From positions 1 through 52,840 of the forward strand of contig NZ_FXAM01000006.1 of NCBI RefSeq assembly GCF_900155475.1: a stretch of DNA of 52,840 nucleotides. Direction: 5' to 3'. The position numbers and the translations under genes were made by a program. Positions 1 through 52,840 of the stretch are shown here, in pieces. Each line of letters starts with the position of its first letter. The stretch's first letter is position 1. The stretch is from Methylomagnum ishizawai (GTDB lineage: Bacteria > Pseudomonadota > Gammaproteobacteria > Methylococcales > Methylococcaceae). The notes under the pieces are model-generated. The model worked only from the letters and a program-made list of their open reading frames with translations, was not told where the DNA came from and did not search any database.

Positions 1-349
1 AATAGCTTTCAATGGACTGACATCACCGGTTTCAGAATACCTGAGGGTATCCTCTTATCAGGCGAGCTTGGTCGATGATTTTCTTTCCAGGCGTGATCCT
101 GGTTTGCAGCAGGCTGTCTCCGAGGAAATCAGCGGACTATACGCCACCAGTAAAGAAGAAATTCCGGATACCGATCCTGACGCGGCCAATATCCGTTATG
201 CCTGGATGCTGGATCGGCTTATTCCCGAGGCGGGACGACAGCATCCACACAGTTGGAAGGCCTATCGGGAAGCCGCGCAAATTGTCCTCGCCAAATTCTT
301 CGAAACCTGCGACGCCTATGAGTATCCAGACAGCAATCCTGCCGCATAA
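1..349 (+). CDS. ABC-3C-type effector (CTD) protein, 3' part cut by the contig start
   Basis: This is the C-terminal ~115 residues of the 318-aa protein read complete at 42052-43008. Only the portion after the nuclease-like domain is present here, because the contig begins inside the gene. The reading frame is open from base 2 to the TAA at 347-349. Its end overlaps the start of the small middle-component gene. See the 42052 entry for the full description. Confidence 0.85.
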   Translation, partial: IAFNGLTSPVSEYLRVSSYQASLVDDFLSRRDPGLQQAVSEEISGLYATSKEEIPDTDPDAANIRYAWMLDRLIPEAGRQHPHSWKAYREAAQIVLAKFFETCDAYEYPDSNPAA

Positions 350-587
350 GCATGTGCGCTTTTGCGATTCCATCGTCGGCCTGGCGGGGTTCCTGCGCCA
401 GTTATTGGAGGAACCCCGGACCATCGATGAGCTATGGGCGCTGCTGGACCGTGAGAACTCCGGTTGGCCCGTGCGTCCGACCTTTACGAACCTGGTGCTG
501 GCCGTGGATATTCTGTTCGCGATAGGACAGGTGGCGGAGGCCACGAATGGCCGGGTGCGCCTGGTGATGACCCATGAAACTGATTGA
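318..587 (+). CDS. Small ABC-3C middle component (MC6-like), copy 1
   Basis: An 89-aa protein starting at ATG 318, inside the last 32 nt of the effector gene and in another frame. It ends 14 nt into the ATPase gene, so all three genes overlap and are probably translationally coupled. Near the N-terminus it shows ILPHKHVRF followed by a helical LAGFLRQLL segment, then a winged-helix-like body with EPRTIDELW and LVLAVDILFAIG. From memory this resembles the middle component 6 group of ABC three-component systems, small adaptors between the SMC-like ATPase and the effector. The identification rests mainly on size, the KHI/V-R start and its position between the two partners. I cannot confirm the subgroup without a profile search. 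Confidence 0.65.
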   Translation: MSIQTAILPHKHVRFCDSIVGLAGFLRQLLEEPRTIDELWALLDRENSGWPVRPTFTNLVLAVDILFAIGQVAEATNGRVRLVMTHETD

Positions 588-2282
588 ACTGTCCAGCGAC
601 AAACCATCCTTCAAAACCCTCCGGTTCAATCCGGAGGGATTGACGCTGATCGTCGGGGACGGGCGCAGGACAGTAGGAAGGATGGCAGCAGTAATGGGGT
701 TGGCAAGACCTTGGCTTTGGGGCTGGTCCATCATTGTTTGGGGGCCAATGCCGACAAAAAACTGAAAGCGGCGGTTCCCGATTGGATGTTCCGGCTGAGG
801 CTTAGCCTCAATCAAAAGGAACACCTTATCGAGCGCAGCGGCGATGGAAAAACCCTGATTTTGGATGGAGCCCCAATCAGGCTTAACGCGCTCCGTGACT
901 GGCTCAATGAGTGCGGAGCGTTCCGGCTTGACCCGCACATCGAGGGCCTGAGTTTCAGGGCGCTATTCCGCCGGTTCGCGCGGCATGAACGCGAGGATTG
1001 CCTCGATCCCCTGAGGACGAACAAGGAAACCCCGTTCGACGCCCAGCTGCGGAGCCTTTATCTGTTGGGGGTGGACTGCTCCCTGGCGCAGAGCAAGCGC
1101 CGCCATAAGACGGAGTTGGACAACCTCAAACAAACCAGCAAGACCTGGCAGCATGATCAGGTTTTGAAGGATATGTTCCGCGCCGGGGCCCAGCCCAAGG
1201 TGCGCGCCGAATGGCTGGAAAAGGAAATCCCGCGCATCAAGGCGGACCTCCAGGGTTTCCAGGTCGCGGAGAACTACCGGGCGATCGAAGTACAGGCATC
1301 CGAACTGACAAGCCAGATACGGGAGAATGAACGGAAAACGGCGGTCATCCATTTCCAGCTTGAGGGGATCGACAAGGCCCTGAGGCAGCAGCCGGATATC
1401 TCCCGCGACGACCTGTTGTCCCTGTACCAGGGCATACAAAGCGTCTTCAAGCCCGACGTGCTCGCGCACTTCGATGCGGTCGAGAGATTCCACCATTCCC
1501 TCGCCGCCAACCGCAAAGCCAGGCTGGAACAAGACCGGCTGGCCTTGCACGGGGAACTTGCCTCGATAGAGGCGGCCTCCAGGGAAGTCGCGGCCAGGAG
1601 GGACCAGCTGCTCCAGACCTTGCAGGGGAAGCGCGCGCTTGACGAATATGCGGCCTTGGCGAACCAATTGGCGGTGCTACAGGAGGAGCAGCACCGCCTC
1701 AATGAGTTCCTGAACTTCGCGGCCAGCCTCAAGGAAAGGGAACAGGACATCAAGGAGAAGAAGGTCGAGGAAGACCGGACGGCCGCCGAATACCTTGGCG
1801 GCAACCCCATGGCCAATCCCGACAAGGTATTCTCATGCCTCGCGGAATTGCTCTATCCCAGGACGCCCGCGGGCATCGTCATGGAGAACAACACCGGGGA
1901 CAATCAGATCCGCTATGACCTGACCGTGCAGATTGAGGGCGACGCCTCGGACGGGATCAACGCCGCGCGCATCCTATGCTTCGACTGGCTGTTGCTGATG
2001 CACGGGGCCAACCACACCATGGGGTTCCTCTGGCACGACAACAGGCTGTTCGCCGATATCGACCCGCGCCCCCGGGCCGCCTGGTTCTCGTACCTCATGG
2101 GCGCGATGCCCGGCACGGGGAAGCAATACATCGCGACGATGAATACCGAGAACTTCGCCGCGATGGGCGAGCATATCGCGCCCGACCACATGGAGGCGCT
2201 CAACAAGGCCGTCCGCGCCACGCTGCGCGGGGACGCCCCGGGGAATAAGCTGCTCGGGATGCAGTTTGGCGGCCAGCTATAG
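574..2282 (+). pseudogene. ABC-3C DUF2326-like ATPase, copy 1 (frameshifted near 661, probably by sequencing error)
   Basis: SMC/Rad50-like ABC ATPase expected to be 569 aa. The N-terminus (MKLIELSSDKPSFKTLRF) leads to a Walker A-like SNGVGKT at about residue 45. A long charged, coiled-coil-rich middle (residues ~180-400) follows. The C-terminal lobe holds a CFDWLLLMHG segment and a HDNRLFADID segment, which fits the Walker B/D-loop part of DUF2326 proteins. In this copy one G is missing in the GGGG run near 660, which breaks the frame between GDG and the P-loop. Copy 2 has that G but lacks a C further on. Combining copy 2's 5' part with this copy's 3' part gives one uninterrupted frame, so the gene is probably intact in the cell. 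Confidence 0.8.
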
Positions 2283-2283
2283 G

Positions 2284-2490
2284 TGGCGACGACCAGGGAT
2301 CCACCAGCGTGACGCCGGTGCCGGTGATCGGGGTCTCTGTCAGCGACGCCGCCAGCCCGTCCTAGATCGACGTCTCTTGGACGGCGGTCTCCAGGGCGAC
2401 CGGCTACAAGGCGTATGTGGCGACCTCCAAGCCCGGTCCCTTTGCTCTGTTTTCGTCATGGTTGCGGGTGAACCGGGAACTTATGGATAG
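2284..2490 (+). pseudogene. Remnant of a fibronectin type III-like domain
   Basis: Directly after the ATPase stop, the plus-strand frame reads a fragment ending in SWTAVSRATGYKAYVATSK, with an in-frame TAG about 15 codons before it. The W-x-A-V-x-x-A-x-G-Y-K pattern is typical of the B-C strands of FN3 domains in secreted or surface proteins. No start codon, signal peptide or full domain is present. A second, frameshifted fragment of the same kind lies near 27130-27270. These look like scraps of a former large repeat protein. Confidence 0.45.
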
Positions 2491-3274
2491 TCGAAGGTGT
2501 GCGGAGGAATGTGCTGTCGAAGCTGAGTTTTTTCGAGCGCCGCCACGGCGGCGGCGGACTTGCATACATTTAGTACAGTTGCTCCGTCGTTTCTGATATC
2601 GCATATGCTCAATCCACTCTCGATAAGCAGTTTGCATATTGATAGTGCTGCTGCTTTATAGCGCTTATCTCTGTAATTCAGGGCATTTGCCGCAGCGTGC
2701 AGTAGCGTGCCGCCATCCGGCAGTCTCGCATGAATATTTGCTCCACGGTTGAGCAAAAATTGGAAATTACCAAAACCCGTTTCAGGGTATCCAAACCCTA
2801 TCAACTCAATCGACCTATAAATCGGCGTAAAGCCCTCGTCGTCCACCGAATTAATATTAGCACCGAAGTCCAATAATATGCCGATTACTTCGGTATTGAT
2901 AAAATTCATGGATGTAGCGTAATGCAAGGGAGTCCAGCCACGGTTATCTTTTGAATCTAGTTTCGCGCCGGCAAAGATCAGGGAAATATGGCGCGTTCAG
3001 AACCGCATTGAGCGGCTTCATGCAGCAAGGTTGAACCGTCATAATACCTTTTATTGGCGTCCATTCCAAATTCGAGTAGTAATTGGATAAGTTCGCTTTT
3101 GTTGTATCCAAGAGCGTAAGATATTAAATTTTCTGCTATATATAAATCTTCATTGTATTTTATAATATACGACATTACTGCATCATAATCACCTTCTTCA
3201 ATAGCGCAGTAAACCATGCAGGCATGATCCATGTCAGAATAGCTATCATCCAATATATCTAAGGTAGTGGACAT
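2481..3274 (-). pseudogene. Ankyrin-repeat protein, copy 1 (frameshifted)
   Basis: Copy 1 of the ankyrin-repeat gene that is open at 45115-45933. A missing G near 2980 splits it into two frames (2978-3274 and 2481-2927). An additional T near 2527 gives a different C-terminal tail from copy 2. Repeat signatures such as DGSTLLHEAAQCG and GWTPLHYAT remain readable. The gene is much richer in A+T than its neighbours and lies tail-to-tail with the ABC-3C operon. See the copy 2 entry for the full reading. Confidence 0.75.
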
Positions 3275-3524
3275 GATTTTTTAAAAAATTGTGCTACTGA
3301 TTCATTAAAGCACATCGCCCCTTTAGGAAATCCTAAAATCCGATGTGCCTGCTGCAATTGCGCCAATTCCTGACCGAGCCGGGCTTGTTCGCCTTCTCGA
3401 CCCGGAAAACCCGATCCTTCGGTGGAACTCCCCGTCATCCCTGTCCGCGCACCGCACCGACTTCGTCGCCAAGGATGCGGTCTGGTCTGAGCCACCTGCG
3501 GCGGCACGTCCCCGTTTTTTCAGT
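3275..3524. other. Non-coding stretch between ankyrin gene and repeat arrays
   Basis: Holds the upstream region of the minus-strand ankyrin gene (A/T run TTTTTTAAAAAATT around 3277-3290) and a GC-rich segment to 3520. Several short frames exist on both strands, but none has a recognisable domain or ribosome-binding site, so no gene is called. Confidence 0.5.
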
Positions 3525-3740
3525 GATCTTTTGTGATGTGACCGGATCCAAGCAGATCCAGTTGGATCCAATTTTTGCTGTTGTAAGGTGGTGCGTGCTG
3601 TGTCGGCGTTGATTTGAAGCGATTCGTTCCAGATCCGACCGGATTCGATTGGATCCATAGGTGATTCGTGCCGTGTTCGTGTTGTTTTGGTTTCGTGTCG
3701 AAATGATGCAACTAGATCCGTTTAGATCCATTCTGGATCC
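3525..3740. repeat. Three arrays of 10-11-bp phased GATCC repeats (candidate centromere)
   Basis: GATCC or close variants (GATTC, GATCT, GATGT, GATGC) recur on one face of the helix. Array 1 starts at 3525, 3535, 3545, 3555 and 3565. Array 2 starts at 3611, 3621, 3632, 3642, 3652 and 3663. Array 3 starts at 3705, 3715, 3725 and 3736. The arrays lie about 85-90 bp apart. Short tandem sites with helical phasing are typical of plasmid centromeres bound by ribbon-helix-helix partition proteins, and such a gene lies 1.3 kb away at 4972-5211. The assignment as a parS-like site is an inference. Many sites contain GATC, so a methylation-sensitive element is an alternative. Confidence 0.65.
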
Positions 3741-3849
3741 GATCGTTTTTCAGGTGACCGAATGGTTTTCGGCGATTTTTCTTTATTTTGTTAATCAAAT
3801 AAAAACTTTTTGGTTTTCCTATGCGACATCCTTGGTTTTTATTAAGATA

Positions 3850-3900
3850 CCTATTATTCGCTATGGAATTTTTAGGTGTTATGAGTTAGCGAATAATAGG
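3850..3900. promoter_or_regulatory. 14-bp perfect inverted repeat upstream of the recombinase
   Basis: CCTATTATTCGCTA at 3850-3863 is mirrored by TAGCGAATAATAGG at 3887-3900, with a 23-nt spacer. It sits 66 bp before the recombinase ATG, in an AT-rich stretch. It could be an operator, an mRNA hairpin, or the recombinase's own core site. Arm length fits a tyrosine-recombinase site, but the spacer is longer than the usual 6-8 bp. Confidence 0.6.
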
Positions 3901-3966
3901 GGCTAGGTGGCCCCAGGTGCCCGAAAGCCACCCATCGAAAACCTGAAAATTTCTTGGAAACCAGAC

Positions 3967-4971
3967 ATGACCGAATCGATTAACAAAACGGACTTGATTT
4001 ATCGCGCAAATCAATATCTTATTGGTAACCCCCCAAAATCGCTTACTGAAGACACATTTCAGCAATACTTAAAAGAATATTCGCGGACCGTGAAGCCTTC
4101 TTTGCCGATAGGGGAGGTTCTGGAGAGGATTTTCGGTACCCGGAAAAAATCGACTTATTACAAGCGGAAATATGCGATCCGGGCGATGCTTTCGCTGGAC
4201 ATACAAAAGGTTGTTGGGGAATTCGAGGGTGCCGGGGATCCTGTAGTTGGAGCGCGACTGGCCGACTTGCTCGACCTGGCCGAGCGGATGGAGTTTATGG
4301 GACGCGCATGTCCGGTGGTTGACCAGATACCAAGGAAATCGAAGCGTAATGACCTGACAGGTTTGCCGTCCGACTGGCGTGAAAAGATGCTTGAACGCAT
4401 GCTTGAATCGGACAACTACGTCCCCGCGCTGACGGCGGCGGTGTCTGGATGCCGGCCCGAAGAGCTAAAGCACGGGGTGAGGATATGGATCGAGGGGGAT
4501 ACGTTGACGCTCAAGATCGTGGGCGCAAAGATCGGGAAGGAAAGTGGCCAGCCCGAGCGGTTCATCCGTTACGCCCTGCCGAACAAGAATGGGCTGGTTA
4601 CCGACATGTCCGACCTGGTGAAGATGGCGGGCGGGGAGCTTGATGTAGCCATTAAGAATCCGAGCTCTTTCACGTCCGCTATCACATATTACGGCAGGAT
4701 GACTTTTCCGCGGCGGCATAAGTCGATCACGCCATATTGTTTCCGCCACGCTTTTGCTTCCGACATTAAGAAAGTCGTGGGGGATGCGGACCTGGTCAGC
4801 GAAGCTTTGGGGCATCGGTCAGACAGAACGCGCTCTCGATATGGAAATTCAAACATTGGTAGAGCGGGCGGTGTTATTCCTGCTGAAATCGGCTCCACCC
4901 ACGAAGTTCGGCATTCCCGGTCGCCGGGGAAAATGCCCGAAAAGGAAACTCTGGATACTGGACTTGCGTAG
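3967..4971 (+). CDS. Tyrosine recombinase (plasmid integrase/resolvase type), copy 1
   Basis: A 334-aa protein if ATG 3967 is used; a GTG at 3907 would add 20 residues. The C-terminal catalytic domain is clear: SGCRPEEL supplies the first arginine, YCFRHAFASDI the H-x-x-R-like box, EALGHRSDRTRSRYG the GH motif and the nucleophile tyrosine. The N-terminal ~110 residues form a basic SAM-like DNA-binding part. Such enzymes resolve plasmid multimers or insert elements. The inverted repeat at 3850-3900 and the GATCC arrays just upstream are possible sites. It converges tail-to-tail with the partition gene with no spacing: its TAG ends at 4971 and the opposing TAA starts at 4972. Copy 2 carries a 1-nt frameshift. 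Confidence 0.85.
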   Translation: MTESINKTDLIYRANQYLIGNPPKSLTEDTFQQYLKEYSRTVKPSLPIGEVLERIFGTRKKSTYYKRKYAIRAMLSLDIQKVVGEFEGAGDPVVGARLADLLDLAERMEFMGRACPVVDQIPRKSKRNDLTGLPSDWREKMLERMLESDNYVPALTAAVSGCRPEELKHGVRIWIEGDTLTLKIVGAKIGKESGQPERFIRYALPNKNGLVTDMSDLVKMAGGELDVAIKNPSSFTSAITYYGRMTFPRRHKSITPYCFRHAFASDIKKVVGDADLVSEALGHRSDRTRSRYGNSNIGRAGGVIPAEIGSTHEVRHSRSPGKMPEKETLDTGLA

Positions 4972-5211
4972 TTATTCGCGGTCCAGTTTTTCGAGTATAG
5001 CTTCGATGAGCCAGGTATGCCGTGGGGTTTTGACCCGTCGGTTTTTGACTGCCAGATCCACGCGCTCGATGATATCCGAAGGGACACGGAGGATGATCGG
5101 CGTGATTTCCTTCTTGCGTCCGGTTTCGCCAGCGACGCTGCCGCCTTTGTGAATCAATGCATCGACATCAACGGCTTCGGGTTTTACTTTAGGTTTCCGG
5201 GTGATTGCCAT
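4972..5211 (-). CDS. Ribbon-helix-helix partition protein (ParG/ParB-type), copy 1
   Basis: A 79-aa basic protein with a flexible N-terminal ~35 residues, then ITPIILRVPSDIIERVDLAV, a good RHH strand-helix pattern, and a second helix ending AILEKLDRE. It lies 14 bp downstream of parA on the same strand, the standard order of type Ib partition operons. There the small RHH protein binds the centromere and represses the operon while its disordered tail stimulates ParA. The phased GATCC arrays at 3525-3740 are its most likely DNA sites. The start is ATG 5211. Function is inferred from fold and context. Confidence 0.8.
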   Translation of the reverse strand: MAITRKPKVKPEAVDVDALIHKGGSVAGETGRKKEITPIILRVPSDIIERVDLAVKNRRVKTPRHTWLIEAILEKLDRE

Positions 5212-5225
5212 ATCGCTCCTATGGT

Positions 5226-5882
5226 TTATTCGGATACTGCTACGGTATCGAATACATATCTGAACAGCGCCCAGATTTCCTCGGCGGCTTTTGTATCTTG
5301 AGGTTTGAGTTCTATCACTGCTAGGCCTTGGGCGGCGGCATTGCTGAACGCCTTCCGCGTCCCAAGGGGGGTGTCGATGAACGCCAGGACTTCGGTTTCT
5401 CGGATTACTTCCGCCGCCTCGGCATTGTCCCTGCCGTTGGGGTCGGCACGGTTGATAAAGGCGTACGCCTTTAGGTTCGGATTCGCGGCCCGCATCTCGC
5501 CCACTAGGCTGGAGACCTTCTCCAATGTCCACACATCGAAGGAGCGAGGCACGAAGGGCACCAGGAGGACGTCGGCGACGGCGAGGGCGGCGCGCTGGCT
5601 TGTGGTATCGCGTCCACCAGTGTCGATGACGATGTCGTCGTACTTGCTCGCGAGCTTGAGGGTTTCGGTGCGCACCGCAGAGCCCGTCAACTTGATGCTG
5701 GTATAGCCAGCACCACTTGGCAGGCGCTCGCTACGTAGCGCGGTGAAATCGGTAGCTGTTTCCTGGTCGTCCGCGTCGATCAGCAGCACATCGCGGCCTT
5801 GCGCCGCGCGCATCACTGCCAAGTTCGTCGCAATCGTGGTTTTTCCGGAGCCGCCCTTAATTCCGCCGGAGACTAAAATCAT
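5226..5882 (-). CDS. parA: ParA-type partition ATPase, copy 1
   Basis: A 218-aa Walker-type cytoskeletal-like ATPase. The deviant Walker A motif KGGSGKTT is at residues 9-16, with the signature lysine before the glycines. LLIDADDQ is the A' motif and IVIDTGGRD the Walker B. It lacks the N-terminal HTH of long type Ia ParA proteins, so it belongs with the small type Ib/MinD-like group. It forms an operon with the RHH gene behind it (14-bp gap). ATP-dependent patterning on the nucleoid would segregate plasmid copies. The upstream A/T-rich region carries ATATC-type inverted motifs that may be its operator. Confidence 0.93.
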   Translation of the reverse strand: MILVSGGIKGGSGKTTIATNLAVMRAAQGRDVLLIDADDQETATDFTALRSERLPSGAGYTSIKLTGSAVRTETLKLASKYDDIVIDTGGRDTTSQRAALAVADVLLVPFVPRSFDVWTLEKVSSLVGEMRAANPNLKAYAFINRADPNGRDNAEAAEVIRETEVLAFIDTPLGTRKAFSNAAAQGLAVIELKPQDTKAAEEIWALFRYVFDTVAVSE

Positions 5883-5940
5883 TTTGATATTTCTCTGATA
5901 TCTTTATAGCATTAAAAAAATATCATTTTTCCTTCATTTC
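5883..5940 (-). promoter_or_regulatory. Probable parA promoter/operator region
   Basis: Read on the minus strand, this AT-rich leader has TGATAT, then a T run, then GCTATAAAG (a -10-like TATAAA), then ATATCAGAG just before the parA ATG. The TGATAT/ATATCA pair forms a small inverted repeat around the -10-like box. Autoregulation by ParA/RHH would be usual. The assignment is based only on composition and symmetry. Confidence 0.4.
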
Positions 5941-6273
5941 AACAAGCAAATTGTAAAAAATCGGGTTCTCCCCGACTTGTCGTGATGATGTTCGGTTTGG
6001 CCCAGGCTTTAGAGGCGAACGTAGAGGTTCCATATCCTAGATCCAAGACCGACCGACCATTGCCAGCGCTGCGCGGGTCACAGAAACACCCAACCCACCC
6101 GGCGATATGTTCGATCGGGCAGGAGGAGTTCCAATAACGGGAGATGTGGCGACCCATGGCTGGAACAGTATTTCACCAGTCAGCGGCGGACCCGGAAGGC
6201 GGTTGAGTGGCTGATGTCGTACAGGCTGCAATATCCCCATGTGTCGCGCCATTGAGGAGGATTCCGGTGATGC
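5941..6273. other. Gene-poor stretch with a possible short coding remnant
   Basis: No complete gene is seen. A plus-strand frame near 6148-6252 reads DPWLEQYFTSQRRTRKAVEW and ends HVSRH with a stop at 6250-6252. It looks like the tail of a degraded protein but matches nothing I recognise. A purine-rich GAGGAGG follows at about 6255, before the degenerate gene at 6274. Confidence 0.35.
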
Positions 6274-6519
6274 AAGACCAAGCTGATCGGCTACAACCTC
6301 ACCCAGCGGGAAGGCAGAGTGAGTTCCACGGAGGTCGATTTCGACCGGTCGGCGCGGATCGCCACGACGCGGTCGGGCCGGAAGTATTTGCTGATCGGCG
6401 AGCCAGGCATCTCGGATGACGAATGGTATGTCTTCTCGCAATTGTGGGGGATTTTGACTTCACCGGTATGGCTGGACGAGGATATCGACCGCTGGCTGGA
6501 CCGCCGCCCGGATTCCTGA
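6274..6519 (+). pseudogene. N-terminally truncated copy of the small protein at 6763-7077
   Basis: The frame reads TKLIGYNLTQREGRVSSTEV, then TTRSGRKYLLIGEPG, and ends in RRPDS. It aligns with the 104-aa protein next door (VRLIGYDPEVCEGRVSTS and TTRSGRKYVLTGDPG) but lacks the first ~33 residues. A TGA sits just before the conserved part. A GTG at 6319 could start a 66-aa product. The pair is probably an old tandem duplication of which this half has decayed. Function unknown. Confidence 0.6.
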
Positions 6520-6762
6520 AAAGACGTTGGACCTGGCCCTTTGGGGTAAGACGCTCATGACCCGTGGCGCGAAGCGGTGGCTCTGACCCTATATTGCGTG
6601 CAGGAACGGCGCTAGCTTTCGGCCTCCTATGGGTGCCTGGCGGTCCGCGAGGCGCGGGATTGACCGATCTTGGGCGCAAGGGGCTCAGCGGTTGGCAACC
6701 CTGGACAGGCGTCGCTGGTAATAAGACAGGGTTTGAATTACAGGATTCCAGGAAGCTTACCT

Positions 6763-7077
6763 ATGGAACGCATCGAAACAGCGATTTGGACAGCGCCACC
6801 GATATCCCAGGCACCCGTGGTGGAACTCATAGACTGGTCGGCGGTTCGGCTACCCACCGGTAAAGTCAGGTTGATCGGCTACGATCCTGAAGTGTGCGAA
6901 GGCAGGGTGAGTACCTCGGTCAAGGAGTTCGACTCGGCAACCAAGACCGCGACAACGCGTTCCGGTAGGAAATACGTGTTGACTGGGGACCCGGGATGGT
7001 CCGAGGCTGGTTGGCGGGTTTTCCGGCGCATGTGGGGCGACACGGATTTCACCGATGTCACTGAGGATTTCCTTTGA
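6763..7077 (+). CDS. Small hypothetical protein with SGRKYxLxGxPG motif, copy 1
   Basis: A 104-aa soluble protein without signal peptide or membrane helix. Features are an N-terminal APVVELIDWSAVRLPTGKVR segment, TTRSGRKYVLTGDPG in the middle, and an acidic tail ending in VTEDFL. The same core occurs in the truncated neighbour at 6274-6519. I do not recognise a family with a known role. It stands alone between the partition genes and an IS remnant, with no operon partner. Both redundant copies encode the same protein, which supports it being real. Confidence 0.6.
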   Translation: MERIETAIWTAPPISQAPVVELIDWSAVRLPTGKVRLIGYDPEVCEGRVSTSVKEFDSATKTATTRSGRKYVLTGDPGWSEAGWRVFRRMWGDTDFTDVTEDFL

Positions 7078-7151
7078 ACCCAGGCTGCAAGGATCCTTGT
7101 GGCCTAGTGGGTGGAGCTTGTGATGGCGCTATTAATTCTACTTTGTCAGAT

Positions 7152-7620
7152 TCATTCCAAGGCTTTCATTGACCGCCTAGCGTGGGAATCGCTGGCTTGC
7201 CGCCGCAACCGATGCCGCTTGGCGATGATGTCGGCCAGGTCTTCGGCGGTGAGTGGGCGGCGGGGCAGCAGATGGGCGAGCGCCGTGACCAGGTCGCTGA
7301 ACGAGAGCATCGGCCACGACTGGCGGCCCGCGACCTTCTGCTTCTCGAGGAACAGGGTTCCCAGCATGACCAAGGCCATGTGATGGTGCCAGGCATCCAG
7401 CGGCGGACTTGGTAATCGGCCATGCCGCACTCGCCCTTGGCCTCGCGGAGGCTGTGCTCGATGAAGAAACGCTGGGCCTGGACCCCCGCCAGTTCGATCC
7501 AGGACGTATGGGCGGGGGCGTTGGAGAGGCAGTAATGGGAGATTTCGCGGGCACCGACTTCGCGGCGGACCAGCAGGTGCCAATTGCCGTACCCCCGCTC
7601 AACAACCCTCTAAGAGCACA
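7152..7620 (-). pseudogene. IS701-like transposase, C-terminal remnant (copy 1)
   Basis: Spread over two minus-strand frames, the fragment reads the C-terminal third of a DDE transposase. RFFIEHSLREAKGECGM contains the conserved catalytic-glutamate region. MALVMLGTLFLEKQKVAG and KRHRLRRQASDSHARRSMK follow before the stop at 7152. The N-terminal two thirds are absent, and frameshifts differ between the two redundant copies, so some are sequencing errors. It is a dead remnant in either case. The family assignment (IS701, DDE_5-like) is from memory of the motif style. Confidence 0.6.
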
Positions 7621-7981
7621 TCCCAGTGGAGGCGAATCAAATAGATATCATATTGATACTTTAAAGGCATCAACATAGTATCTTTAATTGCCGTCGAACC
7701 TTGTCAGCGGCATGGATTGGAACTTGTCCCGTCCTGCATGACCGCTCCAGCCCGGCGGCGCTGGAACCATCCCATCGCCCACCGCCGGTCATCCCCGGTA
7801 GCTACCACTCCAACCGACCTCGGTCGTCATGGCTGCCTTTCCGATACCATCCCGACGCCCACTCTGGCACCACAAAATTTCCAAAAATGTGGAATAGGTC
7901 TCAATTTTCAAATCGTATTTTTACGTAATACAATAAAAGTATGATGTAATATATGCCAATAGCACATTGAGGAAATCAAGA
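7621..7981. promoter_or_regulatory. Leader of the kfrA-rep gene series, with inverted repeats
   Basis: This 360-bp gap has no gene. It contains ATATCATATTGATAC around 7644, a GATACT...AGTATC inverted repeat (7656-7682), CCACA...TGTGG (7870-7892) and an A/T-rich segment with GTATTTTTACGTAATAC just before the KfrA-like gene. KfrA proteins repress their own promoters at such palindromes, so the last two are candidate operators. GAGG at 7969-7972 is the ribosome-binding site of the ATG at 7982. Confidence 0.5.
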
Positions 7982-8644
7982 ATGGCCCGCCCCGGACTTA
8001 CTTACGATCAAATCGCGGATGCAGCTAACTCTGTTGTCGCGTCGGGCAGGAAGCCGACGCTCGAATCGGTCAGGTCGATTCTTGGAAGTGGTTCCAATTC
8101 GACGATTCACTCGGCGCTTAAGAAATGGCGCGAAGCGAATCCCGCGCCCCTTTCTGCATCGACGCGCATACCGGACACCTTGCTGCTCGAGTTGAGCAGG
8201 GCGCTGGAGCGGGCCGGTACGAATGCGCGCGCGGAGCTTGAGCAGCAGTTGGCTGAAGAAAGGTCGGAGCTAGACCGAATGGCTTCGGAAACCGAAGTGC
8301 TGGAGGATAAGGTCGCCGTATTGCAGGACCAGGTCGCGCACCTACAAAGGGAGCGCGATCAAGCCGTTGCCGTTGCCGATTCGCGTGAGCGCGAGGTCCA
8401 GCGGTTACAAGACGACCTTGATGGTGAGCGCAAGCTCCGGACCTCCGCCGAAAGGGAAGTAGCGGCGCTTACCGTCCGCCTCGAAGTCGAGAGAGAAGCC
8501 CGTTCCGAAGAAAAAGAGAAAATCACTTTGCTTGAAAAGCGGATTCTTGAGGAAAGTTCGAAGGCGGCGGTATCCGAATCAATGCGGGAAACCCTGGCTG
8601 CGCAGCTTCACGAGATGCAAAAACGGGTTGAAGGTAATGGCTGA
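7982..8644 (+). CDS. KfrA-like plasmid DNA-binding protein, copy 1
   Basis: A 220-aa protein. Residues 1-60 match the KfrA N-terminal DNA-binding domain: GLTYDQIADAANSVVASGRK then a SGSNSTIHSALKKWRE recognition segment. The rest is a long alpha-helical coiled coil, dense in Glu/Arg/Gln heptads to the C-terminus. KfrA of IncP plasmids is a nucleoid-like architectural protein and autorepressor. ATG 7982, preceded by GAGG, is chosen over an upstream TTG at 7967. Its end overlaps the start of repB by 8 nt, placing it at the head of the replication series, a position that fits a replication regulator. Confidence 0.85.
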   Translation: MARPGLTYDQIADAANSVVASGRKPTLESVRSILGSGSNSTIHSALKKWREANPAPLSASTRIPDTLLLELSRALERAGTNARAELEQQLAEERSELDRMASETEVLEDKVAVLQDQVAHLQRERDQAVAVADSREREVQRLQDDLDGERKLRTSAEREVAALTVRLEVEREARSEEKEKITLLEKRILEESSKAAVSESMRETLAAQLHEMQKRVEGNG

Positions 8645-9632
8645 AGACCGGACGAGAAGGGCGGTATGTCGACAGGTTTCGGCCATGTCGTGCGATGCAT
8701 ACGAAATCGGGATCCGGGATTATGTCGAAAAGAAGATGATGATACGCGCTTGGAGTCCGAGCAAGGTCATCGAATCCGTTCCTTGGCTGAAGCGGATGAA
8801 CTTGATGTGCAACGACATTTTCATAAAACCGGCTCCCGGGTCGGAGACCGGCATTATTTTGATCGACGATATTGATTATGACACCGTCGAGCAAATGAAA
8901 ATGGATGGCTACGAGCCAATCGTTGTTGTCGAGACCTCTCCCAAAAATTATCAAGCATGGATTCGGCTTGGGAAATCGGTCCAGGAAGGGGTAAGGACTG
9001 AAGCGGCCATCCTGTTGGCGGAGGAATACGGCGGCGACCGCAATTCCGCGCACGCTCTCCATTTCGGTCGGCTGGCGGGTTTCACGAACCGGAAATCGGA
9101 GCACACGACGGCAAGGGGGCAGCCATGGGCGCTGCTTGCTTACGCCACCGACTTGAAACCCAATTTCGTCGCGTCGTCTGCTGAAAAGCTTTTAGGCGAA
9201 GCGGTTATGGCGCATGAGGACAAGGAAAGGGCGAGCAACGAACGGATGGTGCAAGCCAGGGCATCCATTCCTCTACCATCGGAGGGGTATGGATCGTTTG
9301 CTAAGTGGTACAAAGCGTTTTCGTCAAATGCGAGGAGTCCTTCGGAAGCGGATTGGAAGTTATCCGTTATCGCTTTGATGAATGGGTATGGAATCGATAT
9401 TGTCCGGCAATTGATTATGGAGCATTCGACTGGATTGCAGGACAGGAAAAAAGGGCATGTGGAGGATTATCTGGCACGGACGGTTGGAAAGGCGGAGATA
9501 TGGGTTGAAATGTTGGCGAGCGGGGTTTTCGTGGAATACGAAAAGGTCAAGCATAAGCTTCTTAGGCTTGCCCAAGAGCGTGCACGAGAAAGGGAGCGGG
9601 AAGGAAACAGACGGCAATTAACTGCGGAATAA
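8637..9632 (+). CDS. repB: RepB-type DNA primase (IncQ RepB'-like), copy 1
   Basis: A 331-aa protein, close to the size of the free RepB' primase of RSF1010. Hallmarks are RAWSPSKVIESVPWLKRMN, NDIFIKPAPGSE, IILIDDIDYDTVEQMK, VVVETSPKNYQAWIRL and FGRLAGFTNRKSEHT, all in family order. IDD and the later HFGRLAGF segment belong to the archaeo-eukaryotic-primase-like active site. The protein would prime leading-strand synthesis from single-strand initiation hairpins at oriV, without DnaG. Here the primase is not fused to a MobA relaxase. It overlaps the kfrA-like gene by 8 nt. Copy 2 is frameshifted near 51936 and has a local difference near 51611; this copy matches the family better. Confidence 0.9.
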   Translation: MAEDRTRRAVCRQVSAMSCDAYEIGIRDYVEKKMMIRAWSPSKVIESVPWLKRMNLMCNDIFIKPAPGSETGIILIDDIDYDTVEQMKMDGYEPIVVVETSPKNYQAWIRLGKSVQEGVRTEAAILLAEEYGGDRNSAHALHFGRLAGFTNRKSEHTTARGQPWALLAYATDLKPNFVASSAEKLLGEAVMAHEDKERASNERMVQARASIPLPSEGYGSFAKWYKAFSSNARSPSEADWKLSVIALMNGYGIDIVRQLIMEHSTGLQDRKKGHVEDYLARTVGKAEIWVEMLASGVFVEYEKVKHKLLRLAQERAREREREGNRRQLTAE

Positions 9633-9641
9633 CTGGGGGGT

Positions 9642-9671
9642 GGTCTCGTGGGACGGGCATCGCACGAGACC
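9642..9671. promoter_or_regulatory. 9-bp perfect stem-loop between repB and repA
   Basis: GGTCTCGTG (9642-9650) pairs with CACGAGACC (9663-9671) around a 12-nt loop in the only gap of the rep series. No T-run follows, so it is not a classical terminator. It could limit read-through, stabilise the downstream mRNA, or be an operator. Present identically in copy 2. Confidence 0.55.
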
Positions 9672-9704
9672 GCGCCATAATCATTGATGTGATTGGATCC
9701 GAGT

Positions 9705-10574
9705 ATGGCAATTGATATTTTACACTGTTACGAAGAAAAACCGAAAATTCGTGAATACGTTTTGCCGGGCTTGCTGCCCGGCAAAGTGGGGGCCATGGTG
9801 AGTCCTGGTGGTCTTGGCAAATCCATCTTGTCGCTCATGCTCTCGCATGTTGTCGCCGGGGGTGCCGACTTGCTTGGTCTTGAGCGATGCCAGACGGGGC
9901 GGGTTGTGTACTTGTCCGCAGAGGACGACGCGGAAATCCTGCATTCGAGGCTGCACGCGATAGGTAGGTTGCTGACCGAAGAGCAGCGTGGCCGTTGTGT
10001 GCGCAATCTCCTGGTCGAGGATCTCACATCGCACATGCCGGATATGTTGGGAGGCAATGGTCGAGCGTGGCGGGAATCCATTGAGAACCTTGCGACCGGT
10101 TCGCGGCTTTTATTTCTGGATACCCTTCGCAGCTTTCATGCGGGAGATGAAAACGATGCATCCTTAATGTCTGTGCTAATTGGGCACATGAGAGGAATTG
10201 CTTCCAGGACCGGTTGTGCGATCATTTTCCTGCACCATACGAGCAAGTGGATGTCGACGAGCGGGCAGGGTGACGCGCAACAAGCATCCCGAGGTTCAAG
10301 CGTACTGACGGATAATATCAGGTGGCAAAGTTACCTCGTGGCGATGTCAGAAAACGAAGCAAAGCGGTTTTGTCTTGAAACCTCGGAGAAACCCATCGGT
10401 GTCGAGAATAGGCATTATTACGTTCGCTTTGGGATTTCAAAACATAACTATGGTGGACCCATTAATGATAAGTGGTTCAGACGTGGAAATGAAGGAATCT
10501 TTGAATCTGTTAACCTCAGCGTTGGCGTTAAAAAAGAGAGAGAAAACCGGAAGCGTGGGGACGTCAATGTATGA
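9705..10574 (+). CDS. repA: RepA-type replicative helicase (IncQ-like), copy 1 complete
   Basis: A 289-aa RecA-fold hexameric helicase, near the 279 aa of RSF1010 RepA. Walker A is SPGGLGKS at about residues 34-41, Walker B is RLLFLDTL around residue 133, and IIFLHHTSK is the following sensor-like strand. The protein unwinds oriV after RepC binding. The gene starts at ATG 9705 (TTG 9693 is possible), 72 bp after repB, behind a stem-loop. It ends 8 nt inside repC, so the two are coupled. Copy 2 is cut by the window end and frameshifted. Confidence 0.9.
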   Translation: MAIDILHCYEEKPKIREYVLPGLLPGKVGAMVSPGGLGKSILSLMLSHVVAGGADLLGLERCQTGRVVYLSAEDDAEILHSRLHAIGRLLTEEQRGRCVRNLLVEDLTSHMPDMLGGNGRAWRESIENLATGSRLLFLDTLRSFHAGDENDASLMSVLIGHMRGIASRTGCAIIFLHHTSKWMSTSGQGDAQQASRGSSVLTDNIRWQSYLVAMSENEAKRFCLETSEKPIGVENRHYYVRFGISKHNYGGPINDKWFRRGNEGIFESVNLSVGVKKERENRKRGDVNV

Positions 10575-11415
10575 TCTAACCCACGCGCGTCACGACCCCG
10601 CTCACTGTCTTGCACCAGGCCTTTTTCGCGGATTGAAGAGGGGGGATTATAAAAAACAAAAACTCGACGTTAGATATGAATACGGAAAAGATGAATGGAT
10701 TCATTTTGCTGGTTTTGAGCCGCTCGGCGCACCCGAGCTTAGGCTTTTGCAAGGTATCGTTGCCATGGCTGGACCCTCGGATTTGCTTCTTGACCTGGAT
10801 AACCCCAAAAGCGATTTAGGAAAGCAACTAAGCCTGTTTTTGGATCCAAGGTTTGAGGCTATTAAGGATGATGCCAGGGTCGTTAAGTCTAGCCTGTGGA
10901 AACTGATGCATGAAATTGGATATAGCTCTGATGATAAAAAGAGCCGTGCTTCCGTCATGGATAGCATTCGTAGATTATCCGCAGTTTCTATTTTTATCAG
11001 GAAAGGAAAAAAAGAATGCGGTTTTCATCTATTAAGCTATTTGACCGATGAAACAGATGGTAAGCTTTTAATAGCTTTAAACCCAAGAATTACGGGGGCA
11101 GTGATTGGATTAAGGCCTTATGCAAGGATTGAGCTTTCCGAGACTAGGGCATTATCGAGCGATTCAGCGCGGCTGATTCATCAAAGGTTATGTGGCTTCA
11201 TTGATCCCGGAAAAATGCATAAGTCGGATATTAGGATTGAAACATTATCTGAGTATGTATGGCCCGAAGAGGCGGGTGCCAGTGCAATGCGTGACCGTAT
11301 GGCAACTGTTCGCAAAGCGATGAAAGAAATCGAAAGCCTTGGGTGGACAGCCACAGAAACTGTTCGCGGGAAATTCAAAATCGGTAGACCACCAGTTGCC
11401 AAGGTCTCTCCATAA
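10567..11415 (+). CDS. repC: RepC iteron-binding initiator (IncQ-like)
   Basis: A 282-aa protein, almost the length of RSF1010 RepC (283 aa), which it strongly resembles. Shared blocks are THARHDPAHCLAPGLFR, LKRGDYKKQKLDVRYEYG, GLQG-like LLQGIVAMAGP, ARLIHQRLCGFIDPGK and YVWPEEA. RepC binds iterons and opens oriV for RepA and RepB. ATG 10567 was chosen because it gives the family N-terminus, has GGGGA seven nt upstream, and overlaps the repA stop by 8 nt. An upstream in-frame ATG (10489) would add 26 unlike residues. The likely DNA target is the 22-bp iteron set about 1.2 kb downstream. Confidence 0.93.
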   Translation: MYDLTHARHDPAHCLAPGLFRGLKRGDYKKQKLDVRYEYGKDEWIHFAGFEPLGAPELRLLQGIVAMAGPSDLLLDLDNPKSDLGKQLSLFLDPRFEAIKDDARVVKSSLWKLMHEIGYSSDDKKSRASVMDSIRRLSAVSIFIRKGKKECGFHLLSYLTDETDGKLLIALNPRITGAVIGLRPYARIELSETRALSSDSARLIHQRLCGFIDPGKMHKSDIRIETLSEYVWPEEAGASAMRDRMATVRKAMKEIESLGWTATETVRGKFKIGRPPVAKVSP

Positions 11416-11479
11416 GAATCGGGCAGGCGATTTATCACCCCTGGTCCAGGATTCCCTAGGCCTGGGGTTCCCGCCGGAC

Positions 11480-12327
11480 GGTGGACTTCGGCACCTACAA
11501 CCCCCCTCTACCGGCAGGAGGCTATCTTCGAACAGGCGGGCCTTTCGATCCCGCGCTCGACCCTGGCCCAGTGGATCGGCCAGTGCGGGGTAGCGCTGCA
11601 CCCCCTGGCCGAGGCCCTCAAGGCGGAAGTACTCGGGCAGCCCGTGCTGCACGCCGACGAGACCCCGGTCGCCATGCTGAAGCCCGACTCCGGCAAGACC
11701 CACCGCGCCTACCTCCGGGCCGTCCTCTACGACTTCGCCGAGACCCGCGCCGGGCAGAACGCCCGCGACTTCCTCGGCGACTGGCGCGGCACCCTGGTCT
11801 GCGACGACTACGCGGGCTACAAGGCGCCGAGGCCGGCTGCTTGGCCCACGCCCGCCGCAAGTTCCACGAGATCCACGTCCAGCACCAAAGCCCGGTCGCC
11901 ACCGGGGCGCTCGGGTTCTTCCAGAAGCTCTACCGCGTCGAGCGCGAGGTCGCCGACCTCGATCCCGAAGCCGGGTCACGGCTCCGGCAGGAGCAGGCCC
12001 GCCCCCTGGTCGCGGCTATGCACGCCTGGCTGACCGGGAAGCGGAGCCAGGTGCCCGACGGCTCGGCCATCGACTATTCCCACAAGCGTTGGGCTTCGCT
12101 CACCCGTTTCCTCAAGGACCCGGGCGTGCCCGTGGACAATAATTGGCTGGAGAATCGAATCCGCCTGTCGCCCTGGGTCGCCGTTACTGGCTGTTCGCCG
12201 GAATCTGCGCGCGGGCCAGCGCGCCGCCGCGCTCATGAGCCTGATCCAGTCCGCCAAGCTCAACGGCCACGATCCCTACGCCTACCTCAAGGACGTCATG
12301 GACCGCCTGCCCACCCACCCAGCCTAG
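11480..12327 (+). pseudogene. IS66-family transposase (TnpC) remnant, frameshifted
   Basis: Plus-strand frames together read an IS66 DDE transposase: HADETPVAMLKPDSGKTH (first catalytic Asp), VCDDYAGYKA (second Asp), CLAHARRKFHE, then VDNNWLENRIR near the catalytic Glu. A final AALMSLIQSAKLNGHDPYAY runs to the stop near 12327. At least three frame changes separate these parts and the N-terminal zinc-finger region is missing, so it is inactive. It sits directly after repC, between the rep genes and the candidate origin. tnpA and tnpB of IS66 are absent. Confidence 0.75.
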
Positions 12328-12516
12328 CTGACCGGGGCTTTTCTCCATGGTTTTTCTATGACCTAGCGGCGTATCTTCAAGCGCCGAGCCATGCCCATCC
12401 GCTTCAATTTCAGACCAACTTCCGTCTGCCCACCGGCCCCAATACGTTTCTAAGGAAAGCCGCGAAGATTCGACGTTCCTGAGTCGGCGGGAAATCCTAA
12501 ACGCATGAGTTTGTCC

Positions 12517-12588
12517 GGACTCCGTCGGCGTTATCCCGGCAAATACTATATAAAATTTATGGTTTACGACGGGACGCGACCCGTTTTT
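12517..12588. repeat. 72-bp imperfect direct repeat, left copy (contains one iteron)
   Basis: The segment from GGACTCCGTCGGCGTTATCC to ACCCGTTTT recurs in the same orientation at 13206-13277 with about 75 percent identity. It includes one iteron-like unit at 12524-12545. The pair brackets the candidate origin. Confidence 0.6.
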
Positions 12589-12630
12589 TGCCTCTTCTCG
12601 ACCCGCTGGAACCCTTGCCACGCCTGGGCT

Positions 12631-12696
12631 GTCGACGTTATCCCGGTAAATTGTCGACGTTATCCCGGTAAATTGTCGACGTTATCCCGGTAACTT
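12631..12696. repeat. Three tandem 22-bp iterons, candidate oriV
   Basis: The unit GTCGACGTTATCCCGGTAAA plus TT occurs head to tail at 12631-12652, 12653-12674 and 12675-12696, the last diverging at its final bases. Related single units (GTCGGCGTTATCCCGG) lie at 12524-12545 and 13213-13234. IncQ origins carry 20-22-bp iterons bound by RepC, and repC is 1.2 kb upstream. An AT-rich tract with long T and A runs follows immediately, as expected for the melting region. I therefore take this as oriV. Confidence 0.75.
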
Positions 12697-12755
12697 TCCG
12701 ATTCCGCAGTTTTTTTAATCCATTGAAATCAGTGACTTAAAAAAAAAGCGTCCAA

Positions 12756-12775
12756 GATATTTCTCCAGAAATATC
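12756..12775. repeat. 20-bp palindrome beside the iterons
   Basis: GATATTTCT and AGAAATATC form a perfect 9-bp inverted repeat separated by CC. It lies just after the A-run of the AT-rich region. It may be a protein-binding site or part of a strand-initiation structure of the origin. Confidence 0.5.
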
Positions 12776-12780
12776 CAGCC

Positions 12781-12815
12781 GCTCGGTGGGAGGCGCAGCC
12801 GACCTCCCACTGAGC
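12781..12815. repeat. 13-bp stem-loop in origin region (possible ssi site)
   Basis: GCTCGGTGGGAGG (12781-12793) pairs with CCTCCCACTGAGC (12803-12815), with one mismatch and a 9-nt loop. IncQ origins hold two hairpin-forming single-strand initiation sites recognised by the RepB primase. This is the strongest hairpin of the region. Confidence 0.5.
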
Positions 12816-12937
12816 TTGCTGCTACCACTGTCTTGGTTTCAACAGCACACCCCCTGGGTTACTGAGCTTCTGTGGCGGCGAAAGGAAACCGGCAAAGATT
12901 CGACGTTTCCACAAACCGAGGCGTTCGCCACACACCG

Positions 12938-12958
12938 CCGCCCCTCCCTGCGGGGCGG
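12938..12958. repeat. 7-bp GC stem-loop in origin region
   Basis: CCGCCCC and GGGGCGG flank a 7-nt loop. It is a second hairpin candidate in the stretch between the two 72-bp direct repeats. A 13-mer AAGATTCGACGTT also recurs at 12465 and 12895, sharing TCGACGTT with the iterons. Confidence 0.35.
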
Positions 12959-13205
12959 AAAAGGAAAAAGACGGGGCCGGAGAGCGTTGTCGTTGTGGGA
13001 ACTCTCGGCGGAAAAGGGAAGTGCCGCATCCCGTCCACGGGTGCGATTGGCGTCAATTACGTATTGGTCGATGGGGCAATAGAGAGGGGAACAACGCATC
13101 CAGGTCTCGGGTTTGTGTGGGTAAGCTGGGGTCGTTTTGCGTGTCCTAGGCATCTTGGGTGCATAAGGACGCTCATGCATCAGTGTGCCAATCCACTCAG
13201 GTACT

Positions 13206-13277
13206 GGACTCTGTCGGCGTTATCCCGGTAAATACCACACCATATTTATGGATTAATTGCTGGGCCAGACCCGTTTT
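13206..13277. repeat. 72-bp imperfect direct repeat, right copy (contains one iteron)
   Basis: Same orientation as 12517-12588, and includes the unit GTCGGCGTTATCCCGGTAAA at 13213-13232. Both members point the same way, so they are not terminal inverted repeats of a transposon. They are more likely duplicated origin sequence. Confidence 0.6.
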
Positions 13278-13428
13278 CAGGACTCCTGATCTGTAGAGTC
13301 GGAGTTCGGCTCGATGCTGGTGAACAGGGGCAACAGTGCGTCTTGGCAGGGTGGGGGGTGGAAGGGCTGGAGCCGTTCCGCTTGTCGGGGGTTGAGTAGC
13401 AACGGAACCGAAAACCTTGGTAAGCGGA

Positions 13429-15014
13429 TCACTCCATCTCGGGTACCGCGTTGGCGGGGTCGCGCAGGGGCCGCAGGTGTCCACGGGCGACCCCGTCGGG
13501 CAATCGGGCAAGTTGAAGCTGTAGCGGCCCAGCATGTTGATATGCCCGGAGCCCAGCGGCGATAGCCTGGCCAAATCCTCGTCGTGTACCGCGAAGCCTT
13601 GCCAACGGCGGACGCGGGTGACGGGGACGGCCAGGGCGCCGAAGGCAATAACCGTCCCGCGAGTGCGGTCGTGCGGCGTAGGGAACGCCGTACGTAGTGG
13701 GACACGCTTTTCCGGGAGCTCGACCCGTGGGAGCCGGGCGGCCACGGCCTCGCGCAGGGCGACGAGGGTCGCAGGCTCCTCCAGCCGGTCCAAGCCGGTC
13801 AGGACCAGGGCCTCGCCGTCGCCTTCCGGTTCGAAGCGCACGCTGCCGTTGCGCGGCAGGTGGGCCGCCACGGCGCGATAGGCCTGGTCGAGCCGCGCCG
13901 TCAGGCCGCCCACCGCTTCGGCGGCCACCGGGGAATGGCCCAGGGTCCGGCACACCGTCGGCCGCGTGGTCCTTCCAGGAGGCCGATCCGGGAATCCGCG
14001 TAGCGGAGGCTGGGGGCGGCGAAGATATCCCGGCACCGGAGGGCCTGGCGCAGCCGGTCGGCCAGGCAGAGGGTCCAGGCGCGGCGGTCCACGGCCTCCA
14101 GGGGTTGGACCCGACGCTTCCAAGAGGGCGGCACGAATTGGAGGGGGAAGGTGCGGACGAAGGCTAAAAGGACCGCCAGCCGCCGGTCCTCCGGCAGGCG
14201 CGCCATGCGCCCTGGCGGAGCCGGCGAAGCGGGCCAGGGCCAGCACCCGGGTTTGGGGCAGGTGGTCCGTGGCGGGTAGCCCGTCCGCCAGCCGGCGCAC
14301 CTCTTCCAGGCGGTCGGCCGCGCGGACGAGTCCGGGGATGCTGGCGCGGGTCGGCCCCGTGCGCAACCGGTCCAAAGCGCTCTGGCGGGCGCCGTCGGCA
14401 GGCACCAGGAGGGCTTCCAACCGCTGTTTCTGCTCCGGGTCCAGCGGCTCCGCCAGGCACCGCCAGAATCGCCAGAATCGCCGGTTCGCCCGGCCACGGA
14501 CCCGGGCGATGACCCGTTCCAGGGTGCTGGCACCGGGTAGGACGACCTTGGACGAGACCAGCCATGCCGTGGCCCGGTCGAACAAGGCGCCGGGCCGGTC
14601 CGGGCCGGTCCAGCACAGCGCATACAGCCACCGGTGCAGGCGGAACCGCACCGGCCCCTCGGAGAAGTCCCGATAGCCGTACTGCACGCGGATTTCCACG
14701 GGATGCCTCCACCGCCACGGACTGGTCCGGTACCCGTCCAGGGAGGCTTGGCCATCAAGGCCCAATTGGGCCGCCACGAAGCGGACGGCCACGGCCGGCA
14801 CCTCGCACGGGTCTTCCAGGAACGTCCCGAGGAACCGCACGGTGCCCAGTTGCACCGCGCAGCCCAGGCGCATGTGTTCGCCGCGCCGGGACCCCACGAA
14901 GGCGCGGTCGGTGTCGTCAAGATGGAAATACCGGGCCAGCTGCTCCGGGGAGGGGTCGCCGGAATACCGGCCGTAGCGTTGCGCCTGCTCATCGGAAAGG
15001 AACCCAACCGGCAT
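13429..15014 (-). pseudogene. tnpA: tnpA of the Tn3-family element, internally deleted and frameshifted
   Basis: The N-terminal part from ATG 15014 (MPVGFLSDEQAQRYGRY, then DDTDRAFVGSRRGEHMRLG) is the DUF4158-like DNA-binding region of Tn3 transposases. Near the 3' end, LARLSPLGSGHINMLGRYSF and RPLRDPANAVPEME match the normal extreme C-terminus. Between them the frame jumps from LPRVELPE to near the end, so the DDE catalytic core is missing. The product would be about 530 residues against the usual ~970-1000. Additional frame changes occur near 14200 and 13500. It cannot be an active transposase. Confidence 0.85.
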
Positions 15015-15553
15015 CAGCGCCGGTCCGGGGCGGCCAGCGCGCGATAGACCGAGGCCCGGCTCACCCCGAGGCGGCGGGCGATTTCCGTGGCGCCCAGGCC
15101 TTCCTCGGTCCGCAGGCGCCGGATCTCCGCCCGGTCGACCGAGGGCTTCCGGCCCCGGTAGGCCCCGCGGCGCTTGGCGAGGGCGATGCCTTCCCTCTGG
15201 CGTTCGCGGCGGAGGTTGGTTTCGAACTCGGCGAACACGCCGAGCATGTCGAGGAAGGCCTTGCCGGCCGCGTGGCCGGTGTCGATGGGCTGTTCGGTGG
15301 CCTTCAGGGCGATGCCGCGCCGCTTCAGGTCGGCCACGATATCTTGCAGGTCCTTGAGGCTCCGGGCCAGGCGGTCGATGCGGGTCACCACCAGCGTGTC
15401 GCCGGGACGGAGGAAGGTCAGGAGGAGTTCCAGTTCCGTCCGGCCTTCGCGCCGGGCACCGCTGGCCTTTTCGGCCCGGACCACCTCGCAGCCGGCGGCC
15501 CGCAGCGCCATATAGCGTATCGAATAGGCGGGGACAACCCTATTGGAACATAG
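15014..15553 (-). pseudogene. tnpR: tnpR serine resolvase of the Tn3-family element, N-terminus lost
   Basis: The frame reads ALRAAGCEVVRAEKASGARR, LVVTRIDRLARSLKDLQDIV, FAEFETNLRRERQREGI and a C-terminal HTH (LGATEIARRLGVSRASVYRAL). These are the parts of a Tn3-type resolvase after residue ~20. The usual start (xIGYARVST with the catalytic serine) is absent; unrelated sequence precedes ALRAAGCE. The end overlaps the tnpA start (TGATG). The resolvase is therefore inactive, though its HTH could still bind res. Confidence 0.75.
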
Positions 15554-15676
15554 GAAACGTCTCATGGCGTTCGTTCCGGAAGGGTTAACCCCAATGGGAA
15601 ACATGCCGCCGAAGCCGCCGGAATCAAGGGCCTCAATCCTTACCAAGGTTTTCGGTTCCGTTGCTACTCAACCCCC

Positions 15677-15855
15677 GAGTCCTGGGTGATCTGGAGCGCC
15701 TTGCTGGGGTTTCATGGCTTCTCCCTACCTTTCTGGAAAACGTTCTATGTCGCCAGAGTGAGAATCCACAAAAACCATGATCTGTGCAGTTTTTGGTAGA
15801 TTTGCGGTTGTGTGTGATAAGCTGATTCCGTGCAAAACCCGGTTGAGGATTAAGA
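15677..15855 (+). promoter_or_regulatory. Promoter region of the type I R-M operon
   Basis: 179 bp between the transposon end and hsdM, with no gene. GTTGAGGAT just before the ATG provides the ribosome-binding site (GAGG about 10 nt upstream). I see no clear promoter match. The transposon end lies close enough that its insertion could have altered expression of the operon. Confidence 0.4.
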
Positions 15856-17874
15856 ATGGCGGAATTGGCAGGCTCGGCGGCATCGTTGGCGGACTTCATC
15901 TGGAAGAACGCCGAGGATTTATGGGGGAACTTCAAGCATACTGACTTCGGTAAGGTCATCTTGCCGTTCACGCTGCTACGGCGTTTGGAGTGCGTGTTGG
16001 AGTCGACGCGCAAGGAGGTGGGCGAGGCCTACGCCTCCTTCAAGGATTCAGGGATCGATCTCGATCTGATACTGCGCCAAACCACCCGCTACCCGTTCTA
16101 CAACACTTCCGGATACGCGCTGGACAACCTGGGCAGCAACAAGACCCGCCAGAACCTCCAAGACTACGTCGCCCATTTTTCCGATAACGCCCGGGTCATC
16201 TTCGAGCAGTTCGACTTCATCAACACCGTGATCCGCCTCGACAAGGCGGGATTGCTGTTCAAGATATGCAAGAACTTCGCATGCATAGACCTGCACCCGG
16301 AAGTGGTGCCCGACCGGGTCATGAGCAACCTCTACGAGCATCTGATCCGCCGGTTCGGTGCCGAGGTCAACGAAGGGGCCGAGGACTTCATGACGCCCCG
16401 CGACGTGGTCCATTTGGCCACGGCTTTGCTGCTGGACCCCGACGATGCCCTCTTCGAATCCAACCCCGGCTTGATCCGCACCCTTTACGATCCGACCTGT
16501 GGCACCGGCGGCTTCCTCACCGACGCGATGAACCATGTGGCCGAGTACGGCGACCGCTTCAAAGTGCCGCCGGTCCTGGTCCCCCATGGGCAGGAGTTGG
16601 AACCCGAAACGCATGCGGTCTGCCTGACCAGTATGTTGCTGCGCACCCTTGAATCCGATCCTGGACGCGACCTTTCCAAGAACATCAAGCTGGGTAGTAC
16701 GCTGTCGAACGACCGTTTCGCCGGGGAGCGCTTCCATTACTGCCTATCCAATCCGCCTTTCGGAAAAAAATGGGAGAACGACCAGCAGGCAGTCACCACG
16801 GAGCATAAGGAAAAGGGCTTCGATGGCCGTTTCGGGCCGGGCCTGCCGCGCATCAACGACGGTTCGATGCTGTTCTTGCTGCATCTCGCCAGCAAGCTCG
16901 AATTGCCCGAAAACGGCGGTGGACGCGGGGCCATCGTGCTGTCCGGCTCGCCGCTGTTCAACGGCGGCGCGGGGTCCGGGGAATCGGAAATCCGTCGCTG
17001 GTTGCTGGAAAACGATCTGGTTGAAGCTATCGTCGCCTTGCCCACGGAAATCTTCTTCCGAACCGGGATCGGTACCTATCTTTGGATTCTCTCCAGCAAG
17101 AAGCCGGAGCATCGGCGCGGCAAAGTGCAGTTGATCAACGCGACCGGCCTTTGGACCTCGATCAAGAACGAAGGCAACAAGCGGCGCGTCATCGGCGACG
17201 AGCAGTTGAAGGAGATCGTCGCGGTTTATGCAGCCGCCCAGGATGGCGGCATTAGCCGGATACTGGATTACCAGACCTTCGGCTATCGGCGGATCAAGGT
17301 ATTGCGTCCGCTACGGATGTCCTTGCATGTCACCCATGAAACTTTGGCGAACCTCAGGGCGGAAAAGGCTTGGGGCAAGCTGACCGAAGAACAGCGGGAA
17401 GCCTGGGAAGCTGTGTTGACCCCGTTCATGGACACGATCCATCCATGCGCCTGGGCGGAAACCCTGGCGGGAGCGGTGACCAAGTCTTCCATAGGCATCG
17501 GCAAGGTAAGCAAGGCTTTCGTGAAAGCGTTGACCAGCGCCTTGGGCGTGCGCGACCCGGAAGGTGAGCCGGTCACGGATTCCGAGGGTGGGATCGTTCC
17601 CGATCCCGAGCTTTCCGATTATGAGAACGTGCCGCTCACCGAGGATATCCGGGACTATCTCGCCCGCGAGGTGTTGCCGCACCTGCCGGATGCCTACATC
17701 GACGAGGATTTCCGTGACGATGGGGACAAGCAGATAGGCCGGGTGGGCTACGAGATCAATTTCAACCGCTTCTTCTATGAGTACGTACCGCCCCGCAAGC
17801 TGCACGATATCGATGCCGAGTTGAAGCAGGTGGAAGCCGAGATTGCGGCTTTGCTGGGCGAGGTGACGGAATGA
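15856..17874 (+). CDS. hsdM: Type I restriction-modification methyltransferase subunit HsdM
   Basis: A 672-aa N6-adenine methyltransferase. An HsdM N-terminal helical region (WKNAEDLWGNFKHTDFGKVI) precedes the catalytic domain. That domain has the SAM-binding motif DPTCGTGGF at about residue 212 and the catalytic NPPFG at about residue 299. The C-terminal 170 residues contain an extra region with acidic helices ending in LKQVEAEIAALLGEV, as in larger HsdM subgroups. It methylates adenine in the sequence chosen by HsdS, protecting host DNA, and is part of the restriction complex. Its stop overlaps the next ATG by 4 nt (ATGA), the first of several such couplings in this operon. Confidence 0.96.
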   Translation: MAELAGSAASLADFIWKNAEDLWGNFKHTDFGKVILPFTLLRRLECVLESTRKEVGEAYASFKDSGIDLDLILRQTTRYPFYNTSGYALDNLGSNKTRQNLQDYVAHFSDNARVIFEQFDFINTVIRLDKAGLLFKICKNFACIDLHPEVVPDRVMSNLYEHLIRRFGAEVNEGAEDFMTPRDVVHLATALLLDPDDALFESNPGLIRTLYDPTCGTGGFLTDAMNHVAEYGDRFKVPPVLVPHGQELEPETHAVCLTSMLLRTLESDPGRDLSKNIKLGSTLSNDRFAGERFHYCLSNPPFGKKWENDQQAVTTEHKEKGFDGRFGPGLPRINDGSMLFLLHLASKLELPENGGGRGAIVLSGSPLFNGGAGSGESEIRRWLLENDLVEAIVALPTEIFFRTGIGTYLWILSSKKPEHRRGKVQLINATGLWTSIKNEGNKRRVIGDEQLKEIVAVYAAAQDGGISRILDYQTFGYRRIKVLRPLRMSLHVTHETLANLRAEKAWGKLTEEQREAWEAVLTPFMDTIHPCAWAETLAGAVTKSSIGIGKVSKAFVKALTSALGVRDPEGEPVTDSEGGIVPDPELSDYENVPLTEDIRDYLAREVLPHLPDAYIDEDFRDDGDKQIGRVGYEINFNRFFYEYVPPRKLHDIDAELKQVEAEIAALLGEVTE

Positions 17875-18923
17875 GCCAGCCTATCGTGAATGCGGAAGTC
17901 CTGTTGGGCGAAATTCGCGGCCTGATCGAAACCGCGCGGCAGCAGGTGGCGCGGGCGGCCAATGGCGCTTTGACACTGACCTATTGGCGTATCGGCAGGC
18001 GTCTGCTGACCGAGAACCTGACCGAGGGCCGGGCTGAGTATGGTCGCCGGGTGCTTGAATCGCTGGCGGCTGAATTGGAGCGCGAATATGGCAAGGGCTT
18101 CAGCTATTCGGCGCTGACCCGTATGGTCCGTTTTGCCGAGCAATTTCAGGATGAACGGATTCTTGCGACGCTGTTGCAAGAATTGACCTGGAGCCATTTC
18201 CTAATTTTGCTGCCGATCAAGGACCCGTTAGCCCGCGAGTTCTACGCCGAAATGTGCCGCGCGGAACGCTGGACCGTCCGCACGCTGCGTAAAAAGATCG
18301 ACGGCATGTTGTTCGAGCGGACGGCGCTTTCCAAGAACAGCGAGGCGGTGATCCGTCAGGAACTCGCCAGCCTGAACGAGGGGCGCATGACCCCGGACTT
18401 GGTGTTCCGCGATCCTTACCTGCTCGATTTCCTGGGGCTTGCCGGGACTTGGAGCGAGAAGGACTTGGAAGCCGCGATCCTGCGCGAGATGGAATCCTTC
18501 CTGTTGGAAATGGGCGGCGGCTTTTGTTTCGTGGCCCGGCAGAAGCGCATGAGCGTGGGGCGGGACGATTTTCACCTGGACCTCCTGTTTTATCACCGCT
18601 ATTTGCGTCGGTTGGTCGCCGTTGAACTCAAGCTGGAATCGTTCCGTCCCGAGCATACCGGCCAGATGGAGCTTTATCTGCGCTGGCTGGACAAGCATGA
18701 ACGCGCTCCCGGTGAGGAAGCGCCCATTGGCCTGATTCTGTGCGCCGAGGCGGATTCGGAGCAGGTGGAGCTTTTGCAACTCGACGAGAAATCCATCCGG
18801 GTGGCGGAATATCTGGTCCAGTTACCGCCGGTCGCGGTACTACGCGAGCGCCTGCACCGGGCGATGGTCCATGCGCGGGAACGCGGCGAGGGTTTGGCCG
18901 CATTGGAAGGGGGTGTGGAATGA
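17871..18923 (+). CDS. DUF1016/YhcG-family PD-(D/E)xK nuclease
   Basis: A 350-aa protein. The N-terminal DUF1016 helical domain runs from about residue 5 to 150 (LTYWRIGRRL, EREYGKGFSYSALTRMVRF, LLQELTWSHFLILL). The C-terminal nuclease-fold domain carries DLVFRDPYLLDFLGL and a catalytic-looking pair: the Asp in DDFHLDLLFYHR and ELKLE in LVAVELKLESF. YhcG-type proteins are often found inside type I R-M loci, but their job is not settled; they may degrade DNA or help the complex. Here it lies between hsdM and hsdS with ATGA overlaps on both sides, so it is made together with the R-M subunits. Confidence 0.92.
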   Translation: MSQPIVNAEVLLGEIRGLIETARQQVARAANGALTLTYWRIGRRLLTENLTEGRAEYGRRVLESLAAELEREYGKGFSYSALTRMVRFAEQFQDERILATLLQELTWSHFLILLPIKDPLAREFYAEMCRAERWTVRTLRKKIDGMLFERTALSKNSEAVIRQELASLNEGRMTPDLVFRDPYLLDFLGLAGTWSEKDLEAAILREMESFLLEMGGGFCFVARQKRMSVGRDDFHLDLLFYHRYLRRLVAVELKLESFRPEHTGQMELYLRWLDKHERAPGEEAPIGLILCAEADSEQVELLQLDEKSIRVAEYLVQLPPVAVLRERLHRAMVHARERGEGLAALEGGVE

Positions 18924-20248
18924 GCCATTACAAGCCTTATCCCGAATATAAAGATTCCGGAGCGGAATGGATTGGGAAAGTTCCGGCGGATTGGGAAGTT
19001 CGGCGATTACGCCATATAGCAGTATTTACGAACAGCAACGTCGATAAAAAATCCTATGACGACCAGGAAACCGTCAAACTTTGCAATTACACCGACGTTT
19101 ACTATAACGAGTTCATTAGGGCGAACTTGGGCTTTATGCAAGCTACCGCCAGCCCTTCCGAGATCGCGCAATTCTCGCTTAAAAAAGGGGATGTGATCAT
19201 TACAAAGGATTCTGAAGACCCTGCTGATATAGGTATTCCATCGATTGTTTCCGAGGATATTCACGGCGTAGTTTGCGGTTATCACCTTACTTTAATCAGG
19301 ACCGATGACTTAAATACCGCGCGTTACCTGCATAGGGTTCTACAAGCTCACCCTACAAAGGCCCATTTCTTCGTCGAGGCCCCTGGCATTACGCGTTATG
19401 GTCTTGGTCAAGATGCCATTGGGGATATCAGGGTTTGCTTGCCCCCTGTTGAGCATCGGGCCGAAATTGCTGACCAGCTTGACCGCGAAACCACCCGTAT
19501 TGATTCCCTCATCGCCAAGAAAACCCGCTTCATCGAACTCCTGAAGGAAAAGCGCCAAGCCCTCATCACCCACGCCGTCACCAAGGGGCTTGATCCCCAC
19601 GCGAAGATGAAGGATTCCGGGGTTGAGTGGATTGGCGATATTCCAGGGCATTGGGAAGTTCGTCGCATGGCAATGCTTTTTCGCGAGGCTGTACGTCTTG
19701 GCGACCCATCCTTGCCGGTACTATCCATTTCAATTCATGATGGTATTACCGACGAAGAGTTAGCTCCTGAGGATCGGGAGCGGCAGGTATATAAAATCGA
19801 AGATAGAACAAAATATAAGCGGGTCGTGCCAAATGATCTTGCTTATAACATGATGCGTGCTTGGCAAGGCGCTTTCGGTGCCGTAACTGTAGATGGTCTT
19901 GTTAGTCCGGCTTATGTCGTCGCTGAACCAATAATTTCCCTACATACTGGATTCGTTGAAAACCTATTGCGCACGTCCATGGCAATCGAGGAGATGCGTC
20001 GATTTTCACGAGGAATCGCAGATTTCAGAATGCGCCTTTACTGGGATTATTTCCGTGACTTGAAAATTTGCTTACCCCCGCTTGAAGAACAGGCCCAAAT
20101 CCTGAGCAATATTGCAAAGGAATCTAAGCGCTTGGATGCTTTGGCAGGGAAAACCCAACACAGCATCGACCTCCTAAAAGAACGCCGCGCCGCCCTGATC
20201 ACCGCCGCCGTCACTGGCCAAATCGACCTCCGGGGGGAAACCATATGA
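18920..20248 (+). CDS. hsdS: Type I restriction specificity subunit HsdS
   Basis: A 442-aa protein with the usual two-fold design. The halves begin KDSGAEWIGKVPADWEVRRL (N-terminus) and KDSGVEWIGDIPGHWEVRRM (about residue 230). Each has a target recognition domain followed by a coiled-coil spacer (FIELLKEKRQALITHAVT and IDLLKERRAALITAAVT). The two TRDs differ from one another, so the recognised site is bipartite and non-palindromic. Lower GC in both TRDs than in the conserved regions suggests domain swapping. The ATG is at 18920, inside the stop of the nuclease gene. The stop at 20248 overlaps the hsdR ATG. Confidence 0.95.
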   Translation: MSHYKPYPEYKDSGAEWIGKVPADWEVRRLRHIAVFTNSNVDKKSYDDQETVKLCNYTDVYYNEFIRANLGFMQATASPSEIAQFSLKKGDVIITKDSEDPADIGIPSIVSEDIHGVVCGYHLTLIRTDDLNTARYLHRVLQAHPTKAHFFVEAPGITRYGLGQDAIGDIRVCLPPVEHRAEIADQLDRETTRIDSLIAKKTRFIELLKEKRQALITHAVTKGLDPHAKMKDSGVEWIGDIPGHWEVRRMAMLFREAVRLGDPSLPVLSISIHDGITDEELAPEDRERQVYKIEDRTKYKRVVPNDLAYNMMRAWQGAFGAVTVDGLVSPAYVVAEPIISLHTGFVENLLRTSMAIEEMRRFSRGIADFRMRLYWDYFRDLKICLPPLEEQAQILSNIAKESKRLDALAGKTQHSIDLLKERRAALITAAVTGQIDLRGETI

Positions 20249-23200
20249 ACGGCGACACCGCGCACCGGGAAAATAATTTTGAAGCCTACGTGGTTTCCCG
20301 GCTGAAAGCCCAAGGCTGGCTAGTCGGCAATACCCTGGATTACGACACCGAACGCGCCCTTTACCCGGAAGATTTAGTGGCCTGGCTGGAAGCCACCCAG
20401 CCCGATAAATGGGAAAAGCTCCAGAAGGACCACCCCGGCAAAGCCTCCGAGACGTTCATGGCCCGCCTGGGCAAGGCGTTGGACCAACACGGCACCATTC
20501 ATGTGTTGCGCCGCGGCTTCTCCATCGCCGGTTGCGGCCATATTGACCTCTCGGAAGCCGCCCCGGAAGACCAGCGCAACGCCGGGATACTCAAGCGCTA
20601 CGCCGCGAACCGCCTGCGGGTGGTTCCCCAGTTGCAATACCATCCGGTCCGCAAGCTGGCGATAGACCTCGTGCTGTTCATCAACGGCATCCCGGTCGCC
20701 ACCGTGGAACTCAAGACCGACTTCACCCAGTCCGCCGAAGCGGCCATAGAGCAATACCGCACCGACCGGTTGCCCTACGATGCCAAGCTCAAGCGCCGGG
20801 AACCGCTGCTCACCTTCAAGCGCGGGGCCATCGTCCATTTCGCGATGTCGGATTCCGAAATCCAGATGGCCACCAAGCTCGATGGCGAGAACACCTTCTT
20901 CTTGCCCTTCAACCAAGGCAACCAAGGCCACGCCGGGAATCCGGAACGCGAGGACGGCGAATATCCCGTGGCCTATTTCTGGGAACAGGTCTGCCAACGG
21001 GATGCCTGGCTCCGCATCTTCCATAGCTTCGTCTACGTCGAGAAGAAGAACGTGGTCGACCTCAAGGGCAATTGGTCGACGCGGGAAACCCTGATCTTCC
21101 CGCGCTTCCATCAATGGTCGGCGGTCAATGCCATGATCCAGGATGCCCGCGACAACGGTCCCGGCATGACCTACCTCGCCGACCACAGCGCGGGTTCCGG
21201 CAAGACCAGTACGATTTCCTGGACCGCCCACGACCTCGTCAAGCTACGGCGGGACAACGGTGCGGCGATCTTCAACAGCGTCATCATCGTCACCGACCGC
21301 ACCGTGTTGGATGGGCAGTTGCAAGACGCGGTCAAGCAGATCGATCACCAGTTCGGCGTCATCGCCGCCATCGACCGGCAGAAGGCCTCCCAATCGAAAA
21401 GCAAGCAACTGGCTCAAGCGTTATCCGGCGGCTCGCCCATCATCGTTGTGACCATCCAGACCTTCCCCTATGCGATGGAGGCCATCGTCACCGAGGAATC
21501 TCTGAAAGATAAGAACTTCGCGGTCATCATCGACGAAGCGCATGCCTCCCAGACCGGCGCCACCGCTGCCAAGCTCCAGACCGCGCTTTCGATGAGCGGC
21601 CAGGGCAAGATGGACGCGATGACCGTCGAGGAGATTTTGGAAGCGCTGCAAAAGTCCCGCGCCCGCCCCAGCAATGTCAGCTATTTCGCCTTCACCGGCA
21701 CGCCCAAGCATTCCACCTTGATGCTGTTCGGTCGTCCCGCCGACCCGGCCCAACCGGCGTCCAAAGAGAACTTGCCGATCCCGTTCCATCGCTATTCGAT
21801 GCGCCAGGCCATCGAGGAGCGGTTCATCCTGGACGTTCTGCTCGGCTACGTGCCCTACAAGACGGCGTTCAATCTCGCCAAGCAGTCCGAAGACAGCAAG
21901 CGGGTCAGCGGCAAGCACGCCAAGCGCGCCCTGGCGAAGTGGATGACCCTGCATCCGACCAACGTCACCCAGAAGGTCCAGTTCATCATCGAACACTTCA
22001 GCAAGAACGTTGCCCACCGCCTCGACGGGAAGGCCAAGGCGATGGTGGTGACCAATTCGCGCGCGGCGGCGGTCCGCTATAAGAAGGGCTTCGACCGCTA
22101 CATCGAGAAGCACCCTGAATACCTCGGCATCCGTTCCCTGGTGGCCTTCTCCGGCAAGCTCACAGGGAAGGATGTCGCGCACAACGATGACCCGTTGCTT
22201 CAGGACGACCTGTTCCTAGTCGATGAGGCGGAAGAGTTCACCGAAGCAGGTATGAACCCAGGGGTGGGTGGCCAGGACTTGCGCATCGCCTTCGACCGCC
22301 CTGAATACCGGGTGATGTTGGTGGCAGACAAGTTCCAGACCGGCTTCGACCAGCCCAAGCTGGTGGCGATGTACGTCGATAAGAAGATCGCCAACGACGT
22401 CGAGATCGTCCAGACGTTCTCCCGTCTCAACCGGATCGCGCCCGGCAAGGACGAGGTCTACATCATCGATTTCGTCAACGATCCGGCCAACGTCCGCCGG
22501 GCCTTCGCGCTATACGACGAGGGCGCGCGGATCGAGGATATCCAGGATCCCAACGTGGTCTACGAGATCAAGGAGCAACTGGACGGACAGGGGATGTACA
22601 CCGACGCGGACCTGGAAAAGTTCAAAACCGCGCGCTTCAAGACCCTCCGCGACATCACCCACGCCCAGGAGCCCCAGCACAAGGAGTTGTACGGCGCCAC
22701 CGACCATGCCACCCGCATCTTCAATCAACGCCTGAAAATGCTCCGCGAAGCCGTGGCGACCTGGGAAGCGGCGTTCCAAAAAGCCCACGCCCAGGGCAAC
22801 GAAGATGCCATGAAATCGGCGGACCATCAGCGCAAGGATTACGCGGGACAAATCAAGGCGCTCATGGCTTTCAAAGCGGGACTCGGGCGTTTCTGCCGCA
22901 CCTATGGCTATGCCGCGCAGCTGATCGACTTCGGCGACCCGGAGCTAGAAAACTTCGCCGCGTTCGCCAAATTGCTCCAGAAGCGCCTCAACGGGGAAGC
23001 CCAGGAAAACGTCGATCTGAAGGGCCTGGTCCTGACCGGGTTCGACATCAAGGCATTGGAGGACCAACCCGGGGAGGACGAGGAAACGCCGGTGCTGAAA
23101 CCGGTGGGTCCGGGGGGCGGCAACGGCACCGCCGACGACCCCTATTTTCTCCGGGAAATCATCGACCGCCTGAACCGGTTGTTCGGCGAGACCACGCCCC

Positions 23201-23481
23201 TTCGCGACCAGGCGACCTTCGTGAACCACATCGTGTCCATCGCGCGGGAAAACCAAGTCGTGATGGCCCAGATCGAGAACAACAACAACCGGGAGCAAAT
23301 CATGAAAGGGAATTTGCCCGGCGCAGTCCAGCAGGGCGTGGTCAGGGCGATGAGTTCCCACCAGAAGCTCGCCACCTTGGTCCTGAAGTCGGATAGCCAA
23401 GCGATGCAAGCCTTGACCGACATGATCTATGAATTGATCCGCGACGGGCGCAGCATCGACCTGGACGCTTTCGGTGCTTGA
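20245..23481 (+). CDS. hsdR: Type I restriction endonuclease subunit HsdR
   Basis: A 1078-aa motor-nuclease. The N-terminal PD-(D/E)xK domain shows LAIDLVLFINGIPVATVELK at about residues 136-155 (Asp, then E-x-K). The SF2 translocase follows: Walker A SAGSGKT near 315, DEAH (VIIDEAHASQTG) near 428, FAFTGTPK as motif III, and FQTGFDQPKL plus QTFSRLNRIAPGK as motifs V-VI. A C-terminal helical region binds HsdM. The enzyme pumps DNA and cuts unmodified targets. It overlaps hsdS by 4 nt, and its TGA lies within the first codons of the following ISL3-like gene. Confidence 0.96.
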   Translation: MNGDTAHRENNFEAYVVSRLKAQGWLVGNTLDYDTERALYPEDLVAWLEATQPDKWEKLQKDHPGKASETFMARLGKALDQHGTIHVLRRGFSIAGCGHIDLSEAAPEDQRNAGILKRYAANRLRVVPQLQYHPVRKLAIDLVLFINGIPVATVELKTDFTQSAEAAIEQYRTDRLPYDAKLKRREPLLTFKRGAIVHFAMSDSEIQMATKLDGENTFFLPFNQGNQGHAGNPEREDGEYPVAYFWEQVCQRDAWLRIFHSFVYVEKKNVVDLKGNWSTRETLIFPRFHQWSAVNAMIQDARDNGPGMTYLADHSAGSGKTSTISWTAHDLVKLRRDNGAAIFNSVIIVTDRTVLDGQLQDAVKQIDHQFGVIAAIDRQKASQSKSKQLAQALSGGSPIIVVTIQTFPYAMEAIVTEESLKDKNFAVIIDEAHASQTGATAAKLQTALSMSGQGKMDAMTVEEILEALQKSRARPSNVSYFAFTGTPKHSTLMLFGRPADPAQPASKENLPIPFHRYSMRQAIEERFILDVLLGYVPYKTAFNLAKQSEDSKRVSGKHAKRALAKWMTLHPTNVTQKVQFIIEHFSKNVAHRLDGKAKAMVVTNSRAAAVRYKKGFDRYIEKHPEYLGIRSLVAFSGKLTGKDVAHNDDPLLQDDLFLVDEAEEFTEAGMNPGVGGQDLRIAFDRPEYRVMLVADKFQTGFDQPKLVAMYVDKKIANDVEIVQTFSRLNRIAPGKDEVYIIDFVNDPANVRRAFALYDEGARIEDIQDPNVVYEIKEQLDGQGMYTDADLEKFKTARFKTLRDITHAQEPQHKELYGATDHATRIFNQRLKMLREAVATWEAAFQKAHAQGNEDAMKSADHQRKDYAGQIKALMAFKAGLGRFCRTYGYAAQLIDFGDPELENFAAFAKLLQKRLNGEAQENVDLKGLVLTGFDIKALEDQPGEDEETPVLKPVGPGGGNGTADDPYFLREIIDRLNRLFGETTPLRDQATFVNHIVSIARENQVVMAQIENNNNREQIMKGNLPGAVQQGVVRAMSSHQKLATLVLKSDSQAMQALTDMIYELIRDGRSIDLDAFGA

Positions 23482-24559
23482 CCTGCTCAACCTACCGGGC
23501 ATCGAGCCGGTCGATATCCGCGCGTCGGACCGGGGCATCCTCGTGATCGCCGAGGCGCTCGAAGGCACCCTGCCCGTGTGCCCGATGTGCGCCATACCGC
23601 TGCAACGGCATGGCCGTCGTTCCAACCTGTTCGCGGATCTACCAATGGAGGGGCAGCCGGTGAAAGTGGAGGTTTCGCGCCCCCGCTATCGCTGTGGCGC
23701 GTGCGGCAGGATGCAGGTGCCGGAACTGGCCTTCATCGACGAACGACGCCGGGCGAGCCGGCGCCTTGTCGCCTCCATTCGGGAACGTTCCCTCACGTCC
23801 ACCTTCCATGCCTTGGCCGATGAAACCGGCTTGTCGGTCAACACCATCAAGTCCATCGCCCAGGACCATATCGATGCTCTGGCGCGCACGGTGCGCTATG
23901 AAACCCCGGTCATCATGGGTATCCATGAAATCGGCCTCGCGGGGTCTCCGCGCTGCGTCGTCACGAACTTGGCGACGAGCACGATCTGCGAAATCCTGGA
24001 GTCCCGTTCCTCCAAGCACCTGGACCCGTTTTTCCAGGGGCTTGCGGATGGGCGAAAGGTCGAGTGGGTGCATACGGGATCCCTGCGCCCCGCACACCGC
24101 GCATTTCTCGCTTTGCTTCCCCGCGCCCGCCGGGTCCTTGATCCTGTCCACCTCGCCCGGATGGTCGCGGGAGCGGTCCATGATCGGTCCAGGTGGGTGG
24201 ATGCCTTCTTCGACCTCTACCGGATACAGGACAAGGCGGTTGCCCTGCGCGCATTCAAGGCGTGGGAACGTTCTCTGCCTGGCGACCAGTCCGGGGAGTT
24301 CTGCCAACTGGTCAGGACGGCAAGGGGCCAGCGCGAAGCCGTCTTCGCTTATTGGGACTCGCCCGCGCCGACGGCTTACGCCGAATGCCAGGCTGGGCTG
24401 GAGAAACTGCCCGGCGGCATGGGATATAGCTTTGAAATCATCCGGGCAAAAGTCTTGTACGCAGGCGAAGCAAGGAAGGTAGGAACCGGAACCGGGTCAA
24501 TTGAGCCGCTGGAATATGGTCCTCATATTCCAACGCTGGTTACATGCGGTATCTTTTAG
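23474..24559 (+). CDS. ISL3-transposase-like protein coupled to hsdR, catalytic residues apparently lost
   Basis: A 361-aa protein from GTG 23474, which overlaps the hsdR stop by 8 nt. It has the ISL3 layout: a zinc ribbon (CPMC near residue 36, CGAC near 73), an HTH (ADETGLSVNTIKSIAQDHI) and an RNase-H-like part. However, the usual GIDE is GIHEIG here (about residue 148), and the usual MD before RPY is VHTGSLRPAH, so the first two catalytic aspartates are replaced. VLDPVHLARM keeps the later Asp-His block. I see no ISL3 terminal repeats around it. Coupled translation with a type I R-M operon suggests a domesticated DNA-binding accessory or regulator. A simple decaying IS insertion is the alternative. 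Confidence 0.75.
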   Translation: MLDLLNLPGIEPVDIRASDRGILVIAEALEGTLPVCPMCAIPLQRHGRRSNLFADLPMEGQPVKVEVSRPRYRCGACGRMQVPELAFIDERRRASRRLVASIRERSLTSTFHALADETGLSVNTIKSIAQDHIDALARTVRYETPVIMGIHEIGLAGSPRCVVTNLATSTICEILESRSSKHLDPFFQGLADGRKVEWVHTGSLRPAHRAFLALLPRARRVLDPVHLARMVAGAVHDRSRWVDAFFDLYRIQDKAVALRAFKAWERSLPGDQSGEFCQLVRTARGQREAVFAYWDSPAPTAYAECQAGLEKLPGGMGYSFEIIRAKVLYAGEARKVGTGTGSIEPLEYGPHIPTLVTCGIF

Positions 24560-24576
24560 ATATAATATCGGAATAT

Positions 24577-24601
24577 TTTTGATATCTATCAGATATCAAA
24601 A
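24577..24601. promoter_or_regulatory. 10-bp perfect inverted repeat between ISL3-like gene and resolvase
   Basis: TTTTGATATC (24577-24586) and GATATCAAAA (24592-24601) flank TATCA. It lies in the convergent gap between the plus-strand operon end and the minus-strand resolvase end. It may act as a weak bidirectional terminator or as a binding site of the GATATC type seen elsewhere on this plasmid. Confidence 0.5.
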
Positions 24602-24606
24602 TAATT

Positions 24607-25194
24607 TCATTGCGGGTTCGGCACCGCTGGATTTTGCGGATAGCCTTCTCTTTCCAGCGCCGCGTTCAGGGTCACCCGCGACACCCCAAAATGCTGCGCC
24701 ACCTCGGTTTTTGTCATCAACGGATCGCGCAGCATGGCGGCGGCCTTGCGCACATCCGATTTGTCCATCTTGATTTTCCTGCCACCCCTCCGGCCCCTGG
24801 CCCTTGCCGCCGCTAGGCCGGCCACGGTCCTTTCACGGATCAAGGTTCTTTCGAATTCGGCCAGCGAGGCGAAGATATGGAAGATCAATTTGCCGCCCGC
24901 GCTGGTGGTATCGATGCTTTCCGTTAGGGACTGGAATCCGATCCTCCGCTCTTCGAGCCCATGCACGATTTCAACCAAATCCTTGAGCGAGCGGCCCAGG
25001 CGGTCCAGTCGCCAAACCACCATCGTGTCGCCCTTCCTCAGAACCTTTAGGCAGGTTTCTAGCTCAGGGCGCTCCCGGTCCTTGCCAGACGCTTTTTCAT
25101 GGAAAACCTGCTCGCACCCGGCGGAGGCCAAAGCATCCAACTGGAGCTCCGGACTCTGGTCCTGGGTCGAAACCCGGGCGTAGCCTATTCGCAT
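24607..25194 (-). CDS. Serine recombinase (Tn3-type resolvase/invertase)
   Basis: A 195-aa complete serine recombinase. MRIGYARVSTQDQ at the start includes the catalytic serine, followed by LQLDALASAGCE, MVVWRLDRLGRSLKDL, FASLAEFERTLIRERT, the basic hinge RGRRGGRK and a C-terminal HTH (MTKTEVAQHFGVSRVTLNAAL). ATG 25194 is chosen because it gives the family N-terminus; the frame extends upstream another 20 codons. No transposase of its own is nearby, so it probably acts as a plasmid multimer resolvase or is a leftover of a lost transposon. Possible sites lie just upstream. Confidence 0.9.
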   Translation of the reverse strand: MRIGYARVSTQDQSPELQLDALASAGCEQVFHEKASGKDRERPELETCLKVLRKGDTMVVWRLDRLGRSLKDLVEIVHGLEERRIGFQSLTESIDTTSAGGKLIFHIFASLAEFERTLIRERTVAGLAAARARGRRGGRKIKMDKSDVRKAAAMLRDPLMTKTEVAQHFGVSRVTLNAALEREGYPQNPAVPNPQ

Positions 25195-25300
25195 ATAAAC
25201 GTACCTTATCTTTACGTAGTTAAGTATACGCAATAAATTTACATAAAACTTCAAAAATCGGGAGTTTTTTTAGGGACGTACCGAACGTAAAGAAAACGGT
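25195..25300 (-). promoter_or_regulatory. Upstream region of the serine recombinase (possible res site)
   Basis: Two related palindromic motifs sit before the gene: ACGTACCTTATCTTTACGT near 25199-25217 and ACGTACCGAACGT near 25276-25288. Resolvases bind inverted subsites next to their own promoters, so these are candidate res subsites. The evidence is symmetry and position only. Confidence 0.4.
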
Positions 25301-25803
25301 CGTTTATTCTGCGGATGGGAGGGTAGCCGTGTGCGCACCATGCTGTTGCACGATTCTGAGCAGCGATGCTGGGAACTTGCAACGACCACCCGTCGGCAGA
25401 GGGATCGGGTAGAGGGGGAGTATTTGTTGTATTATGTAATAATAAATACAATGATACAACATATAATTATTGCATTACGCAACACTGTCCGCGACTTAAC
25501 CCTGTCCTGGGACGTGCCAGCGTTCTGGGCATCCTCATGCCGGATGCCCCATTTCTCATATCATTATAATATTAATATGATATCTTTCTGATGCCGAGCA
25601 TCGATCAACGTCCTCCTGTTAACGATTATGTCAGACCGGGCTCGTCTCTTCCCCCGCCTTGTCGATGTGATCCTTGAGGGCGATCACCGACCTTCTTGCC
25701 GTCAAAAACGAAGCTGGGCGTAGCGTAGGACACGATCATTCGCATCGTTCCATGTCCTGTGGCTTTGGGGATCAACTACAGATGTGGTCCCCGAAAAATT
25801 TTT
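25301..25803. other. Gene-free AT-rich stretch
   Basis: No supported gene. It contains an AT-rich segment (25420-25490) with TTGTTGTATTATGTAATAAT and a mirrored ATTATTGCATTAC, whose GTTGTAT/ATACAAC words also occur in the second KfrA-like gene's promoter. It also holds the 26-bp palindrome at 25558. From 25600 to 25800 I see nothing clear. Confidence 0.4.
25558..25583. repeat. 26-bp palindromic element, left copy
   Basis: ATATCAT and ATGATAT arms flank an AT core. The same 26 bp, with a single T/C change, recurs at 26907-26932. Similar flanking words (GCATCCTC before, ATCT..TTTGATG after) make the pair an imperfect direct repeat of roughly 75 bp around the second KfrA-like gene. Confidence 0.65.
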
Positions 25804-25868
25804 TTGACAAGGATACGGGTTTTGTTGTATTTAATTGTAAATTGTAGTATTTTACATATAAATACAAC
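25804..25868 (+). promoter_or_regulatory. Promoter and palindromic operator of the second KfrA-like gene
   Basis: A consensus -35 TTGACA (25804-25809) with TATTTA about 18 bp later is overlapped by the inverted repeat GTTGTATTT (25824-25832) / AAATACAAC (25860-25868). The palindrome ends 20 bp before the ATG at 25889. KfrA proteins repress themselves at such sites, so autoregulation is likely. Confidence 0.55.
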
Positions 25869-25888
25869 ATTGCCTGATGAGGTTTTTT

Positions 25889-26830
25889 ATGGCGATTACC
25901 AGGGACCAGATTTTTGAGGCTGCCGACCAAATTGTTGCCAATGGTGGGAATGCGACGCTTGCAGCGGTACGCAAAGCGTTGGGGGGAGGCAGTTACACCA
26001 CCATTTCTGAAGGTATGGCGGAATGGAAAGCCAAGCGGCAAGCGGTTACACAAACTGTCAGCGAACCGGCACCCACAGCGATCCAGGATCGTATGCAGGA
26101 GGTTGCGCGGGAACTCTGGTCTGCGGCGATGGAGGTCGCCGACACGCGCTTGCGCTCAGAAAGGGAAAATCTGGAGCAGGTCAGGCAAGATTTGGAGCGT
26201 GAACGGCGGGAGGCGGCGGATCTCGCAGACGAGATTGCGGGGGAACTCGATCGCGCGAGGTCCGTCATCGCCGAGCACGAAAAGTCCGCAAAGTTGGCGG
26301 CGGCCCAGATCGACCGGTTGACCGGGGAGTTGTCCGACGCATTGGAGCAGTCGCGCGTTGCGCAAGCGGCGCTCAATGAATCCAGGGCGCGGATCGTGGA
26401 TTTGATGGGCGCCCTTGAACACGAGAAGGCCGCCGTTGCCTCCGCCGAGGAGCGGGCGAACCGGTTTGAGCAACAGGAACGGGAGGCCCGCAAGGCTGAG
26501 CAGTCCGCCAGGCTTGCGGAGCAAACGGCGCAATTGCGATTGGAAACCGCTGAGCGCGATTTGTCTTCCTGCAAGGAGCGGGAACGGAAGACGGCGAAAA
26601 AGGCCGAGGATGCGGTTGCGAAGTTGGAGCGCGCGGCGGAGCAGGTTCAAAAGCGATTGGATACCACCGCTGCGGAGCTTGAAGCGTCTCGCGCCGAGAC
26701 GAAGGAGGCGATTCGAGAGGCTGCCGAGTTGCGTGGCAGGCTGGCGATGTTTGAACGCGCCGCCGGTCCTGCGGATTCCGGTGCGGATGGCGTTCTCAGC
26801 GCGGCGGATACCGCGCCGGTCAATCACTGA
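25889..26830 (+). CDS. Second KfrA-like DNA-binding coiled-coil protein
   Basis: A 313-aa protein. Residues 1-60 form the KfrA N-terminal domain: ITRDQIFEAADQIVANGGN, then RKALGGGSYTTISEGMAEWK. From about residue 75 to 300 it is a near-continuous Glu/Ala/Arg-rich coiled coil. It is distinct from the KfrA-like protein before repB. Start ATG 25889 gives the family N-terminus; ATG 25877 would add MRFF. It stands alone with its own promoter, and identical palindromes lie on both sides. It is probably an autorepressor that also shapes plasmid DNA. Confidence 0.9.
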   Translation: MAITRDQIFEAADQIVANGGNATLAAVRKALGGGSYTTISEGMAEWKAKRQAVTQTVSEPAPTAIQDRMQEVARELWSAAMEVADTRLRSERENLEQVRQDLERERREAADLADEIAGELDRARSVIAEHEKSAKLAAAQIDRLTGELSDALEQSRVAQAALNESRARIVDLMGALEHEKAAVASAEERANRFEQQEREARKAEQSARLAEQTAQLRLETAERDLSSCKERERKTAKKAEDAVAKLERAAEQVQKRLDTTAAELEASRAETKEAIREAAELRGRLAMFERAAGPADSGADGVLSAADTAPVNH

Positions 26831-26841
26831 CATCCAGGATG

Positions 26842-26876
26842 CCTGTACCCCTCGGGTAATTGTCCACGGGTACAGG
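26842..26876. terminator. Stem-loop after the second KfrA-like gene
   Basis: CCTGTACCC (26842-26850) pairs with GGGTACAGG (26868-26876). An outer CCAGG/CCTGG pair could lengthen the stem. It begins 12 bp after the stop codon. No T-run follows, so it may be a weak or Rho-assisted terminator. Confidence 0.5.
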
Positions 26877-26906
26877 TCTTCCTGGTGTCGGCATCCTCCG
26901 CTATTT

Positions 26907-26932
26907 ATATCATTATAATACTAATATGATAT
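26907..26932. repeat. 26-bp palindromic element, right copy
   Basis: Differs from 25558-25583 at one central base. See that entry. The two copies are 1349 bp apart in the same orientation. Confidence 0.65.
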
Positions 26933-27592
26933 CTATTTGATGGCACTGCCAATCGACGCAGGTTGATTTCAAGATCAGCTACAGCGCTAGCTGATCCTCG
27001 ACGCAGTGACCCGCCCCCTGGTCTGCGCTACCGGCATCACCAACTTCTATAAGATGGTGACCAAGTCTCTCTGCACCTACGACCGGTGGTCCTGTTCCCC
27101 AGCGATGCGTCCACCGGCTTGCTACCCTCCCATGTGAGCGGCCTCGCCGCGACCGACGCGGCCAGCTTGACCCTGATCGGGGTGTCCTGGACCGCCGTGT
27201 CCGGCGCTACCGGCTCAAGGTCTACTGGTCCAGCACGGCTTCCGGTACCTACGTGCTGAATAAAGCCTGATTGGGCTCATCTTTCTCGCAGTGGATGGGA
27301 CCAACGGGTTCAGGGCTCAATACACTGTCCCCTGCAATAAAGGCATGATGAGACCGAAGTTCGGCCAAAGCCGCCGTTCAACTTCTGCCAAGAAGTTTCT
27401 CGAATAGCCACTTTCGGATGCGCCTCCCGAAAGCCGACACTCGCCGCCGATGGCTTGGCGTCCCCATAAAATGAGGAATCGGTTGTCTTGACCCGAGTCA
27501 GGCGTGGTTACCCGATTTCCTGAACAGCCCCTTCGCGCCCCTTCGAACGCCCCCCACCCCGGTGACTTACACGGGCATGGGGATGCCATTCC
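26933..27592. pseudogene. Degraded region with a fibronectin type III-like remnant
   Basis: Around 27130-27270 the plus strand reads AATDAASLTLIGVSWTAVSG and, after a 1-nt shift, YRLKVYWSSTASGTYVLNKA before a TGA. This is the same FN3-like motif style as 2284-2490 (SWTAVSRATGYK). No start or complete domain remains. The rest, up to the antiporter fragment, shows no gene. Confidence 0.4.
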
Positions 27593-28312
27593 TCAGGCCA
27601 CCGCCTTGAGGGCCGCGACGCCGGACAGCATCCGCTCCTGCTGGCGCCGCATCCAGACGCCGATCCTTGCCTCGTCCACGCCCCGGGACGCGAGGACCGC
27701 TGCGGCCAGGTCCAGGCCCCGGGGCACGCTGTGGTTGACGGCTACCCGCACCCCGAGGGCCTCGTAGCGCTGGCGTTCCTCTCCGGCGTCGATCGCGATG
27801 AAACGGGTCACGTTCGGATAGCGCTGGCGGATCAAGGGGGTGAGCGCCGCCGAGACCTCGTAACGCGCCAAGGCCACGACGACCGCCGCGCGCTCCGCCA
27901 TGCGCAGGGTCTCGATGAAGTGGGGATCGGCGGGGCCGCCGAACGCCACCGGATAACCGTTGGCGGTGGCGGCAGCGAACCGGTCGGGATCGAACTCGAC
28001 CGCCTCGTAGTCGATGCCATGCGCTTCGAGGCCGTCGGCGACTGTGCGCCCCACCTCCCCCATGGCGACTACGACGACCGGGGCCAGGGTTTCCCTCGGG
28101 TTAGTTCCTCGGGGCTGGGGGCAAGCCGGTGCCTGAGGCCAGCATCGGCGTCAGCGCTAGGCTGAGGGCGACCCCGGCGATCAAAACCGCCGTCGGGCTG
28201 TCGCCCAGCGCGATTCCCACGGCCGGCAGGCCCACGATCACGAAGGCGAATTCGGAACCCTGCGAGAGCAATAGGCCGATCTGTACCGAACCCGGCACCG
28301 ACCAACGGAAGA
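27593..28312 (-). pseudogene. Fragment of a CPA2/KefB-like cation:proton antiporter
   Basis: Two minus-strand frames read the end of a membrane domain (GLLLSQGSEFAFVIVGLPAV, then VLIAGVALSLALTPMLASG), followed after a frame change near 28066 by a TrkA-N/RCK-like domain (MGEVGRTVADGLEAHGIDYE, VAFGGPADPHFIETL). The N-terminal ~10 membrane helices are missing, cut off exactly at the IS1595-type element that begins at 28313. It is a dead fragment, probably carried in with an insertion or deletion event. Confidence 0.75.
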
Positions 28313-29368
28313 CCTGATTAGAAACCTTCTTCAGCCAGCCCGGCAAAATCCAGGTTTTCCTGATGGGAAGGCGCATACTGGTCGCCCTCCCAAGGAGGAA
28401 CCTACCCATGGCGATGAACCGCATCCAATTCCAACCGGGCCTGTCGTTGCCTGCATTTCTTGAACAGTTCGGCAGTGAGGCGCAATGCGAGGCCGCGCTA
28501 GAAAAAGCGCGCTGGCCCGAGGGCTTCCGCTGTCCCCGTTGCGGCCAAGCGGAGCATTCCGTGCTTCATGTCGGCGTCCACAAGACTTGCCAATGCCGGG
28601 ACTGCTAGCTGCAAACCTCGCTGATCGCGGGCACCCTGTTCCAAAGCACCCGCCTCCCGCTGACGATCTGGTTCCCGGCGATCTACCTGGTGGGCCACAG
28701 GCCAAGACCGGCTTATCCGCCCTGGCCCTGAAGCGGCCACTGGGCGTCAGCTACCCCACGGCCTGGTTGATCCAGCACAAGCTGATGCAGGCCATGGCCG
28801 AGCGCGACGCCCGGTACCGGCTGGACGGCCCGGCCCAAGTGGACGACGCCTATCTTGGCGGCGAACTGCCCGGCGGCAAGGTAGGGTGCGACTCCGAAAA
28901 CAAGGTGCCCTTCGTCGCGGCGGTTTCGCTCAACGCCGAGGGACATCCGATATACGTCAAGATGGCACCGGTTCCCGGTTTTACGCGCAAGGCCATCGCC
29001 GACTGGGCCAAGGCCGACCTCAACCCCGGTTGCCGGGTGGTTTCCGACGGCCTGGCGTGTTTCGCCGGAGTGGCCGACGCCGGATGCCTGCACCAGCCCG
29101 TCGTCGTCGGCACCCGCAAGCCCAAGGATCTGCCGCAGTTCAGTTGGATCAACACGGTGCTGGGCAACCTCAAGACCGGCTTCGGCGGTGCCTACCATGC
29201 GTTCGACTTCGCCAAATCCGGCACGCGCTACTTGGCCGCGTTCGTTTATCGCTTCAATCGGCGCTTCCATCTCGAGATGCTCCCCATGCGCCTCCTCGCT
29301 GCCGCCCTCGCCATCGACCCGCGTCCGGCCCCTTGGCTCCGTCGGGCTGAAGAATCTTGCTAATCAGG
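28313..29368 (+). mobile_element. IS1595-family insertion sequence
   Basis: A 1056-bp element with imperfect inverted ends. The left starts CCTGATTAGAAACCTTCTTC; the right is the reverse complement of CCTGATTAGCAAGATTCTTC. It encloses one broken transposase gene. A 4-bp AAGA lies immediately outside both ends, but the 8-bp duplication typical of the family is not evident. Its left end truncates the antiporter fragment; its right end lies 82 bp from the helicase gene's stop. Confidence 0.75.
28409..29363 (+). pseudogene. IS1595-family transposase, interrupted by a stop and frameshift
   Basis: The N-terminal zinc ribbon (CPRCGQ near residue 48 and CQCRDC near 65), then QTSLIAGTLFQSTRLPLTIW, KTGLSALALKRPLGVSYPTA, DDAYLGGELPGGK (catalytic Asp) and a C-terminal YRFNRRF block match ISXO2-like transposases. 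A TAG follows CRDC (about 28607) and a frame change occurs near 28690. The gene is inactive unless these are base-call errors. Confidence 0.8.
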
Positions 29369-29450
29369 AAGAACTATTCGCTTGGTGAAACAAATAACAG
29401 AATTCCGGTCGGATCCATTGCCACATCCAAACGCCATTAATTATATGTAC

Positions 29451-32400
29451 TCACAACGGCTCAAGCAGGCCTGCAATATCGACCCTCCTAGTCAAGATGC
29501 GGTCCCTGATTTCCCCCTCTCTTCCAATATAAAATCCGGCCCTGATGCTCTCATAGCCTTCTTGTATTTTTTTCAAAATGTCGCGCCTAGTGGTCTTGGC
29601 TTCGTTTTCTGAAAGATTCGCCAACCTCTCTCTAAGCATCAACTCGTAATATCTGGTCAATTTCGGCTTGGTGCGTTCAGGGCTATGGAGGATCGAATAA
29701 TTGGAATCAAGGATCACGTCCTGATACCTGATCCTGTCCTGCCTGGAATCTCGGTTGGGCCGATAGCTCAGGAAGATCAAGCGATAAGCGACCACATATA
29801 GCATCAGACGGATCTTGTGTTGGCCACCCACACCTTTGAACCTGAACCCGATGTTGCGCCAAATTTCCTGCCCATACCGCACGTATATCCCCTCGACCAA
29901 CGTATCCAAAGCATCTAGGGATTCCTCTGTTTCCCCATGAATCCATATGGCCAGAATCCGTGCGGCCGCGTGGAGATACGACGGGCGTTTCCTGTCGTCT
30001 AGCGCCATGGCCAGGGGCAGGATCACCGGCGCATGCCAGTTCTTCCTGCCATAGAATCCCCAGATTTCTTGTTGATTGGCGGCGGTGAAGTTGTCGAGAA
30101 ATTCCTCGCTGTGGAGGTAGGGCGCGAACCAGACATTGAGCGCCAGGTTCTCGGCCAGGAGCGCCTCGTCCAGTTCACCGGCGGGCCGGTACCATTGCCC
30201 GAAGCTCAGGTACATTTCTCCCTCGTCGGTGATGGAGCCCCTTTGGTCGATGTAGCGCTTGTCCCGGAGCACTTCCTCGTACAGCAGGAACTCCCTTTCA
30301 GGGAGTAGCCTCTCCGGGAAGTAGTTCTGGACCATGGCGTAGCCGTCCCGGACGGTTAGCCCCTCCTCCTTGGGCGCGAATCGGGTGTTCCTGAGCATGA
30401 ACCGCTGGATTTCGTCGGCCTGGTCGAACGCGTCCTCCTTGAAGGTTGAAGTGGTGAATACCTTAAAGTAACCTGGGATTTTCCTTCCCTCGCTGAATCC
30501 ACGCGCGATCCTGGACGCCATCTGCCGCATGGTGTGATCGTCGTAGAAGAAAGTACTCCGATCCTCATTGTAGGCGCGCACCAGCAACCCCAGGTGGGTA
30601 TCCAGGCGGATTCCCTCCGCGATCACATTGGTCGTAATCAGGATCACCGGTCCCCGCTTGGAAGCGTTCTGCACCGCTTGCTCGATAACCTCCTTTTCCC
30701 CCACATATTTTGTGGCGGCGTACACATGGATGTTACGTTCCATTTCCCGATAACCAAGCCCCGCGAAATGGGCCTTTAATTCCATCGAGATTTGTTCCGC
30801 CATGGATTTGCTGAAACAAAAGATCGGGAGAAGCCGGGTCCTGCCGCAAGCCCCGAACTCCTCCTTGAAATGCCGCCGGACCCTATCGCCCTCGTTCCGG
30901 AGCGAAAGCGTCCTGTCCTCCCGGTTATATTCAATGCATTCAACGACTCGCTCGACGCAAGCATCCCTGGGGACGATTTCGCGGCGGTCCTCGATCTTGA
31001 CGTTGTTGGCGGTGAATCCCGATACCACCTTGTTGCAACCGACGATCCCCCGAATCTTGTCCTGCCAATAGGTGGGCATGGTCCCCGTCATCCACAGGAC
31101 ACGTATTCTGCGCCGCCCGTATTCCAGGAAAGTCGCGAACTCGTGGTAGGGCAGGTATTTGCGCTCGACCATGTTGTCCCCATGCACGCCCATCAAGCGG
31201 GAATGGATTTCGTCGCAGACCAGGCCCCGCAGCCGCGCTGCCCCCCGCTCCCGGTGGTAGAGGATTTCCTGGGCGTATTCGTAGGTCGAGATAACAACGC
31301 CGACCTTGGGCGCTTCGAAACCTACCGCCGTATCGCCATGGTATATCCGGATGTTGTCGGCGGACAGGTGGACGATCCGGTGGGCACGATAGAACTTCTC
31401 GTTGCGGGCCCCGCCCTCCGGCGTCGAATCGTCCAGGATATTCCGGTCGGAGAAGAAGCGGACGAACTCCTTCCGGGTATGGCCGGCCAGGGTTTTCTTG
31501 GGGACCATCACGATCACATGCCCATGGTCCAACCCCTCTAGCAAGGCGTTGACGAACAGCATGGCCGCGATCATCTTGCCGGAGTTGGTCGGGCTTTGGA
31601 TAACCGTGAGTGGAGGGATATCGTCCAGCCGGGCGACGACCTCGCGGTCGAAAACCACCTGCAACGGGGTGAGCGCGTCCCCGAGGGGCGGATCGAGCGG
31701 CTTGACCTCGCCCGCCACCGCGCTGGAAGACGACTTCACCACGTACTTGACGTCCTGGAGGTAGCCGGCGTCGCCGATGGAGATATCGACGCTGGGCAGG
31801 TATTCGACCATGAGGAGCCTGGACAGTATCTGCGTGGACCTCTCCCGGATTCCGGGAAGGGCCTTGGCCTCTTCGCGGCCGGCGTCGAAGCGCTCCACGA
31901 GATTCTCCTCCAGCGCGGCGTTGTCCCTCCTCAATGGTAGACGGCTATGGACCAGGTAGTTCTTCAAGCCGCACATCGGCATCGCGCACCTCTGGCAGCT
32001 ATGCACCAGAGTCGATTCAAGGTATTCCAAACGCGTCATCGGGAGCACGGAGCGCATGGACAGCTTGCCTGCGGCTTCCCCGACCCCGTTCCTCAAGGGG
32101 TCGCAATGTGAAAGGCCGTTGGCGCCCCCCCGGTATTTCCCGTCGGCGTAATCCGAAACGAACGCCAGCAACGCGTCCGTGATTTCCTCCCGCTCGATGT
32201 CCAGGGTGTTGAGGTAATGGAAGACCCCCTGGCAACTCACCGTCCCGCCCGCGCCGACCGCGATCTTCTCGATCCGCCTCAGGACCTGTTCGGGGTCGCG
32301 GAGTAGGCCCGGCGTCAGGTAGAGCAGCGCCTGGTGGATGGCGTCGATCCTGACCCCCCTTCCCAGGCGCGCCGCGCCGCCCCGGCGCCGGACCATGTCG

Positions 32401-33032
32401 CCCAGCACCTGAGCGTAGATGTATAGCTGCACGCGGTACTGGAAGAGGGCACCCGCCGACGCGTCCTGGTCACAGGACTTGGGCTCCATATACTTGCAGT
32501 CGAAGAGGTAGATTTCGCTGCCGGCCCGGATCACCATGTCGGGGATGCATGTCCCCGAGACCTCGACGATGGCCGCGCCGTCGCCGGTATCGACCTTTGG
32601 GGACATGAACGGATAGGTCCTCGCCATGTCCCCTTCCGGCTCGTAGAACACGATCGAGAAACCTTCCCGGCCATCCAGCAGGGCGGATTCCAGAGAGCTT
32701 TCCCCAGGCGCGTCGTCCTCCTTGAACAGGTGTCGGACCGTGGTTACGGAACCGCCGAACCGCCGCTTGAGGATGAGCTTGAAATCCTCCTCGGCCAGCC
32801 TTCCCGCGCCCCGCTTGTCCGCGACGGCGACGGGGGCGATGCCCATCTCCAGCCGGTTGTCGAAGTAATGGTGGAAAAGGTTGTCCAGGCAGGCATTGAG
32901 GAAGGCGACATCCCGCGCGCGCGTGGGCACCGCGTCGGCGGCAAATTTGAGCTTCTCCTTGTAGTTGAGATAGTTCTCGAGGTAGGTCCCCATCCTCGAG
33001 GAAACCACCTTGACCGCGCTCATCTTATCCAT
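29451..33032 (-). CDS. PD-(D/E)xK nuclease - SF2 helicase fusion with Cas4-like cysteines (gene C of three-gene operon)
   Basis: A 1193-aa protein, start ATG 33032 with AGGAGG seven nt upstream and a 13-nt overlap with the SF1 helicase gene. Residues ~160-185 carry IPDMVIRAGSEIYLFDCKY, a PD...D-x-K nuclease core. Near residue 347 is CQRCAMPMC (CxxCx4C), placed after the nuclease core like the iron-sulfur cysteines of Cas4/AddB-type nucleases. The SF2 motor has SPTNSGKM (Walker A, ~482), VCDEIHSRL (DEIH, ~606), LLITTNVIAEGIRLD-type motif V and RQMASRIARGFSEG (motif VI, ~837). The C-terminal 300 residues are unassigned. It probably unwinds and cuts DNA or RNA as part of a defence complex. I recognise no named system for it. 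Confidence 0.85.
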   Translation of the reverse strand: MDKMSAVKVVSSRMGTYLENYLNYKEKLKFAADAVPTRARDVAFLNACLDNLFHHYFDNRLEMGIAPVAVADKRGAGRLAEEDFKLILKRRFGGSVTTVRHLFKEDDAPGESSLESALLDGREGFSIVFYEPEGDMARTYPFMSPKVDTGDGAAIVEVSGTCIPDMVIRAGSEIYLFDCKYMEPKSCDQDASAGALFQYRVQLYIYAQVLGDMVRRRGGAARLGRGVRIDAIHQALLYLTPGLLRDPEQVLRRIEKIAVGAGGTVSCQGVFHYLNTLDIEREEITDALLAFVSDYADGKYRGGANGLSHCDPLRNGVGEAAGKLSMRSVLPMTRLEYLESTLVHSCQRCAMPMCGLKNYLVHSRLPLRRDNAALEENLVERFDAGREEAKALPGIRERSTQILSRLLMVEYLPSVDISIGDAGYLQDVKYVVKSSSSAVAGEVKPLDPPLGDALTPLQVVFDREVVARLDDIPPLTVIQSPTNSGKMIAAMLFVNALLEGLDHGHVIVMVPKKTLAGHTRKEFVRFFSDRNILDDSTPEGGARNEKFYRAHRIVHLSADNIRIYHGDTAVGFEAPKVGVVISTYEYAQEILYHRERGAARLRGLVCDEIHSRLMGVHGDNMVERKYLPYHEFATFLEYGRRRIRVLWMTGTMPTYWQDKIRGIVGCNKVVSGFTANNVKIEDRREIVPRDACVERVVECIEYNREDRTLSLRNEGDRVRRHFKEEFGACGRTRLLPIFCFSKSMAEQISMELKAHFAGLGYREMERNIHVYAATKYVGEKEVIEQAVQNASKRGPVILITTNVIAEGIRLDTHLGLLVRAYNEDRSTFFYDDHTMRQMASRIARGFSEGRKIPGYFKVFTTSTFKEDAFDQADEIQRFMLRNTRFAPKEEGLTVRDGYAMVQNYFPERLLPEREFLLYEEVLRDKRYIDQRGSITDEGEMYLSFGQWYRPAGELDEALLAENLALNVWFAPYLHSEEFLDNFTAANQQEIWGFYGRKNWHAPVILPLAMALDDRKRPSYLHAAARILAIWIHGETEESLDALDTLVEGIYVRYGQEIWRNIGFRFKGVGGQHKIRLMLYVVAYRLIFLSYRPNRDSRQDRIRYQDVILDSNYSILHSPERTKPKLTRYYELMLRERLANLSENEAKTTRRDILKKIQEGYESIRAGFYIGREGEIRDRILTRRVDIAGLLEPL

Positions 33033-34978
33033 AAATAGCCTCCTCGGCGGCTCCGGGTCAGGGCGACATACAGGAGGTCGATGGTCCCGCTGAAAGGATG
33101 GCACTTGTGGACGGGCCTGCCGCTCTCCCGGACCTTGCCCGTCGCGATCAAGGCGTATCCCTCCAATGTCAGCCCCTTCGATTTATGGATGCTCGTGTAG
33201 TACAGGAACCCGTTCGACCCGCACAGCCCCTCATAGAACCAGTGATTGAGGTTCATCCCGAAAAAGTGATCGAGCTCCTCGAACGAGGATACGCAGCGCC
33301 CCGTGGCGGTGGCGAGGAACTCGGCCAACTCGGCGTCGGTCCTGGCCGCGACCATCCCCGCGTAGTCGCGGATGACTCCCTGGCAATAGGTGTCGAGCCG
33401 TCTCGCGATGGGATGGCGGTCGCGCACCCTTGCCTCGACGAAGCCGAACGCCCCGCAATAGGCGACGAACAAGGAAAGCGACCGCTTGATCAGGCGCGCC
33501 AAGTGGATGCCCGGCCCCTCGTCGTCGCCCGGCTTCGCGGAGGCAGGGTCGAAATGGCAATCCAGGATATAGCCATAGTCCGCGTCGATCTCCTCCCGGC
33601 GCTCGACGAAATTTCTGAAGAGACTCAATCCGGTATCGAGGCGGAGCGTCTCGGCCGCAAAGCCTACTTCATGGCTTTGCAACACTTCTCGGAGGGGACG
33701 GCCATCCTCCTTTTTGGGATTCAGACGCGTAAAGAACAAATCGATGAATTCTTGACGGAACAGGGTGATGACCCGCTTGCCGTAGGCGGCCTCGATCCTG
33801 GCGAGCTCGTCGCCGTTCGGCACGTTCTCGCTGGCCTTGTAAAGGTTCCGGACCCCAAGCACCATGTGGGTGTTCTTCGCCACGTCCCGGTCGATATCGG
33901 CGATATTGGTCACGATCCCGAAGAAATCCCCCGGCCTTTCCCTGTCCGCCCCCCGGATGGGGTCGGGGAATATCGCGTCCGAGTAAAGTCCGGCGATATT
34001 GAACAGCGCCGGGCTTTTTCCGTTCCTTCCGGGCAGTTCCCCGTGATATTCGGAGTAGGCGGCATTCATCCTGGTGAGCAGGCCATGGCTGAACCGATGG
34101 CTCGTGTCCAGCCGCTCCATCCCCTCGATCGCCTGGACCGCCCTTTCGTCCACCCTGCCCTGGAACACGCGGTGGGCGCCCCACAGGAATCCGGAAATAT
34201 CGATCCGGTTCGTTCCCGGCACGGACCCATCGCCCTTGGCCAGGCTCGGGCAGGTGGTCGGCTTCATGCCGGAATAGACCATCTGGCGGTCGTCGCCCGT
34301 GATCAGGACGTGCCGGATCCGGCCGATGGCGTAGAGACACAGGATGGGTGCGAGCTTCGCCAAGGTGATGTCCTGGGCCTCGTCGAGGATCAACAGGTCG
34401 ATCACCCCGCCGGGGAACAGCGAATTGGGTATCAGTTCGGCGTCGGGAACGACCGGGTCCGCGATACGGCGCATAATCCCGTATTGCGCGGTGTTGGCGA
34501 TCCCCGGATCAAGGCTCCATGCCTTGAGCATGTCACCCAGCGAAAGCGATCCGGTCAGGAACACGTTGGCCAGGTTCCGCCCGGCCTTCGTTTCCGGGTC
34601 CTTGCCGATCAGGTCTGAAACCGCCTCCTGGCCATCGGCCAGCCACGGCTTCGCAAGGCGCTGTAGGAAGCTGTCCACGGTGTGGAAGGCGCAGAAATGC
34701 CCGCAATTCAAGTCGTTCAGGCCGCTCACGAAGTCGATGCGGCTTTGGTTGGTCAATATCCGGGTATAGGTGACGCTGGCGATGTTCAGGGGGCTCGAGA
34801 TCGCGCTCGGATAGGCGCGCAGCGCCGGGAAGTGCCGGATGACCTCGTTGATCACGGTGGTCTTGCCGGACCCCGGCACGGCATAGCCCAGGAGGATGGA
34901 CTGGTTGCGGTTGGACGGCTTCATTTTGTTTTCTATGGGAAGCCGCCCCGTTCGCGCGGGGACGGCGGGGTTATCCAT
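33020..34978 (-). CDS. UvrD/Rep-like SF1 helicase (gene B of three-gene operon)
   Basis: A 652-aa protein. Walker A is VPGSGKTT at about residue 33-40, motif Ia follows at IASVTYTRILTNQSR, Walker B is LLILDEAQD near 198, motif III is HVLITGDDRQMVYSG, and near the C-terminus come YYTSIHKSKGLTLEGYAL (motif V) and LLYVALTRSRRGGY (motif VI). The set is complete, so ATPase activity is expected. It starts 19 nt after the stop of the 922-aa gene if ATG 34978 is used; ATG 34924 would start closer to the P-loop. The 3' end overlaps the next gene by 13 nt. Shorter than UvrD (~720 aa), with reduced 1B/2B-like insertions. Confidence 0.88.
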   Translation of the reverse strand: MDNPAVPARTGRLPIENKMKPSNRNQSILLGYAVPGSGKTTVINEVIRHFPALRAYPSAISSPLNIASVTYTRILTNQSRIDFVSGLNDLNCGHFCAFHTVDSFLQRLAKPWLADGQEAVSDLIGKDPETKAGRNLANVFLTGSLSLGDMLKAWSLDPGIANTAQYGIMRRIADPVVPDAELIPNSLFPGGVIDLLILDEAQDITLAKLAPILCLYAIGRIRHVLITGDDRQMVYSGMKPTTCPSLAKGDGSVPGTNRIDISGFLWGAHRVFQGRVDERAVQAIEGMERLDTSHRFSHGLLTRMNAAYSEYHGELPGRNGKSPALFNIAGLYSDAIFPDPIRGADRERPGDFFGIVTNIADIDRDVAKNTHMVLGVRNLYKASENVPNGDELARIEAAYGKRVITLFRQEFIDLFFTRLNPKKEDGRPLREVLQSHEVGFAAETLRLDTGLSLFRNFVERREEIDADYGYILDCHFDPASAKPGDDEGPGIHLARLIKRSLSLFVAYCGAFGFVEARVRDRHPIARRLDTYCQGVIRDYAGMVAARTDAELAEFLATATGRCVSSFEELDHFFGMNLNHWFYEGLCGSNGFLYYTSIHKSKGLTLEGYALIATGKVRESGRPVHKCHPFSGTIDLLYVALTRSRRGGYLWIR

Positions 34979-34997
34979 TCCACGCCACGGCGGGCCG

Positions 34998-37766
34998 TCA
35001 CATGAACAGGCTCAACTTGATCATCCCGTTGCGCCGTTTCGCCTTTGAGAAATTGCGGACGCTGGTGATGAACAGGTTGTTCAGCGAAGGATCGGCGTAA
35101 TGGGCGTCGATATCCTCCCGGAACCGCCTCAGGATGCCGTTGCGCCTCTCCTTCTGGTCGGCGTTCAGGGGCTCCCCGGAATAGCCGTCGTCCGCGATCA
35201 TCTTGACCATTGCGTCGATGATCGGCGCGTTCTCCTTGACGATCCACTTCTCGGCCAGGGCCGCGTTCCCGGTCACCTTGTCGATGGCGTGGATGATCGC
35301 GTGGTCCCTGATTTCCAGGAACGAGGTCGGAAGCACCAGGTCCTTGGCATGGAGTAGGCTCAGGAGGTTGATCACTTTGCCCAGGTTGCCGCCGACGTCC
35401 CCGCCTTCCGGCAGCCTGACCTCATAGGGCTTCTGCTGGAGCGCGTCCTGGCGTTTCGCGTTGAAGGACACATAGGCCTCGGTGGGAGAGACGTCGCATA
35501 CCAGCAAGCCATTCGGTTTGGCCTTAGAGGACGGCGAAGCCGCGCCCGCGTCCGGGTAGTAGATCTGGACTCGCATGTTCTTGGGGATGAACGCCACGAT
35601 CACCTTTTGGGCAACGCTCTCGGGATCTGCGTTCATTTCGCCGAGGCAATTGAGCAACTCTTCCTTGATCTGCTTGGCGTGCTTCCAGGAATGGAAGTTG
35701 CCGTCGAAGATCAGGAAAAGGTAGGACTGTTCGTCGCCCTCCAGGATAAGGTCGCGGATCTCCTCCTTGAGCCTCGGATCCTTGTTCACCAATTCCCGCA
35801 TCAGGCCGCGCTCGTCGGTATGCAGCGCGTCGAACATCTGCACGGAACCGTTCCGGGCGAACTCGTCGATCGTGATGACTTCGATGAATACGCCATGCTG
35901 GGCGTTGCGCGCCGAATCGGCGTGCCGGTTGTCGAAGAAGATCGCCTTGCTCCGGCCGCCGATCCCGAAATCGGTCGCCATGTAATCAATTACCTTGGAA
36001 GGGGCGTCCTCCAGATCGCACAGCAGCTTCCTTTGAAGCTGGGCCTCGACGTTCTTGCGGACGAAATCGTTGCCGTGCAGCAAGTCGTCGGCCCGGTTGC
36101 AGAACTGGATGATGTTCCCGCTGGACAAGGACAGGCACTTGTAGAGGATGTAGGCCAGGTTTTCCAGGGCGGTATGGTCGCCGCTGGCGGCGATGCCTTC
36201 CCCCTTCCTGATCATGAGCCTCCCCCTGGCGTCCTTGGGCAGTTCCGCCAGGTTGCGGACCCCGTGCTGGCTGGCCCAATACGCGACCAGGTCCGCCTCC
36301 CTCAGGTTGAAATTGAACAGCGCGTAGTCGTCAGCGAAGAAGTGGCGGATGCCCTTCGGCTTCCTGCCCAGGGAAACGGTCTTGGCGTGCATTTTCCTGG
36401 GATCGACCGATGCCTTGGCCGGGAACACGGCTTTGCCCGTAGGCTGGATGCGTCCTTCGCAGGTTCCCAGGGCCATGCCGTATTCGGCCTCCTTTTCTTG
36501 GAGGGTCCGGTAAATCAAGGCGCTGATGTAGTCCTTGTTGGCGGTCGTTTGGTGGACGCTTTCCGACTCGAGCTTCTCAGAGCCAGGATCGAGCGGGAAC
36601 ATGTTGCCCACCACGACGTCGGAAGGCATCTTCGCGCAAAAATAATCGTAGGCTTCGGACTCCTCGTCGAAGGCGTGCGAAACCTTGAAGCCGGACACCT
36701 GCGCCAGGTCCTCCCCGGTCATCTTGATGACCGTCGAATACGGCAGGGCATAATCCTTGTAGCTCAAAGTGATCGATTGGTAGACGAACGCCAGCTTGTT
36801 GAGCAACGCCTTGTCCTCGATCTCCGACCTCTCGATCTTGGATTCCGGAACGATCATGGGCGAACCGAAGATCAACGCGTCCTTACCGTCGACGAACCGG
36901 TCCGGTGCGTCCAGCGCCCCCTTCCTGACGAGCCTCGGCGTGACCGCGAAATCGAAGCTGTATTCCGAACGGTCGAGCGATTCCCTGCGCAGGACGATCC
37001 TGACGACCCGTCCAAGGTAGCTATAGAAGAGCGTGACCACCTGGGTCTTCAGGCTGTTGTAGGTGCGGATATGCGGCAGGAAGAATAGCTGGTTCCTTTC
37101 CTTGTCCGATCCCGGCGCGCGCAGCTTCGATTCCCTGAGCGCCCGGTAATGAGCCCCACCCAAAATGTTCTTGTCGCAAGCCTTCGGATTCTTGGGGTCG
37201 ACCACATTCAACGATAAGGGGGTGCCGAGCGATACCGACACCGTGCCGACGCCATTGGGCAGCACGTCCTCCACGGCCAGCCGGTGGTCCAGGATATCGT
37301 GGAAGGACATGAAGATGTATTTGATTTCGCGGATCGACCGCACATAATCCAAAATGAATTGTTGGCGCCGGGCGAAAAGTTCGGAAACGAACCCATTGAA
37401 AGGGACGTTTCCGGAATTCCTGAGATTGGACAGACCCGGCTTCCCCATGATCCGATCGATCACGTCATCAAGGTCGAAGTCGGACTCAGACTCCTGAGCC
37501 GCGTCCTGGTAGACGAAAGCCTGGAAAACCGTTCCGTCGATCGCCTTGAATTCCTGAACATGATTGAAAATAAATGCGCGCTTCCGGATATCCGCCATAG
37601 GCGTGCCTGATACCAGGTCGATCTTCTGATCTTCTGTCAAAAAGATGTTGCCCGACTTGCGTTGATAAAGGCCAAAATGGGTGTGTCTTGCCTCATCCTG
37701 CAAATGTCCCGTAATCATCTCGATGACCGAAGAGGAAAGCGTGAATGTATTTCTGAGAAATTTCAT
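34998..37766 (-). CDS. Unrecognised 922-aa protein heading the helicase operon (gene A)
   Basis: No family is recognised. Start ATG 37766 (MKFLRNTFTLSSSVIEMITG); a further in-frame ATG lies 27 nt upstream. No signal peptide or membrane helix is seen. The N-terminal 300 residues are mixed alpha/beta with DFDLDDVIDRIMGKPGL. The middle has LFYSYLGRVVRIVLRRESL and YQSITLSYKDYALPYS. At about residues 620-700, HGVFIEVITIDEF and LFLIFDGNFHSWKHAKQI faintly recall the core and end of some restriction-type nucleases, but no clean D/E-x-K set is visible. The last 180 residues include ALQQKPYEVRLPEGGD. It is the first gene of a compact operon with two helicases, so it may be the sensor or specificity part. 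Confidence 0.8.
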   Translation of the reverse strand: MKFLRNTFTLSSSVIEMITGHLQDEARHTHFGLYQRKSGNIFLTEDQKIDLVSGTPMADIRKRAFIFNHVQEFKAIDGTVFQAFVYQDAAQESESDFDLDDVIDRIMGKPGLSNLRNSGNVPFNGFVSELFARRQQFILDYVRSIREIKYIFMSFHDILDHRLAVEDVLPNGVGTVSVSLGTPLSLNVVDPKNPKACDKNILGGAHYRALRESKLRAPGSDKERNQLFFLPHIRTYNSLKTQVVTLFYSYLGRVVRIVLRRESLDRSEYSFDFAVTPRLVRKGALDAPDRFVDGKDALIFGSPMIVPESKIERSEIEDKALLNKLAFVYQSITLSYKDYALPYSTVIKMTGEDLAQVSGFKVSHAFDEESEAYDYFCAKMPSDVVVGNMFPLDPGSEKLESESVHQTTANKDYISALIYRTLQEKEAEYGMALGTCEGRIQPTGKAVFPAKASVDPRKMHAKTVSLGRKPKGIRHFFADDYALFNFNLREADLVAYWASQHGVRNLAELPKDARGRLMIRKGEGIAASGDHTALENLAYILYKCLSLSSGNIIQFCNRADDLLHGNDFVRKNVEAQLQRKLLCDLEDAPSKVIDYMATDFGIGGRSKAIFFDNRHADSARNAQHGVFIEVITIDEFARNGSVQMFDALHTDERGLMRELVNKDPRLKEEIRDLILEGDEQSYLFLIFDGNFHSWKHAKQIKEELLNCLGEMNADPESVAQKVIVAFIPKNMRVQIYYPDAGAASPSSKAKPNGLLVCDVSPTEAYVSFNAKRQDALQQKPYEVRLPEGGDVGGNLGKVINLLSLLHAKDLVLPTSFLEIRDHAIIHAIDKVTGNAALAEKWIVKENAPIIDAMVKMIADDGYSGEPLNADQKERRNGILRRFREDIDAHYADPSLNNLFITSVRNFSKAKRRNGMIKLSLFM

Positions 37767-37939
37767 GGAATATTCCAGTAGGGGCCGATGCATGGAAAAG
37801 TTAACTGATTCACGCCCTTACGGGAGTGATATTTGCTGTTCTCCTAGACGGGCCTCCAGTCGGTTAATTCTACTTTAAATTTAGAATTAGAACTTACGCA
37901 TTGACGGCGGTTTTGAATTGATGGTTTAGGTGTTTCTTG
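37767..37939. other. Upstream region of the helicase operon with an IS end
   Basis: Contains the promoter region for the minus-strand operon (no confident -35/-10) and the junction with IS debris. TTAATTCTACTTT at 37864-37876 also occurs at the end of the IS701 remnant (7133-7145), which suggests a related IS end. Confidence 0.35.
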
Positions 37940-38485
37940 CCGTCCGTGAAGCCGCTGATGAAAGCCGCCACCACCTCCTTGTACTATCTGCTGGATGTGC
38001 TTCTCCAATTTCCTGCGCGTGAAGTTGCGGTCGTGCGCGTTGACCGCCTTGAACTTGCTGCCGTCGATGGCCACGGTGGCCTGGTTGAACAGGTTCAGTT
38101 CGCGGCACAGCAGGACGAACTGTCGACACACGCCACGCAGGCCCGGCCCATGGTCCCGTCGGAAGTCGGCGGTCTTGAAATCGGGCGCCAACCGCCCGGT
38201 CAGCCACATGAGCTCGACATTCCTCAGCGCCTTGCCCTCCAGGCGGCGGCTGGACTGGATGCGGTTGAGGTAGCCGTAGAGGTAGAGCTTCAGCAGCACC
38301 GAAGGATGGTAGGCGGGGCGGCCCTTGGTGGCGGGGACGACCTTGAACCCCAGCGCACCCAGGTCCAGGTGGTCCACGAACAGGTCGACGGTGCGGACGG
38401 GGTTGTCGTCGGCGATATAGTCATCCAGGGCTTCGGGGAACAGCGTGGTCTGCCGCCGGTCATCGCCCTCCACGAATCGCTTCAT
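37940..38485 (-). pseudogene. IS1182-family transposase, N-terminal remnant
   Basis: From ATG 38485 the frame reads MKRFVEGDDRRQTTLFPEAL, GRPAYHPSVLLKLYLYGYLN, RIQSSRRLEGKALRNVELMW, LTGRLAPDFKTADFRRDHG and VAIDGSKFKAVNAHDRNFT, the N-terminal third of IS1182 transposases including the first catalytic Asp. After about 37985 the family sequence is lost. In another frame the tail reads AAFISGFTDGKKHLNHQFK, seemingly from a different element. A fusion or deletion has destroyed the gene. Confidence 0.75.
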
Positions 38486-38887
38486 CTGCCCCTCTCTCGC
38501 TTCGAAGTTACGAAGGGCAAATTTTACCAATCGCGGTGTTTTCACACAGCCTGGCCGAGGAGCGGGCACTCCCGGCTGGGCCTGTCGTTTCGATAACCGC
38601 GCTATCAACGGGAGCCTCACCCGGAGGCGCGGGCCGCCATTTTGCGGGCGATCCGGATGCGCGGCAGGAACGCGGTTCCCCAGGCGAAACTCAGCGATGT
38701 CTCCGTGCCGGTCGGGGCGGCCAATGAGCCGATGCACGGCGATGTTGCATGAAACCTTCGATGTTGAAGCTGTGTCGTGGACGGCGTTCCCCGTCATGCC
38801 CGCGCCGGTTTCCGCGCGTGGGCGTGGTGGAGGCACCGGCCTCCCGGGTTCGCCGCCGGGTGGGGGCCGGGGTACCGGCGGGTTGGG
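38486..38887. other. Spacer between IS1182 remnant and HTH-GTPase gene
   Basis: About 400 bp with no supported gene. TTTTCACACAGCCTGG near 38538 is probably the outer end of the IS1182-type element. The rest is GC-rich, with short frames lacking ribosome-binding sites. The HTH-GTPase stop lies at its right edge. Confidence 0.4.
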
Positions 38888-41038
38888 TCAGGCCCCCGGC
38901 TCGAGCAGTGCCGTCACGCTATGGAGCGCCCGCGCCCATTCCCGCTCGATCAGCGCCTTCAGCTGTTTTTCGAGACTGTCGCGGGCGGCGTCGGCGAACC
39001 AGTCCCGGTTGTGCTTGGCGATACGGTCCTTGTAGCCGGGACCCTGGCCCCACTCGCCCACGCACTGCCGCCAAAACACGGGATCGCTCTTGAGGGCGGC
39101 TTTGAAGACGGTTTGCCCCATCAATTGGGCCTTGCGCAGGAGCTCCTCGTACGCGGCGGTCAGCACCCGTTGCGCCTGGGTGATCAGGTCGGCCGCCTCG
39201 GCGTAGCCGGGGGTTGCCGCCATGATTTTGCAGTGGCCGATGAACGCCTCCACGGCCTTGTGGAGGGCCAGCACGGCGATCCTCCGCGCCCCGTAGCCGA
39301 TCTGGTAGGAATAGCTCAGGTTGGTCCACTCCCCCTCGCGGTTGATGGAGGCCCGCACGGTCGCCGCGTAGGCGATCTGGATTTGTTCGAGCAGGCTGTC
39401 CTGCACATGGGCATGGACCGGTGGCACGGCCGCGTGCAACTCGGCCCAGGTGTTCAGGCTCTTGCCCGCCTCGCGCAGGACCGCGCGGACCCGTTCCTCG
39501 CCGTGGTTCGCCAGGAGCGCCCGCGCGCCCTCGATCGCGCCCTGGATACGGGCGCGGAACGCGTCGCGGATGGCGGCCAGGCGCCCGACCAGGAACTCCT
39601 GGGCGCGGGTCGCGAGGTCCTCGTTGGCGTTGTAGAAGCCCACCGCGAGGGTTTGCAGGCCCAACGGTTGCAGGGCCAGTTCGATCTGCTCGGCCTTGAG
39701 CTCGTAGCCCTCCTCGGCGTCCTCGGCCGGCGAGCCCGTCGCGTCGTCCTTCATGGCGAGCGCCTCGCCGGGGCGGGGCAGCACCAACAGGGCCGCGTTG
39801 GTTTCAAGGCCGCGGACGCCGGCCTCCTTGGCGCGCTCCAGCAGGAGCCTCGCCTCCGCCGCCGGCGCGTTGTTGAACGTCGAGCACAGCACCGCCAGGG
39901 TATGCGGGTCGTCGAGGTGGACCTCGATATCCTCGCGGGCCGCGGTGCGGTCGATCCCCTTGGTGTCGATGATGCGGACCGTGAGGTCGGAGGCCTTGAA
40001 CAGGCTGTCCGGCACGACCACCTCGATCCGCTTGGGGAGCGTGAATTCGGGATGGCGGCCGTTGTTGATGGCCGAGAACGTATCCTTGAGCCAGGCCCTC
40101 GGGGCCTTGCCGGACGCCTCGTCGTACCAGATATCGCGCCGGTCGCGGCGGTGCAGTTCCATGCGGCTGAGCACCTCGACCACGAACTCCCGCGGCGAGG
40201 GGAACTCCTCGGCCAGGTCGTTGGCGGGATCAATCACCGCGCGCTTCCCGTCCGGGCCTTTGGAACGCTTGAGCGCCAGCCCGGCCATGTTGCGCAGCGC
40301 CCGCGCCACTTCCTTGGATATCCCCTGGGACTCGGACCCCCCGGAACCCTCGTCCTCGGCCTGGGCGCTCCCCTTCAGGATGTATTCCGCCAGGTCGGCG
40401 ACATCCTGCCGGATCTCGTCGTCGCCGCGCGGCTCGATGATGACGCCGTACTCCGGCCCCGAGCGGAGGTGGACCTCGCAGATCGTGATGCCGCCGCCGC
40501 CGACCTCGAGCACGGGGGCCGGGGAACCGTCCTCCCTCGGGGTCTCCAGCCCGGTCATCCGGCAGATCGCCGTCGACTTGCCCACCCCGATGCTCCCGAT
40601 CAGCGCCACCTGGTGGTCCCGCTTCAGGATGAGGCTGGCGCCGCGCTTCAGTTCCTCGATGTATTCCGAAAGGCGGCGCTCGAAGGCTTGCGGCGTGTCG
40701 GGCTGGTCCCTGAGCTCGGCTAGGTCGCGGGCGACCCGCTCGGCCTCCCACAACAAGCCCTGGTCCGGATGGTCCAGGTTGGGACGCGGCAGTACCCGCC
40801 ATTCCCGCTGGAGCGCCTCCGAGAGCGCACCGGCCTCCGGGGTGGCGATCTGGTCCAGGATGTCCTGCAATTCCTGCAAGGTCACCTGACGCTCCCCGCT
40901 CTCGATGCGGGACAGCACGGCCGCGCTGAGGGAGACGCGCCTTGCCAATTCCGCCTGCTTCAAGCCCGCCCGGTCGCGGACCAGCATAAGGTACCGGCCG
41001 AGTTCCGCCGGATTGATCGTGGATTCTTGCTCTGACAT
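38888..41038 (-). CDS. XRE-type HTH fused to a P-loop GTPase (dynamin-like)
   Basis: A 716-aa protein, start ATG 41038 with GGAGGA seven nt upstream. Residues ~10-65 form a Cro/C1-type HTH (YLMLVRDRAGLKQAELARRV, SLSAAVLSRIESGERQ). Walker A/G1 GSIGVGKST is near residue 150 and a G3-like RIIDTKGID near 358; LRNMAGLALKRSKG lies in a long insertion. The C-terminal ~250 residues are helical with alanine-rich heptads and could form a dynamin-like stalk; no membrane helix is seen. A transcription-factor domain on a large GTPase is unusual and suggests a self-controlled stress or phage sensor. A 12-bp-arm palindrome lies just upstream. Function unknown. Confidence 0.82.
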   Translation of the reverse strand: MSEQESTINPAELGRYLMLVRDRAGLKQAELARRVSLSAAVLSRIESGERQVTLQELQDILDQIATPEAGALSEALQREWRVLPRPNLDHPDQGLLWEAERVARDLAELRDQPDTPQAFERRLSEYIEELKRGASLILKRDHQVALIGSIGVGKSTAICRMTGLETPREDGSPAPVLEVGGGGITICEVHLRSGPEYGVIIEPRGDDEIRQDVADLAEYILKGSAQAEDEGSGGSESQGISKEVARALRNMAGLALKRSKGPDGKRAVIDPANDLAEEFPSPREFVVEVLSRMELHRRDRRDIWYDEASGKAPRAWLKDTFSAINNGRHPEFTLPKRIEVVVPDSLFKASDLTVRIIDTKGIDRTAAREDIEVHLDDPHTLAVLCSTFNNAPAAEARLLLERAKEAGVRGLETNAALLVLPRPGEALAMKDDATGSPAEDAEEGYELKAEQIELALQPLGLQTLAVGFYNANEDLATRAQEFLVGRLAAIRDAFRARIQGAIEGARALLANHGEERVRAVLREAGKSLNTWAELHAAVPPVHAHVQDSLLEQIQIAYAATVRASINREGEWTNLSYSYQIGYGARRIAVLALHKAVEAFIGHCKIMAATPGYAEAADLITQAQRVLTAAYEELLRKAQLMGQTVFKAALKSDPVFWRQCVGEWGQGPGYKDRIAKHNRDWFADAARDSLEKQLKALIEREWARALHSVTALLEPGA

Positions 41039-41071
41039 GAGTTCCTCCAAGGAAAGGTTTCCATGAAACTA

Positions 41072-41116
41072 TAGCAAGATTTCTAAAAAACAAAAATATT
41101 TTTGGAAATCTTGCTA
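41072..41116. promoter_or_regulatory. Long palindrome upstream of the HTH-GTPase (probable operator)
   Basis: TAGCAAGATTTC (41072-41083) and GAAATCTTGCTA (41105-41116) are perfect inverted arms. The flanking A and T runs extend the match to about 19 bp with few mismatches. The centre is very AT-rich and lies 34-78 bp before the ATG, where a promoter is expected. An XRE regulator binding its own palindrome is the simplest reading. Confidence 0.65.
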
Positions 41117-41346
41117 CAACAATTCGCATGGATGGCTGGCGACTGGAGTACGGCGGCACGGCCAACCAGGGGATGCCGGGGATCCGGCGGGCCCCATGGC
41201 TGGCCCGGCATCGATCCCTCCCCCCAAGGTGTGGCGCGGCCCGGGGCCCCACTGGACAATTGGGATCATTCTGTCTAATGTTCCGGAGCCCGCCCCAGCA
41301 AATACGCGGGGTCGCGGCTTGTCTCGACGCGCAAATATTGGACAAA
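41117..41346. other. Spacer between divergent HTH-GTPase and recombinase genes
   Basis: 230 bp, GC-rich, with no supported gene. The recombinase frame is open upstream of its ATG but has no family features there. Confidence 0.35.
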
Positions 41347-41910
41347 ATGAACAAGGCATCCAAAGACGACCGCCGCCACCTGACCCAGGGCGAGGTGCAA
41401 CGGCTCATTGCCGCTACCCAGGGCAGCCGCAATGAAGCCCGGGACCGGTTCTTCCTGCTGCTGATGTTCCGCCACGGCCTGCGGGTGTCGGAGGCGTGCG
41501 GCCTGAGGCTGTCCCAGCTGGACCTGGAGAACCGGGTGCTGCACGTCGCCCGGCTCAAGCGCGGGCTGTCCACCACCCACCCGCTCCGGGTGGACGAGGT
41601 GCGGCTGGCCAAGGCGTGGCTCGCGGAGCGCGCGCGGATGGGTCCGGAAACCGACGCCGTCTTCGTCAGCGAGCGGCGCGGCCCCCTGAGCCGCAAGACC
41701 GCCTGGCGCTTCATCCGCGCCTACGGCGAGCGGGCGGAACTGCTCCTGTCAGCCCATCCGCACATGCTGCGCCACGCCTGCGGCTTCGCGCTCGCCGACC
41801 AGGGCGCGGACACCCGGCTGATCCAGGATTATCTGGGACACCGCAACATCCAGCACACAGTCCGCTACACCGCCACCAACCCGGCGCGGTTCGGGCGGCT
41901 ATGGCGGTGA
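41347..41910 (+). CDS. Small tyrosine recombinase (FimB/XerD-like catalytic domain)
   Basis: A 187-aa protein consisting almost only of the catalytic domain, like FimB/FimE invertases (~200 aa). MFRHGLRVSEACGLRLSQLD has the first catalytic Arg, HPHMLRHACGFALADQG the H-x-x-R box, and DYLGHRNIQHTVRYT the GH motif and the nucleophile Tyr. ATG 41347 was chosen because homology begins there (HLTQGEVQRLI). It points away from the HTH-GTPase gene and towards the ABC-3C operon. It could invert or resolve a nearby segment, but no matched inversion sites are obvious. Confidence 0.9.
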   Translation: MNKASKDDRRHLTQGEVQRLIAATQGSRNEARDRFFLLLMFRHGLRVSEACGLRLSQLDLENRVLHVARLKRGLSTTHPLRVDEVRLAKAWLAERARMGPETDAVFVSERRGPLSRKTAWRFIRAYGERAELLLSAHPHMLRHACGFALADQGADTRLIQDYLGHRNIQHTVRYTATNPARFGRLWR

Positions 41911-42051
41911 CCGCGAAGGGGCGGGATATTCGGGATACGTTGTTCCCGATGGAACAGCCGATAAAGGGGATCGGATAGCCGCCGGTTAGAATGCCTCGAC
42001 ATTATTAATATAGAATCATCTGTCACGACTGGCGTTTGGAACTACTCGGCA

Positions 42052-43008
42052 ATGGCAAATAACAATAATAATTATTGGTATCGAATTTTGTTCAAGGTTA
42101 AGGTTTATGAGGCGTCTGGAGATTCCTTCCAGCGGTTGGTCAATGACCTGTGCCAACATAGTTGGGTTGGATTCCAAGCTATTTCACCATGGGGGAATTG
42201 GGGGGATGGCGGTAATGATGGGTGGGTCCAGGATGACCAGCATTATCTACAGGTTTATGCCCCCAAACCGACAACCGAATTGAATGCGGTTGATGCCGCC
42301 AAAAAATCCGTCAAAGATTTCCATAAACTTCTGAATAAGTGGTCAGCAATTAAAAAATACTCATTTGTACTCAATGATCGGTTTGTCGGAATCCCTGCCC
42401 CGGTGGCCCATGCCATGGAAGAAATCAAAACCACGCATAACCTGGCACAGGCACGGCCCATTGGAAGCGCCGACCTGGAATCCATGTTCATGGGGCTTCC
42501 CGAAGACCTGCGCCAAATCATCGTCGGCGGGATACCCTCTTGCTCTTTAAGTACTGTTGATGCTAGCGCTGTCGGCGAGTTGTTATCGAATTTGGCGGAT
42601 AACATAACGCCATTGCCGCCTCTTCTAATTAACCCAAACGCGCCAGATTTCGACGAAAAAATAGCTTTCAATGGACTGACATCACCGGTTTCAGAATACC
42701 TGAGGGTATCCTCTTATCAGGCGAGCTTGGTCGATGATTTTCTTTCCAGGCGTGATCCTGGTTTGCAGCAGGCTGTCTCCGAGGAAATCAGCGGACTATA
42801 CGCCACCAGTAAAGAAGAAATTCCGGATACCGATCCTGACGCGGCCAATATCCGTTATGCCTGGATGCTGGATCGGCTTATTCCCGAGGCGGGACGACAG
42901 CATCCACACAGTTGGAAGGCCTATCGGGAAGCCGCGCAAATTGTCCTCGCCAAATTCTTCGAAACCTGCGACGCCTATGAGTATCCAGACAGCAATCCTG
43001 CCGCATAA
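42052..43008 (+). CDS. ABC-3C-type effector (CTD) protein with nuclease-like N-terminus
   Basis: A 318-aa protein complete across the contig junction, start ATG 42052. Residues ~15-75 look like a restriction-endonuclease-like domain: SFQRLVNDLCQHSWVGFQAI, then WGDGGNDGWVQDDQHYLQVY, where the Asp and the Gln-Val-Tyr strand take the place of D...E/Q-x-K. The C-terminal ~115 residues (PDFDEKIAFNGLTSPVSEYL, then LVDDFLSRRD) fit a CTD of ABC three-component systems, which docks the effector to the ATPase via the middle component. The stop overlaps the middle component by 32 nt. The AT-rich start of the gene differs in composition from the flanks, suggesting transfer. The exact CTD class is uncertain. 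Confidence 0.75.
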   Translation: MANNNNNYWYRILFKVKVYEASGDSFQRLVNDLCQHSWVGFQAISPWGNWGDGGNDGWVQDDQHYLQVYAPKPTTELNAVDAAKKSVKDFHKLLNKWSAIKKYSFVLNDRFVGIPAPVAHAMEEIKTTHNLAQARPIGSADLESMFMGLPEDLRQIIVGGIPSCSLSTVDASAVGELLSNLADNITPLPPLLINPNAPDFDEKIAFNGLTSPVSEYLRVSSYQASLVDDFLSRRDPGLQQAVSEEISGLYATSKEEIPDTDPDAANIRYAWMLDRLIPEAGRQHPHSWKAYREAAQIVLAKFFETCDAYEYPDSNPAA

Positions 43009-43246
43009 GCATGTGCGCTTTTGCGATTCCATCGTCGGCCTGGCGGGGTTCCTGCGCCAGTTATTGGAGGAACCCCGGACCATCGATGAGCTATGGGCGC
43101 TGCTGGACCGTGAGAACTCCGGTTGGCCCGTGCGTCCGACCTTTACGAACCTGGTGCTGGCCGTGGATATTCTGTTCGCGATAGGACAGGTGGCGGAGGC
43201 CACGAATGGCCGGGTGCGCCTGGTGATGACCCATGAAACTGATTGA
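42977..43246 (+). CDS. Small ABC-3C middle component (MC6-like), copy 2
   Basis: Identical 89-aa frame to 318-587. Here it lies behind a complete effector gene, confirming the overlap of 32 nt upstream and 14 nt downstream. Confidence 0.65.
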   Translation: MSIQTAILPHKHVRFCDSIVGLAGFLRQLLEEPRTIDELWALLDRENSGWPVRPTFTNLVLAVDILFAIGQVAEATNGRVRLVMTHETD

Positions 43247-44940
43247 ACTGTCCAGCGACAAACCATCCTTCAAAACCCTCCGGTTCAATCCGGAGGGATT
43301 GACGCTGATCGTCGGGGACGGGGCGCAGGACAGTAGGAAGGATGGCAGCAGTAATGGGGTTGGCAAGACCTTGGCTTTGGGGCTGGTCCATCATTGTTTG
43401 GGGGCCAATGCCGACAAAAAACTGAAAGCGGCGGTTCCCGATTGGATGTTCCGGCTGAGGCTTAGCCTCAATCAAAAGGAACACCTTATCGAGCGCAGCG
43501 GCGATGGAAAAACCCTGATTTTGGATGGAGCCCCAATCAGGCTTAACGCGCTCCGTGACTGGCTCAATGAGTGCGGAGCGTTCCGGCTTGACCCGCACAT
43601 CGAGGGCCTGAGTTTCAGGGCGCTATTCCGCCGGTTCGCGCGGCATGAACGCGAGGATTGCCTCGATCCCCTGAGGACGAACAAGGAAACCCCGTTCGAC
43701 GCCCAGCTGCGGAGCCTTTATCTGTTGGGGGTGGACTGCTCCCTGGCGCAGAGCAAGCGCCGCCATAAGACGGAGTTGGACAACCTCAAACAAACCAGCA
43801 AGACCTGGCAGCATGATCAGGTTTTGAAGGATATGTTCCGCGCCGGGGCCCAGCCCAAGGTGCGCGCCGAATGGCTGGAAAAGGAAATCCCGCGCATCAA
43901 GGCGGACCTCCAGGGTTTCCAGGTCGCGGAGAACTACCGGGCGATCGAAGTACAGGCATCCGAACTGACAAGCCAGATACGGGAGAATGAACGGAAAACG
44001 GCGGTCATCCATTTCCAGCTTGAGGGGATCGACAAGGCCCTGAGGCAGCAGCCGGATATCTCCCGCGACGACCTGTTGTCCCTGTACCAGGGCATACAAA
44101 GCGTCTTCAAGCCCGACGTGCTCGCGCACTTCGATGCGGTCGAGAGATTCCACCATTCCCTCGCCGCCAACCGCAAAGCCAGGCTGGAACAAGACCGGCT
44201 GGCCTTGCACGGGGAACTTGCCTCGATAGAGGCGGCCTCCAGGGAAGTCGCGGCCAGGAGGGACCAGCTGCTCCAGACCTTGCAGGGGAAGCGCGCGCTT
44301 GACGAATATGCGGCCTTGGCGAACCAATTGGCGGTGCTACAGGAGGAGCAGCACCGCCTCAATGAGTTCCTGAACTTCGCGGCCAGCCTCAAGGAAAGGG
44401 AACAGGACATCAAGGAGAAGAAGGTCGAGGAAGACCGGACGGCCGCCGAATACCTTGGCGGCAACCCCATGGCCAATCCCGACAAGGTATTCTCATGCCT
44501 CGCGGAATTGCTCTATCCCAGGACGCCCGCGGGCATCGTCATGGAGAACAACACCGGGGACAATCAGATCCGCTATGACCTGACCGTGCAGATTGAGGGC
44601 GACGCCTCGGACGGGATCAACGCCGCGCGCATCCTATGCTTCGACTGGCTGTTGCTGATGCACGGGGCCAACCACACCATGGGGTTCCTCTGGCACGACA
44701 ACAGGCTGTTCGCCGATATCGACCCGCGCCCCGGGCCGCCTGGTTCTCGTACCTCATGGGCGCGATGCCCGGCACGGGGAAGCAATACATCGCGACGATG
44801 AATACCGAGAACTTCGCCGCGATGGGCGAGCATATCGCGCCCGACCACATGGAGGCGCTCAACAAGGCCGTCCGCGCCACGCTGCGCGGGGACGCCCCGG
44901 GGAATAAGCTGCTCGGGATGCAGTTTGGCGGCCAGCTATA
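43233..44940 (+). pseudogene. ABC-3C DUF2326-like ATPase, copy 2 (frameshifted near 44732, probably by sequencing error)
   Basis: Here the N-terminal half is open. The frame runs through the P-loop (SNGVGKT), the coiled coil (including LLQTLQGKRALDEYAALANQ) and IDPRP, then loses one C in GCGCCCC near 44732 and goes out of frame. The correct ending (AAWFSYLMGAMPGTGKQ to FGGQL) continues in the next frame to 44940, as copy 1 shows. The consensus gene is intact at 569 aa. The protein should form an SMC-like dimer that senses or threads DNA and controls the effector. Confidence 0.8.
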
Positions 44941-44941
44941 G

Positions 44942-45149
44942 GTGGCGACGACCAGGGATCCACCAGCGTGACGCCGGTGCCGGTGATCGGGGTCTCTGTC
45001 AGCGACGCCGCCAGCCCGTCCTAGATCGACGTCTCTTGGACGGCGGTCTCCAGGGCGACCGGCTACAAGGCGTATGTGGCGACCTCCAAGCCCGGTCCCT
45101 TTGCTCTGTTTTCGTCATGGTTGCGGGTGAACCGGGAACTTATGGATAG
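44942..45149 (+). pseudogene. Fibronectin type III-like remnant, copy 2
   Basis: Same as 2284-2490, including the in-frame TAG before IDVSWTAVS, so that stop is not a sequencing error. Confidence 0.45.
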
Positions 45150-45933
45150 TCGAAGGTGTGCGGAGGAATGTGCTGTCGAAGCTGAGTTTTTCGAGCGCCG
45201 CCACGGCGGCGGCGGACTTGCATACATTTAGTACAGTTGCTCCGTCGTTTCTGATATCGCATATGCTCAATCCACTCTCGATAAGCAGTTTGCATATTGA
45301 TAGTGCTGCTGCTTTATAGCGCTTATCTCTGTAATTCAGGGCATTTGCCGCAGCGTGCAGTAGCGTGCCGCCATCCGGCAGTCTCGCATGAATATTTGCT
45401 CCACGGTTGAGCAAAAATTGGAAATTACCAAAACCCGTTTCAGGGTATCCAAACCCTATCAACTCAATCGACCTATAAATCGGCGTAAAGCCCTCGTCGT
45501 CCACCGAATTAATATTAGCACCGAAGTCCAATAATATGCCGATTACTTCGGTATTGATAAAATTCATGGATGTAGCGTAATGCAAGGGAGTCCAGCCACG
45601 GTTATCTTTTGAATCTAGTTTCGCGCCGGCAAAGATCAGGGGAAATATGGCGCGTTCAGAACCGCATTGAGCGGCTTCATGCAGCAAGGTTGAACCGTCA
45701 TAATACCTTTTATTGGCGTCCATTCCAAATTCGAGTAGTAATTGGATAAGTTCGCTTTTGTTGTATCCAAGAGCGTAAGATATTAAATTTTCTGCTATAT
45801 ATAAATCTTCATTGTATTTTATAATATACGACATTACTGCATCATAATCACCTTCTTCAATAGCGCAGTAAACCATGCAGGCATGATCCATGTCAGAATA
45901 GCTATCATCCAATATATCTAAGGTAGTGGACAT
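45115..45933 (-). CDS. Ankyrin-repeat protein, copy 2 (open frame)
   Basis: A 272-aa protein with five or six ankyrin-type repeats. Readable cores are ELIQLLLEFGMDANKRYYDG, STLLHEAAQCG, GWTPLHYATSMN, VIGILLDFGANINSVDDEGF, FLLNRGANIHARLPDGGTLL and CKLLIESGLSICDIRNDGAT. No signal peptide or second domain is seen, so it is probably a cytoplasmic binding protein. It is markedly AT-rich (for example the leader and first 100 codons) compared with its neighbours, and so probably acquired separately. It is convergent with the ABC-3C operon. The last ~17 residues differ between the two copies because of a T-run, so the exact C-terminus is uncertain. Confidence 0.8.
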   Translation of the reverse strand: MSTTLDILDDSYSDMDHACMVYCAIEEGDYDAVMSYIIKYNEDLYIAENLISYALGYNKSELIQLLLEFGMDANKRYYDGSTLLHEAAQCGSERAIFPLIFAGAKLDSKDNRGWTPLHYATSMNFINTEVIGILLDFGANINSVDDEGFTPIYRSIELIGFGYPETGFGNFQFLLNRGANIHARLPDGGTLLHAAANALNYRDKRYKAAALSICKLLIESGLSICDIRNDGATVLNVCKSAAAVAALEKLSFDSTFLRTPSTIHKFPVHPQP

Positions 45934-46183
45934 GATTTTTTAAAAAATTGTGCTACTGATTCATTAAAGCACATCGCCCCTTTAGGAAATCCTAAAATCC
46001 GATGTGCCTGCTGCAATTGCGCCAATTCCTGACCGAGCCGGGCTTGTTCGCCTTCTCGACCCGGAAAACCCGATCCTTCGGTGGAACTCCCCGTCATCCC
46101 TGTCCGCGCACCGCACCGACTTCGTCGCCAAGGATGCGGTCTGGTCTGAGCCACCTGCGGCGGCACGTCCCCGTTTTTTCAGT

Positions 46184-46399
46184 GATCTTTTGTGATGTGA
46201 CCGGATCCAAGCAGATCCAGTTGGATCCAATTTTTGCTGTTGTAAGGTGGTGCGTGCTGTGTCGGCGTTGATTTGAAGCGATTCGTTCCAGATCCGACCG
46301 GATTCGATTGGATCCATAGGTGATTCGTGCCGTGTTCGTGTTGTTTTGGTTTCGTGTCGAAATGATGCAACTAGATCCGTTTAGATCCATTCTGGATCC
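46184..46399. repeat. Phased GATCC arrays, copy 2
   Basis: Same three arrays as 3525-3740, with unchanged spacing (for example GATCC at 46204, 46214 and 46224). Confidence 0.65.
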
Positions 46400-46508
46400 G
46401 ATCGTTTTTCAGGTGACCGAATGGTTTTCGGCGATTTTTCTTTATTTTGTTAATCAAATAAAAACTTTTTGGTTTTCCTATGCGACATCCTTGGTTTTTA
46501 TTAAGATA

Positions 46509-46559
46509 CCTATTATTCGCTATGGAATTTTTAGGTGTTATGAGTTAGCGAATAATAGG
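46509..46559. promoter_or_regulatory. 14-bp inverted repeat upstream of the recombinase, copy 2
   Basis: Identical to 3850-3900. Confidence 0.6.
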
Positions 46560-46625
46560 GGCTAGGTGGCCCCAGGTGCCCGAAAGCCACCCATCGAAAA
46601 CCTGAAAATTTCTTGGAAACCAGAC

Positions 46626-47629
46626 ATGACCGAATCGATTAACAAAACGGACTTGATTTATCGCGCAAATCAATATCTTATTGGTAACCCCCAAAATCGC
46701 TTACTGAAGACACATTTCAGCAATACTTAAAAGAATATTCGCGGACCGTGAAGCCTTCTTTGCCGATAGGGGAGGTTCTGGAGAGGATTTTCGGTACCCG
46801 GAAAAAATCGACTTATTACAAGCGGAAATATGCGATCCGGGCGATGCTTTCGCTGGACATACAAAAGGTTGTTGGGGAATTCGAGGGTGCCGGGGATCCT
46901 GTAGTTGGAGCGCGACTGGCCGACTTGCTCGACCTGGCCGAGCGGATGGAGTTTATGGGACGCGCATGTCCGGTGGTTGACCAGATACCAAGGAAATCGA
47001 AGCGTAATGACCTGACAGGTTTGCCGTCCGACTGGCGTGAAAAGATGCTTGAACGCATGCTTGAATCGGACAACTACGTCCCCGCGCTGACGGCGGCGGT
47101 GTCTGGATGCCGGCCCGAAGAGCTAAAGCACGGGGTGAGGATATGGATCGAGGGGGATACGTTGACGCTCAAGATCGTGGGCGCAAAGATCGGGAAGGAA
47201 AGTGGCCAGCCCGAGCGGTTCATCCGTTACGCCCTGCCGAACAAGAATGGGCTGGTTACCGACATGTCCGACCTGGTGAAGATGGCGGGCGGGGAGCTTG
47301 ATGTAGCCATTAAGAATCCGAGCTCTTTCACGTCCGCTATCACATATTACGGCAGGATGACTTTTCCGCGGCGGCATAAGTCGATCACGCCATATTGTTT
47401 CCGCCACGCTTTTGCTTCCGACATTAAGAAAGTCGTGGGGGATGCGGACCTGGTCAGCGAAGCTTTGGGGCATCGGTCAGACAGAACGCGCTCTCGATAT
47501 GGAAATTCAAACATTGGTAGAGCGGGCGGTGTTATTCCTGCTGAAATCGGCTCCACCCACGAAGTTCGGCATTCCCGGTCGCCGGGGAAAATGCCCGAAA
47601 AGGAAACTCTGGATACTGGACTTGCGTAG
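46626..47629 (+). pseudogene. Tyrosine recombinase, copy 2 (1-nt frameshift near 46689)
   Basis: Same gene as 3967-4971. The C6 run of copy 1 is C5 here, which breaks the frame 20 codons after the ATG. The remainder is open from about 46748. Probably a sequencing error. Confidence 0.8.
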
Positions 47630-47869
47630 TTATTCGCGGTCCAGTTTTTCGAGTATAGCTTCGATGAGCCAGGTATGCCGTGGGGTTTTGACCCGTCGGT
47701 TTTTGACTGCCAGATCCACGCGCTCGATGATATCCGAAGGGACACGGAGGATGATCGGCGTGATTTCCTTCTTGCGTCCGGTTTCGCCAGCGACGCTGCC
47801 GCCTTTGTGAATCAATGCATCGACATCAACGGCTTCGGGTTTTACTTTAGGTTTCCGGGTGATTGCCAT
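47630..47869 (-). CDS. Ribbon-helix-helix partition protein, copy 2
   Basis: Identical 79-aa protein to 4972-5211. Confidence 0.8.
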   Translation of the reverse strand: MAITRKPKVKPEAVDVDALIHKGGSVAGETGRKKEITPIILRVPSDIIERVDLAVKNRRVKTPRHTWLIEAILEKLDRE

Positions 47870-47883
47870 ATCGCTCCTATGGT

Positions 47884-48540
47884 TTATTCGGATACTGCTA
47901 CGGTATCGAATACATATCTGAACAGCGCCCAGATTTCCTCGGCGGCTTTTGTATCTTGAGGTTTGAGTTCTATCACTGCTAGGCCTTGGGCGGCGGCATT
48001 GCTGAACGCCTTCCGCGTCCCAAGGGGGGTGTCGATGAACGCCAGGACTTCGGTTTCTCGGATTACTTCCGCCGCCTCGGCATTGTCCCTGCCGTTGGGG
48101 TCGGCACGGTTGATAAAGGCGTACGCCTTTAGGTTCGGATTCGCGGCCCGCATCTCGCCCACTAGGCTGGAGACCTTCTCCAATGTCCACACATCGAAGG
48201 AGCGAGGCACGAAGGGCACCAGGAGGACGTCGGCGACGGCGAGGGCGGCGCGCTGGCTTGTGGTATCGCGTCCACCAGTGTCGATGACGATGTCGTCGTA
48301 CTTGCTCGCGAGCTTGAGGGTTTCGGTGCGCACCGCAGAGCCCGTCAACTTGATGCTGGTATAGCCAGCACCACTTGGCAGGCGCTCGCTACGTAGCGCG
48401 GTGAAATCGGTAGCTGTTTCCTGGTCGTCCGCGTCGATCAGCAGCACATCGCGGCCTTGCGCCGCGCGCATCACTGCCAAGTTCGTCGCAATCGTGGTTT
48501 TTCCGGAGCCGCCCTTAATTCCGCCGGAGACTAAAATCAT
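47884..48540 (-). CDS. parA: ParA-type partition ATPase, copy 2
   Basis: Identical 218-aa protein to 5226-5882. The A-run in the upstream region is one base shorter here. Confidence 0.93.
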   Translation of the reverse strand: MILVSGGIKGGSGKTTIATNLAVMRAAQGRDVLLIDADDQETATDFTALRSERLPSGAGYTSIKLTGSAVRTETLKLASKYDDIVIDTGGRDTTSQRAALAVADVLLVPFVPRSFDVWTLEKVSSLVGEMRAANPNLKAYAFINRADPNGRDNAEAAEVIRETEVLAFIDTPLGTRKAFSNAAAQGLAVIELKPQDTKAAEEIWALFRYVFDTVAVSE

Positions 48541-48930
48541 TTTGATATTTCTCTGATATCTTTATAGCATTAAAAAATATCATTTTTCCTTCATTTCAAC
48601 AAGCAAATTGTAAAAAATCGGGTTCTCCCCGACTTGTCGTGATGATGTTCGGTTTGGCCCAGGCTTTAGAGGCGAACGTAGAGGTTCCATATCCTAGATC
48701 CAAGACCGACCGACCATTGCCAGCGCTGCGCGGGTCACAGAAACACCCAACCCACCCGGCGATATGTTCGATCGGGCAGGAGGAGTTCCAATAACGGGAG
48801 ATGTGGCGACCCATGGCTGGAACAGTATTTCACCAGTCAGCGGCGGACCCGGAAGGCGGTTGAGTGGCTGATGTCGTACAGGCTGCAATATCCCCATGTG
48901 TCGCGCCATTGAGGAGGATTCCGGTGATGC

Positions 48931-49176
48931 AAGACCAAGCTGATCGGCTACAACCTCACCCAGCGGGAAGGCAGAGTGAGTTCCACGGAGGTCGATTTCG
49001 ACCGGTCGGCGCGGATCGCCACGACGCGGTCGGGCCGGAAGTATTTGCTGATCGGCGAGCCAGGCATCTCGGATGACGAATGGTATGTCTTCTCGCAATT
49101 GTGGGGGATTTTGACTTCACCGGTATGGCTGGACGAGGATATCGACCGCTGGCTGGACCGCCGCCCGGATTCCTGA
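48931..49176 (+). pseudogene. Truncated SGRKY-motif gene, copy 2
   Basis: Same as 6274-6519. The missing N-terminus is the same in both copies, so the truncation is real. Confidence 0.6.
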
Positions 49177-49417
49177 AAAGACGTTGGACCTGGCCCTTTG
49201 GGGTAAGACGCTCATGACCCGTGGCGCGAAGCGGTGGCTCTGACCCTATATTGCGTGCAGGAACGGCGCTAGCTTTCGGCCTCCTATGGGTGCCTGGCGG
49301 TCCGCGAGGCGCGGATTGACCGATCTTGGGCGCAAGGGGCTCAGCGGTTGCAACCCTGGACAGGCGTCGCTGGTAATAAGACAGGGTTTGAATTACAGGA
49401 TTCCAGGAAGCTTACCT

Positions 49418-49732
49418 ATGGAACGCATCGAAACAGCGATTTGGACAGCGCCACCGATATCCCAGGCACCCGTGGTGGAACTCATAGACTGGTCGGCGGT
49501 TCGGCTACCCACCGGTAAAGTCAGGTTGATCGGCTACGATCCTGAAGTGTGCGAAGGCAGGGTGAGTACCTCGGTCAAGGAGTTCGACTCGGCAACCAAG
49601 ACCGCGACAACGCGTTCCGGTAGGAAATACGTGTTGACTGGGGACCCGGGATGGTCCGAGGCTGGTTGGCGGGTTTTCCGGCGCATGTGGGGCGACACGG
49701 ATTTCACCGATGTCACTGAGGATTTCCTTTGA
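49418..49732 (+). CDS. Small hypothetical SGRKY-motif protein, copy 2
   Basis: Identical 104-aa protein to 6763-7077. Confidence 0.6.
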   Translation: MERIETAIWTAPPISQAPVVELIDWSAVRLPTGKVRLIGYDPEVCEGRVSTSVKEFDSATKTATTRSGRKYVLTGDPGWSEAGWRVFRRMWGDTDFTDVTEDFL

Positions 49733-49806
49733 ACCCAGGCTGCAAGGATCCTTGTGGCCTAGTGGGTGGAGCTTGTGATGGCGCTATTAATTCTACTTTG
49801 TCAGAT

Positions 49807-50275
49807 TCATTCCAAGGCTTTCATTGACCGCCTAGCGTGGGAATCGCTGGCTTGCCGCCGCAACCGATGCCGCTTGGCGATGATGTCGCCAGGTCTTCGG
49901 CGGTGAGTGGGCGGGCGGGCAGCAGATGGGCGAGCGCCGTGACCAGGTCGCTGAACGAGAGCATCGGCCACGACTGGCGGCCCGCGACCTTCTGCTTCTC
50001 GAGGAACAGGGTTCCCAGCATGACCAAGGCCATGTGATGGTGCCAGGCATCCAGCGGCGGACTTGGTAATCGGCCCATGCCGCACTCGCCCTTGGCCTCG
50101 CGGAGGCTGTGCTCGATGAAGAAACGCCTGGGCCTGGACCCCCGCCAGTTCGATCCAGGACGTATGGGCGGGGGCGTTGGAGAGGCAGTAATGGGAGATT
50201 TCGCGGGCACCGACTTCGCGGCGGACCAGCAGGTGCCAATTGCCGTACCCCCGCTCAACAACCCTCTAAGAGCAC
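49807..50275 (-). pseudogene. IS701-like transposase remnant, copy 2
   Basis: Same remnant as 7152-7620, with different single-base indels. Here RFFIEHSLREAKGECGMG reads in one frame. The N-terminal part is missing in both copies. Confidence 0.6.
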
Positions 50276-50637
50276 ATCCCAGTGGAGGCGAATCAAATAG
50301 ATATCATATTGATACTTTAAAGGCATCAACATAGTATCTTTAATTGCCGTCGAACCTTGTCAGCGGCATGGATTGGAACTTGTCCCGTCCTGCATGACGC
50401 TCCAGCCCGGCGGCGCTGGAACCATCCCATCGCCCACCGCCGGTCATCCCCGGTAGCTACCACTCCCAACCGACCTCGGTCGTCATGGCTGCCTTTCCGA
50501 TACCATCCCGACGCCCACTCTGGCACCACAAAATTTCCAAAAATGTGGAATAGGTCTCAATTTTCAAATCGTATTTTTACGTAATACAATAAAAGTATGA
50601 TGTAATATATGCCAATAGCACATTGAGGAAATCAAGA

Positions 50638-51300
50638 ATGGCCCGCCCCGGACTTACTTACGATCAAATCGCGGATGCAGCTAACTCTGTTGTCGCGTCG
50701 GGCAGGAAGCCGACGCTCGAATCGGTCAGGTCGATTCTTGGAAGTGGTTCCAATTCGACGATTCACTCGGCGCTTAAGAAATGGCGCGAAGCGAATCCCG
50801 CGCCCCTTTCTGCATCGACGCGCATACCGGACACCTTGCTGCTCGAGTTGAGCAGGGCGCTGGAGCGGGCCGGTACGAATGCGCGCGCGGAGCTTGAGCA
50901 GCAGTTGGCTGAAGAAAGGTCGGAGCTAGACCGAATGGCTTCGGAAACCGAAGTGCTGGAGGATAAGGTCGCCGTATTGCAGGACCAGGTCGCGCACCTA
51001 CAAAGGGAGCGCGATCAAGCCGTTGCCGTTGCCGATTCGCGTGAGCGCGAGGTCCAGCGGTTACAAGACGACCTTGATGGTGAGCGCAAGCTCCGGACCT
51101 CCGCCGAAAGGGAAGTAGCGGCGCTTACCGTCCGCCTCGAAGTCGAGAGAGAAGCCCGTTCCGAAGAAAAAGAGAAAATCACTTTGCTTGAAAAGCGGAT
51201 TCTTGAGGAAAGTTCGAAGGCGGCGGTATCCGAATCAATGCGGGAAACCCTGGCTGCGCAGCTTCACGAGATGCAAAAACGGGTTGAAGGTAATGGCTGA
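50638..51300 (+). CDS. KfrA-like DNA-binding protein, copy 2
   Basis: Identical to 7982-8644. Confidence 0.85.
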   Translation: MARPGLTYDQIADAANSVVASGRKPTLESVRSILGSGSNSTIHSALKKWREANPAPLSASTRIPDTLLLELSRALERAGTNARAELEQQLAEERSELDRMASETEVLEDKVAVLQDQVAHLQRERDQAVAVADSREREVQRLQDDLDGERKLRTSAEREVAALTVRLEVEREARSEEKEKITLLEKRILEESSKAAVSESMRETLAAQLHEMQKRVEGNG

Positions 51301-52284
51301 AGACCGGACGAGAAGGGCGGTATGTCGACAGGTTTCGGCCATGTCGTGCGATGCATACGAAATCGGGATCCGGGATTATGTCGAAAAGAAGATGATGATA
51401 CGCGCTTGGAGTCCGAGCAAGGTCATCGAATCCGTTCCTTGGCTGAAGCGGATGAACTTGATGTGCAACGACATTTTCATAAAACCGGCTCCCGGGTCGG
51501 AGACCGGCATTATTTTGATCGACGATATTGATTATGACACCGTCGAGCAAATGAAAATGGATGGCTACGAGCCAATCGTTGTTGTCGAGACCTCTCCCAA
51601 AAATTATCAAGGATTCGATTCGGGGAAATCGGTCCAGGAAGGGGTAAGGACTGAAGCGGCCATCCTGTTGGCGGAGGAATACGGCGGCGACCGCAATTCC
51701 GCGCACGCTCTCCATTTCGGTCGGCTGGCGGGTTTCACGAACCGGAAATCGGAGCACACGACGGCAAGGGGGCAGCCATGGGCGCTGCTTGCTTACGCCA
51801 CCGACTTGAAACCCAATTTCGTCGCGTCGTCTGCTGAAAAGCTTTTAGGCGAAGCGGTTATGGCGCATGAGGACAAGGAAAGGGCGAGCAACGAACGGAT
51901 GGTGCAAGCCAGGGCATCCATTCCTCTACCATCGGGGGGTATGGATCGTTTGCTAAGTGGTACAAAGCGTTTTCGTCAAATGCGAGGAGTCCTTCGGAAG
52001 CGGATTGGAAGTTATCCGTTATCGCTTTGATGAATGGGTATGGAATCGATATTGTCCGGCAATTGATTATGGAGCATTCGACTGGATTGCAGGACAGGAA
52101 AAAAGGGCATGTGGAGGATTATCTGGCACGGACGGTTGGAAAGGCGGAGATATGGGTTGAAATGTTGGCGAGCGGGGTTTTCGTGGAATACGAAAAGGTC
52201 AAGCATAAGCTTCTTAGGCTTGCCCAAGAGCGTGCACGAGAAAGGGAGCGGGAAGGAAACAGACGGCAATTAACTGCGGAATAA
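51293..52284 (+). pseudogene. repB: RepB-type primase, copy 2 (frameshifted)
   Basis: Same gene as 8637-9632. It has a local substitution where NYQAWIRLG becomes NYQGFDSG, and a 1-nt loss near 51936 (SEGYGSF region) that breaks the frame. Copy 1 fits the family better, so these are likely consensus errors near the contig end. Confidence 0.8.
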
Positions 52285-52293
52285 CTGGGGGGT

Positions 52294-52323
52294 GGTCTCG
52301 TGGGACGGGCATCGCACGAGACC
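52294..52323. promoter_or_regulatory. repB-repA stem-loop, copy 2
   Basis: Identical to 9642-9671. Confidence 0.55.
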
Positions 52324-52356
52324 GCGCCATAATCATTGATGTGATTGGATCCGAGT

Positions 52357-52840
52357 ATGGCAATTGATATTTTACACTGTTACGAAGAAAAACCGAAAAT
52401 TCGTGAATACGTTTTGCCGGGCTTGCTGCCCGGCAAAGTGGGGGCCATGGTGAGTCCTGGTGGTCTTGGCAAATCCATCTTGTCGCTCATGCTCTCGCAT
52501 GTTGTCGCCGGGGTGCCGACTTGCTTGGTCTTGAGCGATGCCAGACGGGGCGGGTTGTGTACTTGTCCGCAGAGGACGACGCGGAAATCCTGCATTCGAG
52601 GCTGCACGCGATAGGTAGGTTGCTGACCGAAGAGCAGCGTGGCCGTTGTGTGCGCAATCTCCTGGTCGAGGATCTCACATCGCACATGCCGGATATGTTG
52701 GGAGGCAATGGTCGAGCGTGGCGGGAATCCATTGAGAACCTTGCGACCGGTTCGCGGCTTTTATTTCTGGATACCCTTCGCAGCTTTCATGCGGGAGATG
52801 AAAACGATGCATCCTTAATGTCTGTGCTAATTGGGCACAT
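52357..52840 (+). pseudogene. repA: RepA helicase, copy 2, cut by window end and frameshifted
   Basis: The N-terminal 50 codons (including SPGGLGKS) match 9705 onward. One G is missing in the run near 52512 and the window ends before the stop. Use copy 1 for the protein. Confidence 0.8.

Follow-up and report, generated by a model that had tools for sequence, protein, structure and literature searches.

The question raised by this locus is whether three large, closely spaced genes on a contig from Methylomagnum ishizawai (NZ_FXAM01000006.1) encode a nuclease-helicase system that acts against foreign DNA. The window, namely the whole stretch of DNA that was analysed, is 52,840 nucleotides in length. 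A preliminary description had placed the three genes in a compact minus-strand operon with a 19-nucleotide gap followed by a 13-nucleotide overlap, and an analysis of the open reading frames confirmed the frames and both distances: genes A and B are separated by 19 nucleotides, and B and C overlap by 13 nucleotides when C begins at position 33032. The genes and the short elements associated with them are as follows.

34998 to 37766, minus strand: gene A, an open reading frame of 922 amino acids; an upstream ATG at 37793 would extend it to 931
33020 to 34978, minus strand: gene B, 652 amino acids; a complete, divergent UvrD-like SF1 helicase
29451 to 33032, minus strand: gene C, 1193 amino acids from the ATG, or 1217 from a GTG at 33104; a nuclease-SF2 helicase fusion
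33039 to 33044, minus strand: AGGAGG ribosome-binding site of C, read from the sequence and lying within B
37811 to 37828, minus strand: CACTCCC-gtaa-GGGCGTG, an imperfect inverted repeat that precedes A and is a candidate operator

The AGGAGG sequence precedes the ATG of gene C at 33032, and none is positioned equally close to the alternative GTG start. Its location inside gene B suggests that the translation of B and C is coupled. All three frames are longer than the longest open run, 571 codons (median 238), obtained when the region was subjected to 300 Markov randomisations, and chance is thus an unlikely origin for them. The GC contents at third codon positions (0.81 for A, 0.83 for B, and 0.78 for C) match those of HsdR (0.83) and HsdM (0.78) from the same plasmid. 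Neither a promoter-like nor a terminator-like site was found at the edge of the operon upstream of A. The inverted repeat is a possible operator for the three genes; with up to three mismatches allowed, its 29-nucleotide surroundings occur once in the window, and 16 nucleotides of it have a single exact occurrence in the host genome. A CRISPR-type repeat upstream of A was ruled out, given the single copy and the lack of an Rfam match in the window.

Protein B had been taken for a complete UvrD-like SF1 helicase, and this assignment holds, although the sequence is very divergent. The motifs AVPGSGKTT (Walker A), DEAQD, GDDRQ, HKSKG, and ALTR follow one another in the order that defines the UvrD-like SF1 enzymes, and the polypeptide terminates directly after motif VI. 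The GSGKT of the Walker A motif was read directly from the sequence, a stricter Walker A pattern having given no match. Pfam models AAA_19 (8.6e-7) and Viral_helicase1 (1.5e-5) scored weakly, both above cut-off, and UvrD-helicase (2.2e-4, 21.5 bits) fell slightly below its cut-off of 23. The best PADLOC matches are to GajB models and are weak (5e-6 over 41 residues). A GajB-like UvrD helicase from Variovorax shares 26% identity with B over 346 alignment columns. The UvrD helicases of two Variovorax loci (H6 and H7) resemble B, but both loci were rejected as relatives in that A and C are absent there.

The features recognised in protein C are the following.

32415 to 32543, minus strand: PD-(D/E)xK motif (PD..., DCK, QLYIY), residues 188-230
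31971 to 31997, minus strand: C-x2-C-x4-C (C370, C373, C378), a candidate Fe-S cluster site of the Cas4/AddB/Dna2 type
30465 to 31616, minus strand: SF2 helicase core, from its motifs (PTNSGKM, DEIH, TGT, EGI, QMASRIAR) and Pfam

The proposed fusion of a PD-(D/E)xK nuclease to an SF2 helicase was recovered in both its parts, the nuclease being filed by motif only because C, whether whole or in pieces, matched no Pfam nuclease model. The helicase motifs occur in the order expected for SF2, and the Pfam models DEAD (3e-7, 30.7 bits versus a cut-off of 26) and ResIII (2.1e-5) both scored above cut-off; PF12705 and DUF1998 gave no match. N-terminal to the helicase core lies the RecB/Cas4-type pattern PD-x(n)-(D/E)xK-x(n)-QxxxY. 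In Cas4, AddB, and Dna2, nucleases that hold an Fe-S cluster, a cysteine is followed by the PD-(D/E)xK motif, QxxxY, and a cysteine triad. The same order is observed in C, where Cys72 precedes the nuclease motif as a possible fourth ligand and C370-x2-C373-x4-C378 follows it. The triad suggests an Fe-S cluster site. When the first 480 amino acids were shuffled 20,000 times, 44 shuffles contained the nuclease motif by itself and none combined it with the triad, figures that are generous since the pattern was written after inspection.

Beyond these motifs, the best PADLOC matches of C are weak and are to the Cas3 (5e-4) and PbeA models. Its helicase core is 26% identical to that of a HamB/PDC-M23B-like helicase from Ensifer over 214 alignment columns. 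Helicases from Rhizobium and Ensifer (H2 and H3) were rejected as relatives, the likeness to C being confined to the helicase core and the Ensifer protein being PDC-M23B/HamB-like. A single-sequence AF2 model of the N-terminus of C (pLDDT 37) was too poor for a fold search.

Protein A, which the preliminary description could not assign, matched no family above threshold in PADLOC, NCBIfam, Pfam, or PHROGs. No family at all was returned by PADLOC or NCBIfam, and the best sub-threshold values were 0.21 for Pfam and 0.018 for PHROGs. When the protein was cut in thirds, the sole Pfam match was again below threshold (Copper-bind, 0.18); sub-threshold matches in pieces of A and C also included VWA_CoxE (0.008) and ADP_ribosyl_GH (0.04). 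A search of A against the PDB gave no convincing match, and its single-sequence AF2 model (mean pLDDT 32) was too poor for a fold search. Residues 691-731 (931-amino acid numbering) display a strand, W-x3-K, and Q-x-V, a MID-like combination. This pattern, drawn up after the segment had been viewed, is present in none of 209 background ORFs other than A and in 34 of 2000 shuffled versions of A, and the segment overlaps with the best local pLDDT of the poor model. An alignment of A with two short pAgos by hhalign returned a probability of 0.3%, and the pAgo and PprPIWI models of PADLOC gave no match at E values up to 1. Having failed the hhalign comparison, the assignment of A as an Argonaute survives as a bold reading only. 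A Piwi search in 36 genomes found nothing.

The operon is carried on a contig whose ends repeat one another, positions 1-10189 being 99.8% identical to 42660-52840. The contig therefore represents a circular plasmid of ∼42.66 kb that was assembled with an overlap, and a feature located in one terminal stretch is very probably identical with its counterpart in the other. The preliminary description had also placed type I R-M and ABC-3C modules on this plasmid, and both are there. The principal features outside of the operon are listed below.

15856 to 23481: type I R-M locus in which a PDC-S02 (YhcG/DUF1016) gene separates M from S
28313 to 29368, plus strand: IS1595 element at the downstream edge of the operon, with 24-nucleotide inverted repeats
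37844 to 38836, minus strand: fragment of an IS1182-type transposase that borders the operon upstream (Pfam DUF772; similar plasmid DNA is annotated as IS1182 transposase)
38888 to 41050, minus strand: gene for a 720-amino acid protein with HTH and P-loop, upstream of A past the IS1182-type fragment
41128 to 41910: tyrosine recombinase that resembles DNA invertases and adjoins the ABC-3C pair
42052 to 44801: ABC-3C pair, comprising a CTD10 protein and a DUF2326 protein (PDC-M68A/B)

The plasmid also encodes KfrA, and the IS1595 transposase appears to be divided between two reading frames. Plasmid searches revealed no close relative of the backbone: 22 records share the R-M, IS1182-type, and recombinase stretches only (22000-46900), and plasmid records gave no match to positions 1-12000 of the window. 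The presence of IS sequences on both edges of the operon is the pattern that would be expected of acquired cargo.

Homologues of the three proteins were sought in several collections. Searches with tblastn of 72,556 plasmid and 50,697 phage records revealed no homologue of A, B, or C (plasmid thresholds of E 1e-5 for A and C and 1e-3 for B), and at E values up to 10 there were weak partial matches only. The genome samples ranged from 101 to 398 species, with overlapping draws, and represent a small part of the genome collection. Within them, A was absent outside of its own genome in samples of 101 and 299 genomes, as was C in samples of 369, 311, and 398 (own genome included in each case), and B had no relative besides its own genome among 219 genomes of its class. 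Weak matches to C numbered four, one, and two in the 369-, 311-, and 398-genome samples, respectively, and covered 88-122 residues around the Walker A motif; the four from the first of these resemble HsdR restriction subunits when judged by eye. Fourteen further places in 13 genomes of the 299-genome sample matched A with E values of 0.002-0.07 and were treated as noise.

Peptide-pattern scans, which detect close relatives only, found no relative of A, B, or C in viral contigs. Two altered-copy alignments of C matched 47 and 40 stretches of the viral contigs, and the pattern for A matched 14 stretches of the genome contigs, with no relatives among them. A degenerate helicase-motif DNA pattern identified one locus in the viral contigs and 16 in the genome contigs; none of the 17 was related, and a single match to A at an E value of 0.29 occurred among them. 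As a positive control, the HTH/P-loop protein was located in 19 plasmid records, 18 of which were covered at 80% or more, and in 14 of 201 genomes (including its own and two with matches to the HTH part only), and the search reached as far as a relative that is 26% identical across 577 residues (E 9e-40). Given the ease with which this control was found, relatives of A, B, or C of comparable divergence would probably have been visible in the sets searched. Conserved co-occurrence of the three genes across genomes, which the preliminary description had set as its own test, was absent within these sets, and it stands unproven because none of the three yielded a homologue. Likewise, a three-gene system of this type was not recognised among the literature matches listed.

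Relatives of the HTH/P-loop protein were found at 22 loci. Sixteen of these align including the HTH part, L085 aligns from residue 96, and five (L086-L090) encode longer proteins that align from approximately residue 94-129. In L066, the relative is 81% identical and is followed, after a gap of ∼0.7 kb, by genes for a TIR/REase-APAZ protein and a short pAgo; TraG and relaxase genes lie upstream. Other neighbours include DruH3 of Druantia III (L084), PtuA of Septu (L096), a GajA-like ATPase (L098), and DUF262 proteins with partial similarity to HEC-05/PDC-M55C (L094 and L095). In total, defence genes were seen near the relatives in six of the 16 loci, a count that has no matched control; the genes scanned were chosen by eye, and the loci are interdependent (L094 and L095 are alike). 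Two further loci gave weaker matches, to DpdB (L081, 5e-11) and to CARF_PDDEXK (L083, 1e-7). The neighbour scan covered ten of the 16 loci, leaving out L082, L091, L092, L093, L097, and L100; in L099 and L101, one neighbouring gene was scanned in each, with no match. According to the annotation, L091 and L097 have no defence gene next to the HTH/P-loop gene, L093 has HNH-endonuclease and toxin-antitoxin genes nearby, and L100 has HipA-type genes nearby, whereas L092 carries no annotation. The HTH/P-loop protein itself was negative when compared with two short pAgos by hhalign. It is possible that this family, which is found on both plasmids and chromosomes beside various defence systems, serves as a regulator or marker of defence islands.

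The preliminary description saw no correspondence with the gene order of Gabija, Zorya, Druantia, DISARM, Hachiman, BREX, or pPIWI-RE, and comparison with PADLOC, NCBIfam, Pfam, and PHROGs likewise gave no full match to a named system. The features compared did not assign the set to any such system, and among those of PADLOC 2.0.0 there were weak partial matches only (B to GajB at 5e-6, C to Cas3 at 5e-4, and none for A). The likeness to Gabija resides in protein B, whose best weak matches are the GajB models, and neither A nor C matched GajA. For Hachiman and PDC-M23, HamB-like helicases are the best plasmid matches of C across the helicase core only, and C had no match to the HamB model at E values up to 1, with no match to HamA. 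The two motors and RecB-family nuclease motif in one predicted complex are reminiscent of AddAB, RecBCD, and AdnAB. Here, however, the nuclease sits on the SF2 motor, N-terminal to its helicase core, B ends directly after motif VI, and A did not match RecC or AddB in Pfam or NCBIfam.

Several published arrangements are closer in their parts. In the portion of PMC5704561 considered here, the predicted defence components include UvrD-Cas4 fusions, which lie close to type III R-M genes, and a Cas4-like protein associated with SF2 helicases of the YprA type (COG1205). These share with the present operon a RecB/Cas4-type nuclease accompanied by a UvrD-like or SF2 helicase, in part beside R-M genes; they differ in that the nuclease of C is N-terminal to the SF2 helicase, the UvrD-like helicase B is encoded on its own, and the set has a third large subunit in A. 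ApsAB, as described in an excerpt of PMC11096173, consists of an SF2 helicase-PD-(D/E)xK protein and a divergent Argonaute-like protein whose only matches were to proteins of unknown function; the system removes plasmids and was inactive against eight phages. Compared by description, C contains the helicase-nuclease half of ApsAB/DdmDE and is likewise accompanied by a partner that has no relatives of known function, whereas its nuclease is N-terminal rather than C-terminal, and the UvrD-like B is an addition. For the Argonaute half, the hhalign result for A constitutes a weak test. ARMADA, according to part of PMC12458937, resembles the operon in having a UvrD helicase similar to GajB alongside SF2 helicases, but it also has a methyltransferase and a YprA-type helicase, neither of which was revealed by Pfam and PADLOC scans of the present operon. 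The pPIWI-RE triad, in the section of PMC3702460 at hand, comprises pPIWI-RE, a DinG helicase, and an REase in three genes, whereas the helicases here are of the UvrD and DEAD types and A has no PIWI match. In the parts of PMC12458937 and PMC12839542 that were available, there is no triad matching A, B, and C.

The three genes thus form a real, intact, and rare helicase-nuclease operon in defence-rich surroundings, built from parts of known kinds in an arrangement for which no match was found, together with a protein, A, of unknown kind. Of the multi-subunit defence system originally proposed, the two motors, the one nuclease motif, and the defence-rich setting have stood, whereas co-occurrence of the three proteins in other genomes was absent within the sets searched; the evidence falls short of establishing a new defence system of conserved composition. 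We judge the case to be evenly balanced for the reading that the products form a plasmid-borne, ATP-driven complex that degrades foreign DNA and is carried as defence cargo. According to this model, A, B, and C would be co-translated as the subunits of one DNA-processing complex. B, as an SF1A enzyme, would translocate 3'-5' on one strand, and C would travel on the duplex or on the other strand and cut or resect, its nuclease presumably held by an Fe-S cluster. A would serve as the recognition or scaffold subunit, loading the motors on foreign DNA such that the host is spared. The candidate targets are phage DNA, a competing plasmid, and DNA ends and replication intermediates.

This reading draws on the geometry of the operon with its AGGAGG sequence inside B, on the helicase and nuclease motifs and the cysteine triad, and on the weak best matches of B to GajB models and of C to the Cas3 and PbeA models. 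It draws as well on precedents, namely the UvrD-Cas4 fusions and the Cas4-like proteins with SF2 helicases in part of PMC5704561 and ApsAB in part of PMC11096173. The type I R-M locus with PDC-S02, the ABC-3C/PDC-M68 pair, and the defence neighbours of the HTH/P-loop family on other replicons and genomes point in the same direction. Counted against it are the lack of a homologue for A, B, or C, the uncontrolled neighbour count, the lack of a promoter-like or terminator-like site upstream, and the two loci (L091 and L097) in which no defence gene is annotated by the HTH/P-loop gene. Repair, too, makes use of similar helicase-nucleases, and the main rival is accordingly a plasmid-borne recombination or repair machine of the AddAB/RecBCD type that processes ends or stalled forks for plasmid maintenance and has no immune role. 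Two motors and one RecB-type nuclease are indeed the parts list of RecBCD and AddAB, and the triad behind the nuclease motif of C resembles that of AddB. In AddAB and RecBCD, however, the nuclease is C-terminal on an SF1 helicase, whereas that of C is N-terminal on an SF2 helicase. The absence of any match in 72,556 plasmid records argues against a common backbone module, and IS sequences flank the genes. The cargo-like setting and the HTH/P-loop neighbour family favour the degradation of foreign DNA, and we regard a repair machine as rather unlikely.

It is very improbable that the genes are unrelated or decaying mobile-element genes brought together by chance; the IS sequences on both sides and the lack of relatives elsewhere would fit such an origin, but each frame is intact and shows strong codon-position bias, the motifs are complete, and the overlap of B with C comes with a proper ribosome-binding site. 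An anti-plasmid system akin to ApsAB/DdmDE, with A as a guide-binding, Argonaute-like subunit that has diverged greatly and B as an additional motor, would account for the composition of C, given the SF2 helicase-PD-(D/E)xK protein and divergent Argonaute-like protein of ApsA/ApsB (PMC11096173, in part), and for the MID-like pattern of A. That pattern was devised post hoc, however, the hhalign comparison and the pAgo/PprPIWI models lend A no such identity, and the nuclease of ApsA is C-terminal, such that we consider this kinship distinctly improbable.

If the complex works as a defence machine in the manner outlined, it would represent a helicase-nuclease architecture unmatched in the libraries searched, with a 922-residue subunit that belongs to no family. 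The rarity of the operon would imply that the defence repertoires of small plasmids hold systems that are invisible to co-occurrence surveys. The boldest form of the proposal, which we think unlikely, is that this is the first known machine in which a separate UvrD motor, an Fe-S nuclease-SF2 motor, and a wholly new recognition subunit, which may be a guide-binding protein that has diverged, jointly destroy invading DNA as one plasmid's weapon against phages or rival plasmids.

The HTH/P-loop family could be used as bait for more cargo of this sort. Near two of its distant relatives, a similar-looking set of genes was observed (L081, 2085-6280, and L101, 11160-19020) that encodes ATP-binding, radical-SAM-like, and DGQHR/DpdB-like proteins, those of L081 having been recognised partly by eye. 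This set is perhaps another defence or DNA-modification module. Finally, two stretches of Variovorax megaplasmids (L027, 3393-13504, and L028, 9419-19578) display an identical gene order comprising an RNB-domain ribonuclease, a UvrD helicase that in L027 is GajB-like, and a number of similarly sized hypothetical proteins.
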